DNA of 64,000 bases from Alicyclobacillus hesperidum (GTDB lineage: Bacteria; Bacillota; Bacilli; Alicyclobacillales; Alicyclobacillaceae), in NCBI RefSeq assembly GCF_900107035.1, contig NZ_FNOJ01000010.1, positions 1 to 64,000 on the forward strand, in the 5' to 3' direction. The notes under the pieces are model-generated. The model made no database searches and was not told the origin of the DNA. It saw only the letters and a list, made by a program, of their open reading frames with translations. Shown one piece after another: positions 1 to 64,000 of the stretch (positions are counted from its first letter, which is position 1; each line of letters opens with the position of its first letter). The translations under genes and the position numbers were made by a program.

Positions 1-133
1 GAGGGACGGGGTGGCACGTCTACATGATGTCACCCAGTGCTTCCACTGAATTTACACCAATTGTACGGACTCAACTTGACATTAGTATTTTCCCTCTGAA
101 ACAGAATACCTTGCAAGGAATCCACGTTCCATA

Positions 134-161
134 TTACTACATGCTATGAAAATCTACTATA
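134..161 (+). repeat. Left copy of 28-bp direct repeat flanking the defence block
   Basis: This segment matches 12493-12520 in the same orientation at 24 of 28 positions by eye. Both begin TTACTACA, share GCTA in the middle, share AAAATCTAC and end ATA. The two copies bracket the whole defence cassette. They may be old recombination sites or a shared promoter-like element, because each can be read as a weak -35/-10 pair. Confidence 0.5.
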
Positions 162-276
162 AGTAAGGTTATAAGGCCCGCACCATAGGACACCCAATAT
201 TACATATCAGGTAAGTCAAAACTTACCCCTTAGTGCTTCACCTCACGAATGCCTCTTCCATCCCCCAAGAAAATGC

Positions 277-301
277 AAAAACAGCGCCCTTATGGGCGCT
301 G
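277..301 (-). terminator. Rho-independent terminator, minus strand
   Basis: CAGCGCCC at 282-289 pairs perfectly with GGGCGCTG at 294-301 around a TTAT loop, and the A-run at 277-281 becomes a U-tract on the minus strand. It would stop transcripts coming leftward from the defence operon after they run antisense through the RNase H-like gene. Confidence 0.7.
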
Positions 302-376
302 CATCCGGTTTTGGTGGAGGCGAGGCTCCTCGGCCTGAAATCCTCAGGTACACGATATATGTGTGACGGGGGATTG

Positions 377-961
377 ATGGCCGTGAAAACCCACTCGCAG
401 TACAGTATTTCAGACCTTGAGCGTTCAATCAAGAGCACAGTGTTACAGCACCAGAATTACAACTCTCACACCTGGATGGAAGTGAATCATCTTCTACAAA
501 GCGAAGAGACGGTATCCGTTTACTGTGATTGTAGCGTTATAAATGAAGGCTTTCACCTTGGTGTTTGTATCGTTGGTGTTGGTACGTGCCGTTTATATGG
601 CGCATCCATAATCACACAGTTCCCGCAGTACACCGTTCTGGGTGAAATCCATGCCCTCCGGTTTGCTATCGGTTGCGTACGGGATTTTCTGGCTGCTGGT
701 GGTGCGGACAAGGAGATACAGTCAATATGCGTGTTTTCCGATGTCGATCATATTGAACATCTTCTCCGTGTCAATTCAAAGCGAGCACATGAATCGATTC
801 GCAAATCGATTCGTCGGCTGAGACGGACTGTGAAACATTTCAACAAGCAGTTCACCCAATATACTTTGAGTGTGCATTACGTTGGAAATCCCAATAAGAG
901 AAACCTGTACTATCGAAGTGCCCACCGAACCGCAAGGAGGATAGCTGGTATCAGAAAATGA
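377..961 (+). CDS. RNase H-like domain protein
   Basis: About 194 residues. The order of acidic positions fits the RNase H fold. An opening strand carries YCDCS, where RNase HI has TDGS. A helix carries GEIHALRFAI with the expected Glu, a third strand carries FSDVDH, and the end YRSAHRTARR resembles the usual helix after the last catalytic site, with His where Asp often sits. I chose the ATG at 377, preceded by GGGGG at 368-372; the GTG at 233 is possible but lies before a terminator. The gene faces the defence operon and ends 129 bases from it. It may degrade RNA in RNA:DNA hybrids or be a divergent homologue. The fold is fairly likely; activity and role are inferred. Confidence 0.6.
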   Translation: MAVKTHSQYSISDLERSIKSTVLQHQNYNSHTWMEVNHLLQSEETVSVYCDCSVINEGFHLGVCIVGVGTCRLYGASIITQFPQYTVLGEIHALRFAIGCVRDFLAAGGADKEIQSICVFSDVDHIEHLLRVNSKRAHESIRKSIRRLRRTVKHFNKQFTQYTLSVHYVGNPNKRNLYYRSAHRTARRIAGIRK

Positions 962-1090
962 CTGCATACGTATGCCGGTATATGCGGTAAAACAGGTGCC
1001 TATAGGCGATTGGACACCCATTGATCAGAAACTTGTAGTGGCGGACAGTGGGCCCCCATCAGAACCCAAATACCTTTAGTGATTTCTGCT

Positions 1091-1807
1091 TCACTCCGGG
1101 ATCGGCCATTCCTCCGCCGTGTTTACGTCCAACTGGAAGACACCCGAAAACAGCTGATAGATGTGCTCACACTGCTCATCGCCGCCGCAATACATTGGGG
1201 ACAACGCCACCGTTACAAAGTCCCACTGCCTTATATCTCGGAGATATTGTAGTGACTTCAGGATCTCTTCATCCGAAAACAACATCGGCTCGAATACGTT
1301 GTTGCTGGCGTTGAAATAGTCTAAATCGAGATCCAATATTACTGACCGGGTGAGATATCGATCCAATTTCCCACTGGAATACATTCGCTTGAAATCCTCG
1401 AGATATGGCACATGGATGCCGCTAAATTCACGTCCTGGCGGAATGTGCCTAGCGATGTGGCGCATTGCCAACCGGCGAGCTTCAAATGGGTCTGCATCCT
1501 CTGGGTATCGTGCAACAAAAAAGATTTGGTCTATGGTTCCTCGAGCAAAGCCCGGCCAAATGAAATTTGCAATGTCCATCCTCTCGGCCGCAAAATAAGC
1601 ATCTTCCAACCCCTGAATGTCGTAAAATCCCGCAACTTCAACCCCGTCGTAAAGATCATCAAGGTGTGCATCGAGGTGAACCAATGTGGCTAATGGCCGA
1701 ATCCAACCTCGTTCCCGAGCAATCTCCCAACGGTAAAAAACCCAATTATGATCGGGCATTATGAAGATTCTTCGGTCTGGAAAGCATATCCGCTTTGATA
1801 TATCCAC
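1091..1807 (-). CDS. UPF0489 arginase/deacetylase-fold protein
   Basis: 238 residues. HLDAHLDDL near residue 44 and ILDLDLDYF near residue 157 form the two Asp/His clusters expected of the UPF0489 (C5orf22-like) family, which shares the metal-binding arginase/deacetylase fold. ALSPMYCGGDEQ near residue 200 is also typical. The substrate is unknown. The start is GTG at 1807 behind GAGGTG, 19 bases after the stop of the ATPase gene, so the two are almost certainly cotranscribed. It is the last gene of the defence operon. A metal-dependent hydrolase working with the PHP-ATPase is the simplest inference. Family assignment is firm, function is not. Confidence 0.8.
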   Translation of the reverse strand: MDISKRICFPDRRIFIMPDHNWVFYRWEIARERGWIRPLATLVHLDAHLDDLYDGVEVAGFYDIQGLEDAYFAAERMDIANFIWPGFARGTIDQIFFVARYPEDADPFEARRLAMRHIARHIPPGREFSGIHVPYLEDFKRMYSSGKLDRYLTRSVILDLDLDYFNASNNVFEPMLFSDEEILKSLQYLRDIRQWDFVTVALSPMYCGGDEQCEHIYQLFSGVFQLDVNTAEEWPIPE

Positions 1808-1826
1808 AGAGCCACACCTCGGCCAC

Positions 1827-4592
1827 TTAAAAACCGTACTTCTCCTGACGCAGTTTGAAAGCGGAGTCGCCGCCCTCCATTACGGTCGTGATTGCATCTT
1901 TAACTACGGGTACATCAATAGAACCTTCGCTCAGAACAGTACCCTTGGAGTGATCGGCACTATTAGAATATCCGAACTGAACAACCAATTCAGCGTCACC
2001 ATTCACTACAAGATTGGCGTTGTGGCTTGAAAAAATCAGTTGCCTTTTTCGTTTCGCATCCCATATCTTATTGGCTATTTGAGATATCACAGCGTTATCA
2101 AGGTCATCCTCAGGTTGGTCAATGATGAGCGGAGGTCCCTCAATCGAGAGCAATACTCCAAGCAAGGCACTTGCCTGTTGTCCTGCGGAAGCGTCCGTGA
2201 AATCAATCGCCTCCCCACCCGGCACCCTGTACTTAAATATCGGCTTTTGCTTTAGACGGTACAACAGAAGGGAAGAATACTTGTCTAAGTCCAGCCTCAG
2301 CGCTAAACGGCGAATTTCTGTTTCGATAAATACCCCCCTTAGATGCTCTAGGTCGGGAAGGCCGTGGGATTCGATATTTTCGGAGGTCAACTCGCAAACG
2401 GTTCGGAGCTCGGCTAAAACAGATAACCACTTGGCGAAGGGATCTTCCGATTCAAGCAGTATATTGCAAAGTGAATTTATCTTCTCAGATGTAATATTTG
2501 CTCCCTGAAATGTCTCACGGATGAACGTAGACAAGTCACTCATGTCGGCAACAGGTGCCAGTGCAGCTTCAATTTGTCCCCCAGACAAAGCTGTCAGAGA
2601 CGCACATTGGTGCTGATACAGTTCTCTTTCCTCAGCATAAATCTGCTTCAGATCGTACAACTTCCTTTTTAAGTCCTCTGATGGGTTACCGAGTGCTTTA
2701 AGCTTATCTTCTGTCGTTTCAATTAAGCTTTCGGTTTGGACGATACGATCTTCTATATCTGAAAGCTGCTTCAAGGTCTCGTGGTAGGCTTTATTTCTTG
2801 CTAAGGCACTCTGGTATTTCACATCATGTTCATCACATGAGTCTTTGATGGTTGCCAACGTTTCCTGCCAATCAGGATCTGGCATTGAAAGACTGTTAAT
2901 TGTCGATAGTTTCTCTTTGAAATCAAGAACCTTTTTGCCTACCTGCTGGATTACGAGCCTAATCAATACCTCATTCGAGGATCCGGATGGTGCCATCGGT
3001 TCCAATCCATCAACTTCTTCACATACCTCTAGTAGCAGCCGTTGTTGCTCCCGCACCCGATTAACATAGGCGTATACTTTTTCGACAAAGGTCCTGTCTT
3101 GCATAAACTGCTGATGCAATTTTAAGGTCTGCTGGTCTTCGGGAGACAAATCGACCATCTGTTCCCGCAGCGCCTTGCTCTGTTCCCTCAACGAGGCGAG
3201 AGAGGAGCGGTGCTCACTGAGTGATCGGAGGTAACGCTTATACTCTCTGTCCGCCACCAAGTCTTGCCGTACCCCTGTGGAAGTCCCTTCGAATTTGTCT
3301 TTCAGACTCCGGAGCTTCTCCTGAATGGGAAGTTCAATGAACCTCCTTAGTTCTTGCACATTTACGCCCACTGTACTCAATTGTTTTTGGCTATATGCTT
3401 GGATTGGTAACAGCGATCGAACCTCATCGGCAGTGGCTAATCTCGGTGTGCTGTCTGCAATAGACAATTGGATTGAATGATCGACCGTAGACCGCACAAC
3501 GGCGTGCGGAACTCCGTTGATACTCCAACGAACTGTGACAACACCTCGTACATTCTCCAGGGTGTTTTTCACTAGATCCGTCCGTTTTTTCTCAAAGGTA
3601 GGCAAATCCGTTTCAAATTCAACAGGTTGGTCGCAAAGTCCCCACCTAATATATTCAAGGAGGCTGGATTTGCCTGTACCACGTCCCCCAATAAGAGCAT
3701 TAAATTGGGGATTCATTTTTACATCCACAGGACCGAGGAAGCGACTTGCTGAAACCTCAATACCGTCGATATGGACCTTTGGAAGCGAGGGTGTGTCATG
3801 TGAAATGCGACAATCTTGGGATAGGCATGCTTGACGGATCGCTTCAGTGGAAGGTCTTGTCCATTTGACCCATGTACTGAATCGGCCTAGCTCTGAGAAA
3901 TCTGCATCTCTGGCGTCGGATGTTTGAAATACACCGTATGCACGACTGGACCACTCAGGAATCTTTCCTTCAAGAATACGTCTGTCACTCGCTCGAATCG
4001 ATTCGTAGGTGACCCCCTCAACATAGCCACCGACGCAAGGTAATTTTGAGAAAATCGTGTGATTTCCACGACGCATAAAAGTTTTGTGACCATCGGGCTT
4101 AACATTCGGAAGTACGATATAGCGCTCTACGAGCTCAGGAGTCTCATTCAATCTGCTGACAATATCTTGTACCGAAAGGTCCAATTGTGTAATCGCACAG
4201 GTCTGAGCTTCTGAATCCAGGGACGGTGTAATACCTAGCTTTGGAAGCACACTCCTATACGCAGTAATATCTATGTCGGGATCAAATAGAAGAAGTAGCT
4301 GCGCTGATGGCCTGGCAATGGAAACTTCGACACCGGGAAAAACCGTTACAAGCACTCCATCGGTTTGTTCTGCTTCCAGAGCAGCTTCCTTTATGTACTG
4401 GAAAAACACGACATCATGATGATCCGTAATCGCCACAGCGTGAAGCCCCGTATCAATACAATGTCTTATAAAATCTTCGGCATAGGACTTCCGTTCGCTT
4501 TCAGTGACCGCTCGAGTTCCATTCCAGTTGATATCACGAGGTGAATGAACCTGGAAATCACAACGATGAAAGTGAGCTCCGTTGTCACGCAC
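1827..4592 (-). CDS. PHP-domain AAA/SMC-like ATPase, TrlF type
   Basis: About 921 residues. The N-terminus is a PHP metallo-phosphoesterase domain: FHRCDFQVHS near residue 8, ITDHHD near 55, PGVEVS near 86. After it comes a split ABC/SMC-like ATPase, with Walker A GGRGTGKSS near residue 302, a long coiled-coil middle, and Walker B LIIDQPEDDLD near residue 820 followed by a D/H-loop-like SSHN. This is the layout of TrlF-family proteins, found in defence and conflict loci. I prefer GTG at 4592 because GGGAGGT sits at the right distance; a TTG at 4607 lies just before that site. It forms a transcription unit with the UPF0489 gene and probably couples DNA or RNA sensing by the ATPase to nucleic-acid cleavage by the PHP domain (inference). 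Confidence 0.82.
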   Translation of the reverse strand: MRDNGAHFHRCDFQVHSPRDINWNGTRAVTESERKSYAEDFIRHCIDTGLHAVAITDHHDVVFFQYIKEAALEAEQTDGVLVTVFPGVEVSIARPSAQLLLLFDPDIDITAYRSVLPKLGITPSLDSEAQTCAITQLDLSVQDIVSRLNETPELVERYIVLPNVKPDGHKTFMRRGNHTIFSKLPCVGGYVEGVTYESIRASDRRILEGKIPEWSSRAYGVFQTSDARDADFSELGRFSTWVKWTRPSTEAIRQACLSQDCRISHDTPSLPKVHIDGIEVSASRFLGPVDVKMNPQFNALIGGRGTGKSSLLEYIRWGLCDQPVEFETDLPTFEKKRTDLVKNTLENVRGVVTVRWSINGVPHAVVRSTVDHSIQLSIADSTPRLATADEVRSLLPIQAYSQKQLSTVGVNVQELRRFIELPIQEKLRSLKDKFEGTSTGVRQDLVADREYKRYLRSLSEHRSSLASLREQSKALREQMVDLSPEDQQTLKLHQQFMQDRTFVEKVYAYVNRVREQQRLLLEVCEEVDGLEPMAPSGSSNEVLIRLVIQQVGKKVLDFKEKLSTINSLSMPDPDWQETLATIKDSCDEHDVKYQSALARNKAYHETLKQLSDIEDRIVQTESLIETTEDKLKALGNPSEDLKRKLYDLKQIYAEERELYQHQCASLTALSGGQIEAALAPVADMSDLSTFIRETFQGANITSEKINSLCNILLESEDPFAKWLSVLAELRTVCELTSENIESHGLPDLEHLRGVFIETEIRRLALRLDLDKYSSLLLYRLKQKPIFKYRVPGGEAIDFTDASAGQQASALLGVLLSIEGPPLIIDQPEDDLDNAVISQIANKIWDAKRKRQLIFSSHNANLVVNGDAELVVQFGYSNSADHSKGTVLSEGSIDVPVVKDAITTVMEGGDSAFKLRQEKYGF

Positions 4593-5050
4593 AATGTAAC
4601 CTCCCAACGAATTATAAATCCAAACAAAATTCTACATATTCTTCCGCCTATGGCCAACCCCCAACGACAAATTTGTTATGATAACATTGGAGATTTTGAA
4701 GGTTATCCCATTGTGGATATGGTAGTGTCCCCCTAGAACAAAACAGTTAATGGCGCAGGGAGCGGATTTGAAGATGCAGGTACACTGGGAGCTAAGACAT
4801 CAAAATATCACTCTCTACGAGCTAAGCACGGAAACTGACCATTTTAGTTCCAGCCGTGACACATTCGGATCGAAGTTGACTTTCAGTCTTCAGGTGGAAC
4901 CAAACTTTGCGTACCTGGTCTCGGTTCCACACGTATCCTCGCTGAAATTCAGATAGAGCAATATGGCCTAGATCGATTTGATCCAGAATCGTAGATATTT
5001 TCAGTACAACACCTCCATGGTAATAAGATATGCAGTTATCATTGACGAAG
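4593..5050. other. Intergenic spacer inside the defence cassette
   Basis: About 460 bases with no credible gene. The minus strand has TATAAT at 4611-4616 just before the ribosome site of the PHP-ATPase gene, but no matching -35 and too little leader for a normal start point. The spacer and the terminator at 5051-5075 split the cassette into two transcription units. Confidence 0.5.
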
Positions 5051-5075
5051 GAAAGGGGCGCAAAGAGCCCCTTTC
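5051..5075 (-). terminator. Terminator after the Res gene
   Basis: GAAAGGGGC (5051-5059) pairs with GCCCCTTTC (5067-5075), a 9-bp stem with a 7-base loop, one base beyond the Res stop codon. The U-tract is short on the minus strand, so read-through is possible. Confidence 0.6.
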
Positions 5076-5076
5076 A

Positions 5077-7716
5077 TCATACCTCCTGCGCACTCTTGAC
5101 CACACGATAATCGACGTTGAGAGTGTCGAAATGGGCTTCACCACACTTGATTTTCGCCTGTTCGCTGTCCCGAAGATCGCCTAGATAAGTCGAACCCTTG
5201 GTCTCCCGAACCAGATACAGCTTGGTAGCCTCGTCCCTTGACTGCTTCACAATCGCCCAGTCCGGGTTATACGATCCGACCGGGGTCTCAATCTTGAACC
5301 AGCCCGGCAGCTTAACGAAGAAACGTATATCCTCCCTCGTATCAAGCGCCTTTGCAAATTCAAGCTCAACGTTCGAATCAACCTCAATGTGATCGTACAC
5401 CGATTTATTCACTCTCACGATTCGGCTCTCATAGAGGCTCAATTCCTCTTCGAACCCACCATCATCTTCACGGAATTTTTTCAGCATCTCATATTCCTGG
5501 CCCGTCAGCTCATACCTGATGCCTTCAATCATCAGACTTTGCAACGTCTCACGGATGGCACGGGTTGCAAAATCAAGAAACTGCTGTGGATTCACAAACA
5601 CATCGCTCAGTCGCCCGGATTGAATCAGAATTTCCGCAATGGTGCCACGTGTCAACTCTGTTTGTCGCTGAATGTACCCAATCAGATCCGGAACTTCACT
5701 GCTGGAAGTAACGGATTGCTGCCGAACACCCAGCATCTTCGTGGTGACACCTTGCTCCGTAATGTCAATTCCACTCTTTACAGCATATATGGAAGGCGTG
5801 CTGATCGCCGGCATTTTCTTGACTGCTGAAGCTGCCTGTTCAATGAGTACCTTCGTGTCGTATTCAACGGAGTACCGAGTCTTGTGTTTGATGCGGTTCC
5901 AAAGTTCAACGAAATCTTTGTTATCACGGAGGTCTTCTCGACGGCGCACGGTCCTTCTTTCCCGCTTGTTGTCCGGTTTCGGGAATTTGTCACCTGTCTC
6001 TTCCTCGATCTCAGTTTGCAACGAGCGTGCGAAGTCATCATAACTCTCGTTTGCGATCACCGTCAGGCGATTGATGGGATGATCCAAGATGCGTTGACCC
6101 GTTTCGTCCACCGGAAGACGAAGGCCTCGACCGATTTCCTGCCTCTTTTTGATCTCGGATTTGGTTTCATTGAGCGTGCAAATCTGAAACACATTTGGGT
6201 TGTCCCATCCTTCACGCAAAGCGGAGTGACTGAAAATAAACCGGAGAGGCTCTTCTCTCGAAAGGAGACGCTCCTTGTCTTTCATGATGAGTTCATACGC
6301 CTCATCATCCGCCTGCGTATTCCCTGACGTATCCTTGGCGTTGCCTTTCCTATCAGTTGCAAAGTAGCCATTATGCACTTTCTCGACAGGTGGTAGTCCC
6401 AATACTGAATATCTCGGGTTCCGGGCCAGTTCCGTGTAGGCTTCCTCAAACCATTTTCGAATCTTGCCGTCTTCATCGGCATAGTTAGCCACCCGATCTA
6501 TGAAAAATAGCGAAAGAACCTTGAGACGCTTGCCTTCGGGGAACTCCTTGTAGACTCTAAGTTCCTTTTCCAGATGTTCTTTGACCGTCTCTTGTACTTG
6601 TACCCGCATCACATCGTCCTGGTGTGCGCCGATTGCCTGTCCAACATGAAGGGTGACTCCATTCGTGAAGGCAATATAACCGTTGCCGGCGTCGATATGA
6701 TCCACGATGTACCCTTGATAGGCAGCACGACCGTTTGACACATCAAACAAATCCGTTCCATTTTGGCTGACGCTAACGGTCTTGCGTGATGGACCTTCTT
6801 CACCCTGGACATCAATCGTCAGTTTCGCCGTAATCTTCGTTTTGGTCGGCGTGATGGATTCTACACGAATGAAAGGTCGGTTGAAATCCGGATCGTCGAT
6901 TACTGAATCCACCTCGATACGCTTGACCAGCTTCATTTCGTACGCCTTAACAGGGCCAAGACGATACAAAAGATTATACATTTTACGGTGCGTTGCACTG
7001 TACCGAAGCGTGCATAACGGATTCAGGCTGGCGATAGCTTCCTTTGCCTGGGTACTCTCCATATTTTGCGGCTCATCCAAAATAACGACGGGACGAGTGC
7101 TTTGGATGAACTCAATGGGTTTATGCCCAGACAGGCGGTCGTTCTCCCGGTGAATGACATTGTTCGTCTTCTTATTGAAAGCGTCGATGTTGATCACAAG
7201 AATCTGTAGTTGGTTGGATGTCGCAAACTGCCGCAATGACGAAACCAATTTGGAATCATACACCCAATAGTCGAATGGCTGCCTACCATAGATGTCCTCA
7301 AAATGTTCACGGGTGATCTCAAGGTTTTTCAGGACACCTTCACGAATGGCAACGCTAGGCACAACAATGATGAATTTTGTGAAGCCGTACTTGGCGTGCA
7401 GCTCATGAATCGTACGTAGATAGACGTACGTTTTACCCGTCCCTGTCTCCATCTCCAGGGAAAAGTCCATTCCACTATAGGTTTCCGCTTGATTGATCCC
7501 ATTTCTTGTTTGGATCCGCTTCACGTTCTTAACAACGGTTTCCCAGTCAATCAAGAGCTCGTTTCCAAAGCCAAGCTCTGTCATAAGGCCGCCAAATCCG
7601 GCGTCCAAACGTGTTTCAAATTGCCCGGCAGCCTGCGGTTGACCGTCAAAAATATCAACTACGGATTGGATGGCGTCCAATTGATATTGTTGGTTTCGTT
7701 CAAATTGTATCTTCAT
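5077..7716 (-). CDS. Type III-like restriction Res subunit (helicase-nuclease)
   Basis: 879 residues, a normal length for a type III Res. Superfamily 2 motifs are intact: Walker A METGTGKT (89-96), DEPQ (214-217) in place of DEAD/DEAH, SATHR near 239, and the late motifs SALREGWDNP and QEIGRGLRLP near residues 505-545. The C-terminus has a PD-(D/E)xK nuclease core, NPDW near 817 and ETK at 838-840. It should translocate or loop DNA and cut when paired with the methyltransferase encoded 12 bases upstream. ATG at 7716 follows GGAGGTGG. Its association with a SNF2 helicase gene is unlike a plain type III system. Confidence 0.88.
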   Translation of the reverse strand: MKIQFERNQQYQLDAIQSVVDIFDGQPQAAGQFETRLDAGFGGLMTELGFGNELLIDWETVVKNVKRIQTRNGINQAETYSGMDFSLEMETGTGKTYVYLRTIHELHAKYGFTKFIIVVPSVAIREGVLKNLEITREHFEDIYGRQPFDYWVYDSKLVSSLRQFATSNQLQILVINIDAFNKKTNNVIHRENDRLSGHKPIEFIQSTRPVVILDEPQNMESTQAKEAIASLNPLCTLRYSATHRKMYNLLYRLGPVKAYEMKLVKRIEVDSVIDDPDFNRPFIRVESITPTKTKITAKLTIDVQGEEGPSRKTVSVSQNGTDLFDVSNGRAAYQGYIVDHIDAGNGYIAFTNGVTLHVGQAIGAHQDDVMRVQVQETVKEHLEKELRVYKEFPEGKRLKVLSLFFIDRVANYADEDGKIRKWFEEAYTELARNPRYSVLGLPPVEKVHNGYFATDRKGNAKDTSGNTQADDEAYELIMKDKERLLSREEPLRFIFSHSALREGWDNPNVFQICTLNETKSEIKKRQEIGRGLRLPVDETGQRILDHPINRLTVIANESYDDFARSLQTEIEEETGDKFPKPDNKRERRTVRRREDLRDNKDFVELWNRIKHKTRYSVEYDTKVLIEQAASAVKKMPAISTPSIYAVKSGIDITEQGVTTKMLGVRQQSVTSSSEVPDLIGYIQRQTELTRGTIAEILIQSGRLSDVFVNPQQFLDFATRAIRETLQSLMIEGIRYELTGQEYEMLKKFREDDGGFEEELSLYESRIVRVNKSVYDHIEVDSNVELEFAKALDTREDIRFFVKLPGWFKIETPVGSYNPDWAIVKQSRDEATKLYLVRETKGSTYLGDLRDSEQAKIKCGEAHFDTLNVDYRVVKSAQEV

Positions 7717-7728
7717 GGCGCCACCTCC

Positions 7729-9600
7729 TTATACCGTGTGGAATTCGATGCCATGTGATTCCATCAGAAGTTTGGTGTTGGTCTTCAGATTGTCATTACC
7801 GTTGAAGGACGCATCAAGACATACAAAGCCTCGAGGATACATACCCAAAACTCCCTGAATGTACTGTTCATTCACGCTATCACCGAGACAGATTAGCAAC
7901 GCACCGTTGGCGATGGAGAACGTCCGTTGTCCACTGATATCGATCTGCTCGATAGTAGCACTCAAAGGTAACCCAGACTTCAACAGTATTTCGTACAATA
8001 AGTCAAGAGATTCACGTCCAGGTCTTATGTTGTCGGCGAATAATTTCAATTGCCTTGCAAGGTTTTCGACATTCCCCTCACCAGTACCATTCCATACCTT
8101 GAAGTTGCTATCGCTTAACCTAAACACCTTGAAATCCCCGCCAAGGGCTTCAAGCTGCTCTGTCCCACGAATCACTCTCCGTACTCTTTCCTTGGCAACA
8201 TCTGCAATGGTGGGGAACTCCTCTATCCCTGTTGGCTCCGGTAGTTGAATTAGGATAAACTTCCGATTCCCTCCATCTTCATGGTTGAGATCAAGAACGG
8301 CATGTGCAGTCGTCCCGGAACCTGCGAAGAAATCCAATACTATGTCATTGTCCGACGTAGCCTGTTCGATAAGTGTCCTTATCAATCGTGAAGACTTGGG
8401 GTAATTGAAGACTTGCGAATCAAAGATCGCCCGTAATTCCTTCGTTCCGTGAGAGTTCAATGGGGCTTGAAGAATACTAGCGTCATCATCAAATTGCTCT
8501 GCCGCCACGTCGTTTTGTGATCGAGAAGATCCCTCAATCCAAGTGCTCACAGGTTTCCTCTCCGATCTCAATTCGGATTTATGGCGCTTATAATAGGGTG
8601 TTCCTTGCCCATTCTTGGGGAAAATCACTTTGCCTTCATCTATCAATCTAAGCATCCGCTCCTTTTCGTATGCCCAAACTCTGTTTGGATTACATTGGTA
8701 GGTGATACCGGTAGCGGGATCAGTGATTGGATAGAACAAGTTTGGTCGCTCGTCAGCGGTTTTGTTGCATGTTAAATTATCAACAGCCCATGGTCCACGA
8801 GGATCATTGTCTGGATTCGAGTAGTTTGCGAAATCCTTCAGGATGCCATTTAGTTTGGTGAACTCAGTTCTTGCATAAGCCACCAAATACTCATGATCGC
8901 TTGAAACAAAATTCTTTGAGTCATTTGAGCCTGTCCGTCTTTTCCATACGAACGTGGCTATAAAATTTTCTTCGCCAAACAGCTCGTTCATCAGGATTCT
9001 TAAATTGTGTATTTCGTTGTCGTCGATAGATACAAAAATAACTCCATCTTCTCGCAACAAATTCCTTGCTAAAAACAACCTCGGATACATCATGTTGAGC
9101 CACTTTGAGTGAAAGCGCCCATCGGTCTCGGTATTTGTCGAGAGCTTGATCCCATCGCCGTCGACCTGCCCAGAATATCGCAGGTAATCGTCGAGTCCTT
9201 CACGGAAATTGTCCGGATATATGAACTCATTCCCAGTGTTGTATGGCGGATCGATGTAAATCATCTTTATCTTTCCGTGGTAGGATTTCTGGAGCAGCTT
9301 CAAGACCTCAAGGTTGTCCCCTTCAATAATGAGGTTCTCGCTAGTTTCAAAGTTTACGGATTCCTCTGGAACCGGGAGTAGGGTTCCAACGCTCGGCGTT
9401 TGGATGTTTCGAATTGCTTCACTCTTACCAGCCCATGTCAATCTGTAACGTTCACGACCATTGTCTACAAAATCCCCAAGGGCCATCTTCAGTCGTTCAA
9501 AATCGATTTTCCCCTCCGAAAATACCTCTGGAAACTCTTCACGTATACGTTCAATCTTTTCAGCCAAAATGTCTTTCGATGTGAGTGGAAGTTTGTCCAC
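7729..9600 (-). CDS. Type III-like adenine-N6 DNA methyltransferase (Mod)
   Basis: About 623 residues. The catalytic motif DPPY (near 117-120) precedes the SAM-binding motif FFAGSGTT (near 415), the order of beta-class amino-methyltransferases and of type III Mod proteins. The variable middle should be the target recognition region. GTG at 9600 has GGAAGGGGAG upstream at good spacing; an ATG at 9630 would overlap the previous gene's stop. It lies between the SNF2 helicase and Res genes with tight spacing on both sides, so the three are one operon. It probably marks host DNA so that Res and the helicases act only on foreign DNA. The target sequence cannot be read from the protein. Confidence 0.88.
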   Translation of the reverse strand: MDKLPLTSKDILAEKIERIREEFPEVFSEGKIDFERLKMALGDFVDNGRERYRLTWAGKSEAIRNIQTPSVGTLLPVPEESVNFETSENLIIEGDNLEVLKLLQKSYHGKIKMIYIDPPYNTGNEFIYPDNFREGLDDYLRYSGQVDGDGIKLSTNTETDGRFHSKWLNMMYPRLFLARNLLREDGVIFVSIDDNEIHNLRILMNELFGEENFIATFVWKRRTGSNDSKNFVSSDHEYLVAYARTEFTKLNGILKDFANYSNPDNDPRGPWAVDNLTCNKTADERPNLFYPITDPATGITYQCNPNRVWAYEKERMLRLIDEGKVIFPKNGQGTPYYKRHKSELRSERKPVSTWIEGSSRSQNDVAAEQFDDDASILQAPLNSHGTKELRAIFDSQVFNYPKSSRLIRTLIEQATSDNDIVLDFFAGSGTTAHAVLDLNHEDGGNRKFILIQLPEPTGIEEFPTIADVAKERVRRVIRGTEQLEALGGDFKVFRLSDSNFKVWNGTGEGNVENLARQLKLFADNIRPGRESLDLLYEILLKSGLPLSATIEQIDISGQRTFSIANGALLICLGDSVNEQYIQGVLGMYPRGFVCLDASFNGNDNLKTNTKLLMESHGIEFHTV

Positions 9601-9622
9601 GATACGTTCTCCCCTTCCTATT

Positions 9623-12442
9623 TCATACAACAGTCCAGCGAATAGTAAACAACGGTTTCAAACGATGAGTCTGCTTCAATTGACGCTCAATATTTTCGAT
9701 TAACTCGTTGCGCTTCGCATCAATCGCATCTTGTGCTTCGTACAATTCCCGCCGTTTCTTATTTCGCTGCGTCTCTATGTCACGTTGTGCCTTCTGCGCC
9801 GCCAGCTTATCTGCGAGAGAAACCGCAGTGGTGGAAGCACGACGCAATTCTCGAATTTGCTTATCGAGGTCTTTAATTTCCTGTTCCAATCCAAACTTCA
9901 GATCATCCGCCCATCGGTCCAGCTTGGCAACTTCCTCATCAAAGAATCTCCCGTTCTTTTCCTCCACAAGATGTAGCTTCTCCTTGACGATTTTCGCTTC
10001 AAATTGCTCAACCGAGGCTGGTGGTATGGCAGAAGGATCTATCTGCCTCACCATGGCCTTTGGTTTAAATAGTTTCAGACAGGTCTCTTCGTCCACTATT
10101 CCTCCGTCATCAGTGATCCCGGAGAAAACAAGAAACTCTTCGAGTTCGAGCGATTCTACTGCCAATTCGGTGACTTGGAGCCACCCTGATTTGCCCTTTA
10201 ACGCCTGCACGGTGCTAATCAGGCCTTCATAGTCAGAATAATGAATGGCCAGTTCAGCGGGTGGCAACTCCCTCGTAACGGCCCGATCCACAAGGGCTTG
10301 GGCCAACGGATGGTCTATCCGAAAGAAGTTATCGCCATTTACCTCTGCGGCTTTCCAGTCAAGATGATAAATCCCAGACGGTGCATCATTTCCCGAGTAC
10401 CTGAACCGTGGTGTCGAGTCATCGAACAACGCATCATTTGCGAGTTCTACTTTAGCAAGTGACAGCAGGTATTGTTGCTGTTCCGACAACCGTTCGGTCG
10501 CTTGCCCCTCATACACCTTGAGTCGGGCATGTACATCCTCATCGAAATTGTCCAGTAGCGCCCGCCGGGTTTCAGTCAAACGGCTTTCAATCGACGACTC
10601 CAATTCCTTTTGCAGGGCGTCAAAGGCAGCATTGATTTCCTCGACCGTTCGGCACTCTTGGTACACTTGAGCGATTCTCTTTTCGAGGTCGACTCCAGAT
10701 TCCAGCGCTCCAAGGACTTCATCGCTGGCGCCAAAAATCCCACTAAACAACTGAAATTTTTCCGCCAATAATTCGTATACCCGTTGATCGGCTTCGTTTC
10801 TCTTGTTCAAAAAGTTTACAACAACTACATCATGTTTCTGTCCATACCGGTGACAACGGCCAATTCGTTGTTCAACACGCTGCGGGTTCCACGGCAGGTC
10901 GTAATTGACAATTAATGAACAAAACTGGAGATTCACACCTTCAGCAGCGGACTCCGTGGCGATGAGGATGGTCGCTCTATCCCGAAATTCCTCGATGAGT
11001 GCCGCACGAATGTCTGCGCTCCGGGACCCGGTGATGACGGATTCACCCTCGTGTCGCTTCAACCACTCTTGGTATATGTGTGTCGACAGGGGATCGTTGT
11101 TCATCCCGTTGAAGAGTACGATTTTGCCTTCATAGCCGTTATCCGTCAGGAGTTGGAACAGGTATTGCTGCGTACGTCGAGATTCTGTAAAGATGACCGC
11201 TTTCTCCCTCGCACCAAGGGATTTTGCCTTATCCATCGCTTTGTCCAGCACAGTGAGAAGCGCATCGCCCTTCGCATTGTTCCGGATGCTTTCTGCCAAA
11301 TCAGCGTACCGTCGTAAAAGCGATAACTCCTCCGCCAGAAGTTGCGGATCGACACGTTCTTCCTCCGTTGTGTCATCCCATTCATCTTCCAGTTCATCCA
11401 TTCCCTCGTAGTCATCTGCCACTTCTTCAACGTTTATCGGCTGAAGATTTTCCAGGCGCCGGATGAGACCACGAAGCGTTCCCGCAATCGCAAAAGTCGA
11501 TGACGCAAGCAGTTTGCGCAATACAAGCGTCATCAGGCTACGTTGACTGGCTGGCAATGCCAAGAGGACTTCTCGGCGGAGGTATTCTGTTACCTCTTCA
11601 TAGAGCCGGTGTTCATCATCACTTGGAGTAAACTCCTGTGTGATAGGGATCCGGTTCGTGTACCGTATATATTCCAGCACTTGTTTCCGCAGGGTTCGAG
11701 TGCAAATAGGAGCCAACCTTTCCCGCAATAGCTGATTTCTGTCCTCCGACGATTGTCTCGTAAACTGTGCCTGAAACGATTTGTCATCTCCAAAGACATT
11801 CGGATCCACGATACTGACAAGCCCATAAAGCTCCATCAGACTATTTTGCAGCGGCGTAGCCGTAAGCAAAAGCTTTTTCGTACGGGCCAACGTCGCCTGA
11901 ATGTTCTTCGCTAATTTGTTGGTGGACTTGTATACGTTCCGCAGGCGGTGGGCTTCATCCAGAACTGCAAGATCCCAAGATACCTGTGATATAAATTCCG
12001 ACTTTGCGGCCGCAAAGTGATATGAGCAGATGACTACCTGATTGCGCAGATCAAACGGGTTCGAATGGCCTTGACGCAACAGGCTGTTGAAAGACTTCGC
12101 TTCCAGGATGACAGACGGCAGATGGAATTTCTCCTCCAGCTCCATCGCCCACTGCTTACGCAATGTGGCTGGAACGACGACAATCAGCTTTCGACGGCGC
12201 TCCGCCCAGCGCTGTGATAACACCAGACCTGCTTCAATCGTCTTGCCGAGCCCAACTTCGTCGGCGAGAATGGCGCCTTGTGACAGTGGTGACCGCAATG
12301 CAAATAAAGCCGCATCTATCTGATGAGGGTTCACATCCACCCTTGCGTTTGCAGCGGCTCTTGTGATTCTATCAAAGTCGTCTGTAGCAGCACGCATCGT
12401 TAGCAGATGCGCCCATAGTTTTGAATGATATGGCGTCGACAT
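9623..12442 (-). CDS. SNF2-family helicase, DrmD/RapA-like
   Basis: 939 residues. Motifs are Walker A DEVGLGKT (61-68), DEAH (162-165), TATP (194-197), and the SNF2 late motif with QRIGRCHRYGQ near residue 550. The C-terminal third is charged and coiled-coil (about 850-930). Similar SNF2 helicases head class 1 DISARM cassettes (drmD next to the methylase drmMI) and other helicase-methylase-ATPase defence loci. It has no nuclease motif that I can see. ATG at 12442 has GAGGGA upstream. It is the first gene of the operon, and the right-hand 28-base repeat lies in its upstream region. Confidence 0.88.
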   Translation of the reverse strand: MSTPYHSKLWAHLLTMRAATDDFDRITRAAANARVDVNPHQIDAALFALRSPLSQGAILADEVGLGKTIEAGLVLSQRWAERRRKLIVVVPATLRKQWAMELEEKFHLPSVILEAKSFNSLLRQGHSNPFDLRNQVVICSYHFAAAKSEFISQVSWDLAVLDEAHRLRNVYKSTNKLAKNIQATLARTKKLLLTATPLQNSLMELYGLVSIVDPNVFGDDKSFQAQFTRQSSEDRNQLLRERLAPICTRTLRKQVLEYIRYTNRIPITQEFTPSDDEHRLYEEVTEYLRREVLLALPASQRSLMTLVLRKLLASSTFAIAGTLRGLIRRLENLQPINVEEVADDYEGMDELEDEWDDTTEEERVDPQLLAEELSLLRRYADLAESIRNNAKGDALLTVLDKAMDKAKSLGAREKAVIFTESRRTQQYLFQLLTDNGYEGKIVLFNGMNNDPLSTHIYQEWLKRHEGESVITGSRSADIRAALIEEFRDRATILIATESAAEGVNLQFCSLIVNYDLPWNPQRVEQRIGRCHRYGQKHDVVVVNFLNKRNEADQRVYELLAEKFQLFSGIFGASDEVLGALESGVDLEKRIAQVYQECRTVEEINAAFDALQKELESSIESRLTETRRALLDNFDEDVHARLKVYEGQATERLSEQQQYLLSLAKVELANDALFDDSTPRFRYSGNDAPSGIYHLDWKAAEVNGDNFFRIDHPLAQALVDRAVTRELPPAELAIHYSDYEGLISTVQALKGKSGWLQVTELAVESLELEEFLVFSGITDDGGIVDEETCLKLFKPKAMVRQIDPSAIPPASVEQFEAKIVKEKLHLVEEKNGRFFDEEVAKLDRWADDLKFGLEQEIKDLDKQIRELRRASTTAVSLADKLAAQKAQRDIETQRNKKRRELYEAQDAIDAKRNELIENIERQLKQTHRLKPLFTIRWTVV

Positions 12443-12865
12443 TGCATTTTCCCTCTCAAATGAAGATCCCGTATAGTTTGCCTTCTTACATTTTACTACA
12501 GGCTACCAAAATCTACGATAGTGATGGATGGTACACAGGACAAGCATCCCTAAAATGAGAGGCTATGAGGAGAGCATCCCGCCTCATCTATGAAGAGGGA
12601 TTTTTCTTTCTTATTTCCCCTAGTCCTCTTAAGCCCCGATTTCTGCATTGGAGGCAGCCCTCGGAAAACCGCAGCAGACATGAATTTTGAAAGGGATTCT
12701 CAGATGGCATGTAAACACGGATTGTCCAGTAACCATCGGACTTTTGTATCCGATTCTTTATTACCCCTACTCCTCAATACCGGTCCAAACAACTTTCGGG
12801 CCTGACACTTGCATCATCCATTTGAGGCTTGATAGGTTTTCCCTCAATCAAAAGGGGGGATGAAA
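12443..12865. other. Divergent intergenic region between defence and primase genes
   Basis: About 420 bases without a credible gene. It holds the right 28-base repeat (12493-12520). At 12565-12587 ATGAGG pairs with CCTCAT, and an alternative pairing of ATCCC with GGGAT just before TTTTTC near 12600 would form a weak terminator on the plus strand. This could be an attenuator, but the stems are short. Confidence 0.4.
12493..12520 (+). repeat. Right copy of 28-bp direct repeat flanking the defence block
   Basis: Same orientation as 134-161 with 24 of 28 matching positions by eye. It lies just upstream of the SNF2 helicase start, between that gene and the primase gene. Confidence 0.5.
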
Positions 12866-14650
12866 ATGTACGCCAAAGCCTTAACTATATTACAAGCGCA
12901 GGACCGGATGCTTCCTGTGTTGAAGGGGCCACCAGTACAGTGTGCTCTGTGTGGACGTGTTTTTGACCGGATCACACCTGGGCACCTCAAAACGCATGAA
13001 CAATATTTGCGCTCCAAAAGAGGGGTGAAATGGTTTCGGCCAAAACCAGAACGTAAGGAAGAGAACGACGACGCAGAAGCACATTTCTCGCCAGATAACG
13101 AGCACGAGCCGAGTCCGTGGAAATCACGTCCCGAGACGTTCATGGAAACGTACCAGCGCTTATTCGGTTCAAAGGATCGGCTTACTGCTTGCATCAAGAA
13201 GTTGTTTGATCTATATCAACCGCATCGAGGCAAGTGGTTGCTCATGGACAAGCCCGTATTGCCCATGTACGCCACGTGGTATCAAGTGTCGGACAATGAC
13301 CCAGCTTTCAAACCGAATCGGTTGTGCGTGAGTATCTTGAAGGAACATTTAACGCTGAAGTGTACTGTGGGGGTTTTTTCTAAGAGTCAGTACGAGACGC
13401 ACTTTTTGTCATGGGATATCGATGCGATGCGATTGTATGACAATCCTTTATGGGACGCTGCTCTGGAAGCTCGAAGGGCTGCAACGGCTATCTCCGAGCT
13501 CCTTAGGAAATGGGGGCTTCACCCTCACATCATCATCAGTGGGAGAAAAGGTTATCATGTGACGGTCTACTTTAGGCGTGGAGTCTCAATCAAAATTGCA
13601 ATGCAATTGTTTCAGGCTGTGCTCCAACATCGAGAAGGTCCGCAAATTGGAACAGGTCTTAAAGTAGAATGCTTGCCGATTCAGCGTGGAAACAAGCTGC
13701 CACTCGGAATCAACTGGAGTGCCGAAAGGTATTGCGGTTTCGTGGATCCCTATACCCTGGATCCAATTGCAAACCCGTATGAGTATCTCTTGAACATCGT
13801 TCCTGACGACCCTACGGTTCTGTACGAAATTGAGGATGAAGGGTTGAGCCAACGACAACACAAGCGCAAGCGCAAGCGCACTGTCATTTTGGAGAAATCC
13901 TGGAGCGAGGATCAAACAGAAGCGGCATTCAAATTGGGAGTCATTGCACCAAGCACACGGCATGATACGCTTGTCCGGGTTGCAGCGTATATTCGAAACA
14001 CACCGTCGCTTTGCCCCGATTCCCTCGCTGAGTTCATCGATGTTCTGATATCATGGTCTCGTAAGCAATACGAACAACATCGAGAGAACATTGGAACGAC
14101 TTGGACGGAACACATGAGAGACGTGCATCGAGTGGCAAAATATGCGTGGACACATCCTTTGACTTCTGGCGTACCGAGAGTCATAAAAGTGACGGCGGCT
14201 ATTGTACACTGGATTCGTGGCCAAACTACAGTGCTTGCCGAACAGCAAGTGATGTTCGCTGCGTGGTTCCAAATGTCGAATGTAGGGGGATGCTTCCATC
14301 TGGGATATGAACAGGTGCGGGACATGACCCATTTAGCGAAGGATAGTCTAGATCGGGCTATGAAGGGGCTTCGAGACAAGGGTATTTTGGTTGTTCAGGA
14401 AGAATATTTTAATGGAAGAGACGGTATTTTTCCGTCAAAAACGAGAAAATATTGTTTCGGCAACCCGCCTGGAAAGTCCTCACATCAAGCCGTTCTCTTG
14501 ATTTTGACCAAGGAACAATGGGACCCAACCTTGTGGTTCCGCCTGTTAGTCTCACTTTTCACTAAGGAACAGTTGAAGAACTGGTATCCTTTCGCTTACC
14601 ATCGCATCTGCCGGGTTGAGCCAATTCTTCTCGGGCGCTCCACCGCTTGA
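12866..14650 (+). CDS. Archaeo-eukaryotic-type primase with N-terminal zinc finger
   Basis: About 594 residues. Near residue 26 is a Ros/MucR-like zinc finger (CALCG, then HLKTHE), a likely DNA-binding module. The middle has the three marks of the AEP primase superfamily: motif I SWDID near 182, motif II SGRKGYH near 225, and a motif III region ending KLPLGIN near 278, as in phage, plasmid and TOTE-type primases. A short KRKRKR stretch near 338 precedes a helical C-terminus that may be winged-helix. The first ATG (12860) touches the ribosome site AAAGGGGGG, so the second ATG at 12866 is the better start. It probably initiates element replication. No helicase domain is visible. Confidence 0.75.
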   Translation: MYAKALTILQAQDRMLPVLKGPPVQCALCGRVFDRITPGHLKTHEQYLRSKRGVKWFRPKPERKEENDDAEAHFSPDNEHEPSPWKSRPETFMETYQRLFGSKDRLTACIKKLFDLYQPHRGKWLLMDKPVLPMYATWYQVSDNDPAFKPNRLCVSILKEHLTLKCTVGVFSKSQYETHFLSWDIDAMRLYDNPLWDAALEARRAATAISELLRKWGLHPHIIISGRKGYHVTVYFRRGVSIKIAMQLFQAVLQHREGPQIGTGLKVECLPIQRGNKLPLGINWSAERYCGFVDPYTLDPIANPYEYLLNIVPDDPTVLYEIEDEGLSQRQHKRKRKRTVILEKSWSEDQTEAAFKLGVIAPSTRHDTLVRVAAYIRNTPSLCPDSLAEFIDVLISWSRKQYEQHRENIGTTWTEHMRDVHRVAKYAWTHPLTSGVPRVIKVTAAIVHWIRGQTTVLAEQQVMFAAWFQMSNVGGCFHLGYEQVRDMTHLAKDSLDRAMKGLRDKGILVVQEEYFNGRDGIFPSKTRKYCFGNPPGKSSHQAVLLILTKEQWDPTLWFRLLVSLFTKEQLKNWYPFAYHRICRVEPILLGRSTA

Positions 14651-14671
14651 GTGATTCACACACCCTATGTA

Positions 14672-14695
14672 GAAGAAACGCATCTGCGTTTCTTC
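14672..14695. terminator. Strong inverted repeat after primase gene
   Basis: GAAGAAACGCA and TGCGTTTCTTC form an 11-bp perfect arm pair with almost no loop, 22 bases after the primase stop. Neither side has a clear U-tract, so it may be a weak bidirectional terminator between the primase and the convergent recombinase gene, or a protein-binding site. Confidence 0.5.
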
Positions 14696-14725
14696 CATAC
14701 ATCCAAGCGAACTCCCCCCATCCTG

Positions 14726-14936
14726 ATTCGGTTTTTTACCCACCAGTCATATTTTATGTTCGGCTTTGCACCCGTCTAGGGATACCTCGACGTGTAAATA
14801 ACCGAATGAAACCCGTGAAAATACCGCACTACTGCGGGATATCCCTCCTTTAACTCGGATAGCTGGTCATGCTCCCTGCTGTTCATTCGGTTTTTCACCC
14901 ACAGTGTCTGCATCAAATTCGGTTAAGCACCCAATG
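14726..14936. repeat. Cluster of five related 19-bp repeats with 32-bp phasing
   Basis: Copies start at 14726, 14758, 14885 and 14917 on the plus strand, and one inverted copy spans 14791-14807. The shared pattern is ATTCGG, four to six mixed T-rich bases, then ACCC. Starts within each pair are exactly 32 bases apart, near three helical turns. The last two copies lie inside the 3' end of the recombinase gene. They look like binding sites for a recombinase or replication protein, for example part of an attachment or origin region. Confidence 0.6.
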
Positions 14937-16420
14937 CTTTTTGCCAGGTTCACAAACGGCGACAAACGGAAGCAGATTGATACCTTGGCTACGGTTGTAA
15001 AATCCACATCCACCTGCTGGATGACGAAGAAACAAAATGTGCGACGCTCGGTATCGCTTAAAAGGTTTACCCAGTCGGTTTCCATGAATCTTGCTATCCA
15101 ATCATCGAACGTAGAATTTTGAGAAAGTGCCGATACCTCCTCCAAAAGAGAAATCGACCTCTGGACTTTTTCCTTGGAAGCAGTCTCCCGCAACGAAATA
15201 AGTTGTTCCCACTTCTCTGCATACGGCGTTGAAGTAGATAACGTTGCCCGCTGATATCTCGCCTCCTCGAGTTCGGCATTTGCATTTCGTTGCGCCACAA
15301 GGATCTCCTTTTTCCACCGAACAAGTGTGTTTCGTGCCTGGCTTTTGAAAAGACTGATTCGTCCGGGCCATTCTCGAGCGATCTGTTTCAAGACGACCTC
15401 ATCAAGCTTGGATGTTGCGATTTTCTGCCCACACGATGGACATACATAATGAACGTATCTCTTTGAAGAGCGAGCAGGTGTGCTGTCCTTGACAAGCAAA
15501 CCAACGCCGCACTTTTTGCAGTGAGCCAATCCTTGAAGAAGGTTTGGTGTGTTAAATTTCATCCCGGTTTCCTTTTTGACGGTTCGCAGTTCGTGAACAA
15601 TATCCCAGAGCGGTCTGGGAACAATGGCATCAATTTGCCCTTCAAACAAATCGTACTGTCCAATCGGTTTCCGAGCGCTATTTGAATAGCCTTTGCGCCG
15701 GTTCCACGCAAGGTTTCCGCAATAAACTGGATTATTCAAAACCACATCAATGGTGCTCGTACGCCACTCACCCGACCTCGGGGAGGGGATTCCAGCTTTA
15801 TTCAAGATGACGGCGATCTGAGCGTCTGCATATCCCCATGAGGCGAGATAGAAAATGAACAGGGCCACGCCGGCGGTCTCGCCAGGAACCAGCACACCGT
15901 TGTGCCATTGATATCCATATGGCGCAGGCGCACCCGGTCGTCGAGGACCTCGAGGATCATGAAGCAACATACTTTGTGCGTCAATGGCACGAGTGGATTT
16001 TACGGTCGAATCATATTGCGCCATCAAGAGCTGTGCCTGCACTACCGGTGACTTTGGATCCCACAAACCTGTCGTTGCATTGAAAAATTCGCATTGTGGT
16101 TTTCGCTCTTTAATTGGATTGAAAACCTGCAATACGAAGTCCGACATTTGCCGACTTACACGACTTTCATCATAAAAGAAGACTCCGTTCACGGCGTCAT
16201 GTTCTAGCACAGTTGTCAGAAGCGCCTTCATGGCATCTCGCTTGAGCGCCGGTTTTCGATATGCACTCACTGCGTCATCGATAAACCATTCGATGATTTC
16301 GTATCCGTTCAACTCTGCGCACCGCAAGACCTGACTACGTTGAATTTCTAACGAGTGGTTTTGCCGCTGCCGCTCGCTTGATCGACGCAAATACGCAACC
16401 CCGTTACGCCGTTGCTTCAT
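14867..16420 (-). CDS. Large serine recombinase, second of tandem pair (CcrB-like position)
   Basis: About 517 residues. The catalytic domain opens with YLRRSSERQ near residue 8, supplying the nucleophilic Ser. The recombinase domain follows, then a zinc ribbon (CKKCG near 308 and CPSCG near 333), a coiled-coil part (about 370-440) and a short tail. ATG at 16420 has GGAGGTGA upstream. It overlaps the preceding recombinase gene by 17 bases, so the two are translationally coupled. Tandem large serine recombinases of roughly 450 and 540 residues are the hallmark of SCC elements, where both act together in excision and insertion. Whether these two pair functionally is inference. Confidence 0.85.
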   Translation of the reverse strand: MKQRRNGVAYLRRSSERQRQNHSLEIQRSQVLRCAELNGYEIIEWFIDDAVSAYRKPALKRDAMKALLTTVLEHDAVNGVFFYDESRVSRQMSDFVLQVFNPIKERKPQCEFFNATTGLWDPKSPVVQAQLLMAQYDSTVKSTRAIDAQSMLLHDPRGPRRPGAPAPYGYQWHNGVLVPGETAGVALFIFYLASWGYADAQIAVILNKAGIPSPRSGEWRTSTIDVVLNNPVYCGNLAWNRRKGYSNSARKPIGQYDLFEGQIDAIVPRPLWDIVHELRTVKKETGMKFNTPNLLQGLAHCKKCGVGLLVKDSTPARSSKRYVHYVCPSCGQKIATSKLDEVVLKQIAREWPGRISLFKSQARNTLVRWKKEILVAQRNANAELEEARYQRATLSTSTPYAEKWEQLISLRETASKEKVQRSISLLEEVSALSQNSTFDDWIARFMETDWVNLLSDTERRTFCFFVIQQVDVDFTTVAKVSICFRLSPFVNLAKSIGCLTEFDADTVGEKPNEQQGA

Positions 16421-17813
16421 GACTTTCACCTCCGTTTCGCAAAAACTTGCCATAATACGCTAGAAAGTCAATTCGTTCCGGGAAGACGATGACTCTACTG
16501 AATAACAGTGAAGCGAGGGATCGTACCGCACCTTTATCCTGCATTCTTGTCACCAGCGTGTGTTGTACCAAATCAATAAGTCCCCTAACATCCAGCGAAT
16601 AACCAGCCTGAAGCTGCCGAATCTTGTCAGACAAAGATGAACTTTGTTCCTCGAGCGACTCAATCTCTTGCAGTGCCAGTTCGGCCACTCTATTGTTGAC
16701 ACCTGGTTCGAAGCGCCGTGCAAAAGCCAGGGACTTATCTTCGTATTCTTTTATCACCCTAGCCCTCTCGGATTCGAGCCTACGAACGTGCCTCCGGATG
16801 AATTCGGAGCATGTTTGGTGGAACGCCTCAACATCGAGGTTTGTAATCCGTTTTGAAATTTGCTCCATGACAACGGCATTGAGCAACGAGATATCAATAA
16901 CATTTACCCGATGTCCTCCACGGCGACACTCGTAACGAGGCTCATAACTGATTGACGATTTCTGCGCCATTGGAGACCCGCACAGGCCACAAATCGGTTG
17001 CATGATTCCCTCAATTGCATTGTCCAACGCTCTACCAGTCCATTGTGCAAGGTTTGAGATGCTAACTTGTACGGCCTTGAATGTTTGCAACGATGTGATG
17101 GGTTCAACGTGTGGGAGCGCATGATAAGTCCCAAACCGCTGGACATGACCTGCATAGAACGGCGTCTGAAGCACCTTTAGCATCTGCGCCTCGGTGCGAT
17201 GCAAAATTCTGCGGTGAGACTCGAACTTCAGCATGAATTCATCGAATCCCCGTACCGACGAAATATCGTCAAACAGCTCAGCTATGCCATCCGCACGCTT
17301 GGAATCCCTGTAGTAACGAACAAATCCATCGTCTCCCCGGATACGTTTGTATCCGAAGAGTTGTGCCGGATATTCTTTCACCGCATCCGATACCCTTCGC
17401 TGTATGGCCTGCGCCTCGTACGCCGCAGCAATGTCGGAAATACCTTCCACCAAGATGTTTCCGTCGAAAGTCCTTGCCGAAGCGGCGGTGAAGACGACCT
17501 CCACTTTACGGGAAATCAGCAGCTTCGCAATCTCCACGTACTCATAGGCATCCCGTGCCAGCCGATCTCGCTCATAACAGATCAGTGTTCCGATCTGACC
17601 ACCACGAATGAGAGCCAACATGCGTTGTAGCTCTTGCCGTTTAGCCATCGGGACCTTCGCTGCTGACACTCCGTGATCGACAAAAGTGAGCAGCCGGTCC
17701 GGTGGTACTTGCCGCAAGATGGGTTCAGCAGCGGAATGCTGCATCCTTTCATCTTGTGCATCTGTACTCACTCGGACATAAAAGGCACAATACTTGCCAC
17801 CCTCCAGATTCAT
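16404..17813 (-). CDS. Large serine recombinase, first of tandem pair (CcrA-like position)
   Basis: 469 residues. The catalytic domain starts YVRVSTDAQ near residue 13 and has the DRLAR motif near 83. The central recombinase domain is shorter than usual, followed by a zinc-ribbon-like CGLCG near 275 and a Cys-Arg-rich second half near 293, then coiled coil (about 330-395). ATG at 17813 follows GAGGAGGTG and lies 3 bases after the stop of a small gene. The length and position match CcrA-type proteins, which need their partner for activity. I do not claim orthology. Confidence 0.85.
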   Translation of the reverse strand: MNLEGGKYCAFYVRVSTDAQDERMQHSAAEPILRQVPPDRLLTFVDHGVSAAKVPMAKRQELQRMLALIRGGQIGTLICYERDRLARDAYEYVEIAKLLISRKVEVVFTAASARTFDGNILVEGISDIAAAYEAQAIQRRVSDAVKEYPAQLFGYKRIRGDDGFVRYYRDSKRADGIAELFDDISSVRGFDEFMLKFESHRRILHRTEAQMLKVLQTPFYAGHVQRFGTYHALPHVEPITSLQTFKAVQVSISNLAQWTGRALDNAIEGIMQPICGLCGSPMAQKSSISYEPRYECRRGGHRVNVIDISLLNAVVMEQISKRITNLDVEAFHQTCSEFIRRHVRRLESERARVIKEYEDKSLAFARRFEPGVNNRVAELALQEIESLEEQSSSLSDKIRQLQAGYSLDVRGLIDLVQHTLVTRMQDKGAVRSLASLLFSRVIVFPERIDFLAYYGKFLRNGGESHEATA

Positions 17814-17816
17814 AAC

Positions 17817-18002
17817 TTACACCTCCTCACCAGACATTGGGTCACCCTCTTGAACCCTGGTGCTCATGAGGAAGTTTGCGACATCTTTGGGCGCAAGCTC
17901 AAGTTTTACAATCAGGAGGTGCTCTACGAGCCGCTGTATCCACTCGTCTGCCAAGGAATTTTCATTTTCATACTCCACTCGTACAACACGCACGTCAGTC
18001 AT
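17817..18002 (-). CDS. Small acidic protein upstream of recombinase pair
   Basis: 61 residues. No family recognised. ATG at 18002 has GGAGGTG at ideal distance and the stop is 3 bases before the next recombinase start, so it is a real operon member. It is acidic and predicted mostly helical. A comparable small gene sits directly upstream of the third recombinase (19286-19453), so a role as recombination accessory or directionality factor is possible but unproven. Confidence 0.6.
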   Translation of the reverse strand: MTDVRVVRVEYENENSLADEWIQRLVEHLLIVKLELAPKDVANFLMSTRVQEGDPMSGEEV

Positions 18003-18187
18003 ATGTACACCTCCGGGAATCTAGCATTTCTCCTAGAATTCCCGATTTGGAAACTGGCTAAACGTGTGCATTCATCTGTGTCGTGAGAATTTGTGGGACC
18101 CCTTCATTGGAACCTGGCATCTCAAGAAAGAGTGACAACTGCACATTTACGTCGTCGTGACGAGGGACGATGATCACCTCCGCTTCA

Positions 18188-18355
18188 CTACCTGGCATCT
18201 TCAGATCCTGGAGTATCTGTATCATCCATAATCACCTCTGCTACTCTCGGATTTTTCAAAACGAATTGATCGATGACAAACTTCGACACCCCTGAAGCAC
18301 GTGCCGCCTCGACCAAATTTGTCCACCACTGGTCTCCCAGTTTCGTCTCATGCAT
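18188..18355 (-). CDS. SinI-like anti-repressor domain protein
   Basis: 55 residues from the ATG at 18355, which follows AAGGGGGTGAT; an upstream ATG at 18382 lacks such a site. The segment LGDQWW..LVEAARASGVS..VIDQFVLKN resembles the SinI dimerisation helix pair, which has an EW, EA, G-S and F-L pattern. SinI proteins bind and disable SinR-type repressors. No SinR-like repressor is visible in the window, so its partner may be host-encoded or lie outside. The resemblance is by motif only. Confidence 0.5.
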   Translation of the reverse strand: MHETKLGDQWWTNLVEAARASGVSKFVIDQFVLKNPRVAEVIMDDTDTPGSEDAR

Positions 18356-18438
18356 GACATCACCCCCTTCAACTGATGCCATATCATCGAATCTTTGTGA
18401 GATGTTGCAAGTCTTCCAAAATCATTTGCAGTTTACGT

Positions 18439-18559
18439 GTCGTAATTTTGGACTTTTGGCCCGTTCGCCTTGTAAGGTATCCCCATCAACAGCACTAAAT
18501 CTTGTTCCGCCGGGGTCATGTGGGGATTCCTAAAAATGTACGATGTTGTAAATTTGGAC
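18439..18559. promoter_or_regulatory. Operator-like direct repeats in divergent region
   Basis: GTCGTAATTTTGGAC at 18439-18453 recurs as GTTGTAAATTTGGAC at 18545-18559, matching 13 of 15. Both lie between the SinI-like gene and the small recombinase-domain gene, which face away from each other, so they could be repressor sites controlling both. Confidence 0.4.
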
Positions 18560-18621
18560 AAACCTCTGGCGGATCGCATAAGGTGCTTGTCAGAGTCCAA
18601 AACCGAAAGGGGAAATGTCAT

Positions 18622-19098
18622 ATGTCACAAACTACACATGTCAACCCAATAAGCAGTGGACAAGAGCCATCCACTGTGCTGATGGAACGTGTTCTGCATG
18701 CGGTCAATGAGCCCGAACGTCAGAAGCGGTCTCGTAAGGCAAAGGCAGCCTGGCAACGTAGGCGGGAGAGGTTATTTCGTGCTTCGCACGACGAAGCATT
18801 CATTTATGTGCGTTCAACAAATGCTGACGATTTTCAATTACAAGAATCTCTTCTGAAAGACAAAGCGGCAAAGCTCGATCTTCAATGCACGCAAGTGTTC
18901 TACGACAGTTGCACCGGCATAACAGATCCATTCGCCAGGCCTGGATTCTCGCAGCTCATGAAGGCCGTACGGGCGATTCCCACTGTTTCAATAGTATTGG
19001 CTGTTGACCTGACCCGTATTGGTCGGTCAAGGACATATCTGTCCCACGTCAAGTCGCACCTCAAAGACCATGGCGTTGAGTTGATGCTCGGCAAGTAA
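18622..19098 (+). CDS. Stand-alone serine recombinase catalytic domain
   Basis: 158 residues. A basic N-terminal tail (KRSRKAKAAWQRRRER near 35) precedes a resolvase-type domain. YVRSTNADD near 62 corresponds to YVRVSTxxQ with one residue fewer, so the catalytic Ser may be displaced. DLTRIGRS near 133 matches the DRLxRS motif. The protein ends where the DNA-binding or recombinase part should start, without obvious frameshift debris after it. ATG at 18622 follows AAAGGGG. It may be a degenerate or regulatory recombinase subunit rather than an active enzyme. Confidence 0.65.
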   Translation: MSQTTHVNPISSGQEPSTVLMERVLHAVNEPERQKRSRKAKAAWQRRRERLFRASHDEAFIYVRSTNADDFQLQESLLKDKAAKLDLQCTQVFYDSCTGITDPFARPGFSQLMKAVRAIPTVSIVLAVDLTRIGRSRTYLSHVKSHLKDHGVELMLGK

Positions 19099-19285
19099 AG
19101 CGACAATCGGGTAACTGGTAATTCCGTTTCTGGCGAGTTGGCACTGAGACACTGGCTCGCCGCCCTCCTCACATATTGAAAAACAAAATACATTGCGAGA
19201 ACAGTCTGGTGCCTTGTTTGAACAAAACAAGTTGTTCCATGCTTTGTCTCGCAAAAATTTGGGAGGTTTGAGAGGAGGAGATTTT

Positions 19286-19453
19286 GTGCAAACTGCACAT
19301 GAGCAAGAAAAACTGGAGTACCGCTTTGAAATTGTTGACTCCTGTCCAGCCAATCTCACAGACAAACAAATCAGTGTGGTCGCCACCATGATCGAACGGT
19401 GGTTGGTTTTGAATCGTGAGGTGATTGTCAGTGGCACACAACGAATTGCGTAG
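19286..19453 (+). CDS. Small protein overlapping the integrase start
   Basis: 55 residues from the GTG at 19286, which is preceded by AGGAGGAG at ideal spacing; an ATG at 19193 has no such site. No family recognised. Its 3' end overlaps the start of the third recombinase gene by 23 bases, so translation is probably coupled. It parallels the 61-residue gene before the tandem pair and is a candidate accessory or directionality factor (inference). Confidence 0.5.
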   Translation: MQTAHEQEKLEYRFEIVDSCPANLTDKQISVVATMIERWLVLNREVIVSGTQRIA

Positions 19454-21359
19454 GCAGACCTACGCTCAGCAACGGCCGGCCTTCGCATACAAACGCCGTA
19501 GCAAGGAAGACGAGACGGGCAACAGTATGGCTGCACAAGAAAAGGCTATCCGTGAACGCTTCGAGCCTGAGGGATTCGAAATCGTCCAGTGGTTCGTCGA
19601 CGAGCATAGTGCCTTCCGGAACTCAGCCGGTCGTGACGGTATTACTCGGCTCCTGCGGGAACTGGACAACCATCCCGAGGTCAAGGATGTGCTGGTTGAA
19701 CAACATGACCGGTTGGGTCGGGAGCCGGATCACGTTGGCTGGATTCGACAGGAGCTGAAAAACCGTAATGTTCGGTTGCACTATGCCATTCAAACCTACG
19801 ACACTTCTCAACCAGATGGAATGATCATGCAGCAAGTCAACACGGGTTTATCGGCGGCACACTCCATGCAAATTGCTCAAAAGACTTATAGCCGAATGCT
19901 GAGCAATTTCGTGCAACGGGATCCTGAGACTGGATGGCAATTAAAGAACGGTGGTCGTCCACAGTACGGCTATAAAATCGTTCGTGTGAAATATTACACC
20001 GGGGCGAAGACGAGGTATCGCAGCATTTGGGAAGTTGACGAGCACGCAGCACAGGTCTTGCGGCGAATTGTTGTTGACATGCGCATCGGGCGCAACATGA
20101 GCTATGAGGAAATCCGTGACGAACTCAACGCTGAAGGAATCCCAAGCCCGGAGGGCGGTCTTTGGACCAAATCGACAATGCACGAAATTTTCCGTCGTGA
20201 CCGACTGCTAGGTGCAGCGGGCGTCGCCATCTGGAACAGGGAAAACAAGAAAGACAAAATGTTGCGCCAGGAGCAAGGAAAGTTCAAGCCGGAAGATCAG
20301 TGGATTAAGGTCGAGAATGCACATCCAGCCATCCTAACCATGGAGGAAGTCGACTTGGCTACTGCTTTGGGAGAACAAAGGGGGCCTCGCACCTTCACTC
20401 CACGGACAGACGCTAGTCCATATCTCTTTTCTGGCACCAATGCTGAGGGAGAAATCATGTTCGTGTGCGCCCGTTGTGGCGGGCACATGGTGAGTTACCA
20501 GAAGTCCAAGAACAAGAGCTTCTACGCTTGCAGTCATGCGAGTAACGAGGGACAACATGGTCGTTGTGGGCCGATTGTAAAGGTTTCTAAAGAGACCGTT
20601 GAGAACGACATCATCCAAGCCGTGATGTCCAGGTATTCCAGTCACGAGTTTGTTTCTCAGGTTTTAGAGCGAGTCAACGTCATCATCCAAGACATCAACA
20701 GCCACGGCAGTAACGAGCTCAAGTCACTTGATAAGGCCATTGAGCAAGCCCAGAGAAAGATGAACAACCTCCTCGCAACGATTCAAATGACCGGCCCTTC
20801 AACAACCTTGGCTGAAGCGTTTAAGACCGTTGAAGCCGAGAAGGAGCGGTTGGAACGTAAGAAGGCGGCTTTGCTGGTCGAAGTACAGCCCATCCGTCCC
20901 ATTACCGAATTGGAGTTGCGGACTTTGCTCGAAGACTTCTCTAACGTGATGCAAGCGGGGACGAACAAGCAGCGTCGTGAGATGATACGTGCTTTCGTGT
21001 CACATATGATCTTTGATCCGGAAACCCGCCAGATGCAGGTTTATTTCTGGCCGAGCCCCTTGATGGGCCCGGATCCTTACATGAAAAGAGCGAAGCACAT
21101 TTTTCTGTGCTTCGCCCGGATTTCGGATGGTGGAGGCGACGGGAATCGAACCCGCGTCCGAAGATCTCGCTACATGCACATCTACGGGCGTAGACCGTCT
21201 ACTACAGTCCCTGCCACCCGCGGACGATCACGCTGGTGCACAGGCAAGTTCGCTATGGTTTCGCCGGTGCCCCGCGAACAAAGGCATCGACTAGCCTGCT
21301 CAGGTGACGTTACAGGGCGCGCACAGGCAACGCGTCATGTAACGGTCTCGCGCGATTAG
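19431..21359 (+). CDS. Large serine recombinase (integrase) with chimeric C-terminus
   Basis: About 642 residues. The catalytic domain has YKRRSKEDE near 22 and DRLGRE near 90. The recombinase domain is about residues 170-300, the zinc ribbon has CARCG near 345 and a second Cys pair about 20 residues later, and a coiled coil spans about 425-480. A conserved-looking strand ending near residue 550 should be the natural end. From about 554 on the frame reads through the tmRNA terminator and then the complement of ssrA, giving some 85 residues unlike any family, with the stop inside the tag region. GTG at 19431 sits after GAGGTGAT; TTG at 19425 is too close to it. It is the gene adjoining the ssrA junction and so the best candidate integrase. 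Confidence 0.85.
   Translation: MAHNELRRQTYAQQRPAFAYKRRSKEDETGNSMAAQEKAIRERFEPEGFEIVQWFVDEHSAFRNSAGRDGITRLLRELDNHPEVKDVLVEQHDRLGREPDHVGWIRQELKNRNVRLHYAIQTYDTSQPDGMIMQQVNTGLSAAHSMQIAQKTYSRMLSNFVQRDPETGWQLKNGGRPQYGYKIVRVKYYTGAKTRYRSIWEVDEHAAQVLRRIVVDMRIGRNMSYEEIRDELNAEGIPSPEGGLWTKSTMHEIFRRDRLLGAAGVAIWNRENKKDKMLRQEQGKFKPEDQWIKVENAHPAILTMEEVDLATALGEQRGPRTFTPRTDASPYLFSGTNAEGEIMFVCARCGGHMVSYQKSKNKSFYACSHASNEGQHGRCGPIVKVSKETVENDIIQAVMSRYSSHEFVSQVLERVNVIIQDINSHGSNELKSLDKAIEQAQRKMNNLLATIQMTGPSTTLAEAFKTVEAEKERLERKKAALLVEVQPIRPITELELRTLLEDFSNVMQAGTNKQRREMIRAFVSHMIFDPETRQMQVYFWPSPLMGPDPYMKRAKHIFLCFARISDGGGDGNRTRVRRSRYMHIYGRRPSTTVPATRGRSRWCTGKFAMVSPVPREQRHRLACSGDVTGRAQATRHVTVSRD
21084..21115 (-). terminator. 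ssrA terminator
   Basis: On the minus strand a perfect 10-bp stem (arms 21090-21099 and 21106-21115, GCGAAGCACA with TGTGCTTCGC) is followed by UCUUUUC, 12 bases past the encoded CCA. On the plus strand the same bases are read as codons of the integrase gene. Confidence 0.8.
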
Positions 21360-21498
21360 GCAGCGAGAGCGATCTTGCTTTGTGAGGTAAAGCGATTAGC
21401 TTTGCCAGTTAAACTTAGACCTGCGTGATTAACGTGTGCGCAGCCCCACGACCCGCCGTCCATGCTCGAACAATCCCCGTCGAATCCAAAACGCCCCC
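21128..21498 (-). ncRNA. ssrA: tmRNA (10Sa RNA)
   Basis: 371 bases with CCA encoded. The 5' end GGGGGCG pairs with the 3' end over seven pairs with G-U at the third, as in known tmRNAs, and GGATTCGACGGGGA follows. The T-arm is CGGGTTCGATTCCCG. The messenger part encodes a tag ending in ALAA. It rescues stalled ribosomes together with SmpB, encoded about 190 bases upstream on the same strand, and RNase R, encoded next. The island abuts its 3' side, a common integration site. Confidence 0.93.
21356..21406 (-). other. tmRNA tag reading frame
   Basis: The resume codon is GGC at 21406 and the stop is TAA. The encoded tag reads GKANRFTSQSKIALAA, with the ALAA end recognised by ClpXP-type proteases. 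The stop lies opposite the stop of the integrase frame on the other strand. Confidence 0.75.
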
Positions 21499-21555
21499 GC
21501 GTTTTGGGAATGTCTCGCTAATCGCTGAGGTGTTCTTGCTTGGCTGACGAAACTC

Positions 21556-21584
21556 AGTCTATCACGATCCACAGTTTCTGACAA
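21556..21584 (-). promoter_or_regulatory. sigma-A promoter of ssrA
   Basis: On the minus strand TTGTCA (21584-21579) and TAGACT (21561-21556) are separated by 17 bases. Transcription would start about 50 bases before the mature 5' end, consistent with RNase P trimming of pre-tmRNA. Confidence 0.6.
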
Positions 21585-21689
21585 CGGCATGTTTTTGGCG
21601 ATCCGGCCAGCCGCTCACAACCGAAGCAAACGGCAGGAACTTATGCAAACCCTGCTCAGCCCCATCAGCAACCGTGGTTTAAGCAAACC

Positions 21690-22160
21690 TTACCCGCGCT
21701 GTCGATCCCGCAAGGCGCGCTCAATTTCACGATTGGCGTCACGCTTCTTCATCGTCTCGCGCTTGTCATGCAACTTTTTACCCTTCGCGAGACCAAGTTC
21801 CACTTTCGCGAAGCCGTTCTTCAAGTAAATCTTCGTCGGCACGAGCGTGACTCCACGTTCGCGAACGGCCCCGAACAGATAATTGATCTCCTTGCGATGG
21901 AGCAAGCACTTTCGGGTTCGCAGCGGATCGTGATTAAATCGGTTGCCCTGCTCATATGGGGCGATGTGCATATTGTGAATAAACACCTCGCCCTTCTCTA
22001 CGCGGGCATACGCATCGCGCAGACTGACTGAGCCTTTGCGCATCGACTTGATCTCCGTTCCGGTGAGCACAAGGCCTGCCTCGAACGTCTCCTCGATAAA
22101 ATAATCGTGGTACGCTTTTCGGTTTTGCGCGAGGATCTTCCCCTCACCGGACTTTGCCAT
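21690..22160 (-). CDS. smpB: SsrA-binding protein SmpB
   Basis: About 156 residues, the normal length. Conserved SmpB signatures are [11 protein letters not shown] near the start, [16 protein letters not shown] near 25, the AY..V..GEV stretch near 50 and a basic C-terminal tail ([16 protein letters not shown]) that enters the ribosomal A-site channel. It binds the tRNA-like part of tmRNA. ATG at 22160 has GGAGTGA upstream; the GTG three codons earlier overlaps that site. It lies between rnr and ssrA on one strand, the usual trans-translation neighbourhood. Confidence 0.95.
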
Positions 22161-22315
22161 GCGTGTCACTCCAGAGCCACCAGCAGATATATTGCGTATA
22201 TTTCATCATACCATGGCTCACCAGCACGAGCAAGGCGTTGGCCCAAGCGGCAACCTCTGGAGACTTCACGGATGATGGACACAGGGTGCCTGTCACTACG
22301 GCATCCATCCCTGTG

Positions 22316-25126
22316 TCATCTGCGGCCACGTTTGCCAGTTGGCTTCCCCTTGGCCTTCTTCGCCTTGCCCCGACCACCTGATTGCGCAGCGGCACCGACT
22401 ACCGCTTTGGCAGATTTCGCTCGCCTTGGCCGATCCGCCGACTCCATCGCTGCTCGCTCGCTATGCTTGCGGCCCTTGGCCTTACCTGGGCCCTTTTTCG
22501 CAACGCCCGGTTCGCCTCTCGTGGGCCACGTACGGTAACCGCCAGTTCGCCGCTCTCCACGTGCGCGATCGCCAACTCCACCTGTTTCCCGATCCCACTT
22601 GGCAAACCGCTCGTCTGCACTTTGCCGCTGGCGTTTCCCACGTCCACCTTCAGCTTCACGCAGGGCACGCGGATCCGGGAATTCCGCGTCCCACTCGTCA
22701 TATGGCATATCCGGCGGCGAAGCCGCATGCCGAACGTCGATGATGGGGTCTTCGTGATCCGCGCTTGGCACCGCGTCCCGCCGACGTCCGGCGCGGTCAT
22801 AACCACCGCGCACCGTCTTCCCACGCAGCCTATCGCGCTTGCCACGCCCACCTATACCGCGATCGCGCTGTTGGCGCCCACCACGCTCACTGGACATCGA
22901 TTCGCGACGACGGATGCTCTCGCGCCGCTCCTTGGGCGACAGATCCTCATCGTACACGATGGCCTCGCCGCCTGCGCCGCCGACATACGTCGCTTCGCGC
23001 AGATGTGCGACGAGTCCGAAGTCGATACGCAAATCTTCCTTGCTCGCACGCGTCACCACGACGCGAACAGGATCGCCAATGCGAAACACGCGGCGCGTGC
23101 GCTCGCCGATGAGCGCCATTTGGCGTTCGTTAAGAACGTAGTAATCGTCGTCGAGCGCACTAATATGAATCAAGCCCTCAACGCCATTGTCGAGTTGCAC
23201 AAATAACCCAAACTGGGTCGCGCTCGTGATGATGCCGTCAAATTCTTCGTCGAGGTGCGCCTGCATGTACTCGACCATCTTAAGTTGGTCGACTTCCCGT
23301 TCCGCGTCTTGCGCAATCCGCTCACGTTCACTCGACTGACGGCTGGCTTCAGCGACGAACTCGCGCAACTTCTCCTCGCGCTCCGGCGAAAGTCCACCAC
23401 TTAAGACCTCACGCATGATGCGATGGATGGTCAAATCCGGATAACGGCGGATGGGTGAGGTAAAGTGTGTGTAATAATCTGCCGCAAGCCCAAAGTGCCC
23501 CGTGCATTCCGGCCTGTATTTCGCCTGTTGCATCGACCGGAGCATGACTGTGGAAATCATGCGGGCTTCCCGCGTGCCTTCCACTTCGTTCAACACTTCC
23601 TGCAGTGCGCGAGGATGTACTTTGCTACCGCCGACACCCTTCAGGTGATACCCAAAGTTGTGTAAAAACGCGTTCAAGTCCAGCATTTTGGCCGCGTCCG
23701 GCTCCTCGTGAATACGGTAGACGAACGGCACACCAAGCCAGTGAAAATGCTCCGCGACCGTCTCGTTGGCCGCAAGCATGAATTCCTCGATCAACCGCTC
23801 CGCAATTGAGCGCTGGCGCGGCACAATGTCGACGGGCTCGCCGAGATCGTTCACCTTGACGTAGATTTCGTCGAAGTCAAAGTCGACAGCCCCGCGGCGC
23901 ATGCGCTTCTCACGCAGGATAAGCGCCAGTTGCTCCATCAACTCGAACATCGGTACGAGCGATTCATATTCGCGGCGCAATTCAGGATCCTGATCCACCA
24001 AAATCCGCCGCACGTTGTTGTACGTCATACGCGCGGCCGTGCGGATGACGCTTGGGAAGATGTCGTGATGAACGACGCGACCCTGTTCATCAATCTCCAT
24101 CACGCAGGACATCGTGAGCCGGTCGACTTGTGGATTGAGCGAGCAGATGTTGTTCGACAAGCGCTGAGGCAACATCGGAATGACGCGATCCACCAGGTAC
24201 ACGCTTGTCCCCCGTCGAAACGCCTCTTTATCGATCACGCTGCCCTCTTGCACGTAATACCCGACGTCGGCAATGTGTACACCGAGTTCATAGTGGCCAT
24301 TTTCCAGCACTTTCACGTGCACCGCGTCGTCGAGATCCTTGGCATCGTCGCCGTCGATGGTGACGATCACTTCACCGCGCAAATCGCGCCGCTTGGCAAT
24401 CTCGGCCGGATCGATCTCGATGGGAATGGCCTCTGCGGCACGTAAAACTTGCTCCGGAAACTGCTCCGGCAACCCGTATTTGCGAATGACCGAGAGGATG
24501 TCCACGCCGGGCTCATCCGGATGCCCAAGCACCTCGACGACGCGCCCCACTGGCCCGTGCGTCGCGGACGGATACGACGTCAATTCGACGACCACGACGT
24601 ACCCATCATGCGCACCGTGCGCGTCCTCTTTCGGCACGAAAATATCATCGGCAAAACGTTTGTCGAGCGGCGTGACGAACGCATGGTGCGCGTACAACGC
24701 AATTTTCCCGACGATTCGCTCGTTAGCCCGATCCACAACCTTCACAATCACGCCCTCGCGATGCGCCCCCGTTTTGCCACGTACGTCGCGAACGCGGGCC
24801 AATACCTTGTCGCCGCTCATGGCGCCGTTAAGCTCCGTCGCGGGAATATAAATATCCGCTTCCGACTCCTGCTCAGGAATCACGAAACCAAATCCGCGCG
24901 CCTTCATCTGAAGCCTGCCCACAATCAAGTTCATCTGCTCAGGCAAAGCGTAGCGGTTATTTTTCGTGCGCATGATCTCGCCGCTGTCTTCCATTTGATT
25001 TAACAACTTCACAAAGTCCCGAAACTCCGACGCCCGCTCGACGTCGAAGACTTCACACAATTCTTGTGCGGTCAGCGGCGTGTAGATGTCGCTGGCCATA
25101 TAGTCGAGCAGTTGTTCTCTTTGCAA
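22316..25126 (-). CDS. rnr: Ribonuclease R with long basic C-terminal tail
   Basis: 936 residues, over 100 more than most RNase R proteins. An N-terminal winged helix and cold-shock domains precede the RNB catalytic domain, with DGDDAKDLDDAVHV near 255 and the acidic site typical of RNase II/R. An S1 domain (EFDGIITSATQFGLFV) follows. After about residue 715 comes a tail of some 220 residues rich in Arg, Gly and Lys with several RGG-like runs and no recognisable fold. It degrades structured RNA 3' to 5' and clears tmRNA-released transcripts. The start is TTG at 25126 behind GGAGTGAG. Confidence 0.93.
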   Translation of the reverse strand: MQREQLLDYMASDIYTPLTAQELCEVFDVERASEFRDFVKLLNQMEDSGEIMRTKNNRYALPEQMNLIVGRLQMKARGFGFVIPEQESEADIYIPATELNGAMSGDKVLARVRDVRGKTGAHREGVIVKVVDRANERIVGKIALYAHHAFVTPLDKRFADDIFVPKEDAHGAHDGYVVVVELTSYPSATHGPVGRVVEVLGHPDEPGVDILSVIRKYGLPEQFPEQVLRAAEAIPIEIDPAEIAKRRDLRGEVIVTIDGDDAKDLDDAVHVKVLENGHYELGVHIADVGYYVQEGSVIDKEAFRRGTSVYLVDRVIPMLPQRLSNNICSLNPQVDRLTMSCVMEIDEQGRVVHHDIFPSVIRTAARMTYNNVRRILVDQDPELRREYESLVPMFELMEQLALILREKRMRRGAVDFDFDEIYVKVNDLGEPVDIVPRQRSIAERLIEEFMLAANETVAEHFHWLGVPFVYRIHEEPDAAKMLDLNAFLHNFGYHLKGVGGSKVHPRALQEVLNEVEGTREARMISTVMLRSMQQAKYRPECTGHFGLAADYYTHFTSPIRRYPDLTIHRIMREVLSGGLSPEREEKLREFVAEASRQSSERERIAQDAEREVDQLKMVEYMQAHLDEEFDGIITSATQFGLFVQLDNGVEGLIHISALDDDYYVLNERQMALIGERTRRVFRIGDPVRVVVTRASKEDLRIDFGLVAHLREATYVGGAGGEAIVYDEDLSPKERRESIRRRESMSSERGGRQQRDRGIGGRGKRDRLRGKTVRGGYDRAGRRRDAVPSADHEDPIIDVRHAASPPDMPYDEWDAEFPDPRALREAEGGRGKRQRQSADERFAKWDRETGGVGDRARGERRTGGYRTWPTRGEPGVAKKGPGKAKGRKHSERAAMESADRPRRAKSAKAVVGAAAQSGGRGKAKKAKGKPTGKRGRR

Positions 25127-25246
25127 GGGAACTCACTCCATCGTCAGACTCGCCTTGGCGCGAACCGATACGTAATGTCTGTACTAGTATGGACACAAAC
25201 AGGCGAGATCGCCACCCCTTGCCGTAGAAAGTTTTGCCGTAGACGA

Positions 25247-26413
25247 TCAGTGACTTGCCTGCCGCTGCGGTTTTAAAAAGTAGGAACAGACAAACAGGGC
25301 TGCTGCCAGTGCGACAAGGAGCCAAAACGATTGATGATAACTTCCGGTTGCGTCTTCAATGGCTCCTGCCAGCATCGGTACCACGCCGGACATGATGTAG
25401 CCGCCGCACTGCATCATGGCCGTCCAGCGACTCGCCTCGTCGCCTGTCGAAGCCTCATCGAGGGGCAGTATGAGCAGGATGGGAAACAGGCCGCCAAGTC
25501 CGATTCCCAAAAAGACGTCGGCAATCCAGGGGCCAGTCATACCGAGCGGCATTGCACACAGGGCCAAACCGATCACGGAAAACACGGCACACGCCATGAG
25601 CCAAGGCGTCCGCTTGTTGCTGCGATGCACGAGCATGGGAATGACGAGACTCGAAAACATTTGGATGACGGAGAACGTCGTCAGCACCACCCCCGCCCCA
25701 GCAGCCGAATACCCTGTTTGCTCGGCTTGTGGCGCGAGCCATGTCGTGACTGAATAATATATGCCTGACTGCAAACCGAACGCAATCAACAACAGCCAAG
25801 CCCGACCGACATTCCACGGCAGCCTGCCCTTTGCCTGCTTTTCGTCGCGGAATCCGCGATCCGCCACAAGCACCGGCACCCACACCGCGAGTCCAAGTGC
25901 GGCGAGTACCGTCCACGTTCCCAAAGATGCTTGCCATGAGTGAAGCGCGGAGCCAAGCGGGATCGACAAGCCAGCACTGACAGTGGCGCCAACGCCGATG
26001 CCGACCGAGTAAATGCCAATGATGGCCGCCGCACGCTCGGCAAAGTGCTCCTTGATGAAACCGGAGAGCAAAGGTCCAATCACCGCAATGCCGACGCCCG
26101 CCAAAAAGGCCGATACGAGCAAGAGCGCAGACGCGTGAACGAAAAAGCGCAACAGCGTGGAAAGGCCAATGAGCACCATACAAGCGAAAATCGCTCGATC
26201 AATGCCCATTTTGTCACCGAGCGTACCTGTGAGCGGGGCGAAAATCCCCATGCAAAAAACCGGAATCGCGGTCAACAGGCTTGCGGTCAGGGAGTTCATG
26301 TGCAATGCGTGCTGAATTTGCGTCATCAGCGGGCCTATTGACGTAATGGGAGGACGCAAATCGAGCGACACAATAAAAATCGCCATAATTAAGAATCCTA
26401 ATCTCTTTCCCAA
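25247..26413 (-). CDS. CynX/NimT-type MFS transporter
   Basis: About 388 residues with 12 likely membrane segments. LRPPITSIGPL near residue 18 is the signature of the cyanate/nitroimidazole (CynX/NimT) branch of the major facilitator superfamily, and GTLGDKMG near 70 matches the MFS loop motif. The substrate is unknown. The frame can extend to 26560, but that would overlap secG; TTG at 26413 with GGAGTGAT gives the usual length. It is codirectional with rnr and secG, though the gaps suggest it need not be in one operon. Confidence 0.8.
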   Translation of the reverse strand: MGKRLGFLIMAIFIVSLDLRPPITSIGPLMTQIQHALHMNSLTASLLTAIPVFCMGIFAPLTGTLGDKMGIDRAIFACMVLIGLSTLLRFFVHASALLLVSAFLAGVGIAVIGPLLSGFIKEHFAERAAAIIGIYSVGIGVGATVSAGLSIPLGSALHSWQASLGTWTVLAALGLAVWVPVLVADRGFRDEKQAKGRLPWNVGRAWLLLIAFGLQSGIYYSVTTWLAPQAEQTGYSAAGAGVVLTTFSVIQMFSSLVIPMLVHRSNKRTPWLMACAVFSVIGLALCAMPLGMTGPWIADVFLGIGLGGLFPILLILPLDEASTGDEASRWTAMMQCGGYIMSGVVPMLAGAIEDATGSYHQSFWLLVALAAALFVCSYFLKPQRQASH

Positions 26414-26528
26414 CTCTATCACTCCGATCAAAGTCGCGTCTTCGCGCGAAAAAGGGGCCCGCCCTCTGTCATCACTAGGATGCACAGCGAGCAGCCCCTT
26501 GACATACAAAAATCTGGCCGCAGACGGT

Positions 26529-26771
26529 TCAATGAATGTTGTAGTGGTAAAAGGCCGCAATCAGCATGGTCACCAAGAACAACAAAATCGCCAGCACGAC
26601 CGTCACTTTGCCGAGAAACGAATCGAGTCCCTTGGAGCGCCGATTTGACATTTGGTTGGAACCGCCTGTAATGACGCCCGACAAGCCCGCACTTCTACCC
26701 GATTGGAGCAGGATGACAAGGACGAGCAACGCGCACAACGCCACGAGGACGATTTTCGCTGCTAACATCAT
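26529..26771 (-). CDS. secG: Protein translocase subunit SecG
   Basis: 80 residues with two membrane segments (about 5-22 and 54-75) and the LLQSGRSAGLSG loop that is typical of SecG. It assists SecYEG/SecA protein export. ATG at 26771 follows GGAGGTGA. It is 53 bases after eno, and eno-secG-rnr-smpB-ssrA is a common order in Bacilli. Confidence 0.93.
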   Translation of the reverse strand: MMLAAKIVLVALCALLVLVILLQSGRSAGLSGVITGGSNQMSNRRSKGLDSFLGKVTVVLAILLFLVTMLIAAFYHYNIH

Positions 26772-26824
26772 CTGCTTGTCACCTCCGCTCCACGTCGTTT
26801 TCCAGTCTTAGTCTATCATGGCTG

Positions 26825-28171
<1,347 letters not shown>

Positions 28172-28223
28172 TCAACCGAAGGTTCAACCTCCAGCCGTAC
28201 CGTTATCCTATCGACGTGGCCAA

Positions 28224-29795
28224 TCACTTGACGATGAGCGACTTACCTGTCATTGCCGGCGGCTGCTGTACGCCGAGCAAATCGAGCAAAGTCGGTGCCA
28301 AATCGGCCAAAATGCCATCAGCGCGAAGCTTTACACCCGGCAAAGTGACAATGCATGGCACCGGATTGGTCGTGTGCGTGGTGCACACTTCATGCGTGTC
28401 CGGGAACACCATCACGTCCGCATTGCCGTGATCGGCCGTGACAATCGCCACCCCGTCGACCGCAGCGATGGCATCGAGCACAGTCTTAAGACACTCGTCG
28501 ACCGCTTCACAGGCCTTAATGGCTGCCTCAAGTGATCCTGTGTGCCCGACCATGTCCGGGTTGGCAAAGTTCAAGATCATTGTGTCGATCTCGCCGGATC
28601 GCATCCGATTGGCTGCTGCTTCCGCGACTTCGTACGCGCTCATCTCCGGTTTCAGGTCGTAGGTTGCAACCTTCGGCGACGGAATGAGAATCCGCTCTTC
28701 GCCGGGAAATTCAGCCTCTTGGCCACCAGAGAAGAAAAACGTCACATGTGGGAATTTCTCGGTCTCGGCAATGCGCAGTTGCGTAAGTCCTGCCCGCGAG
28801 ACCACTTCGCCATATGTGTCATGCGGACTGTCAGGCGGGAATGCGATCTCGCCACCCACCGTATCACTGTACTTGGTCATCGAAACGAAGTGCACAGACG
28901 GTGGATTGGCACCGCGATCGAACCCATGAAACTCGCTGTCTGTAAACGCCTGCGACAATTGAATGGCACGGTCCGGCCGGAAGTTGAAGAAAATCAGCGA
29001 ATCTCCGTCCTCCACGGTCGCAACCGGTTTGCCTTGCGCATCGACGTGGACAATGGGCAACACGAACTCGTCAGTGACATCATTGGCATAACTCTTTTCC
29101 ACAGCCTGCACCAGGTCTGTAACTTGCTCGCCTTCTGCATGCACCATCGCGTTGTAGGCCTTTGCGACGCGCTCCCACCGGCGATCGCGATCCATCGCAT
29201 AGTAGCGGCCGACGACGGTCGCAATCTGCCCGATGCCGAGATCGGCCATCAACGATTCGACTTGGCGGATGAAGCCTGCACCAGTCTTGGGCGACGTGTC
29301 GCGTCCATCCAGAAACGCATGAACTGCGACTTTCTGGACGTTCAAGCCAGCAGCCATGCGCAAAAGCGCAAGTAGATGGTCGATATGGCTGTGTACACCG
29401 CCATCCGAAACCAGACCACAAAGATGCAGAGTCTTGTTCTTGCGAACGGCGGCATTCATCGCCCGCTTTAGAACCTCGTTCTGATAAAAGTCGCCATCGC
29501 GAATGGCCTTGGTGATCTTGGTCAAATCTTGATACAGGACGCGACCAGCCCCAATGTTTGAGTGACCGACTTCCGAATTGCCGAACTGGCCTTCCGGTAG
29601 CCCGACTGCTTCGCCGCTTGCCTGTAGCTGCGTATGAGGGTATGTCTGCCAAAGATGATCAAACGTTGGCGTCTTGGCCAGATACACCGCGTTACCTTCG
29701 TGCACTGGATTGAGACCGAAGCCATCCAAAATGATCAGCGCCACCGGTCCCTTGCCACTCGGGCGGGATCGACGTGCAAAAGCCGCATCCGCCAT
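28224..29795 (-). CDS. gpmI: 2,3-bisphosphoglycerate-independent phosphoglycerate mutase
   Basis: 523 residues. LIILDGFG near 20 supplies metal-binding Asp, and [16 protein letters not shown] near 70 carries the catalytic Ser. [10 protein letters not shown] near 455 is the C-terminal metal site. It uses Mn and interconverts 3- and 2-phosphoglycerate. ATG at 29795 overlaps the tpiA stop (TGATG), showing tight coupling. The N-terminus is about 12 residues longer than usual. Confidence 0.95.
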
Positions 29796-30562
29796 CAGAT
29801 AACCCCCTTCAGTGCCTGCGCCATCTCGACGAACGAGGACGGTTCAAGGCTCGCTCCTCCGACCAACGCGCCGTCGATATCTGCCTCGCGAACAAAAGAC
29901 GCAATATTGTCAGGCTTCACACTGCCGCCGTAAAGAATGCGCACCGAAGCAGCCGCCTCTGCTCCGAACAGATCAGCAACCAGTGCGCGAATCTCGCTCG
30001 CCACGTACTGCGCGTCCTCTGGGGTCGCCGTCTTGCCCGAGCCAATCGCCCAGACGGGCTCGTAGGCAATCACGGCCTGTGCGACTTGTTCTTGTGACAG
30101 GCCATCCAGGCCTTGTTGCACCTGACCCGTCACGACTTCCTTCGTAATACCGTCCTGCTTCTGCGAAGAATTCTCGCCGACACACAGCACCGGGATCATG
30201 CCAGCTTCCGCGATGGCCCGAACCTTGTGGTTGACCATCTGATCCGACTCGTTAAACAACATGCGGCGCTCAGAATGTCCAGCCAGGACGAAACGCGTCC
30301 CGAATTCGGCAAGCATGCCCGGCGCGATCTCGCCCGTATACGCCCCTTCTTTCTGAGGATACACGTTTTGCGCCCCAACCTTCACGTTTGCGGGCAACAT
30401 CACGCGCAAAACGTGCAAGCTTGTATATGGCGCACAGATGGCATATTCGACACCGTCGACCAGGGCCGCCGATTGCTGCCCAAGCGATTCCGCAAACGAT
30501 CGCGCCTCAGCGACCGTTTTATACATCTTCCAATTGCCCATGAGCAAAGGTGTTCTTGCCAT
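29795..30562 (-). CDS. tpiA: Triosephosphate isomerase
   Basis: 255 residues. NWKMYKT near 10, GHSERR near 95 with the catalytic His, [14 protein letters not shown] near 165 with catalytic Glu, and GGSVKPDN near 215 are all intact. It interconverts dihydroxyacetone phosphate and glyceraldehyde 3-phosphate. ATG at 30562 follows GGAGG. It is 30 bases after pgk and overlaps gpmI. Confidence 0.96.
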
Positions 30563-30592
30563 GGACGCGCCTCCTTCCTCAACTGGGCGAAG

Positions 30593-31780
30593 TCACTTCT
30601 CTGCGATAACCGCAACCCCAGGCAACAACTTGCCTTCAAGAAATTCGAGTGAAGCGCCGCCGCCCGTCGACACGTGCGACATCTTGTCCGCCACCCCCGC
30701 CTGTTCCACGGCTGCCACAGAGTCGCCACCACCAACGATGGTCGTTGCGTCTGCTTCGGTCATCGCTTCTGCAATCGCAAACGTGCCCTTCGCAAAGGCT
30801 GGCATCTCGAACACGCCCATCGGGCCGTTCCAGATCACCGTTTTCGCGTTGCGAATTTCCGCCTGATACTGTTTTACCGTCTCCGGGCCAATATCGAGCG
30901 CCATCTCGTCAGGTTGGACGGCATCCACGTTGCGCACCGCATGCTCCGCATCAGCAGAAAACGCCTTGGCGGCGACGACATCGACCGGAAGCAACAGACG
31001 GCTGTTGTGCTGTTTGGCAAGTTCAAGCAGACGCGCTGCCGTCCCTTTCGCATCCGCCTCGACAAGCGACTTGCCCATGTCATAACCCTGCACGGAGAGG
31101 AACGTGTTCGCCATGCCCCCACCGATGAGCAATGCATCGACCTTGGGCAAAAGGTTTTCAATCACACTGATTTTATCCGATACCTTGGCACCACCAATGA
31201 TGGCAACAAACGGGTGTTCCGGATTGGCGAGCGCCTCGCCCATCACGCCAACCTCTTTTTCCATCAAGAAGCCCGCAACACACGGCAAATAATCCGCGAT
31301 ACCCGCCGTAGACGCATGTGCGCGATGCGCAGTACCAAACGCGTCGTTCACAAACACGTCGCCGAGTTCTGCCAACTGCTTCGCGAGGTCCCTGTCGTTC
31401 TTCTCTTCGCCAGCGTAAAAACGGACATTCTCCAAAACGAGAATGGCGCCGTCGGCCAACGCGGCGACCGCTTGTTCCGCAGTCTCGCCAATCGCATCCG
31501 GGCAGAACGACACCGATTTATCTGGCAACAGCGATTGTAAGTGACGAGCCACGGGAGCCAAGGAATACTTTTCGCTGCGCTCGCCCTTCGGCCGGCCAAG
31601 GTGGCTCATGAGGATGACGCGAGCGCCGTGATCAGATAGGTATGTAATCGTCGGCAGTGCGGCGCGAATGCGCGTATCGTCCGTGATTTCGCCCCCATCG
31701 TTCATCGGGACGTTGAAATCGACACGAACTAACGCGCGCTTACCGCGCCATGCGACGTCCTCAATCGTTCGTTTTGGCAC
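30593..31780 (-). CDS. pgk: Phosphoglycerate kinase
   Basis: 395 residues from GTG at 31780, which follows GGGAGGT. The frame continues 80 codons upstream but without a better start. [12 protein letters not shown] near 17, [10 protein letters not shown] near 55 and the C-terminal GGGDSVAA signature are present. It makes ATP from 1,3-bisphosphoglycerate. It starts the glycolytic run here; gapA, usually next to it, is not in the window. Confidence 0.95.
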
Positions 31781-31838
31781 AGAAAAGACCTCCCATCTCC
31801 TGCTTGTCTCTTTGCACGGGTGTTGTGTTCGCAGTTGT

Positions 31839-31865
31839 ATTGTACCAGACCACTTCCTATGCCAA
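31839..31865 (-). promoter_or_regulatory. Possible pgk promoter
   Basis: Minus-strand TTGGCA (31865-31860) and TACAAT (31844-31839) lie about 60 bases before the pgk start. The spacer is 15 bases, shorter than ideal, so this is tentative. Confidence 0.35.
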
Positions 31866-31979
31866 AAGTACTTTAGCTGTTTCGGTGGACCAGGTGCCCC
31901 TCGCAGGGCCGTCCGGACTATCGGCCGAGCTTGCTGAATATGAATGACAAAAGCGAGATCGCATCGGAGGTGGCGGCAC

Positions 31980-32792
31980 ATGACCATCGGAATCATCGGC
32001 ACAGGCCACATGGGCGGCATGTTGGCGAGGGCGTTCGCAAAGACGTCCGACGAGACCGTTTACGTATATAACCGATCGCGCGCAAAGGCTGAGGCCGTTG
32101 CAGCGAGCTGTCCGCAGATTGTCATTTGTGACACATTGCAGCAAATCGCCGCGCTATCCGACGTGATCGTCGTCTGCACAAAAGCTGTCGACGGCGAACG
32201 CGTCGCCGAGCAACTGGGACGTTACCTGACCGCGGAGCAGTTGCTGCTCACGACAATTAGCACGGTCGATCTCGCCCGCTGGCAGCGGCTCACCACAGCC
32301 ACGCCAATTAAAATTGTGCCAAGTCTGACCCAATCGGTGCAAAAGGGTGTGGTGCTGATTACCTACCCCGATAACGTGGAGCGCGCCGTTTCGCAAGCAG
32401 TTGAACGTAGGCTTGCACGTATCGGTCAACCTTATGTCGTGCGCGATACAGATGTACGCGTCTGTTCGGATCTCACAAGTTGCGGTCCTGCGTTCCTAGC
32501 TTATCTGTGCCAAACGTGGGCCATGGCTGCCAGTCGCGTCAGTGGTATCCCCTATGCTGAAACGCAGTCGCTTGTGACCAACACGTTGATTGGTCTTGCA
32601 GCCATGCTTGAGCAAGGCATGGACTTTGGGCGGGTTCTCGAACAAATCTGCGTGCCAGGCGGCGTTACGGAAGCGGGTTTAGAAGCGCTGGCGGGAGCCG
32701 AAGAGATGTTTGTTAAGCTCCATGAAGTGACAGCTCGACATGCGCAGCCCAGTCGATCCATTACACCGCTGCCCGCGCGCGACGCTCGCTAG
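31980..32792 (+). CDS. comER: ComER-like pyrroline-5-carboxylate reductase family protein
   Basis: 270 residues. A Rossmann start [11 protein letters not shown] (about 3-13) binds NAD(P), and a C-terminal dimerisation region with [15 protein letters not shown] (about 220) is typical of ProC-type reductases. The sequence looks like the ComER branch, which in Bacilli is linked to sporulation and late competence loci rather than proline synthesis. ATG at 31980 follows GGAGGTGG. It diverges from pgk. ProC is the alternative. Confidence 0.7.
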
Positions 32793-32894
32793 ACCGGGAT
32801 TTCGGCCGAGTATCAAGGCGAATTCTGACAACCTTTGTCGAATATGCATGAATTCCACACGATACACTTGTCAAAAAATTGAACGGAAAGCATA

Positions 32895-34238
32895 ATGTTT
32901 TCAAAACATTTGTTGACACGAGCGTGCGATCCAAAAAGGTGGTTACTCAAGGTGAGCTATGCTTCGGCAAGTATCAGATTCGAAGACGTCGCATTGAACA
33001 CGCACGTCCTGCAGACGTCCGACCACGCTTGTACAGACGAGGGGAACAGACGCCCGCGCGTTCTCGACTTCGAGCGCAGACTTGTGGAACACGAGGCGTT
33101 TTGTGGTGTCGTACGTGACTTTGTCGTAGACTTCCCATTTCCCGAGTCGCTCGTCTGCCTGGTGCTCGATGCGGATGGCGTGATCCTTGACCGAACCGTC
33201 AATGAAAGCGGACAACGGACCGCCTCCGTCGACGAACGACTTGAGTCGTTGACACCTGGCAGCCTATTTCCCTGCGTGACCGGAGCGCTGGACAAAGGGC
33301 GGGGTTTGCAGCGCAACGAAGTCGTATGGCTAGAAGAACACCCTTGGCGGGATAGTTGGCAAGTGGCAATGGTCAGCGTGTCGGATGGGAACGGTTCCGG
33401 ACTTCGCAACATTGTGTTGGTGACGCGGACGGCCGTGCCGAATCTCTTTGTCAGGCAGACGGCAAGCGCTATAGCATACAGCGTTGCGCAAATCTGGACA
33501 AGCCTACAAAGCCAACCTCCTATCGACCGTGGAAGATCCTTGATCGACCGCCTACGAACGAAACTTCAGGAGTTCGAAAAGGTGTCGGCCTTGGCGCAAC
33601 TCAGTGCCGGCATCGCACACGAGATTCGCAACCCGCTAACGACCGCCCGCGGTTTTTTGCAGTTGTTTGGCGAACGTTGCGAGCAGACAGACAAGGCGTA
33701 CTTGCAGTTAACCATTCGCGAATTGGATAGGATCCAGGAACTTCTTGAGGACTTCATGGGGCTGTCGCGGCCCGATCACGAATGGCTTCAATCCATCGAC
33801 GTTTGTCATCTGTTACAATCCGTGTGCCATTTTCTTCAACCCGAGGCGAGTTTATGCGGGGTTGAGCTGACCTGTTCAGTTCCCTCCGAGTCTGTATTTG
33901 CAACGGTTCGTCCAGGCCGCATTAAACAAGTGCTCATCAATTTAGTTCAAAACGCTGTACACGCCTGTGAAGGACGCACAAACGGCACGGTCAACCTGGT
34001 TCTGGTAGACCGCGGCGCCGATATCGACATCTCGATTGTCGACAACGGTTGCGGGATCGCCGATACGCGCCAACTGTTTCGCCCATTCCATACGACAAAG
34101 CCGTCTGGCACAGGGCTTGGCATGTTTGTCAGCAAACACATCGTCGAGGCACACCGCGGTCGTATCACGGTTAACTCTGAACTCAATTGCGGGACCGTGG
34201 TCTCCATTCATCTGCCGAAAACGCAACCCGTTACATAA
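32895..34238 (+). CDS. Soluble sensor histidine kinase, sporulation-kinase type
   Basis: 447 residues without membrane segments. The first 200 residues resemble the sensory domain of AcoR-like regulators and contain VLDADGVILDR near 92. The H-box SAGIAHEIRNPLTTARGFLQL starts near 237, the N-box near 355, and the G-box motifs DNGCGI and GTGLGM near 380 and 405, so the kinase is complete. Soluble orphan kinases of this type often feed Spo0F/Spo0A. No response regulator gene is adjacent. ATG at 32895 has a weak site (GGAAAG); GTG at 32952 behind AAAGGTGG is an alternative. Confidence 0.8.
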   Translation: MFSKHLLTRACDPKRWLLKVSYASASIRFEDVALNTHVLQTSDHACTDEGNRRPRVLDFERRLVEHEAFCGVVRDFVVDFPFPESLVCLVLDADGVILDRTVNESGQRTASVDERLESLTPGSLFPCVTGALDKGRGLQRNEVVWLEEHPWRDSWQVAMVSVSDGNGSGLRNIVLVTRTAVPNLFVRQTASAIAYSVAQIWTSLQSQPPIDRGRSLIDRLRTKLQEFEKVSALAQLSAGIAHEIRNPLTTARGFLQLFGERCEQTDKAYLQLTIRELDRIQELLEDFMGLSRPDHEWLQSIDVCHLLQSVCHFLQPEASLCGVELTCSVPSESVFATVRPGRIKQVLINLVQNAVHACEGRTNGTVNLVLVDRGADIDISIVDNGCGIADTRQLFRPFHTTKPSGTGLGMFVSKHIVEAHRGRITVNSELNCGTVVSIHLPKTQPVT

Positions 34239-34257
34239 TTCAGCAAACCAAATATAC

Positions 34258-34293
34258 GAAAAAAGAGGGGCGCCCCATCTGTGTGCCCCTCTC
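34258..34293 (-). terminator. Terminator of pepF
   Basis: AGAGGGGC (34264-34271) pairs with GCCCCTCT (34285-34292). The A-run at 34258-34264 gives a U-tract on the minus strand. It separates the convergent kinase and peptidase genes. Confidence 0.75.
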
Positions 34294-34306
34294 GACATTC
34301 TGCCTC

Positions 34307-36163
34307 TTACAACACTTCCCCAAGTTCATCCACGAGTTGTTCAAACTGTAGCAAAGCTTGGCGCACTGGCTCCGGGGATGTCATATCCACGCCAGCCTTG
34401 CGTAGCAATTCGATGGATGTGTCCGAACTCCCCGCAGACAAAAAGTTTAAGTAGGCCGTCACGGCAGGTTGTCCCTCGCCGAGGATTTTGCGCGAGAGCG
34501 CGATGGCGGCGGAAATGCCTGTCGCGTACTTGTAGACGTAAAACGCCGAATAGAAATGCGGAATGCGCATCCAACCGTGCGCCATGATGTCGGTGACATG
34601 GACGGCGTCTCCGTAATACTTCACGTTGAGCTGGTAAAACGTCTCGTCGAGCCAGTCGGCAGTCAAGGCCCCGCCTTGTTCAACGTGATCGTGCGTCATC
34701 TTTTCGAACTCCGCAAACAACGTCTGAGTCAACAGCGTACCGCGGATGGTTTCGAGTTGCTGATTGAGGAGATAAGCGCGCTTCGCCGGATCTTCGATGA
34801 TGCGCCCAAGATAGTCGTAGAGAATCGCCTCATTGCACGTTGACGCGACTTCGGCGACGAACAATGTGTAATCGCTGTACACGTACGGTTGCGTCTTGCG
34901 CGAAAAGTAGCTATGCATGGAATGGCCCAACTCATGCGCAAGCGTGAACATATCCTGCACTGTGTCGGTGTGATTCAACAGAATGTAGGGATGCGTGCCA
35001 TACGTGCCCCAGGAATAGCCTCCTGAGCGCTTGCCGCGCGTCTCGTAAACGTCGACCCAGCGGCTGTTCAGCCCGTGCATGGCAGCGTCGTGATACGTGT
35101 CGCCAAAGACTTTTACGGCATCAAGTACGATGGCCTTTGCTTCGTCATAAGGGATTTTCCAATCGACGTCCGCGACAAGGGGCACGTACAAGTCCCACAT
35201 CTGCAACTCGTCGACCCCGAGCACGCGCTTGCGCAGTTCCAGATATTTCGTCAGGGCAGGCAGTGACTCGCCGACGGCCTGAATCAGGTTGTCATACACG
35301 GCGACAGGGATGTTCTCCGCATCGAGCGATGCAGCACGAGCCGACGGGAAGTTACGAATGCGCGCGTTGATCGCGTTGCGCTTGACGTTTGCCGCATACA
35401 CCGCCGCAATCGTGTTGCGATGCCGCTTGTATGTGTCGTAGACCGCCGTGAAGGCTCGTTCGCGCACGTCGCGATCTTTTCGCTCCAAAAGCTCGTGATA
35501 CACCGCGTGCGTAATCTCGACAGGTTGCCCATGCTCATCCTCGATGGTCGGAAACACCATGTCGGCGTTGTTGTACATTTCAAAGATGTCGGAAGGCGCA
35601 CCCAGCACTTCGCCAAACTGCGCAAGCAATTGCTCAGCTTCTGGGGACAGGACGTGATCGCGCTGGCGCGTAATTTCCTCGAGTGCAAACCGATACACGT
35701 GCAGTTCGGGCGTGGCGTCGACAAACGCCTGCAGCTGATGCGCGTCCACGCTTAAAATCTCCGGTACAAAAAACGACGTTGCGGCGTTCGCCTGAACGAG
35801 CAGGGACATAGCCTGATTGAACAAGGTCTGCGCCGCGCCGTTCGCCGTGTCTTCGTCGAGCTTCATCTTCGCATACACATATAGCTTTCCCGCGACCATG
35901 CCGATCTCGTCGTGGTTCTGTAACGCGGCCAAGAGATCGGCGGCGGATCTTCCCAGCGTGCCCTGTCGACTTGCGAACGCTTGGACCAACGCCTGGAGGC
36001 GCTGTGCGTCCTTTTGCCAATCCGCCTCGCTGGCATAGATGTCTTCAAGATTCCAGCGATACGCCGGATCGATCTCAACGCGGGGCTTGCCCCGAACTTC
36101 ACTCGCCCTAAGGCTCGCTCCGAACTCCCGAACGCGCTTGCTCATATCCCTTTCTCTACTCAT
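34307..36163 (-). CDS. pepF: Oligoendopeptidase F
   Basis: About 618 residues. The zinc site HELGHSMHSYF near residue 400 is the M3 family HExxH motif, and the long N-terminal helical part is typical of PepF. It cuts peptides of about 7-17 residues in the cytoplasm. ATG at 36163 overlaps the stop of the upstream nucleoside gene by four bases (ATGA) and has GGAGGAGG before it, so the two are coupled. The longer frame to 36328 lies inside the upstream gene. Confidence 0.92.
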   Translation of the reverse strand: MSRERDMSKRVREFGASLRASEVRGKPRVEIDPAYRWNLEDIYASEADWQKDAQRLQALVQAFASRQGTLGRSAADLLAALQNHDEIGMVAGKLYVYAKMKLDEDTANGAAQTLFNQAMSLLVQANAATSFFVPEILSVDAHQLQAFVDATPELHVYRFALEEITRQRDHVLSPEAEQLLAQFGEVLGAPSDIFEMYNNADMVFPTIEDEHGQPVEITHAVYHELLERKDRDVRERAFTAVYDTYKRHRNTIAAVYAANVKRNAINARIRNFPSARAASLDAENIPVAVYDNLIQAVGESLPALTKYLELRKRVLGVDELQMWDLYVPLVADVDWKIPYDEAKAIVLDAVKVFGDTYHDAAMHGLNSRWVDVYETRGKRSGGYSWGTYGTHPYILLNHTDTVQDMFTLAHELGHSMHSYFSRKTQPYVYSDYTLFVAEVASTCNEAILYDYLGRIIEDPAKRAYLLNQQLETIRGTLLTQTLFAEFEKMTHDHVEQGGALTADWLDETFYQLNVKYYGDAVHVTDIMAHGWMRIPHFYSAFYVYKYATGISAAIALSRKILGEGQPAVTAYLNFLSAGSSDTSIELLRKAGVDMTSPEPVRQALLQFEQLVDELGEVL

Positions 36164-37911
36164 ACATCCGCCTCCTCCACACGTGTGTAGACCATTTGCG
36201 CCGCCCCAAAGGCGCCTGGTAACAATGAACCGACGGTGGTTCGCAAGACATCCCCCTGCAAATTGGCAAGGACAACCGGGGTCTCCGGTGGGCAAAACTC
36301 TGCCATCACCTGCCGACAGGCGCCACATGGCGAGACGGGCTCGGGTGCATCCGCAACCACGGCGATTTCGGCAATGCCGGGCCGTTCTTGGGTTTCCCGG
36401 CCGGCGGCCAAAGCCGCAAAGATGGCGGTGCGCTCGGCGCAGTTTGTCAGACCATACGACGCATTTTCAATGTTTGCTCCTTCGATGATTCGCCCGTCTG
36501 TAAGCCGCAATGCCGCGCCGACAGCAAAGCCGGAATACGGCACATAGGCGTTCTTACGCGCCCTCTGAGCCGCCGCAAGCAACTCGTCGGCGTCTTCATC
36601 GCCACCCTGCACACGGCCTAGCAAGAGTGGCAACGAGGATACAGGCTGCTCCACGAGACGAATGATTTGCGTCAATTCGTCGATACACGCTTGTGCCGAC
36701 GGCTGGTCGATGGCGTGAACGGTGAACACGGGCTCACCTGTATTGACCCGATCCCCGACTTTTTTGTGGACGACGATGCCGACGGCAGGATGAATGATGT
36801 CGTCCTTTTTCGATCGGCCTGCACCAAGGCGCATCGCCGCCGAGCCGAAGGCGAGTGCCGGCAGTTCCTTGACAAACCCGTCGTAAGGCGCGGTCCACGC
36901 TTGTTTGACCGGGGCCTGCGGCAATCGCGCCGGATCGTCCACGATCTTTGCATCGCCGCCTTGGGCTGCAACCCACGCCCGCAACTTGGCCAAGGCGCGC
37001 CCGTCGGCGATAGCGTCCTGCAACATCTCCCTGGCCTGCGCTGCATCGTCCGCCACACCAGCGAGCACAGCCATTTCGGAAGCCAGCGCAAGGCAGACCT
37101 CAGTGAGATCCTGCGGTCCCTCGCCCCGCAAGACGGCAATGGCTTCGGCGATCTCGAGCGCGTTGCCGATGGCCTGCCCCAAAGGCTGTTCCATACTGGA
37201 CAGCACGGCAACGGTGCGCCGTCCAGCACGATTTCCAATCTCAACCATCGTTCGCGCCAGGCGTTTCGCATCTGCCAGCGTTTTCATAAACGCGCCGTCA
37301 CCCACCTTGACGTCGAGAACGATGGCGTCGGCACCGCTCGCCAGCTTCTTGCTCATGACGGAGCTTGCGATGAGTGGCAACGACTCTACAGTGGCTGTCA
37401 CATCGCGCAATGCGTAGATTCGCTTGTCGGCTGGCGCCAGTTCCGCGGTCTGTCCTGCCAGCGCCACACCAATACGCTCCACTTGTGCAATCATTTCTGG
37501 GATGGTCAAATCGGTGCGAAAGCCTGGGATGGATTCGAGCTTGTCGATGGTACCGCCCGTATGGCCAAGACCGCGTCCCGACATTTTGATCATCGGCACA
37601 CCCAATGCGGCAAGCAGCGGCGCAATGACGATGGTAGTCTTATCGCCAACCCCGCCAGTGCTGTGTTTATCGACCTTCACACCGGGGACGAGCGACAGGT
37701 CGAGGGTTTCGCCGGATTGTGCCAGACATGCGGTAAACGCGCTCAGCTCAGCGTCACTCATGCCGTGAAACGCGACCGCCATAAGCCACGCACTCATTTG
37801 ATAATCGGGAACGTCTCCGGCCAGATAGCCTTTTACCAGGAATGCAAGTTCCTCGTCCGATAAGGCCGAGCCTCTGCGCTTTTTGTCAATTAAATCTACA
37901 GCCCGCAGCAT
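36160..37911 (-). CDS. Fused pyrimidine-nucleoside phosphorylase and cytidine deaminase
   Basis: 583 residues, two enzymes in one chain. Residues 1-434 are a pyrimidine-nucleoside phosphorylase with KHSTGGVGDK near 82 and GRGLGHTGGT near 112. From about 445 a complete cytidine deaminase follows: VPYSGFAVGAAL near 458, NCAERTA near 490 with the catalytic Glu, and PCGACRQ near 527 with the second zinc-binding Cys pair. The usual separate genes pdp and cdd are neighbours in Bacilli, so a fusion makes sense: cytidine is deaminated to uridine, then split to uracil and ribose phosphate. ATG at 37911 follows GGAGGAG. I see no frameshift at the join. Confidence 0.9.
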   Translation of the reverse strand: MLRAVDLIDKKRRGSALSDEELAFLVKGYLAGDVPDYQMSAWLMAVAFHGMSDAELSAFTACLAQSGETLDLSLVPGVKVDKHSTGGVGDKTTIVIAPLLAALGVPMIKMSGRGLGHTGGTIDKLESIPGFRTDLTIPEMIAQVERIGVALAGQTAELAPADKRIYALRDVTATVESLPLIASSVMSKKLASGADAIVLDVKVGDGAFMKTLADAKRLARTMVEIGNRAGRRTVAVLSSMEQPLGQAIGNALEIAEAIAVLRGEGPQDLTEVCLALASEMAVLAGVADDAAQAREMLQDAIADGRALAKLRAWVAAQGGDAKIVDDPARLPQAPVKQAWTAPYDGFVKELPALAFGSAAMRLGAGRSKKDDIIHPAVGIVVHKKVGDRVNTGEPVFTVHAIDQPSAQACIDELTQIIRLVEQPVSSLPLLLGRVQGGDEDADELLAAAQRARKNAYVPYSGFAVGAALRLTDGRIIEGANIENASYGLTNCAERTAIFAALAAGRETQERPGIAEIAVVADAPEPVSPCGACRQVMAEFCPPETPVVLANLQGDVLRTTVGSLLPGAFGAAQMVYTRVEEADV

Positions 37912-38087
37912 CGCGTGCGCTCCTCCTTATCCGCCGTACCTTTTGCGAAAACTTGAACACCATCCTACCATAACAATCCAACGTTTGCGACGGCTCGAAA
38001 ATCACCATTCTCGGCAGGTTTCATGGTACAGTAAACTGGTTGTGGAAGATTGTCGAAACAAACGACAGATGGACGGAGTGCAAAACC

Positions 38088-39407
38088 GTGAGCGAACGGA
38101 AGTTGACCCTATACAGCTTTGTCTACCGCGGGGCTTCATCCGCCCTAACGTTTCTCAACAGCGCGATTGCCGCTCGTTACTTGCCGACAGCCAGCCGCGG
38201 TGAATTCCAGTTGTCGACCACCATCGCAACGCTCGGGCAGTCCTTCTCTGGCGGCTATACGAACTACTTTTCTTACGCATTGCCTAGGCGCCCCGATGAT
38301 AAAGCTCGTATCGTGCAAATGGGCAATCTCGTCATGTACGCCTTTAGTGTTCTCGTGTGGATTGCGGCGGCCTTGGTGGCTTGGTTATGCCATCCATCCC
38401 TGACCGTCACATTTGCACTCTTCGGAATGCCACTGACATTTCTTTTCGGCTATAGTTCGAAACTACTGAACTCCCTCGGCGAAATCTCGTGGTTAAACCG
38501 GGCAAACATCGCTCAGGCGGTCGTTTTTCTCGTTTGTTACCTTGTCTTCATTGGCTTTCAGCCACATTTAAAGGACAGCCTACGACTGTTATGGACATTC
38601 CGCATTTGGCTACTGTCGTGGATTGTTTGCGTCGTCATGACGTTGTTTGTCGCCTATCGTGCACTGGGATTCCGAGACGTTCTCAAGTGGCGATGGTCAA
38701 GCGTGGAGTGGCGTGGCTTATACAGTTATGGCACGGCATCGTCGCTGGCCATTGTCACAGGTTATGTAAATTATCGAACAGACTTTTGGATGCTTTTGAC
38801 GACGCACAGTGCAACCATCATCTCCATTTACGGTGTGGCCGTGGCGGCCGCAGAGATTCTGAACACACTGACGCAAACCATTTCAACCATGGTGTTTCAC
38901 CGCGTTACCGCGGCGACAACCGACGACGCAGGCGCCATCACCGAACGCGCAGCGCGCCAGACCTTGATCACTTCGACGCTCGGAGCCATCGTTTTAGCAG
39001 TCGGTATGCCTGTACTCGTGGCAATTTACAGTTGGAGCAAATACGGCCATGCCATCGGGCCGTTTTATGTACTGCTGCCAGGCCTCGTCTTGAAGGCGAC
39101 AGCAAATGTGATCTCGCAGTATTTCACGAATGCCCAAGGCAAGCCCTTGACACTGATGTGGGTGAATCTTTGCGTGATCGGGGCAAACGCGCTCATCTGC
39201 CTTGGCTTAATCCCACTGTTAGGCATGTATGGAGCTTCCATCGCGTCGACCATTTCGTATATCTTCGAGCTTGCGCTGTACGTGTCTTGGTACCACCGTA
39301 CAGCCAAACGGGATAGTCGCGCTCTTTGGCAATTGCGCCGCGAGGACTTCGCACCATATCGTGACATCGCCCGCGCCTTGCGCCGTCGCGTACTGCGCCG
39401 GGCATAG
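38088..39407 (+). CDS. Wzx/MATE-like polysaccharide flippase
   Basis: 439 residues from GTG at 38088 behind GGAGTG. Fourteen or so hydrophobic segments and the N-terminal pattern SFVYRGASSALTFLNSAIAARYL fit the oligosaccharide flippase family that moves lipid-linked sugars across the membrane. No glycosyltransferase genes are next to it, so the substrate is unknown. It converges on mntH with only 23 bases between. Confidence 0.75.
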   Translation: MSERKLTLYSFVYRGASSALTFLNSAIAARYLPTASRGEFQLSTTIATLGQSFSGGYTNYFSYALPRRPDDKARIVQMGNLVMYAFSVLVWIAAALVAWLCHPSLTVTFALFGMPLTFLFGYSSKLLNSLGEISWLNRANIAQAVVFLVCYLVFIGFQPHLKDSLRLLWTFRIWLLSWIVCVVMTLFVAYRALGFRDVLKWRWSSVEWRGLYSYGTASSLAIVTGYVNYRTDFWMLLTTHSATIISIYGVAVAAAEILNTLTQTISTMVFHRVTAATTDDAGAITERAARQTLITSTLGAIVLAVGMPVLVAIYSWSKYGHAIGPFYVLLPGLVLKATANVISQYFTNAQGKPLTLMWVNLCVIGANALICLGLIPLLGMYGASIASTISYIFELALYVSWYHRTAKRDSRALWQLRREDFAPYRDIARALRRRVLRRA

Positions 39408-39430
39408 GCGGCGATTGGACGCATTAGCTA

Positions 39431-40726
39431 TTACAACGCGCCGCCAAAGGACAAATAGAGCAGAATCGCATTAAGCACGACAATCACAACGGCGCACACG
39501 ACGGCGAGTACGCTCGTTAGGCGACGGTTGACGAGATTGCCCATGATGGACGGCTTGCTTGTGAAATAGACGAGCGCGACAATGGGCATTGGCAACACGA
39601 CACTCAAGATGACTTGGCTCAACACGAGAGTCTGCGTCGGATTGACACCGAGGGCAACGATGATGACGGTTGGCAACATGGTCACCACGCGCCTCACCCA
39701 GAGAGGGATGGAGAATCCGACAAAACCTTGCATAATCACCTGGCCAGCCATCGTGCCGACGGCAGAACTGGAAAACCCGGACGCCAGCAAGGAAATGAGA
39801 AAGACGGCTGCGGCAGCCGAACCAAGTAGCGGTGTCAGCGTCTTGTATGCCGTCCCGATGTCTGCAACACCAACATGACCTGTGCCATGAAATACGGATG
39901 CCGCCATAAACATCATGGACAAGTTGACGAACCCTGCGAGCGACATCGCGATAACGACTTCTTTCGTGTTAAATCGCGCAATCTTTCGCTTTTCATCTGC
40001 GTTGCGTGCAACAATGCGGCGTTGCGTTAAACCTGAGTGCAGGTAGACCGCATGTGGCATCACGGTTGCGCCAATCACGCCAACGCACAACAGAACGGCA
40101 TTTTGATTGCCGAGCCACGGTACCAAGCTGTGATACGCAATGGCTCCCCAGTTGGGCCGTGCAAATGCCGTCTCGACGACATAGCACAGCGCAATGACGA
40201 CGACGAAGGCCGTGATAAACTTTTCGAGCGGCCGAAAGCCAAAACGTTCAAGCATGAGGATGAAATACGTGACAACACCGGTTAAAAGGGTTCCGATAAT
40301 CATCGGAATATGAAACAGTAAATTCAAGCCCAGCGTTGCCCCCAAAAACTCAGCAATATCTGTTGCCATGGCTGCAACTTCAGAAAATCCCCACATGACG
40401 TAGGTTAGCCAAGCAGGAAAATGATCCCGGCACATCTCCGGCAAGCTCCTACCCGTTGCAATGCCAAGCTTTGCTGACATGTTCTGAATTAACATCGCCA
40501 TAAGATTGGCGAGAATCACGACCCATAGCAATTTGTAGCCGAATTCGGACCCGCTTTGTATATTGGTCGCATAGTTACCAGGATCCACATAGGCAACGGC
40601 CGCGACGAACGCCGGTCCCAAGAACGGGAGCAACGCGCGCAATCCTCGTCGCCGCTGATCGAGAGACGCCCTTGCTGCAGAAACCGCCTTGCTCTCCCGT
40701 TCCACATGCGAAGTCGATACGCTCAC
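39431..40726 (-). CDS. mntH: Nramp-family Mn2+/divalent metal transporter
   Basis: About 431 residues with eleven membrane segments. The metal-binding helix has DPGNYATNIQSG near residue 51, and the MPHAVYLHSG motif near 225 is the second ligand helix. It imports Mn2+ or Fe2+ with protons. GTG at 40726 follows AGGAGGA; upstream codons of the frame carry no ribosome site. Two MntR-like boxes lie upstream, fitting Mn-controlled expression. Confidence 0.9.
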   Translation of the reverse strand: MSVSTSHVERESKAVSAARASLDQRRRGLRALLPFLGPAFVAAVAYVDPGNYATNIQSGSEFGYKLLWVVILANLMAMLIQNMSAKLGIATGRSLPEMCRDHFPAWLTYVMWGFSEVAAMATDIAEFLGATLGLNLLFHIPMIIGTLLTGVVTYFILMLERFGFRPLEKFITAFVVVIALCYVVETAFARPNWGAIAYHSLVPWLGNQNAVLLCVGVIGATVMPHAVYLHSGLTQRRIVARNADEKRKIARFNTKEVVIAMSLAGFVNLSMMFMAASVFHGTGHVGVADIGTAYKTLTPLLGSAAAAVFLISLLASGFSSSAVGTMAGQVIMQGFVGFSIPLWVRRVVTMLPTVIIVALGVNPTQTLVLSQVILSVVLPMPIVALVYFTSKPSIMGNLVNRRLTSVLAVVCAVVIVVLNAILLYLSFGGAL

Positions 40727-40786
40727 GGATATTCCTCCTTCTCCCCGAATGGGTCTGATGAGCCACGCTTGTTGTATATGTGCAAC

Positions 40787-40889
40787 AGTTTTAGTCTCGG
40801 GAAACTTTCTGGTTATATTATATACCCTTCCACCGAAAACGTGCCTCAACATTTTGGATATGGGTAAAAATTTTTCGCGAGGGAAACTC
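40787..40889 (-). promoter_or_regulatory. mntH upstream region with two MntR-like boxes
   Basis: Two 21-base segments, 40787-40807 and 40869-40889, share ATTTT-like left halves and end GGGAAACT, resembling known Bacillus MntR operators. TATAAT lies between them on the minus strand (40822-40817). One box would sit near the start point and one upstream. The resemblance is by eye. Confidence 0.45.
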
Positions 40890-41025
40890 TTTTTGTTTTT
40901 TGAATACGAGGATCATTTCCGTTATAGCCACGTCGTTACGTGTCTTATCCGTCAGTATGGCTGAAGATGCCCGACTGTCGATATTCTCCGCCAATCAATG
41001 TGAATCTTTCGCCTTAACAAATGAA

Positions 41026-41061
41026 CGGCAAGGCGAACGAGAGATATCGTCCGCCTTGCCG
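41026..41061 (-). terminator. Terminator after fumarase
   Basis: CGGCAAGGCG (41026-41035) pairs with CGCCTTGCCG (41052-41061). On the minus strand UUCAUUUGUU follows. It lies 27 bases after the fumarase stop. Confidence 0.6.
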
Positions 41062-41087
41062 ATGTAAGAGATATCGAAGCAAAGGAC

Positions 41088-42614
41088 TTATACGAATACT
41101 GGCTCCTTAAGGTCCTCCAGTTTCACAAGCGATTCATCCGCAACGTCTTTATGCAAGCTGTTGCCATGGGCATCCATTGTGACGATGGCTGGGAAGCCTT
41201 CAACTTCCAAATGCCACATCGCCTCCGGCACCCCAAATTGCTCCAGAAAGTCGACGCCATTGACCCGTTTGACACACTTCGCGTAGTACTGTGCCGCACC
41301 GCCGATCGCATTGAGGTAGACGGCACCGGACTTTTTGAGCCCCTGCAAGGTCTTTTCCCCCATACCGCCTTTGCCAATGACGGCGCGAATGCCGAACTTC
41401 TCAATGATGTCCGCCTGATAAGGCTCCTCGCGGGAACTCGTCGTCGGCCCGGCCGCCTTAACATGCCACGTACCATCATCGTCCTTCAGCATCACGGGAC
41501 CACAATGGTACAAGACACCGCCGCTAAGATCGACAGGTGCATCGTGCTTCATCAAGTACTTGTGAATCTCGTCGCGGCCAGTATGCATTTCGCCGCGGAT
41601 CAACACGACGTCGCCGACCTTTAACTTGCGGATTTGCTCCTCACTAATGGGCGCTTCAAGGACAATCGCGCTGTCCGTGGCGAACGCATGGGTCGGCCGC
41701 TCCAACTTCTCTTCGTTATCCCTGTACAACCAGTGCCGAATCTCGCCTGTCGCCGGATCCAGAACGACGCCCAACCGACGGAATGCCCAACAGTTATAGG
41801 CCACAGAGACGTAGAAGCTCGCTGGAATGCGATTGCGCACGCCAATTTTGCAACCAAGCAACGTCACCTTACCGCCAAAGCCCATCGTACCAATCTCAAG
41901 CTGATTTGCCTTGTCCAGAATGTAATCCTCGAGCTCAGCAAGCTGGGGATTCGGATTGACGTCATCAAGTGAGCGGAACAGCTGCTCCTTCGCCAACTCG
42001 TATCCGGTTGTCCGGTCGCCGCCGATACCGACGCCGATGAAACCAGCACTGCAACCCTGTCCTTGCGCTTGGTACACTGCGTGCAGTATACACTTGCGAA
42101 TGCCATCGAGATCCCGCCCGGCACGTCCAAGGCCTGGCAATTCTGTCGGCAAGGCGTATTGAATGTTTTTATTTTCACAACCGCCGCCTTTGAGAATTAA
42201 CTTCACTTCTACCTCGTCGCGCTCCCATTGGTGAAAGTGAACGACCGGAGTGCCCTCGCCAAGGTTATCACCCGTATTCTTTCCGGTCAGCGGATCCACC
42301 GAATTTGGGCGCAATTTCCCGAGTTTTGTCGCTTCGCGCACCGCAGCTTCGATCTCGCGCTCAAATGCAATCTGGTTGAATCCCACAGGGCAATGCACGA
42401 TAAACGTGGGCATGCCTGTATCCTGACAAATGGGTTGGACATCTTCCTCCGCCGACACGATGTTGTCGACGATGGTATTGAGCGCGATGGATGCACGGGT
42501 ACCAAGTTCTTCTTCGAGCTGCGCTCGTTTAATGGCGCGGCGAACGTCTGGGGGCAAATTGGTTGAGGTCTCTGTAATCAATGCAAGGAGGCTTTCAAAC
42601 GCTTTCGTAGTCAC
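41088..42614 (-). CDS. Class I fumarate hydratase (Fe-S)
   Basis: About 508 residues, one chain holding both the alpha and beta domains. VQPICQDTGMPTF near 62, QGQGCSAGFIGVG near 185 and the Cys near residue 275 are the three expected cluster ligands. Class I enzymes are oxygen-sensitive 4Fe-4S hydratases, unlike the class II FumC common in aerobic Bacilli. The start is GTG at 42614 behind AAGGGGA. The next gene upstream, lysA, is about 110 bases away and may be independent. Confidence 0.9.
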   Translation of the reverse strand: MTTKAFESLLALITETSTNLPPDVRRAIKRAQLEEELGTRASIALNTIVDNIVSAEEDVQPICQDTGMPTFIVHCPVGFNQIAFEREIEAAVREATKLGKLRPNSVDPLTGKNTGDNLGEGTPVVHFHQWERDEVEVKLILKGGGCENKNIQYALPTELPGLGRAGRDLDGIRKCILHAVYQAQGQGCSAGFIGVGIGGDRTTGYELAKEQLFRSLDDVNPNPQLAELEDYILDKANQLEIGTMGFGGKVTLLGCKIGVRNRIPASFYVSVAYNCWAFRRLGVVLDPATGEIRHWLYRDNEEKLERPTHAFATDSAIVLEAPISEEQIRKLKVGDVVLIRGEMHTGRDEIHKYLMKHDAPVDLSGGVLYHCGPVMLKDDDGTWHVKAAGPTTSSREEPYQADIIEKFGIRAVIGKGGMGEKTLQGLKKSGAVYLNAIGGAAQYYAKCVKRVNGVDFLEQFGVPEAMWHLEVEGFPAIVTMDAHGNSLHKDVADESLVKLEDLKEPVFV

Positions 42615-42722
42615 CAGAAATATCCCCTTTCGCAAACGGCGCGAACCTTATCTCCACCCACAAGTATATCACTTGCGGACAGAGACAGCGGGATCGCCCG
42701 TATGCAAAAGCCGGAAATCCTG

Positions 42723-44060
42723 TCACGTACGCTTTGGTAACGGCAAGTCCCGACGCATCAAGTCAGCCCAAGTCTCGCGTTGGACGACGAGTTCCGCGCT
42801 ACCGTCGCGAACAAATACGACCGCGGGTTTGGGAATGCGGTTATAATGGCTCGCCATCGAGTAGGTGTATGCTCCCGTCGCAAAGACGGCGAGGATATCT
42901 CCCGGCTGCGGATTGGGTAACGCTGCATCCCAAATGAGCATATCGCCGCTTTCACAACACTTCCCTGCAATCGACCAAGTGTCTTCCGGTGCAGCATCGG
43001 CGCGGTTGGCATAGACCGCATGATATTTCGCACCGTATAAGGCCAGCCGGGGATTGTCGGTCATACCACCGTCGATCGCGAGATAATTGCGAACACCAGG
43101 GATCTGCTTTTGGCTGCCCACGCGGTAAAGAGTCACTCCCGCCGGACCCGCAATGCTCCGCCCTGGCTCAATCCAGATGGTGGGCAATGGCATACGGCGG
43201 CTGCTAAAGGCCATCTTGACGGCTTCGATCACGGCCGCCAATATCTCGGTCGTCGGCGGCGCATCCTCGTCGGTATACTGAATGCCAAAGCCCCCGCCGA
43301 CATTGAGAATGCGGAAAGGCAACCCCAGCTTTTGCAGCCCGTACTGATAAACTTCCGCCAGACGTTCAATCATCAACTGAAAGCCTTCGATATCGAAGAT
43401 TTGTGAGCCGATGTGCGCATGCACACCGACACAGCGCAGAAATGGTAAGTCTGTCAACTGGCGAAGCGCCGTTTGCACTTGCCCGCTTGCGAGATCGAAA
43501 CCAAACTTGCTGTCCTGCCGACCAGTCGCAATAAAATCGTGCGTATGCGCTTCGACGCCAGGCGCCACGCGGAGTAAGACGTCGACTTCGCGCCCGTACT
43601 CGCGGGTCAGCTCATCGAGCAAATTGAGTTCGTAGAAGTTGTCGACGATGATGGCCCCAATTTCCGCCTCGAGTGCGTAGCGCAATTCTTCGACGGTCTT
43701 GTTGTTGCCGTGCATGTGAATAGCCTTTGCGGGTACGCCTGCGCTCAGCGCCGTGTGTAACTCGCCGCCGGACACGACGTCGATACCACACCCTTCCTCG
43801 TAGACCAATTGACACATGGCCAACGTGCAGAACGCTTTACTCGCATACGAAATTTGATACGGTACCCCCGCCGCGCGAAAGACGTTATGGAATGCGCGAA
43901 TCGTGCGACGCATGACGTCCTCGTCGTAGACAATAAGCGGTGTTCCGTAGCTGTTGACCAATTCCACGGCATCGCAGCCGCCGATACGCAGATGATGTAG
44001 GGCATCGATCTCGACGTGCGCATCGACCCGCGTCGGTATCGTTGTCATGTCCTGAGCCAC
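42723..44060 (-). CDS. lysA: Diaminopimelate decarboxylase
   Basis: About 445 residues. The PLP lysine is in SYASKAFC near 60, then GGELHTAL near 85, NVGGGFGIQY near 235, EPGRSI near 283 and CESGDML near 350. It makes lysine from meso-diaminopimelate, the last step. I prefer GTG at 44060 after GGAGTG; an ATG 15 bases downstream and upstream starts are possible. I looked for and did not find a lysine riboswitch in the 200 bases upstream. Confidence 0.92.
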   Translation of the reverse strand: MAQDMTTIPTRVDAHVEIDALHHLRIGGCDAVELVNSYGTPLIVYDEDVMRRTIRAFHNVFRAAGVPYQISYASKAFCTLAMCQLVYEEGCGIDVVSGGELHTALSAGVPAKAIHMHGNNKTVEELRYALEAEIGAIIVDNFYELNLLDELTREYGREVDVLLRVAPGVEAHTHDFIATGRQDSKFGFDLASGQVQTALRQLTDLPFLRCVGVHAHIGSQIFDIEGFQLMIERLAEVYQYGLQKLGLPFRILNVGGGFGIQYTDEDAPPTTEILAAVIEAVKMAFSSRRMPLPTIWIEPGRSIAGPAGVTLYRVGSQKQIPGVRNYLAIDGGMTDNPRLALYGAKYHAVYANRADAAPEDTWSIAGKCCESGDMLIWDAALPNPQPGDILAVFATGAYTYSMASHYNRIPKPAVVFVRDGSAELVVQRETWADLMRRDLPLPKRT

Positions 44061-44275
44061 ATTCTCCACTCCTGTCATGGATGTCTTTCTTATTTCTCTA
44101 TAAAACCCCCGCCACGGTTCGAAACTCTGCATAAAGATTCAGACATAAGTATAGTCGCATCTTCGTGCAACCGCCATAGCCAAGTCGTGCTATCCGAAGA
44201 TTCCCATTGCATACAAACGAACGGTCTCGATCACGCTATGCTTATGCGGCGCTGAACTAGTTGGGGGGTGTACCC

Positions 44276-44485
44276 ATGCGTTGGAGCGCGATCGACTGGA
44301 TCGCTTGGGCGCTTATCATCATTGGCGGATTGAACTGGGGACTCATCGGGTTTGCAAACATGAACGTCGTTGACGCATTGTTTGGAACCACCACCCTTTC
44401 GCGTTTCGTCTATGGCGTGGTAGGCCTCGGAGCACTCTGGCAGCTGTTTTCGGTGCTCGCGAAAAGTCAAACGCCAAGGGCCTGA
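44276..44485 (+). CDS. DUF378 small membrane protein
   Basis: 69 residues with two membrane segments. IDWIAWALIIIGGLNWGLIGF is typical of the DUF378 family of unknown function. ATG at 44276 has GGGGGGTG upstream. It diverges from lysA and converges on the foldase gene. Confidence 0.85.
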   Translation: MRWSAIDWIAWALIIIGGLNWGLIGFANMNVVDALFGTTTLSRFVYGVVGLGALWQLFSVLAKSQTPRA

Positions 44486-44508
44486 CTATTTTTGCGGCAA
44501 AATCGAGA

Positions 44509-44542
44509 GGGGCTGTTCCAGGTATCGGTTTGGAACAGCCCC
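44509..44542. terminator. Bidirectional terminator
   Basis: A 12-bp perfect stem (GGGGCTGTTCCA, 44509-44520, with TGGAACAGCCCC, 44531-44542) with a 10-base loop lies between two convergent genes. Neither side has a long U-tract. Confidence 0.75.
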
Positions 44543-44569
44543 TTATGCTTCATAGCTTTGGCGTATCCT

Positions 44570-45538
44570 TTAGTACCCTGACGACGAAGTCGAAGTCGTG
44601 GTGGGATTCTCCAACTGGGTCAATACACTTGAATAAGTCGGATCGAGAATATTCACCTTGTCCGACTTGATGAGCTGAGCGACCAATTGAGGTTCGGACT
44701 CCGCGTTCTGTTGCTTGATGGCCTGAATGATGGCCGAACGCTCTTCTGCTAATGACGGCGTATGCGCCGGGTTTACGGCCGTACATTGCACAATCTCATA
44801 ACTACCGCTTACCGCGATGGGCTGACTGACCTGACCCTTGGCCAGCTTAAAAGCGGCCGTCGCGATGGCCGGTTCCGAAGCCGAGAGTTCAGCTTCGGAA
44901 AACGTCCCCATAGCTCCTCCCTTGGCCTTTGTCGATGAGTCGGTGGAATACGCTTTGGCAAGTTGTGCAAATGACTTTCCTTGCCGCAAATCATTTTCAA
45001 TCTGCTCTGCCTTCGCCTTCGTCGCCACGACGATATCAGACAGCGCGCGTGTCTCGGGAACGGCAAACGACGACTTGTTCTGCTTGTAGTAATTCTGGAT
45101 CTCTTCGTCCGTTACATTGACCTTGGATTCGGCCAGCTTCTGTTCGAGAACCGAAACGCGAATCTGATCAAGCAATTGGGCTTTTGTCATATGATTCTGC
45201 GCGAGAACCGACGTCAATTCGGAATCGGAAGTAATGCCATTTTGAGCTTCGAGGGCGGCCAATTGCTGGTTAATTTCCGATTGCGTGGCCGTGATGTTCT
45301 TCTTCGCAGCCGCATCCTGAATCAGTTGGTTCGAAATCAACTCCTCCAACATGGATGCGCCGGCGTAAGCTTGCGTCTCGGCAAGCAATGCGGAACGCGT
45401 GATGGGTTTCCCACCTACCATCGCGATCACGGAACCAGATCCGTGGACGATATATGTTCCAAACCAGACGCCCCCGACGATGACCGCACCTGCAGCTGCG
45501 CCGATGGCCGGTGATATCCACTTTCTTGCGTTCTTCAT
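44570..45538 (-). CDS. PrsA-like peptidyl-prolyl isomerase (foldase)
   Basis: 322 residues. A hydrophobic N-terminal segment (about 8-30) has no lipobox Cys, so it is a membrane-anchored rather than lipid-anchored foldase. A SurA/PrsA-like N-domain (about 60-150) precedes a parvulin domain (about 160-265, with ALSDIVVATKAKAEQI, GKSFAQLAKAYSTD and GAMGTF). It should fold secreted proteins outside the membrane. The tail is Ser/Thr-rich. ATG at 45538 follows GGAGGAA. Confidence 0.85.
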   Translation of the reverse strand: MKNARKWISPAIGAAAGAVIVGGVWFGTYIVHGSGSVIAMVGGKPITRSALLAETQAYAGASMLEELISNQLIQDAAAKKNITATQSEINQQLAALEAQNGITSDSELTSVLAQNHMTKAQLLDQIRVSVLEQKLAESKVNVTDEEIQNYYKQNKSSFAVPETRALSDIVVATKAKAEQIENDLRQGKSFAQLAKAYSTDSSTKAKGGAMGTFSEAELSASEPAIATAAFKLAKGQVSQPIAVSGSYEIVQCTAVNPAHTPSLAEERSAIIQAIKQQNAESEPQLVAQLIKSDKVNILDPTYSSVLTQLENPTTTSTSSSGY

Positions 45539-45724
45539 CTACTTCCTCCTCAGACTGACCATTCATCACCAATACGGTAGCAAGGATGATTCTAAATTTG
45601 CTTGAAGCTCGTCCCATATTCATACGTTGAACGTTGCAAAACAACGGAACCTTCAATCTGTAAGCGACGGCGGCCCATGCATCATACGCGGACTCTGCAT
45701 ACGGTGTACAGAGGAGGGAGACGT

Positions 45725-46204
45725 ATGAGGCGAATCAGACTGGAACGGCTGCGCTGGCTGCCGATGCTTTTGCGCGCCTACTACGAGGCAGAACGCACAG
45801 TGAAGGCACAACCAAGTGAGCAAACCACCACCGCGACGCATTCTGAAAAAAACAGCGGTCGCCAACTGCTTCGCCAGCCTGCAACCGCAAGAAAAAACAA
45901 GATCCAACAAGCACCGACAGTGCAGAAGCCGCCATCCAAACCGCCAGTGCGTCCTTCTCGCAAACCGGCGGCAGTGCCCAATGCTACTGCCCAACTCTAT
46001 AGGGAATTGAAAGAGGCAAATCGGCGATTGGAGGAACTCGCCGCCATGCAGCGCCAACTAGAGAGCATCGGTGCCGCCATGGAGGATGTCAATCGAAAGA
46101 TAGAGGCTCTCCGGTCAGAGGCGGATCGCACTGAACGAGCGAATGCAAAGCCACTTAACGCCCTTGAACAGTCTCCGCCTCGTCCTCCCCAGACGTGGCT
46201 CTAA
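45725..46204 (+). CDS. Hypothetical coiled-coil protein
   Basis: 159 residues from ATG at 45725 behind GAGGAGGGAG. Basic start, a Pro/Lys/Thr-rich disordered middle (about 25-90) and a predicted coiled coil (about 95-145, LYRELKEANRRLEEL). No family recognised. The end converges on the next gene four bases apart. Confidence 0.6.
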   Translation: MRRIRLERLRWLPMLLRAYYEAERTVKAQPSEQTTTATHSEKNSGRQLLRQPATARKNKIQQAPTVQKPPSKPPVRPSRKPAAVPNATAQLYRELKEANRRLEELAAMQRQLESIGAAMEDVNRKIEALRSEADRTERANAKPLNALEQSPPRPPQTWL

Positions 46205-46208
46205 ACGA

Positions 46209-47744
46209 CTATGCCAGCATATCGCGTGGTTCAATCTCGCGCAAGATGTGCTTTTGTACCTTTCCCGTCGCGTTGACTGGGAGCGATCGCGCGATCACGA
46301 TTTGCGACGGGCACTTGTGCTTTGCCAAATGTGTTGCGCAAATTTCATGCAAACTCTCCCGCAACGCCTCGGCCTGCACTCGATCCGGATCTTGTGGCAC
46401 GACCCAAGCGACAACACGCTCCCCGTACATCGCGTCAGGTAATCCTACGACGGCCGATCTCGCCACGTCCTCATGCGCATTGAGCACATCCTCAATCTCC
46501 CGCGGACTGAGCTTCTCACCGGCACGATTGATAATTTCTTTCGCGCGGCCTGTGATATAGACATACCCGTCATCATCCTGATATCCGAGATCGCCTGTGT
46601 AGATCCATCCTTCGCCATATCCTTCGTCTGGGGAAGGCTCCATCCCGACATACGCTTCGATGACGTTGTTGCCTCGAATCGCAATCTCGCCCAACTCATA
46701 TGCCGGTAGCGGCCGATGGTCTGCATCGACAATCGCGAGTGACAGCCCATAGGGCTTGCCAACCGATCCGGACTTACGGACGCCTGGGGGAAGAGGATTT
46801 ACGCAAATTTGTCCTGCTGCCTCGGTCATGCCATACGACTCGATTACCGGCACGTCGTACATTGCTTCGATCCTCGCCCCAATCGCCGGCGTGAGCGGCG
46901 CCGATGCGGATCGGAAAAAGCGCAGGCCCTTCGCCGCTTCCTTCGGCGCATTCAACTTTGTAAGGATGGAGAGAATCGTTGGTACGCACGACACCCATGT
47001 CACGCCATGCCGTCGAATATCTTCCCAGAACGATGACGCGTGAAACTTGTCACACATCACCACGCGTCCCCCCGACAGGATTGTCGAGAGCAGAACAATG
47101 ACCTGTGCATTGATGTGGAACAATGGCAAGATGCAGTACGCCACATCTCGTTCGGTCAATTCGTGACTGCCGATCACGTTGTTTGCGGCGGCGAACAAAT
47201 GACGGTGTTGTAACAACACACCTTTGGGCTTGCCGGTCGTGCCGGACGTAAACATCAGCACAGCTGGCGTGTCGTCGGACGGCTCCCCCTTAGCGCTCAG
47301 ACCAGGCTTTGCTTCTTGTAAAGACCAAGATTGAACCGAAAGCCCGGATAGACCGTCTGTATGATTGGTTTCGCACTTTACGAAGCCGGAGGCTTCAAGT
47401 TCGCCAGCCCAGGCGTCGCTCGCTCCTGCCACGACGAGCGCCGCCTGCGCTGAGAACCGTTCCATGACACGTGACAGTTCGGCTGCTGGGGTCTCCGGAT
47501 TGATGGGCACCACCACCGCGCCATGGTACAAACAGGCTAAATAGCTAACGACGAACGCGTACGAGTTGGGCACAGCAACCATCACCTGTTCGCCAGAGGT
47601 GACTCCCATGCGAAACAGGGTTGCCCTTACCGCTGCGATGTCTGCCTTTAATTGACCTGCGTCGTGCCAACGCTCTAGGTCAAATACTTTTGCCACACTG
47701 TCGCTTTGCAGTGCGTCATCTAAAGCTCGTAGTAGTCTGGACAT
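46209..47744 (-). CDS. AMP-forming acyl-CoA synthetase family protein
   Basis: About 511 residues. MFTSGTTGKPKGVL near 160 is the AMP-binding motif, ESYGMTEAAGQ near 300 and GWIYTGDLGYQDDDGY near 390 are further family motifs, and the Lys of GKVQKHIL near 490 is the adenylation Lys. It activates a carboxylate, probably a fatty or aryl acid, to its CoA ester. ATG at 47744 has TGAGGTG upstream. The next gene on the same strand is 76 bases upstream, so they may form an operon. Confidence 0.85.
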   Translation of the reverse strand: MSRLLRALDDALQSDSVAKVFDLERWHDAGQLKADIAAVRATLFRMGVTSGEQVMVAVPNSYAFVVSYLACLYHGAVVVPINPETPAAELSRVMERFSAQAALVVAGASDAWAGELEASGFVKCETNHTDGLSGLSVQSWSLQEAKPGLSAKGEPSDDTPAVLMFTSGTTGKPKGVLLQHRHLFAAANNVIGSHELTERDVAYCILPLFHINAQVIVLLSTILSGGRVVMCDKFHASSFWEDIRRHGVTWVSCVPTILSILTKLNAPKEAAKGLRFFRSASAPLTPAIGARIEAMYDVPVIESYGMTEAAGQICVNPLPPGVRKSGSVGKPYGLSLAIVDADHRPLPAYELGEIAIRGNNVIEAYVGMEPSPDEGYGEGWIYTGDLGYQDDDGYVYITGRAKEIINRAGEKLSPREIEDVLNAHEDVARSAVVGLPDAMYGERVVAWVVPQDPDRVQAEALRESLHEICATHLAKHKCPSQIVIARSLPVNATGKVQKHILREIEPRDMLA

Positions 47745-47820
47745 GATGGAACACCTCATTCTGTTTGCCGGTGGCAAACGTGAAATCTGCCGATTCGATG
47801 CGGCTAAAAATAAGGTCAAA

Positions 47821-48999
47821 TCAAACGACATTAGATACTGGATGACTCTTTTGCACTCGCGGCCAATTGGCCTTTTCACCGACGATATACCCGAGATACG
47901 GAATCTTGCCGATACAGTACGCTGCCCCGCCCGATAACACATACGTCAAAGCAATCCACAGCGGGACGAATGCAAAGTGTACAGCCAAGGGCCCGTGGAC
48001 GAGCTGGCTCAACTTATCGACAAAGTGCAAAGCAATAGGGTGAATTAAGAAGATGCCAAAGCTGACGCCGCCAAAGAAGCGGATCACTTTGCTCACGGCG
48101 TGCATATTCGGCTCTTTACTCACGTTCTGCCACTTGAGTCCAAGCAGCCAAAGAACGAGCGCGACCACGAGACTATAGGGAACCATGATGGGTTGCAACG
48201 TATCAAGAACGCGCTGACCGACGAGAGCAAACGCAAAACGATTGAGAAAGTAGAATCCAAACAACGCGAGCCAAGCGCCGCACAGCACGACAACAACCAT
48301 CCGCGCATGGCTGAGAGCCCAAGCCTTAATTTTCGTATAATGAATAGCCATCAAGGCACCCGCTATAAACCAGAATTCATACGTAAAGATGATGCGGTCG
48401 CGATAGCGGACAAGGTCGCCAAGCCACGCAGGCAATTGATAAATATTCACAAACTGCAATGACGCCTGATTCCAAATCATAATGGCGATTTCAACTGCAA
48501 AGCTGACAGCGAATATCCACACGTGGAAACGCTCAAAACGACGCATGAAGCGCACCATCAAAGGAAACAGAACATAGAGTTGCATGGACACAAGCAGAAA
48601 ATACATGAAGAACTGATTGGCGGTAAGCAAACCGCCGGTAAATTCATGTATCAAGTACGAGCGCGTCCATTGGAACTTTGTCAGATACGTACCCTCAAAC
48701 AAAATATAAATGGTGGTCCACGCCACATACGGAATGGCAATCAGGAGCAGACGCTTGCGCCAAAAGGACAAGACCGAAAACGAACGATCGTAATAGGTGT
48801 AAAACAATACGAGACCGGTGATAAACATAAAAGCTTCACGGGTAAAGTGAAACGTCATGATCAGAATGCCTGAGGCGATATTCAGGCCTGAATCCGTTGG
48901 TGTTTTTACGTTAAAACCAGACAAGACGTGAACACAGATGACCCCCAGAATAATACATGCACGCATCAAATCGATCTCATACAGATGTGGCTTTTTCAG
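47821..48999 (-). CDS. Membrane acyltransferase (acyltransferase 3 family), possible CTG start
   Basis: About 392 residues with ten membrane segments. LMRACIILGVICVHVLSGF near the N-terminus has the family His, and the loop with TREAFMFITGLVLFY follows. It should acetylate or acylate a cell-surface sugar. The best ribosome site, AAGGAGGGGG, points to a CTG at 48999, a rare start; the ATG and TTG codons upstream in the frame lack such a site. A true start farther upstream cannot be excluded. Confidence 0.75.
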   Translation of the reverse strand: MKKPHLYEIDLMRACIILGVICVHVLSGFNVKTPTDSGLNIASGILIMTFHFTREAFMFITGLVLFYTYYDRSFSVLSFWRKRLLLIAIPYVAWTTIYILFEGTYLTKFQWTRSYLIHEFTGGLLTANQFFMYFLLVSMQLYVLFPLMVRFMRRFERFHVWIFAVSFAVEIAIMIWNQASLQFVNIYQLPAWLGDLVRYRDRIIFTYEFWFIAGALMAIHYTKIKAWALSHARMVVVVLCGAWLALFGFYFLNRFAFALVGQRVLDTLQPIMVPYSLVVALVLWLLGLKWQNVSKEPNMHAVSKVIRFFGGVSFGIFLIHPIALHFVDKLSQLVHGPLAVHFAFVPLWIALTYVLSGGAAYCIGKIPYLGYIVGEKANWPRVQKSHPVSNVV

Positions 49000-49239
49000 T
49001 TGAACCCCCTCCTTCCGCCTGCCGAGACGTATGACGAACCGAGTATATGGGATGGACATTGAATTGCCGTTGAAAAACATCAAAGTTTTATCAAAAACGA
49101 TACACCTAGTTTACATGCGATCCAGGTCCAAGTGCCACAATACGACGTGCAGGCAAGATTAAATCGAAATTCGCAAGATGAACTTTGGACGTAAAAACAC
49201 AATTTTAATCCGAATTTGAGACAGTTGTGTCAACCTAAT

Positions 49240-49261
49240 GCTTAGGTACGGTAACCTAAGC
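49240..49261. promoter_or_regulatory. Palindromic operator-like site
   Basis: GCTTAGGT and ACCTAAGC form perfect 8-bp arms around ACGGTA. The site is in the divergent region between the membrane acyltransferase and the SGNH hydrolase gene, 31 bases before the latter's start, so a dimeric regulator could control either. Confidence 0.5.
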
Positions 49262-49291
49262 GCGATCCCGCTATGCAGGAGGCACTAGAGC

Positions 49292-50122
49292 ATGAAGCAG
49301 TCATTTCGGAATTGGGCATTGACCACTGGCCTCATGGCTTTCGCAATTCTGGCGCCCATGCGTCTTGTGCATGCTGCCGAGCCTTCGTCGACGCCGCCTG
49401 AGCATGCGTCGGCATCCCTCCCATCAGGTCCTTCCGCATCAAATGCAATGGCACCTGTTGGCCTTAACAACGCGGAGGCCATACGCGTGCTCATCATTGG
49501 ATCATCCGTCGCACGCGGGTGGAAAGATAATCCACAAGAGGGCGGCTACCTCCAACGCGCGTTTGACGCCATGTCCGTCCTGACGCCAACCACCTACGAA
49601 GTCATCGATAAGGCGCAACCGGGCCGCGGCGTCCTGACCATCCGCGACTCATACGTCGACTGGTTGGACACATACCAGCCGAATTTTGTCGTGATCGCAT
49701 GGGGAGGACTCGACGACTTGGCGCAAAAAACCCCGTTCGCCGTGTACGACGGTGAGATTCGCTGGCAAATCAGCGAAGCACTTGCGCATCATGCAAGCGT
49801 GATACTTGTCACGACACCAGTTTCAAAGGCCTCGTATACTACCTACCGCGTGGCACAACAAAACCTGATGAACAGCGAGATACAAGTGGCAGACAGCTTC
49901 CATAATCCCAACGTGTACGTATTTAACGTATTCGATCAGATGAAGCAGTATCTGTCGGCTCATCATGAAAGCATTGTCTCGTACATGGGCGACGGTTGGC
50001 ATCCAAATGCGAACGGCCACGCTCTCGCTGCACAACTGCTCGTCCAAGATATGATGTCGAAGCTACCTGTTGCGTCCCCTGTCTTCATTCCATCGAAACC
50101 TTCACAAACGACAACCGCGTAA
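49292..50122 (+). CDS. Secreted SGNH/GDSL-type hydrolase
   Basis: 276 residues. A signal peptide (MKQSFRNWALTTGLMAFAILA, cut near the AA at 30) is followed by a Pro/Ser-rich linker and an SGNH domain from about 60. IIGSSVARGWK is the GDSL-like block I, WGGLDDL near 145 the Gly/Asn block, and DGWHPNANGHALAA near 230 the Asp/His block. It probably removes acyl groups from envelope glycans. ATG at 49292 follows CAGGAGG. The next gene is a paralogue. Confidence 0.8.
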   Translation: MKQSFRNWALTTGLMAFAILAPMRLVHAAEPSSTPPEHASASLPSGPSASNAMAPVGLNNAEAIRVLIIGSSVARGWKDNPQEGGYLQRAFDAMSVLTPTTYEVIDKAQPGRGVLTIRDSYVDWLDTYQPNFVVIAWGGLDDLAQKTPFAVYDGEIRWQISEALAHHASVILVTTPVSKASYTTYRVAQQNLMNSEIQVADSFHNPNVYVFNVFDQMKQYLSAHHESIVSYMGDGWHPNANGHALAAQLLVQDMMSKLPVASPVFIPSKPSQTTTA

Positions 50123-50210
50123 ATCGTACAACATTTTTTATCGAAAACGAAGATCGATTTCCGACCAGCGCGTTATAATAGATGGAAATCCAACAGATGG
50201 GACGAAGCCA

Positions 50211-51026
50211 ATGAAACAACGGCATAACGCGCGCTTTACGGCCGTTGTAGTCGCGTTGACAGGGGTTATCTGTGCGTCTTTGACGGGTTGTGGGACTTCG
50301 CAGCAGGCGGCGCCATCAACGCGCGTGCACGCGACGCAACCGACTACAACGCTGAACACAACAGGCAATCCAAAACCAGCCTTCACCGGTCCAACTGCCC
50401 AGCCAATCACCGTCATGGCGGTGGGTGGATCGGTCGCGCACGGATGGGACGACAAAACGGGTGGTGGATACCTCGCCAGGGCGTTTCAAACGTTGACTGA
50501 CGAAGGCCCTGTCTCCTTTGCATTCGTCAATAAATCAATTGAAGGAGACGGCCCAACACAAATGGCTGCGAAGTACCCTGGTTTCCTTGCGGCGTTGCGA
50601 CCGCGCGTGGTTGTGATATCGTGGGGAATGCTGGACGACATCGCGAACAAGACGCCGATACCAGCCTTTAAAAAGGCCATTCAAGACGAAATTAGCCTAG
50701 CGCTTAAGGCAAATGCGGACGTGATCGTCGTGACACCGCCGCCGACAGGCGCGTCGTACGGTCATGATGTCAAATCCGAGGCCAACTTGATCAACATCGA
50801 GGTTTCACTCGCGCGAAGCTTCCACAGTCAACATGTCTACGTATTCGACCTGTTTACGCAAATGAAACAATACCTCGCATCGCACCACCAATCCATCAAT
50901 CAGTACAGTGCCGACGCTTGGCATCCGAACACACTGGGGCATGAACTGGCGGGAGAAATCCTCGCAGGCGATTTGGCAACCCAGTTTGTCAAGAGTGCAA
51001 AGTCGAATTCTGCAACCTCCCCGTAA
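50211..51026 (+). CDS. SGNH/GDSL-type hydrolase lipoprotein
   Basis: 271 residues. A lipoprotein signal ends SLTGC (lipidated Cys near residue 26), then a Thr/Pro linker and an SGNH domain: AVGGSVAHGWDD near 70, WGMLDDI near 142, and DAWHPNTLGHELAG near 233. It is close in sequence to its upstream neighbour, so a recent tandem duplication is likely, one copy secreted and one membrane-anchored. ATG at 50211 has only a weak site (GGGACG). Confidence 0.8.
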   Translation: MKQRHNARFTAVVVALTGVICASLTGCGTSQQAAPSTRVHATQPTTTLNTTGNPKPAFTGPTAQPITVMAVGGSVAHGWDDKTGGGYLARAFQTLTDEGPVSFAFVNKSIEGDGPTQMAAKYPGFLAALRPRVVVISWGMLDDIANKTPIPAFKKAIQDEISLALKANADVIVVTPPPTGASYGHDVKSEANLINIEVSLARSFHSQHVYVFDLFTQMKQYLASHHQSINQYSADAWHPNTLGHELAGEILAGDLATQFVKSAKSNSATSP

Positions 51027-51047
51027 TCGAGGGGCGGCCAGCCGGCT

Positions 51048-52895
51048 TTACACATGGGCCGATTGCGCCGCCCCCGCTTCTTTTGCGGACTGCACCATAG
51101 CATAACGCGAGAGCACGTCAATGCCACCGCTTCCCACCCAATCAGGGAACTGTTCGTGCAGAGGGCCATCTTTACATAGCTGCAACCAGGCGTCGACACA
51201 CACCGGATCAAAGGCAAGCCCCCGATTATCTGCAAGATAGTTCATGGCTTCCTGATGTGTCCAAGCGCGACGGTACGATCTCGCTGACGTCAAGGCGTCG
51301 TACACGTCGGCCACTGCCGTAAGGCGCGCGAAAAACGGAATCTGTTCTCCGGCTAAACCGTCCGGGTATCCCGTACCATCCCATCGTTCGTGATGATGCC
51401 TTATGACCTGCAGTTCTTCCTCTCGAAACGCCAGCTTGGCACACATGCTATGTCCAATCTCCGGATGTTTACGAATGATGAGCAACTCTTCAGGCTCTAA
51501 ACGATCCGGTTTGTTCAACACGGCGTCCGGTATTGCAATCTTACCAACATCATGCACGAGGCCAGCCCGAAACACCGCTTTGCGCCCCCTCGAATCAACG
51601 CCCAATGACTCGGCCAGCTTTAGCGCGTAAAACGCAACTCGCAAGCTATGGCCAGCCGTATAGGAATCTTTCGATTCAATGGCGATGACCAGGCTCAGCA
51701 CGGCTTCTGGCACCGTGACCTCAACACCAGTCATCGCAACGCGCCGCGCTCGCTTCGCTTCATACATGCGAGCATCGGCCGTGCGGAAGAGGGCGGGCAG
51801 ATCCGTCCCGTCGGTAGGTCCCACCGCGATGCCCACGCTTAACTCGACAACCGGATCTCCCGGCTTTGCCACAAGCGCCAGCTGTGTCTCTGCCCTCCGC
51901 ACAGACTGCATAAGAACGTCAGGATCGCCCACTCGCGTATCGACAATCACCCATTCGTCCCCACCGACCCGGAATAACCTAGCCGACTTGGCAAGCGTCT
52001 GCCCTAACGCCTCAGCGAGCGCTTGCAGAATCTGATCTCCTTTAAAGTGGCCATATTTGTCATTGATCAGCTTAAAGTTGTCGAGATCGATCACGGCCAC
52101 GCAACCGACAAAAGGAGCATCACCTGCATGGCTACAAAGCCATTCCCAAGCATAACGATTTTCTGCCCCAGTTAACCCGTCAGTCGTCAAGGACTTTTGC
52201 AACTTTTCAATCCTTGTATAGCGTGCAACCGCTGCAAAGCTGGAGAGCTGGAGGACGGCTGCCAGCGCAATTCCGACGGTGCGTAAACCCTGGGGAATGA
52301 GTGCGACAATGAATATCATGAGGTATGTACTGAAGTATCCCCAGTGCAACTCGCGAACGACTTTGCCAAGTTGTTCCCAAAGTGTGCGCCCTTCGCGCAG
52401 TGCTACAATCATCGCCGATACTAGGCGATTGACGGCAAGGTGTACCGCCAGTGCGAGGAACGCCGCCAAAGCCCGGCCGAATATCGACGGGGCCAAGGCG
52501 TCAGCCAGTCCCCAATAGACCTGTGCAGCAACATAGAGGCCAAGGCCGACATGTGCGTACGTCTGCGGGTACTTCCACCACTTCGCCCGCTCGCGTGCTG
52601 TGATCATTGTCAGGCTCGGCAACGCGACAAGCGCCGTAAACACGGGGTTGGCCATAAAAATGCTAAGCATTAAAAACGGGAGTCCCGGGCGCCATGAAGC
52701 ACCGCTTGGCATTTTCACCACCCAAGGCGCAATGAACATCGATATGATCATCAACTCGAAATATGCGACGGGATCCGCCATGCGGTGAATGTGTAGCGCG
52801 TCTAACAGGTTGTCTACGATGAGCAAGTTACCGACGATCACGATGGCCAACAAAAACCAGAACAACGGTCGTCGGCGACGAGCAATGTTCTGCAT
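51048..52895 (-). CDS. Membrane GGDEF and HD-GYP cyclic-di-GMP protein
   Basis: About 615 residues. An N-terminal membrane region of about six segments (about 10-200) precedes a GGDEF domain whose active-site motif reads GGDEW (near 325), then an HD-GYP domain: HDVGK near 452, HHERWDGTGYPDGL near 515. It may make or bind and degrade c-di-GMP; the Phe-to-Trp change makes the cyclase side uncertain, while the HD-GYP side looks intact. ATG at 52895 follows GGGAGGG. It ends 22 bases from the SGNH gene on the other strand. Confidence 0.88.
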   Translation of the reverse strand: MQNIARRRRPLFWFLLAIVIVGNLLIVDNLLDALHIHRMADPVAYFELMIISMFIAPWVVKMPSGASWRPGLPFLMLSIFMANPVFTALVALPSLTMITARERAKWWKYPQTYAHVGLGLYVAAQVYWGLADALAPSIFGRALAAFLALAVHLAVNRLVSAMIVALREGRTLWEQLGKVVRELHWGYFSTYLMIFIVALIPQGLRTVGIALAAVLQLSSFAAVARYTRIEKLQKSLTTDGLTGAENRYAWEWLCSHAGDAPFVGCVAVIDLDNFKLINDKYGHFKGDQILQALAEALGQTLAKSARLFRVGGDEWVIVDTRVGDPDVLMQSVRRAETQLALVAKPGDPVVELSVGIAVGPTDGTDLPALFRTADARMYEAKRARRVAMTGVEVTVPEAVLSLVIAIESKDSYTAGHSLRVAFYALKLAESLGVDSRGRKAVFRAGLVHDVGKIAIPDAVLNKPDRLEPEELLIIRKHPEIGHSMCAKLAFREEELQVIRHHHERWDGTGYPDGLAGEQIPFFARLTAVADVYDALTSARSYRRAWTHQEAMNYLADNRGLAFDPVCVDAWLQLCKDGPLHEQFPDWVGSGGIDVLSRYAMVQSAKEAGAAQSAHV

Positions 52896-53095
52896 GCCCA
52901 GCCCTCCCAGCGAGCGGCCGGATAATCCACAAAACCGCATTTCAACTTGACTTGTCTCCCAAATGATATGATAGACGAGCAAGATTCATTTGCCAATGGC
53001 AATCCCCACTTGGCAAGGTCCTGTGGTATTGTGTTTGTAAGCGTCATCATCAGAACATTCCAACCTCGAGTCTCAACGTGAAAGGAAGGGAGTTC

Positions 53096-54133
53096 ATGCC
53101 CTCAGAATTCATGTCTGGCGTCAACCTTGGAGGATGGATCTCGCAATACTGGCAAGCAAGCAAAGAGCATTTTGATACCTTTATCCGCGAGGAGGACATT
53201 GAACGCATCGCGTCGTGGGGCATGGATCATGTTCGCTTGCCTCTCGACTATCCAGTGATTGAAAGCGACCTTCACCCTGGCGTCTACCTGGAAGAAGGCT
53301 TGCACTATATCGATAAGTGCCTGGAGTGGTGTGAAAAGTACGGGTTGGGTCTTGTGCTTGATTTGCACCGCGCGCCTGGCTATAGCTTCGGAACTCTTGA
53401 CACCAATACGTTGTTTGACGATGAAACGGATCAACAGCGTTTCGTCGCTATCTGGGAAATGTTTTCAAAACGGTATCGAGGTAAACGTGACCAACTCTGG
53501 TTTGAATTGATGAACGAAGTAGTCGATGCGACCAGCGAACGTTGGAATCGACTCGCTCACCGGGCGATTGAGGCCATTCGCGCGATCGATCCCGAGCGCA
53601 TCATTGTGTATGGCGGAAATCATTACAATTCAATCGACGAATTGCGCCACATCGAACTCGTTTCCCGCGATGAGCGCATCATCTATACGTTTCATTTCTA
53701 TAAGCCACACTTATTCACACACCAAAAAGCAAGTTGGTCGGAAGTGACCAAGTTGTACAATCGAACCATCAGCTATCCAGGTCGCTTTCCCGGTCTCTCC
53801 GAATTTCTTGACGGCCACCCCGAATTCGGAGGGGGCGAAAATGACTTGGCAAACACCTTTATGGACAAAGCGTTACTAGAGCGGTATCTGCAGCCTGCTG
53901 CGGAGTTTATGGAACAATCGGGACGCAAGCTATACTGCGGAGAATATGGCGTGATCGACGAGGCACCGTTAACCAGTCGAATAGGTTGGCACCGAGATGT
54001 TGTTGACCTTTTACGCAAGTTGGGAATTGGCCGAGCGTGCTGGTCGTACAAAGAGATGAATTTTGGTCTGGTCAACAAGGCCGGTCGCGTTATCGATCCA
54101 GAATTAGTGCGTATCGTGAGCACCCGCGAATAG
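53096..54133 (+). CDS. Glycoside hydrolase family 5 endoglucanase-like protein
   Basis: About 345 residues without a signal peptide. GVNLGGW near the start, RLPLDYP near 46, the acid/base Glu in LMNEVVD near 140, and the nucleophile Glu in YCGEYGV near 280 are the GH5 marks. It should cut beta-1,4 or beta-1,3 linked glucans or related sugars; cytoplasmic location suggests short oligosaccharides. ATG at 53096 follows GGAAGGGAG. Confidence 0.85.
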   Translation: MPSEFMSGVNLGGWISQYWQASKEHFDTFIREEDIERIASWGMDHVRLPLDYPVIESDLHPGVYLEEGLHYIDKCLEWCEKYGLGLVLDLHRAPGYSFGTLDTNTLFDDETDQQRFVAIWEMFSKRYRGKRDQLWFELMNEVVDATSERWNRLAHRAIEAIRAIDPERIIVYGGNHYNSIDELRHIELVSRDERIIYTFHFYKPHLFTHQKASWSEVTKLYNRTISYPGRFPGLSEFLDGHPEFGGGENDLANTFMDKALLERYLQPAAEFMEQSGRKLYCGEYGVIDEAPLTSRIGWHRDVVDLLRKLGIGRACWSYKEMNFGLVNKAGRVIDPELVRIVSTRE

Positions 54134-54139
54134 GTTCGA

Positions 54140-54162
54140 GGCCCGGTGGCAATCACCGGGCC
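54140..54162. terminator. Shared hairpin between convergent genes
   Basis: GGCCCGGTG (54140-54148) pairs with CACCGGGCC (54154-54162). The right arm contains the stop codon of the dehydrogenase gene. It could stop transcripts from both sides. Confidence 0.6.
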
Positions 54163-55214
54163 TGTGTACATTCAGGGAGATGAACGCCCAACGCCTGGGC
54201 GAGTGCAGAAAAATCGTCCCACACTTCTTCCGAAATCGGGATGCCTGTTGCACGCCGAAGCTGTTTGGAAAGAAATCGACGCTCGCCGGGTACGTATATC
54301 CGTTCGCTGCCTTCCGCCAGCGGCACAGCGTGCACATCATCCATCAGCGTCTGTATGCGCTCAACAAACGCCGCTTGACCAACAAAATGTTCAGGGTTGA
54401 TGGCCAAATAAAAAAATCCATTACCAGGAGGCTCGTCGCCCTCCCCGAACATCGACCCTACTTCGTCACCAACACGGGCACCAGATAAAACGCCCGCCAA
54501 CACTTCAATCATCATCGCCAGGGCGTAGCCTTTCGCTCCCGCCATGGGCAAGAGCGAACCATCCAGAGCGGCCTTCGGATCGATCGTGGCACGCCCTTCA
54601 CGGTCAACGGCCCATCCCTCTGGGATGGCCTCGCCGCGCCGAGCCGCCTGGATGATGTGGCCGCGAGCGACGACGCTGGTGGCGAGATCGACCGAAAGCG
54701 AGTATTCGGCATTCGTCGGAGCCGCAAAGGCGATGGGATTCGTTCCAAAAAACGGTTTGCGCCCACCTGTAGGTGGAACAGCGGGATGCGTATTGCAACA
54801 GCATAGCCCAATCATGCCGTAATGTGTCGCCCATTCTGCGTAAAGAGAGAGTGCTCCCGCGTGATTGCCTCGATACACCGCAACGGCACCTAGGCCTGCG
54901 GTGCGCGCGAGATCGACTGCGAAGTTAGCTGCCAGTTTTGCACTGACACAGCCAAGGCCGTTGTCGCCATTTAGGATGGCAGTCACCGGCCCTGTTCGGT
55001 TCCACGTCATGTGTGGTCGAGCATTGATTTTCCCGCTCTGTAACCCCTCGATGTAGGCCTTGAGACGCATGGTCCCATGCGTGCTCAAGCCTTGCAAATC
55101 AGCTTCTACCATCGCAGTGGCTGCCCAATCTGCATCGTCGTGGACAACGCCGACTGCCGAAAAACACGCGCGAGCAAAGTGCCGCAACGCAATTGGCGAC
55201 ACGGACAACTGCAA
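54153..55214 (-). CDS. Ldh-family malate/L-lactate-type dehydrogenase
   Basis: 353 residues. GLSTHGTMRLKAY near 42 carries the SHG motif with the catalytic His, and GDNGLGCVSAK, NHAGALSLYAEWA and GGRKPFFGTNPIAFA are typical of the Ldh2/YlbC/AllD family, which uses NAD(P) on 2-hydroxyacids or ureidoglycolate. The exact substrate cannot be told. ATG at 55214. The next gene on the strand is a membrane acyltransferase. Confidence 0.88.
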   Translation of the reverse strand: MQLSVSPIALRHFARACFSAVGVVHDDADWAATAMVEADLQGLSTHGTMRLKAYIEGLQSGKINARPHMTWNRTGPVTAILNGDNGLGCVSAKLAANFAVDLARTAGLGAVAVYRGNHAGALSLYAEWATHYGMIGLCCCNTHPAVPPTGGRKPFFGTNPIAFAAPTNAEYSLSVDLATSVVARGHIIQAARRGEAIPEGWAVDREGRATIDPKAALDGSLLPMAGAKGYALAMMIEVLAGVLSGARVGDEVGSMFGEGDEPPGNGFFYLAINPEHFVGQAAFVERIQTLMDDVHAVPLAEGSERIYVPGERRFLSKQLRRATGIPISEEVWDDFSALAQALGVHLPECTQAR

Positions 55215-55242
55215 CGTGCATCATCTCCTGTGCCACTTCGGC

Positions 55243-57168
55243 TCATTGCTCGACCGCTTTGGCCAGCAGTGACGCATAAAAGGCCGCGCCCTGTGGGTTT
55301 AAATGCACCCCATCCGGATAAAAGTACGCGTTGTGACCCGCACTCGCTTGATACCAATTGACCAAGACCGTATGAGGAAACGTCTGTGCAACTTGCGCCA
55401 ACGTCTGATTGACCACATTTTGCCACGGTCTGGGAACGCGCGTATTCACCAAAATGATGCGCTTCACTGGGCCTAGCGACTGTAGCAACGAGACGAGTTG
55501 TGATTTGCTAAAGGGACCATTGGTGCCCAACTCGATAATGACGACGTCGCCCAGTTCACCTTTTGCCTTCAGCTGTGCAACCGCCTCCGGTGCTTCATAC
55601 ATCTGCCTGCCTACCATACCATCACACACAATACCGGGAAGCAATTTCTGCAAATACGGCGTAGCGTCAACCATGACGGAATCGCCAATCGCACTGACTC
55701 CGACACCGCTTTCTACTTTCGGCACTCTCGCCGAAATCGGCCGCGTTTTTTCATGTTCGGTGGCAGCGGCCGTCGTCTTGTCGACCGCAGTTCCGACTCC
55801 GGTGCTACCATGTGCGGCACGGTTGATAGCTTTCCCCGAAGCGTCCGCGCCATTCCCAACGGCAGATTTCACCGGTTGCGTGCTACGCTTATCCGTATGT
55901 GCCCCGCCTTGCTGACCCAATTCCCGCACATCGTTCCCTAAGGTCGCGACAACCGTTGGAGCATATGCCGTCATCCCTGCACAAAACAGTACCACCACTG
56001 CCACGCCGCTGCCCGCCAACGCCCATCGGCTGGGATGGCGTCGCCGAACGCGCACCGTCCTGTCCGGGGCGTCCGTTCCTTTACGGCTGCCTAGACGTCG
56101 AATCGGTTCCTCCAATATCCTCCATGACAACGCAGCAATCACGATGCTGGCAATCACCTGAAGTGCAGCTCGACCAGCATTAAACTGGTTTGCGTCCATG
56201 AGCGGAGTTGTCAACACGATAATTGGAAAGTGCCACAAATAGATACCATAGGAACGCACGCCGAGCCACCGCAACGGATGCAAGCCAAATAAGCGGCCAA
56301 GGCGCGTATCCGGATGGGCGAGACAGGCCACGAGAACGGCCGTCGCGATCGATAGAAGAAGCAATCCACCGCGATATAAAAAGTTCTCGTACTCATTCGT
56401 CTGCCAAATCATCCATAGGATTGCTAGTAAACCGAGAAATCCAATGATGTCGAGCCAGCGCCGTGCGGATACAGACAGCCCCCGCGAAAATTGGCTGCTC
56501 GGCCAGACAAATGCGACACATGCGCCGATGAGCAAGCCAAATGCCCGGGTATCAGTACCATAATAAACGCGGCTGGGGTCCATACCAGGCTGGTACAAGA
56601 TGCCCATCCAAGCTGCGGACGCCAGGACGAGTACGAACGTCGCAATCAGCATACTTCCACGCCGACGCAAAAAGCGTAGACCAAGCATGAGCACAAGCGG
56701 CCAAAGTAGGTAAAACTGTTCTTCAACTGCCAGCGACCAAAGATGGCCAAGCGGTGTCTGACGCCCAAAGCTAGCGAAGTAGGACACCTTATGAAAGATA
56801 AACCACCAATTGCTTACGTAGCAAATCGACGCAACGGCATCCTGCCAAAATTGCGTGAACTGTGTTTTATCCTCAAACCAAACCCAAACCATGACAGCGA
56901 CGAGCATGGAGAACATCGCTGGCAACAAGCGTCGCGCCCGTCTCAGCCAAAAATCTCCGAGCAGAATTCGTCCATTTCGCTTCCATTGTGCAATTAATAG
57001 ATCAGTAATGAGATAGCCCGACAAGACGAAAAAGACTTGCACACCCAAAAGACCGCCGGGGGCCCAACTAAGGTTCAAATGATACGCAATAACGGCGAGC
57101 ACCGCGAGTGCCCGCAACCCATCGAGACCTGGCATATAGCGGCCGTTGCCACCCATTGGCTTCGGCAT
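55243..57168 (-). CDS. Acyltransferase 3 fused to SGNH domain (OafA/OatA-like)
   Basis: About 641 residues. Residues 1-350 are a ten-helix acyltransferase 3 domain (PGLDGLRALAVLAVIAYHL near 15, with SLAVEEQFYLLWPL near 145). A linker of about 100 residues with an extra membrane segment precedes an SGNH domain (GDSVMVDA near 490, ELGTNGPF near 550, DGVHLNPQGAAFYA near 625). This is the layout of proteins that O-acetylate peptidoglycan or cell-wall sugars. ATG at 57168 follows GGGGGAG; upstream codons lack such a site. Confidence 0.88.
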   Translation of the reverse strand: MPKPMGGNGRYMPGLDGLRALAVLAVIAYHLNLSWAPGGLLGVQVFFVLSGYLITDLLIAQWKRNGRILLGDFWLRRARRLLPAMFSMLVAVMVWVWFEDKTQFTQFWQDAVASICYVSNWWFIFHKVSYFASFGRQTPLGHLWSLAVEEQFYLLWPLVLMLGLRFLRRRGSMLIATFVLVLASAAWMGILYQPGMDPSRVYYGTDTRAFGLLIGACVAFVWPSSQFSRGLSVSARRWLDIIGFLGLLAILWMIWQTNEYENFLYRGGLLLLSIATAVLVACLAHPDTRLGRLFGLHPLRWLGVRSYGIYLWHFPIIVLTTPLMDANQFNAGRAALQVIASIVIAALSWRILEEPIRRLGSRKGTDAPDRTVRVRRRHPSRWALAGSGVAVVVLFCAGMTAYAPTVVATLGNDVRELGQQGGAHTDKRSTQPVKSAVGNGADASGKAINRAAHGSTGVGTAVDKTTAAATEHEKTRPISARVPKVESGVGVSAIGDSVMVDATPYLQKLLPGIVCDGMVGRQMYEAPEAVAQLKAKGELGDVVIIELGTNGPFSKSQLVSLLQSLGPVKRIILVNTRVPRPWQNVVNQTLAQVAQTFPHTVLVNWYQASAGHNAYFYPDGVHLNPQGAAFYASLLAKAVEQ

Positions 57169-57309
57169 GTCGAAACTCCCCCTGTCGGCGCTGTTCGTGT
57201 CGAAATCCCTCTCAAGATTATACCTAGCTGACGATTCTCGTGGGCGTGATGTTTCATGGAAATTCTGTGGATATGCCATGAATCTCATATAAATTACGTT
57301 TGTCGACCA

Positions 57310-57660
57310 TCACCCTTTCGGTCGAAAAATGACAGCTGCCAAAAAGGCGAAGACAATCGCTGCCGAGATACCAGCACTCGTTAACTCAAATATGCCTGTG
57401 ATGACCCCGAGCAGACCATGTACCTTGCCTTCCGCAATGGCCCCTTGCACCAATGCGTTGCCAAATGAAGTGATGGGCACCGTGGCCCCGGCGCCGGCAA
57501 AGCGAACAATCGGTTCATAAAGGTCAAACCCACTGACAATGGCGCCAGCGACGACAAGCGACGAAACAACATTGGCGGGTGGCAATTTCACGACGTCCAT
57601 AAGAAATTGTCCAATTAAACAAATAAATCCACCTACGAGAAAAGCCCAAAGATAAATCAT
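57310..57660 (-). CDS. spoVAE: SpoVAE (SpoVAEb type)
   Basis: 116 residues with four membrane segments, including the GGFICLIGQ and FGNALVQGA parts typical of SpoVAE. It belongs to the SpoVA channel that moves dipicolinic acid into the forespore and out on germination. ATG overlaps the spoVAD stop by four bases. It is the last gene of the operon; no spoVAF follows. Confidence 0.9.
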   Translation of the reverse strand: MIYLWAFLVGGFICLIGQFLMDVVKLPPANVVSSLVVAGAIVSGFDLYEPIVRFAGAGATVPITSFGNALVQGAIAEGKVHGLLGVITGIFELTSAGISAAIVFAFLAAVIFRPKG

Positions 57661-58688
57661 GACGATTGACTCCCCTCAATACGTTCCATTGCCGCCGCAT
57701 GCGCAATACAGGGAATAGTATCCTTTTGCTGGTAAGAAATTGGAGACAGCAGTGCCCCGGTTGCGACCATCAATACTCGCTTCAAGCTACCCTCGCGCAA
57801 GCGACGCTGAACATAACCATACGCCACAGAAGCGGAACACCCACATCCACTCCCACCCGACCAGACGTCCGGTATATCTCCATAGACCATCATGCCTGCG
57901 TCGGCAAAACGATCGCGTGGAATGGGAACGTCATGTTGCTCGCAAAGATCAAGCAGAATGCGGTGCCCTACTTTCCCCAAATCCCCAGTGATAATCAAGT
58001 CATAATAATCGTAAGGAAGATCGAAATCGCGAAAATGACTGACCAAGGTGTCGAAGGCTGCAGGTGCCATCGCAGCGCCCATATTAAAGGGATCTGTCAG
58101 TCCCATGTCAACCACGCGGCCGACCGTAGCGCGCGTTACCACCGGATGGTTTCCGGAACCATCATTGGCCGCAATAATCGCCGCGCCCCCCGCCGTCACT
58201 GTCCATTGGGCAGTCGGCGGCTTTTGCGCTCCATACTCCGTTGGGTACCGATAGTGCTTCTCAGCCGCCGCGTTGTGGCTAACCGTACCCGTCATAACAT
58301 AGAGCGCGGAATCTGCGTCGATCATCAATGAAGCCAACGCGAGGCCTTCCATGGAAGTCGAGCAAGCCCCGAAAATGCCCAGGTAAGGCATCGACAGCGT
58401 GCGTGCCGCGAACGAGGACGAAATAATTTGATTCATGAGATCCCCAGCAATAAAAAAAGTGATATTGTCCTTGGACAGCCCCGCTTTTTCAATGGCCTTT
58501 GCGCACGTTTCATCAAGCAGCATGCGCTCCGCTTGCTCCCAGCTTTTTTGTTGCATGCGTAGATCACTGTGCAAGAGATCGAAATCGTCCGCTAACGGCC
58601 CCCTGCCCTCCATCGGCCCTCCGATGACAGCGGTGGATAGGATCATGGGATTCTTCGGAAATGCCCAACTCTGATAACCGACAAGCAT
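57657..58688 (-). CDS. spoVAD: SpoVAD, dipicolinic acid binding
   Basis: 343 residues, thiolase-like fold. GACSTSMEGLALAS near 110 and GGSGCGCSASVAYGY near 285 are conserved. SpoVAD sits on the outer face of the spore inner membrane and binds dipicolinic acid. ATG at 58688 follows GGGAGGT, three bases after spoVAC. Confidence 0.93.
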   Translation of the reverse strand: MLVGYQSWAFPKNPMILSTAVIGGPMEGRGPLADDFDLLHSDLRMQQKSWEQAERMLLDETCAKAIEKAGLSKDNITFFIAGDLMNQIISSSFAARTLSMPYLGIFGACSTSMEGLALASLMIDADSALYVMTGTVSHNAAAEKHYRYPTEYGAQKPPTAQWTVTAGGAAIIAANDGSGNHPVVTRATVGRVVDMGLTDPFNMGAAMAPAAFDTLVSHFRDFDLPYDYYDLIITGDLGKVGHRILLDLCEQHDVPIPRDRFADAGMMVYGDIPDVWSGGSGCGCSASVAYGYVQRRLREGSLKRVLMVATGALLSPISYQQKDTIPCIAHAAAMERIEGSQSS

Positions 58689-58691
58689 GAT

Positions 58692-59165
58692 TTACCTCCC
58701 TATGACCAGAAGCGTGCGAATGAGCGCGATGAAAAACGCGGAGACAACCCCCCAGACGATTACAGATCCGGCGAGTTTAAACATATTCCCGGCCACGCCA
58801 AGCACAAAGCCTTCCGTGCGATATTCCATCGCAGCCGACACCATTGAGTTTGCGAACCCCGTCACAGGTACCGCAGTCCCCGCTCCCGCCCAACGGGCGA
58901 ACTTGTCAAACACCCCTAACCCCGTGGCCATGGCCGTCAATGCTATGAGAACGGCGACTGTTGGATTCCCAGCATCCTTTTGACTAAATCCAAACACGTG
59001 GATAAACAAATCCTGTATTGCTTGTCCCAACACACAAATCAATCCGCCCACAACAAAAGCTACAGTCAAGTTGCGCAAGATAGGGCGTGCAGGTTCGCGC
59101 GCTTTGGCAAACTGCTGATACTTTTGCATCGTAGGCGTGGCCTTTTTTAGCTTTTGATTTGCCAT
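58692..59165 (-). CDS. spoVAC: SpoVAC, mechanosensitive spore channel subunit
   Basis: 157 residues. Basic N-terminus, then segments with VVGGLICVLGQAIQDLF near 33, GFANSMVSAAMEY near 103 and a C-terminal helix. SpoVAC forms the pore of the channel. ATG at 59165 follows GGGGGG. It is 12 bases after the 2Duf gene. Confidence 0.93.
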   Translation of the reverse strand: MANQKLKKATPTMQKYQQFAKAREPARPILRNLTVAFVVGGLICVLGQAIQDLFIHVFGFSQKDAGNPTVAVLIALTAMATGLGVFDKFARWAGAGTAVPVTGFANSMVSAAMEYRTEGFVLGVAGNMFKLAGSVIVWGVVSAFFIALIRTLLVIGR

Positions 59166-59176
59166 CGTCGTCCCCC

Positions 59177-60037
59177 CTACCGCGTGAGGTATGGACCGAC
59201 CTTGTCAATCACTTGCTGAATACGTTCGGCAGCCTCCGTATACATACGTTTGGCCTGTACATCCGCGGTCGCAAGTGCGAACGACTCCAGATCGGCCTGT
59301 ACCTTTTTGAGCGTGATATTCGTGAGTGGCAAGATTTGCGGCTCAGGAATTTTAAGCTTGTCCTCGTACACATCGATATACAGTTGGCCAGTGGCATCGA
59401 CCTGTGCGAGAAAGACGTTTTCGACTGCCACGCCTTGCTTTTCTAACTCCGTTTTCAGCCATGCACGATTAAATCCGATGGTCGCCAAGGCCTCGTCCAT
59501 AATCTGCCCATCCATAATCACGGCTTGCGGCTCGACTTCTGGTGGGACCTGCAGCCCCATGCGTTTTGGCGTCAACGGTTGTTGCTCCGACTTCACCAGG
59601 ACATTGACCGTGCCATTGGATTCCATGAGTGCAAATTCAACGTCGGCAACTTTGAACACATTTTTGCTTCGAAGGTGCTCCAGCAACTCATCCGTCGACA
59701 TGCGCTCTTTCTTCAGATTGTCCTCTAAAATTTTTCCGTCCCGAATCAATACGCGCGCGTGACCTTCCAAAAAGTCACGTGCCGATTTACTTTTCAATGC
59801 CACCCAACTGAGTGCTATCGGCAAAGCGGTGTAAACCGCCATCGGCAGCAGGCCATGGTATAAAGGCGCATCCAGTTCATCAGGGATAATTGCAGCCATA
59901 TCGCCTATAGCAATGCCGACTATGTATTCAAAAAACGTAATTTGCGACAGCTGACGCTTACCGATCAACCTTGCAAATACGAACATAGCGCAAAACGATA
60001 TTAGTGTTCGAATAATAATGTGAACCCATTCCGGCAC
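59177..60037 (-). CDS. 2Duf-type DUF421/DUF1657 membrane protein
   Basis: 286 residues. Three membrane segments (about 8-85) and a DUF421 (YetF-type) domain to about 215 are followed by a C-terminal stretch, LKKVQADLESFALATADVQAKRMY, matching the DUF1657 protein encoded just upstream. This DUF421-plus-DUF1657 layout is that of the 2Duf protein of spoVA2mob operons, which raises spore heat resistance in Bacillus. GTG at 60037 follows AAGGGG. Its place at the head of spoVAC-D-E supports that reading. Confidence 0.85.
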   Translation of the reverse strand: MPEWVHIIIRTLISFCAMFVFARLIGKRQLSQITFFEYIVGIAIGDMAAIIPDELDAPLYHGLLPMAVYTALPIALSWVALKSKSARDFLEGHARVLIRDGKILEDNLKKERMSTDELLEHLRSKNVFKVADVEFALMESNGTVNVLVKSEQQPLTPKRMGLQVPPEVEPQAVIMDGQIMDEALATIGFNRAWLKTELEKQGVAVENVFLAQVDATGQLYIDVYEDKLKIPEPQILPLTNITLKKVQADLESFALATADVQAKRMYTEAAERIQQVIDKVGPYLTR

Positions 60038-60053
60038 TTCGATAACCCCTTCG

Positions 60054-60078
60054 AGCCAGGAGGCAATGCCTCCTGGCT
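60054..60078 (-). other. Strong hairpin before the 2Duf gene
   Basis: AGCCAGGAGGC (60054-60064) pairs with GCCTCCTGGCT (60068-60078), an 11-bp stem with a 3-base loop, between the DUF1657 and 2Duf genes. No U-tract follows on the minus strand, so it more likely shields the RNA end or slows read-through than terminates fully. Confidence 0.55.
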
Positions 60079-60103
60079 ACATTTACGTTGTGTTTTTGTG
60101 ATT

Positions 60104-60310
60104 TTAGAAACCTTTGTACGTCGGCTCTTCCTTCTCGAGCTGGCCAACGCGCTGCTGCAGTTGATCGACGACCGACTGCGTCGTTTGCGCCGCCTGCGTG
60201 TAGACCTGCTTTGCCTGTTTGTTTTGGGTCGCGAGCGCAAACGACTCAAGGTTCGCTTGCGCACTCTTTAGATTTGCCAACGTCGTCTTGACCTGCTGTG
60301 CGATGGTCAT
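60104..60310 (-). CDS. DUF1657 small protein
   Basis: 68 residues, mostly helical (QVKTTLANLKSAQANLESFAL and a second helix with AAQTTQSVVDQL). Family DUF1657, found in sporulation operons with spoVA2mob genes. ATG at 60310 follows GGAGGTGAG. First gene of the operon. Confidence 0.8.
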   Translation of the reverse strand: MTIAQQVKTTLANLKSAQANLESFALATQNKQAKQVYTQAAQTTQSVVDQLQQRVGQLEKEEPTYKGF

Positions 60311-60446
60311 GAACCACTCACCTCCATGCGTGATGAGAGTAATGTGGCGTTTGGCTCCCCTTGCTATGCCCCAGCCCGCGTGGAAATTCGTGTATACGAC
60401 GGCACGACAACCGCCATACTCGTGGTAGCGATAAGGAGAGTGGACG

Positions 60447-60878
60447 ATGAAACGAACGCGACTTGGGGCATTCCTCTTTGGCATGGGGCTTACCGGCATG
60501 ATCGATGGAATCGTCTTTCACCAGTTATTACAGTGGCACAGTACATACATGTGGACTACGCGGCATAATCAGATCGTCAGCGATGGTTTATTGCATGTGA
60601 TCACCACGGCATTCATGGTGGCAGGTACTTCTGTCCTATGGCTGGATGACACACCCAACAAAACTTTTCGCAACCGCAGTTTTTGGGGAGCACTTCTCCT
60701 TGGAGGTGGAATTTTCAATCTATTCGAGGGCGTCATCAATCACCACGTCCTGCAGATCCATCACGTGCGTCCTGGACCACTGCAAGCAGAGTATGATATC
60801 GCATTCGATCTCGCTGCATGCTGTCTCGTGATTCTGGGCATCGCACTCTCGCGAATGCATCGACTCACGACAGACTAA
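60447..60878 (+). CDS. DUF2243 membrane protein
   Basis: 143 residues with four membrane segments. GAFLFGMGLTGMIDGIVFHQLLQWH at the start and GGGIFNLFEGVINHHVLQIHHV later are the family marks, rich in His that may bind metal or heme. Function unknown. ATG at 60447 follows AAGGAGAG. It diverges from the spore operon. Confidence 0.88.
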   Translation: MKRTRLGAFLFGMGLTGMIDGIVFHQLLQWHSTYMWTTRHNQIVSDGLLHVITTAFMVAGTSVLWLDDTPNKTFRNRSFWGALLLGGGIFNLFEGVINHHVLQIHHVRPGPLQAEYDIAFDLAACCLVILGIALSRMHRLTTD

Positions 60879-60931
60879 ATCTAATCCCCAGAAAGACATA
60901 CTAATTAAACATCTAGAAATCTGCGTTTGTG

Positions 60932-60960
60932 TTGATTTTCATGTTTTTATTTGTTATGAT
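60932..60960 (+). promoter_or_regulatory. sigma-A promoter of lutABC
   Basis: TTGATT at 60932-60937 and TATGAT at 60955-60960 with a 17-base spacer. The leader to lutA is about 140 bases. Confidence 0.6.
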
Positions 60961-61108
60961 TCGCTTGCACTGAACTTTCCATAAATTCTTCTGCATTTTG
61001 CGATATGATGAAAACGTTATCTCTACTCTTGTCAGGTCACTCAACAGGTGCCGCGTTTGTCATTCTTTTTGCCTTATCGACGCACCTACATGCTTGGAGG
61101 TCTGTCCG

Positions 61109-61855
61109 ATGAAGGTCAGTCTGTTCATCACTTGTATTGTCGACAGCGTTTTCCTGAATGTTGGCATCTCGATGACACGTATATTGCAGGCGTGCGGTTG
61201 CGAGGTCTCATTCCCGCCGCAGCAGACATGCTGTGGACAGCCCGCGTTTAACAGCGGCTATACCGATGAAGCACGAGATGTCGGCAAGACGCTACTGGAA
61301 GCGTTCCAGGAAAGTGATGTCGTTGTCAGCCCCTCAGGCTCTTGTGTCGGTATGATTCATCACTACTACCCTCAGTTGTTTGCCGATGATCCGCACTTGC
61401 ATCAAGCTGCTATCGATTTGGCGAATAAAACCTATGAGTTCTCGCAATTTATGGTGCAGAAATTACAGATGACGGATCTCGGTGCCCGTTTTCCGCATCG
61501 CGTGACTTATCATCCATCCTGTCACGGTTCAAGGTTACTCGGCGTCAAGGACGAGCCCATGCAATTGTTACGAGGGGTTCGTGAGATTGAACTCGTCGAT
61601 TTGCCCTATGCGACCGATTGCTGTGGCTTCGGCGGCACGTTCGCCGCTAAAATGGGGGAAATTTCAAGTGCAATAGTCGAGGAAAAGGCAGCAAATGTCG
61701 CGGACACCCTTGCGGAAGTACTCGTCGGAACGGACATGGGGTGTTTGATGAACATCGGCGGGCGACTACGACGCACAAATCGGCCTATACGCGTGATGCA
61801 TCTCACGGAACTTCTGCTGGAAGGGATGCAACTGGGAAGAGGGGTGAAAGCATGA
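61109..61855 (+). CDS. lutA: Lactate utilization protein A
   Basis: 248 residues with two cysteine-rich CCG-type motifs, QQTCCGQPAFNSGY near 37 and TDCCGFGGTF near 170, which bind an Fe-S cluster. It is the LutA/YkgE subunit of the iron-sulfur L-lactate oxidation complex. ATG at 61109 follows GGAGGT; the frame upstream lacks a site. Overlaps lutB by four bases. Confidence 0.93.
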   Translation: MKVSLFITCIVDSVFLNVGISMTRILQACGCEVSFPPQQTCCGQPAFNSGYTDEARDVGKTLLEAFQESDVVVSPSGSCVGMIHHYYPQLFADDPHLHQAAIDLANKTYEFSQFMVQKLQMTDLGARFPHRVTYHPSCHGSRLLGVKDEPMQLLRGVREIELVDLPYATDCCGFGGTFAAKMGEISSAIVEEKAANVADTLAEVLVGTDMGCLMNIGGRLRRTNRPIRVMHLTELLLEGMQLGRGVKA

Positions 61856-63282
61856 GCACAACACATGGCTCAACAAACGTGCACGATCGCGCACAGCACG
61901 CTTTGGCAGACGACTTTCTGCGGCAAGCCGTCCACTTCACGACGGATCGTCTGCGCTACAAAAAACAAGCCGTTACTGGAGAATTCGGCAATTGGGAGGC
62001 ATGGCGCGAGCGCGGACGACAGATCCGTCAGCACACCATTGCCAACCTTGACTATTACTTGGATCTGTTTACACGCAACCTGGAGGCACACGGTGCACAC
62101 GTACATTTCGCTGCAACTGCTGATGACGCGATCCACGCGCTGCGAGAAATTGCAACGGCTCAAAACGCCAAACGTATTGTCAAATCCAAGTCGATGGTCA
62201 CCGAAGAAATTCACGTAAACCATCATCTTGAGGAGATGGGGATCCATGTCGTCGAGACTGATCTCGGCGAATACATTGTTCAACTCTCCGGCGAGACGCC
62301 GTCGCACATCATCATTCCGGCCATTCACAAAAATCGCGAACAAATTCGCGACCTGTTTGAAGCCGCTGGTGGCGAACGACTTACTACGGAAACGCGGGAT
62401 CTGGCGGCATTCGCACGGAGGACGCTCCGCCGAGCGTATCTAGCCGCCGATATCGGAATCACGGGATGCAATTTCGGTATTGCGGAGACCGGCTCTATCG
62501 CGCTATTCACCAACGAAGGCAATGCCGATCTCGTCATGAACATGCCCAAAACACATATCGTTTTCATGGGCATGGAACGCATCCTGCCCACCATGGAAGA
62601 TCTCGAGGTTTTCGCACACCTTCTGCCTAAAAGCGCAACCGGACAGAATGTGATCACGTACATGTCCGTCATCACGGGCCCCCGCCGCCAACACGAGGCA
62701 GACGGCGCACGAGATATGCATGTCATCATTCTCGACAACGGCCGCTCTCGCCAACTCGGCGATCCCGATTTTCAAGCGGTGCTTCATTGCATTCGATGCG
62801 GCGCATGCCTGAACGTGTGTCCCGTATATCGCCAAATTGGTGGCCATGCGTACGGATCGGTCTACCCTGGTCCCATTGGTGCTGTCCTTTCCCCCCTGTT
62901 AAACAATGGTGAACAGTATCAAGACTTGCCCTACGCCTCAAGTTTGTGCGGGGCTTGTTACGAAGCATGTCCTGTCAAGATTCCACTCCATGACATGCTC
63001 GTGCGCGAGCGCCAGCGATTTGTCGCATCGGGCCGTGTCAAACCCGCGGAGAGGGCAGCATTCCAGGCATTTCGGCAACTGTTTGGCAAAGCTGGACGCT
63101 ACCAGACGACGATCCGGATCGCACGCAGACTACAATTCCCGATTGCCCATGATGGGTATATTCGCGCTAAAATTGGTCCGCTTGCCGGATGGACGATGAG
63201 CCGTGACTTCCCTGTCCTGCCAAAACGAACATTCCGCGAGCTTTGGCCTGAGCTTACAAGAAAGGGGAATGGGCGTGGATAA
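61852..63282 (+). CDS. lutB: Lactate utilization protein B
   Basis: 476 residues. An N-terminal LUD domain with GITGCNFGIAETGSI near 202 is followed by two 4Fe-4S motifs, CIRCGACLNVCPVY near 312 and CGACYEACPVKIP near 365. It passes electrons from lactate oxidation. ATG at 61852 overlaps the lutA stop (ATGA). Confidence 0.94.
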   Translation: MSTTHGSTNVHDRAQHALADDFLRQAVHFTTDRLRYKKQAVTGEFGNWEAWRERGRQIRQHTIANLDYYLDLFTRNLEAHGAHVHFAATADDAIHALREIATAQNAKRIVKSKSMVTEEIHVNHHLEEMGIHVVETDLGEYIVQLSGETPSHIIIPAIHKNREQIRDLFEAAGGERLTTETRDLAAFARRTLRRAYLAADIGITGCNFGIAETGSIALFTNEGNADLVMNMPKTHIVFMGMERILPTMEDLEVFAHLLPKSATGQNVITYMSVITGPRRQHEADGARDMHVIILDNGRSRQLGDPDFQAVLHCIRCGACLNVCPVYRQIGGHAYGSVYPGPIGAVLSPLLNNGEQYQDLPYASSLCGACYEACPVKIPLHDMLVRERQRFVASGRVKPAERAAFQAFRQLFGKAGRYQTTIRIARRLQFPIAHDGYIRAKIGPLAGWTMSRDFPVLPKRTFRELWPELTRKGNGRG

Positions 63283-63952
63283 AGCAACATTTCTCGAGCG
63301 AATTGCAAAGCCTCTCGGACGCATGCCTGGCGAACCCCCCTCACCTCGAACCGTGGTTGGCGTGCCCTCGTTTTGGGCGGATCGGCCGTCTACGCCTGCC
63401 TCGCGCACTGCATCGTTTATCGAACGGTTCACAGGGCTGGCTGGCGAGATCGTACAGTACGCGAGCATTGAAGAACTTCGCATCGGCCTTAATCATGTGC
63501 TAAAGGACATTGGCGCCACCAAAATTGGCGCATGGGGCAAGGAGGCGCCTTGGTCTGTAGACGTGGAGGAGGTGCTTGAGCGTTGGCAGGCATTGCGTTG
63601 GCATGCGCAAACGGAGAGGCGCGCGTTTGACGATATCGAGGTCGGAGTTACCAGTTGTGTCTGCGCCATCGCCGACACTGGAACCATCGTGATTGCCAGC
63701 GGGCCGGAAGCAGGCCGCACAGTCCACCAGGTTCCGCTTATCCACATCATCATCCTCCGCGCGTCACAACTGGTACAAAGTCTCGGCGAAGCCTTGAGGG
63801 AACTTGCACAAGCGCATGAACGCGGCGATGTAGCCGCGTCAAATCACTTTATCAGCGGTGCCAGTAGGTCTTCCGACATCGAAAACGACCAGACGATTGG
63901 CGTTCACGGACCGGCACGCGTGATCGCACTGATGTTGCAAGATATGACATGA
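63275..63952 (+). CDS. lutC: Lactate utilization protein C
   Basis: 225 residues, a LUD domain. GVTSCVCAIADTGTIVI near 125 and HQVPLIHIIIL near 150 are typical of LutC/YkgG. GTG at 63275 overlaps lutB by eight bases behind AAAGGGGA. No LutR-like regulator gene is adjacent within the window. Confidence 0.92.
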   Translation: MDKATFLERIAKPLGRMPGEPPSPRTVVGVPSFWADRPSTPASRTASFIERFTGLAGEIVQYASIEELRIGLNHVLKDIGATKIGAWGKEAPWSVDVEEVLERWQALRWHAQTERRAFDDIEVGVTSCVCAIADTGTIVIASGPEAGRTVHQVPLIHIIILRASQLVQSLGEALRELAQAHERGDVAASNHFISGASRSSDIENDQTIGVHGPARVIALMLQDMT

Positions 63953-63963
63953 TGACGGAGCAA

Positions 63964-63989
63964 AGGCGACTGGCGGTCGCCAGCCGCCT
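63964..63989 (+). terminator. Hairpin after lutC
   Basis: AGGCG-CTGGCG pairs with CGCCAG-CGCCT with one mismatch around a tiny loop, 12 bases after lutC. No clear U-tract. Confidence 0.45.
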
Positions 63990-64000
63990 CTGTACGACAT

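Follow-up and report, generated by a model that had tools for sequence, protein, structure and literature searches.

The window, i.e. the 64,000 nt stretch of Alicyclobacillus hesperidum contig NZ_FNOJ01000010.1 to whose forward strand all coordinates refer, carries on its minus strand five long open reading frames, encoding SNF2, Mod, Res, a PHP-ATPase and a UPF0489 protein, all of which are real, intact-looking genes yet do not make up one machine. The first three constitute a single operon, consisting of a type III restriction-modification system together with a RapA-like SNF2 motor (Table 1).

Table 1. Features of the operon and of its surroundings, with the evidence for each
Feature	Position	Strand	Evidence
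SNF2 (Swi2/Snf2) translocase, 939 aa, apparently RapA-like in architecture but lacking the RapA N-terminal domain	9623..12442	-	ORF, profiles, motifs, AlphaFold2 model, RapA match
Mod, type III restriction-modification methyltransferase of the beta class, 633 aa	7729..9630	-	ORF, profiles, motifs
Res, SF2 helicase carrying a PD-(D/E)xK endonuclease at its C-terminus, 879 aa	5077..7716	-	ORF, profiles, motifs
Upstream region conserved with the trio	12443..12535	-	DNA alignment to relatives
Relic of a GmrSD/DUF262 N-terminus, frame soon meeting stops	4890..5031	-	23.5 bits, under the required 33.2
TrlF-family PHP-ATPase, 926 aa, separate cargo	1827..4607	-	ORF, NCBIfam, motifs
UPF0489 protein, 238 aa, arginase-fold family, separate cargo	1091..1807	-	ORF, profiles, motifs
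First copy of the direct repeat TGGTGGAGGCGA, probably the left attachment site	312..323	+	0.01 matches expected by chance
Second copy of TGGTGGAGGCGA, coinciding with the tmRNA gene 3' end and forming the right attachment site	21128..21139	+	Repeat and tmRNA search
Divergent primase-polymerase of AEP type, island gene outside the core	12860..14650	+	AEP-TOTE, 31.7 bits (cut-off 27)
Serine-recombinase frame, first of four	14867..16453	-	Profiles
Serine-recombinase frame, second of four	16404..17813	-	Profiles
Serine-recombinase frame, third of four	18502..19098	+	Profiles
Serine-recombinase frame, fourth of four	19425..21359	+	Profiles

The SNF2 and Mod frames overlap by 8 bp and Mod is separated from Res by 12 bp, bearing out the tight spacing of these three genes described in the first-pass annotation, and profile and PADLOC searches returned the same names that it had given to all five proteins. 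The main catalytic motifs searched for were present in the proteins. Conservation upstream of SNF2 reaches 12535, 12518 and 12501 in the three relatives L031, L029 and L032, respectively, and no small HTH gene was seen in this upstream region of the window. Promoter and terminator scans gave no more matches than were obtained in shuffled sequence.

Mod and Res together display the features of type III restriction-modification, namely a beta-class Mod, a Res combining helicase and nuclease, adjacent genes and a variable Mod specificity region. Pfam lists N6_N4_Mtase alone for Mod, which scores 655 bits against the PADLOC model MTase_III and has the beta-class motif order, with motif IV (DPPY at 127) before motif I (FAGSG at 435). 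Res matches ResIII and RE_endonuc in Pfam and REase_III in PADLOC (954 bits), and its nuclease core residues are PD at 818 and ETK at 838. Identity to the same three relatives is 87-95% for SNF2 and 90-95% for Res, and 50-63% for Mod, and the DNA alignment to L031 is lost over 7821-8955, corresponding to the centre of Mod (about aa 226-603), which, judging from these alignments, is likely to be a specificity region swapped among relatives.

Type III enzymes are described as two-subunit, with Mod (together with Res) methylating adenine on one strand of an asymmetric site and Res using ATP, meeting a second complex and then cutting incoming DNA without the mark. Such cleavage is ATP-dependent and falls between a pair of unmethylated sites in opposite orientation. 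The preferred explanation of the operon, at a probability of about 0.6, is that the trio forms a single system, in which such an enzyme is served by a dedicated RapA-like SNF2 motor on double-stranded DNA that clears or remodels for restriction. Mod, with Res, would place the adenine mark on one strand of its asymmetric site and Res, after ATP use and an encounter with a second complex, would cut unmarked incoming DNA; SNF2 would most likely walk along duplex DNA and strip or push bound protein, such as RNA polymerase or phage DNA-binding proteins, or might alternatively remodel the Mod-Res complex itself, with the result that restriction could work on transcribed or coated DNA. Directly observed were the genes with their motifs, the layout of the operon, the near-constant association of this SNF2 family with Mod-Res, the swapping of the Mod centre and the rapid exchange of other genes at this spot; what SNF2 does within the trio, and phage restriction by the trio at all, are inferred.

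SNF2 contains SNF2-rel_dom and Helicase_C domains, with K67 as its Walker A lysine, and no nuclease domain was found on it in Pfam at E 0.001. The Foldseek list for its AlphaFold2 model (mean pLDDT 84.0) was headed by RapA, with modest TM-scores of 0.38-0.53, and in a fold comparison the four RapA entries were the only ones among the 50 entries listed to align beyond model residue 843, covering the model from residue 1 or 2 up to its last, 939, and RapA from residue 122 or 123 up to 966 (Z 20.9-22.0, rmsd 4.2-9.0; for 8t0l_F, residues 1-939 at Z 20.9 and rmsd 4.2, with 739 aligned). The highest Z-scores belonged to other Swi2/Snf2 motors, reaching 24.1 over residues 16-617, and the likeness to RapA therefore rests on the C-terminal part and the Foldseek scores. 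The curated RapA cut-off of NCBIfam was missed by SNF2 (PRK04914, 171.9 vs 576).

A possible alternative, though an unlikely one, is that SNF2, instead of being a restriction subunit, serves as a regulator or guard resembling RapA, which either governs how the operon is transcribed or detects that Mod-Res has been inhibited and then sets free the embedded toxins. RapA, a recycler of RNA polymerase, is the only full-length match among the listed fold entries, and the genes embedded in related operons are often of abortive-infection type. However, the N-terminal domain of RapA has no counterpart in SNF2, the alignment beginning at RapA residue 122, and 36 of 81 loci, including the window, L031 and L032, hold the trio without any embedded gene of at least 150 aa.

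Across its relatives, the operon is a slot in which other genes, often of defence families, turn over quickly. Internal genes of at least 150 aa were present in 37/63 loci of the first Res type and 10/26 of the second, duplicates being kept, and the families represented include AAA ATPases, AIPR, Schlafen AlbA_2, RhuM, DUF4276, Abi_2, GmrSD and SIR2, the counts of such families being partial and overlapping since they derive from the top 25 families per scan. Embedded genes differed in 59 of the 66 close pairs having any, these pairs not being independent of one another. When 83 of the 88 internal genes were scanned, leaving out the five of L101, any single PADLOC anti-phage model matched at most 13 of the embedded proteins, the models themselves overlapping. 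In the literature searched, no paper was found to describe an SNF2 gene partnering type III Mod-Res, and the slot may already be listed by Payne et al. 2024, a work that reportedly concerns embedded defences and is cited by PMC12255303 and PMC12988326.

The link between SNF2 and Mod-Res was evaluated using a homologue search seeded with SNF2 proteins alone, which gave 116 loci with an SNF2 score of at least 900 (window included); 36 were dropped for having less than 8 kb downstream and two as duplicates, leaving 78 distinct relatives. The genome scan contributed the best 80 of 562 matches, the eight plasmid loci were chosen for host variety, with their neighbours not yet known, among 25 rows listed of 932 records, and genes within the loci were called mechanically. 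Mod and Res were both found near SNF2 in 74/78 relatives, 71 of which have all three genes on the same strand and arranged SNF2-Mod-Res, the exceptions to the 74 being two loci with neither gene (L069 and L153) and two with a Mod match only (L101 and L111). Control loci with other SNF2 genes, 15 of 16 of which were viral contigs, contained Mod and Res in no case (0/16), a second control of TrlF-centred viral loci contained them in 3 of 74 (one of these, L308, being SNF2 locus L118 again), and half of the loci in the SNF2 score group 300-900 (6/12) were without either Mod or Res. This SNF2 family is hence one rarely found without type III Mod-Res in the genomes searched, and the named genome loci with a Mod-Res pair span 12 phyla within a 90-row tree set. 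Gaps of at most 50 bp were observed between SNF2 and Mod in 31 of the 41 loci without an intervening same-strand gene of at least 150 aa, and between Mod and Res in 60 of 66 loci. Further, the SNF2 tree, which is of a quick type with long-branch warnings and in which near-copies favour clustering, sorts by the type of the adjoining Mod-Res, with 5 changes over 90 rows against a shuffled mean of 27.2 and 0/200 shuffles as low.

The link is weak when approached from Res, with SNF2 lying beside 5 of the 22 closest Res loci and 2 of 43 others, all on viral contigs, and most type III systems therefore do without this SNF2. Across 54 triples, the identities of SNF2 and Res also track weakly (Spearman 0.19, vs 0.85 for Mod and Res), so that re-pairing of SNF2 has been frequent. 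Both the prevalence of type III systems without SNF2 and the weak agreement of identities at depth would fit SNF2 being just another defence gene, functionally unconnected with the type III systems next to which it came to lie. This is improbable, however, given that Mod and Res accompany SNF2 in nearly all relatives and in 12 phyla, with frames that overlap or nearly touch, that Mod-Res types cluster on the SNF2 tree, and that the other genes at this spot turn over as described above.

Both the trio and the TrlF-UPF0489 pair probably lie on a 20.8 kb serine-recombinase island (312-21127) at the tmRNA gene (ssrA), at whose right-hand repeat the similarity to a sibling genome breaks off; the first-pass annotation of the cassette makes no mention of this island. 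There were no matches to the recombinases and primase-polymerase of the window in 395 loci at E 1e-15, in a search whose positive control recovered the relatives already known for SNF2, Mod, Res and TrlF; at 1e-5, weak recombinase matches appeared for LSR1 in 8 of these loci, LSR4 in 7 and LSR2 in 1.

TrlF passes its NCBIfam cut-off (466.7 vs 350, residues 9-925 on profile positions 1-944), as expected of the TrlF/Ppl PHP-ATPases, and has the PHP, Walker A/B and signature motifs; the UPF0489 profile scores 32 bits against a cut-off of 27, and the protein contains motifs that are likely metal ligands. That all five genes share a strand and an island would fit a single composite system, as would the TrlF genes that lie inside or beside the SNF2 operon and pass the cut-off in L042, L118 and L095, though 18-20% identical to that of the window, and the TrlF or lower-scoring relative found directly after Res, without SNF2, in L193, L195, L192, L248 and L316. 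Such a composite is nevertheless very improbable. DNA homology to L029, L031 and L032 ends at 5077, the stop codon of Res, with none over the TrlF stretch in any of the three, and TrlF-UPF0489 is therefore separate cargo; 469 bp, containing the GmrSD/DUF262 relic, lie between the two units, and UPF0489 was found in 0 of the other 115 loci with an SNF2 score of at least 900. A GC-rich hairpin just past the Res stop was read by eye and was not listed by the terminator scan. Profiles confirm the two proteins in the second unit of the first-pass annotation, a TrlF-like PHP-ATPase and a UPF0489 protein, but this unit is not part of the first. By the criterion set in that annotation, under which rare co-occurrence would refute the cassette, the five genes fail as a unit: among the 116 loci, a full TrlF was present in four (the window, L042, L118 and L095), while L056 has a shorter relative scoring below the TrlF cut-off, and UPF0489 was present in the window itself alone, vs 74/78 for the three-gene core. 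Its option of two linked sets, in contrast, fits better than one system.

TrlF is an occasional but recurrent neighbour of the SNF2 operon. As a constant type III partner it was rejected, since known TrlF loci are mostly without Mod and Res nearby, both being present in 6/91 TrlF-centred loci (plasmid 3/6, phylum 0/11, viral 3/74, with viral L308 being SNF2 locus L118 again). A constant partnership between UPF0489 and TrlF was likewise rejected, with no instance of the two side by side besides the window in the loci searched, 0 plasmid matches, 0 of 10 viral-contig pattern matches encoding a relative, and UPF0489 in 5/299 phylum genomes, the window's own included; the other four phylum loci, with about 1.5 kb or less per side, comprised three proteins of 312-316 aa with other neighbours and a fourth of 280 aa. 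TrlF and UPF0489 are cargo that this mobile island gained later, and TrlF is probably a second, separate line of defence.

Among the closest known systems is type III restriction-modification of the EcoP1I/EcoP15I kind, with which the trio shares the beta-class Mod, the SF2 and PD-(D/E)xK Res, the adjacent genes and the exchangeable Mod centre. Unlike in plain type III systems, a RapA-like SNF2 heads the operon here, and about half of the relatives embed other genes, the window embedding none. The SNF2 sequence is DrmD-like, in agreement with its earlier placement in the kind found in class 1 DISARM: DrmD ranks first (704 bits in PADLOC, 710 in NCBIfam), and a DrmD_b-family SNF2 stands beside a methylase in both systems. 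However, the trio is without DrmA, DrmB and DrmMII, SNF2 falls under both DrmD cut-offs of NCBIfam (NF038318, 710 vs 950; NF038317, 260 vs 610), and the DrmD_b match stops at residue 661, leaving the last third of the protein outside it. In a PADLOC scan of 10 island frames, neither DrmA nor DrmB was the best match of any frame, consistent with the absence of drmA and drmB homologues already reported; one DrmA model cross-matches SNF2 itself at 123 bits, and the sole MZB-domain match of the genome is on another contig, C14. Models grown from one locus, L157, which with its kin has the order DrmMII-DrmD-Mod-Res-DrmA-DrmB, found no DrmA or DrmB in the 116 loci with an SNF2 score of at least 900. 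A pared-down DISARM that makes do with DrmD and a methylase, having neither DrmA nor DrmB, is consequently the least probable explanation, even though four counted DISARM-type loci carry DrmD, DrmA and DrmB with type III-like Mod and Res (a fifth, L105, has too little downstream sequence), their four SNF2 rows grouping together, on long branches, apart from the rest of the tree.

None of the five proteins matched a MADS family in NCBIfam at E 0.001, the PADLOC match of mad3 to TrlF (61.8 bits) being to one ABC-type ATPase model among many. MADS, of which Maestri et al. 2024 is said to be the describing paper, was considered for the HTH upstream in E. coli relatives, which RefSeq names MAD1 and which, in a related E. 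coli locus, is small and excisionase-like and scores 83.5 on the MAD1 model against a cut-off of 80; it was ruled out because this HTH alone among the E. coli proteins scanned passes a MADS model, with no MADS family match for SNF2, Mod or Res.

The Hma/Type-1 BREX-related system also combines a Swi2/Snf2 helicase with an N6 methylase, and a nuclease is fused to SNF2 in 79% of Hma/BR Type-1 taxa, according to PMC12839542; Hma-type systems are also known to harbour embedded genes (PMC12255303). Unlike Hma, the trio has no DUF499 ATPase (0 matches in the whole genome), no DUF1156 on Mod and no SNF2 nuclease, with a Res subunit instead, and HmaA scores 175 bits on SNF2 vs 704 for DrmD in PADLOC, so that the Hma variant proposed in the first-pass annotation falls away. 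The second-best PADLOC model for SNF2 is BrxHI/BrxHII (234 bits), and BREX type 3 likewise pairs a methylase with a RapA-like Swi2/Snf2 helicase, BrxHII (PMC12839542); in contrast to BREX type 3, no BREX core protein was found among the other island frames scanned with PADLOC.

A broader proposal, to be held tentatively and with some doubt, is that a widespread branch of type III enzymes has in SNF2 a genuine third subunit, that DISARM, BREX type 3 and Hma/BR systems are built on the same motor-methylase core with different effectors, and that the embedded ATPase, AIPR, Abi, SIR2 and TrlF genes are backups firing when a phage blocks restriction. A relative of the system is present in 29 of 5,426 complete E. 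coli genomes, and the question is therefore testable in laboratory E. coli. The slot inside the operon is, moreover, a source of candidate defence genes. With the motor rarely seen without type III, and loci in 12 phyla, this branch of type III systems may have a third working part, and one kind of helicase connects DISARM, BREX and Hma with type III restriction.

The system in the window is an ordinary type III restriction-modification core (Mod and Res) with an unusual, nearly constant third gene (SNF2) and a slot for cargo. The five frames at 1091-12442 are real and their identities are as the first-pass annotation had them, with Pfam, PADLOC and NCBIfam in agreement, and the main catalytic motifs sought were present in all five proteins on inspection of the sequences. 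The SNF2 and Mod frames share 8 bp, 12 bp lie between Mod and Res, and a 469-bp gap separates Res from TrlF.

The five genes in reading order, with the basis for each call
Gene	Position	Strand	Basis
SNF2	9623-12442	-	long frame, profiles, catalytic motifs
Mod	7729-9630	-	long frame, profiles, catalytic motifs
Res	5077-7716	-	long frame, profiles, catalytic motifs
TrlF	1827-4607	-	long frame, profiles, catalytic motifs
UPF0489	1091-1807	-	long frame, profiles, catalytic motifs

The gap starts with a GC-rich hairpin right after the Res stop, found by eye and not listed by the terminator scan, and contains the start of a GmrSD/DUF262 gene (4890-5031, minus strand; 23.5 bits, below the cut-off) which stops soon after and reads as a gene relic directly after Res. 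In one relative, a full-length DUF262 gene lies between Mod and Res (locus L028, locus positions 16890-18161), and in the near relative L031 a 5'-nucleotidase-family gene (10147-11199; PF06189; PADLOC PDC-S08) stands right after Res, where the window has the relic.

A 20.8-kb island in the tmRNA gene probably carries all five genes as cargo, as indicated by low G+C, a 12-bp repeat, a break in sibling similarity and four recombinase frames. G+C is 0.46-0.50 in the first 20 kb versus mostly 0.52-0.60 for most of the remaining window. The tmRNA gene ends at 21128 and its final 12 bases are repeated at 312 in direct orientation (0.01 expected by chance); one sibling genome matches at 99.5% identity from 21127 to the right and has nothing matching the window in the 5 kb on the left of 21127, and similarity to a second sibling is maintained to 20738. 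Four serine-recombinase frames occupy 14867-21359, the last of which (19425-21359) extends antisense into the tmRNA gene, and the island (312-21139) also encodes a primase-polymerase. The left end, at 312, is the less sure of the two, since the contig begins at base 1 with a multi-copy repeat (1-76). Copies of it are present in several places in this genome, some close to where contigs start; relatives have diverged versions, and the repeat probably broke the assembly.

To ask whether the trio forms a unit, a search was seeded with SNF2 proteins alone and neighbours were determined afterwards, using HMMs for SNF2, Mod and Res (each built from the window and 11 loci) and for a second Res type, DrmA, DrmB, DrmMII, TrlF and UPF0489. 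With an SNF2 score of at least 900 there were 116 loci; 80 of these extended 8 kb or more downstream, and removing duplicates left 78. SNF2, Mod and Res lay in that order on one strand in 47/78, and a further 24 had the same order with the second Res type (PADLOC REase_III in the single example scanned) and mostly a long Mod of about 1,000-1,160 aa. Three had Mod and Res in a different order or strand, two (L101, L111) a Mod match without Res, and two (L069, L153) neither. Of 12 loci scoring 300-900, four were DISARM-type, two SNF2-Mod-Res and six neither, and the pair was absent from all 16 loci with other SNF2 genes, 15 of them viral contigs. Within the tree set, the pair-bearing loci from named genomes come from 12 phyla. 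The converse search from Res covered viral-contig loci extending 5 kb or more upstream, out of 80 retrieved; SNF2 was beside Res in 5/22 of the closest and 2/43 of the next group, and Mod in 21/22 and 42/43, respectively. The link is thus lopsided: Mod-Res can do without SNF2, whereas SNF2 can hardly do without Mod-Res. In a quick tree built from 90 SNF2 proteins, the type of adjoining Mod-Res changed 5 times, versus 27.2 in shuffles, yet SNF2 and Res identities agreed weakly across 54 triples (Spearman 0.19, versus 0.85 for Mod and Res), which we take to mean a long-lived partnership in which re-pairing has happened repeatedly.

TrlF was above the cut-off in 12/299 genomes of the phylum, counting the window's own. 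TrlF proteins above it, at 582-691 bits, separate SNF2 from Mod in L042 and L118 and precede SNF2 in L095; these are only 18-20% identical to the window TrlF, and plasmid TrlF proteins 37-38%. It follows Res without SNF2 in L193 (534 bits) and L195 (502 bits), as do lower-scoring relatives in L248 and L316, and a shorter relative below the cut-off follows Res in L056. On a Novosphingobium plasmid (L192, 6067-11817) Res and TrlF form one open frame, without SNF2 and preceded by a broken Mod; the public table has no gene at this frame. Most TrlF-centred loci lack the Mod-Res pair, which was found in 3/74 viral, 0/11 phylum and 3/6 nearest plasmid loci. UPF0489 was not found next to TrlF or SNF2 outside the window in SNF2 loci, phylum genomes, plasmids or viral contigs. 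Seen from SNF2, the trio nearly always occurs together (Mod-Res near 74/78 SNF2 loci), a TrlF above its cut-off is occasional, and UPF0489 among the SNF2 loci is confined to the window, so that the five genes rarely co-occur. Separately, viral contigs frequently carry a pair (L257 10001-11827 and similar loci among L248-L302) made up of a TrlF-like ATPase, roughly 620-710 aa long and lacking the PHP part, with a gene of about 370-390 aa after it.

DNA similarity to the near relatives L029, L031 and L032 is bounded by 5077 in all three and by 12501-12535 at the other end, so the mobile unit consists of the trio plus the region upstream of it and includes neither TrlF nor UPF0489. Identity to these relatives is 87-95% for SNF2 and 90-95% for Res, versus 50-63% for Mod, and the alignment to L031 is lost over 7821-8955, within Mod, and then resumes, which has the appearance of changing target specificity.

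The count of cargo used 89 loci in which SNF2, Mod and Res lie in this order, with duplicates retained. At least one internal gene of at least 150 aa was present in 37/63 loci with the first Res type and 10/26 with the second; the window trio has none. The 83 internal proteins scanned included, among the Pfam families listed, AAA_21 (12), AAA_15 (12, overlapping), AIPR (8), Schlafen AlbA_2 (6), RhuM (4), DUF4276 (4), Abi_2 (3), GmrSD_N (3), SIR2_2 (2), a Fic-like domain (2) and at least two transposase families (1 each), and, among the PADLOC models listed, mad3 (13), AriA (up to 10) and Hma-embedded candidates and AbiU (up to 8). Where SNF2 proteins were at least 60% identical and at least one locus had cargo, the cargo was unlike in 59/66 pairs; 24 more pairs had none. 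On a planctomycete plasmid (L021, 14867-21304) defence modules are nested in a single operon: SIR2 and HerA genes separate SNF2 from Mod, and a HEC-05-like gene separates Mod from Res. A post-Res gene pair (about 380 and 920 aa; L070 17225-21132, L073, L076, L152) is stably kept in SNF2-Mod-Res loci on one viral contig and in three named phyla, its larger protein in L070 being weakly LmuB/DndD-like.

Over its first 600 residues the SNF2 structure model (pLDDT 84.0) resembles many Swi2/Snf2 motors, some of which score a higher Z than RapA, an RNA polymerase recycler according to the titles of the matched structure entries. RapA ranks first in Foldseek, with modest TM-scores of 0.38-0.53, and among the 50 entries listed only four, all RapA, extend past model residue 843, their alignments starting at RapA residue 122 or 123. 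Type III enzymes slide a long way on DNA prior to cutting. A motor that clears road-blocks for Mod-Res, or remodels it, would fit this, and SNF2 may be such a motor; the main rival is a regulator or guard role. SNF2 motors are thought to travel on duplex DNA without strand separation, and for DarB-like phage proteins a methylase-helicase pair comparable to type III enzymes has been proposed (PMC5512222).

The window Mod and Res carry the sequence features of a type III enzyme. An Hma variant, as first suggested, is ruled against: the genome lacks DUF499, and neither DUF1156 nor a fused nuclease was found, which also separates the system from BR Type-1. MADS is rejected too, with no NCBIfam MADS family listed for any of the five proteins. 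A close relative of a Salmonella-plasmid SNF2 occurs in 29/5,426 complete E. coli genomes, always chromosomal; two such loci (L420 11814-21283, L421 11814-22359) carry SNF2, Abi, (AIPR), a methyltransferase and a DEAD/DEAH helicase, with a small HTH gene before SNF2 named MAD1 by RefSeq. No description of SNF2 paired with type III Mod-Res was found in the literature searched. DISARM also differs, as the earlier observation that DrmA and DrmB are absent from the window was borne out and SNF2 falls under the DrmD cut-offs. L106 and L156, and also L105 and L155, are DISARM loci containing type III Mod and Res; in L155 and L105 the Mod comes with another Res type, and both are upstream of DrmMII. 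In L157 (8632-21936) the order is DrmMII, DrmD, Mod, Res, DrmA and DrmB, and DISARM loci with such an internal type III pair show the closeness of DISARM and the type III trio.
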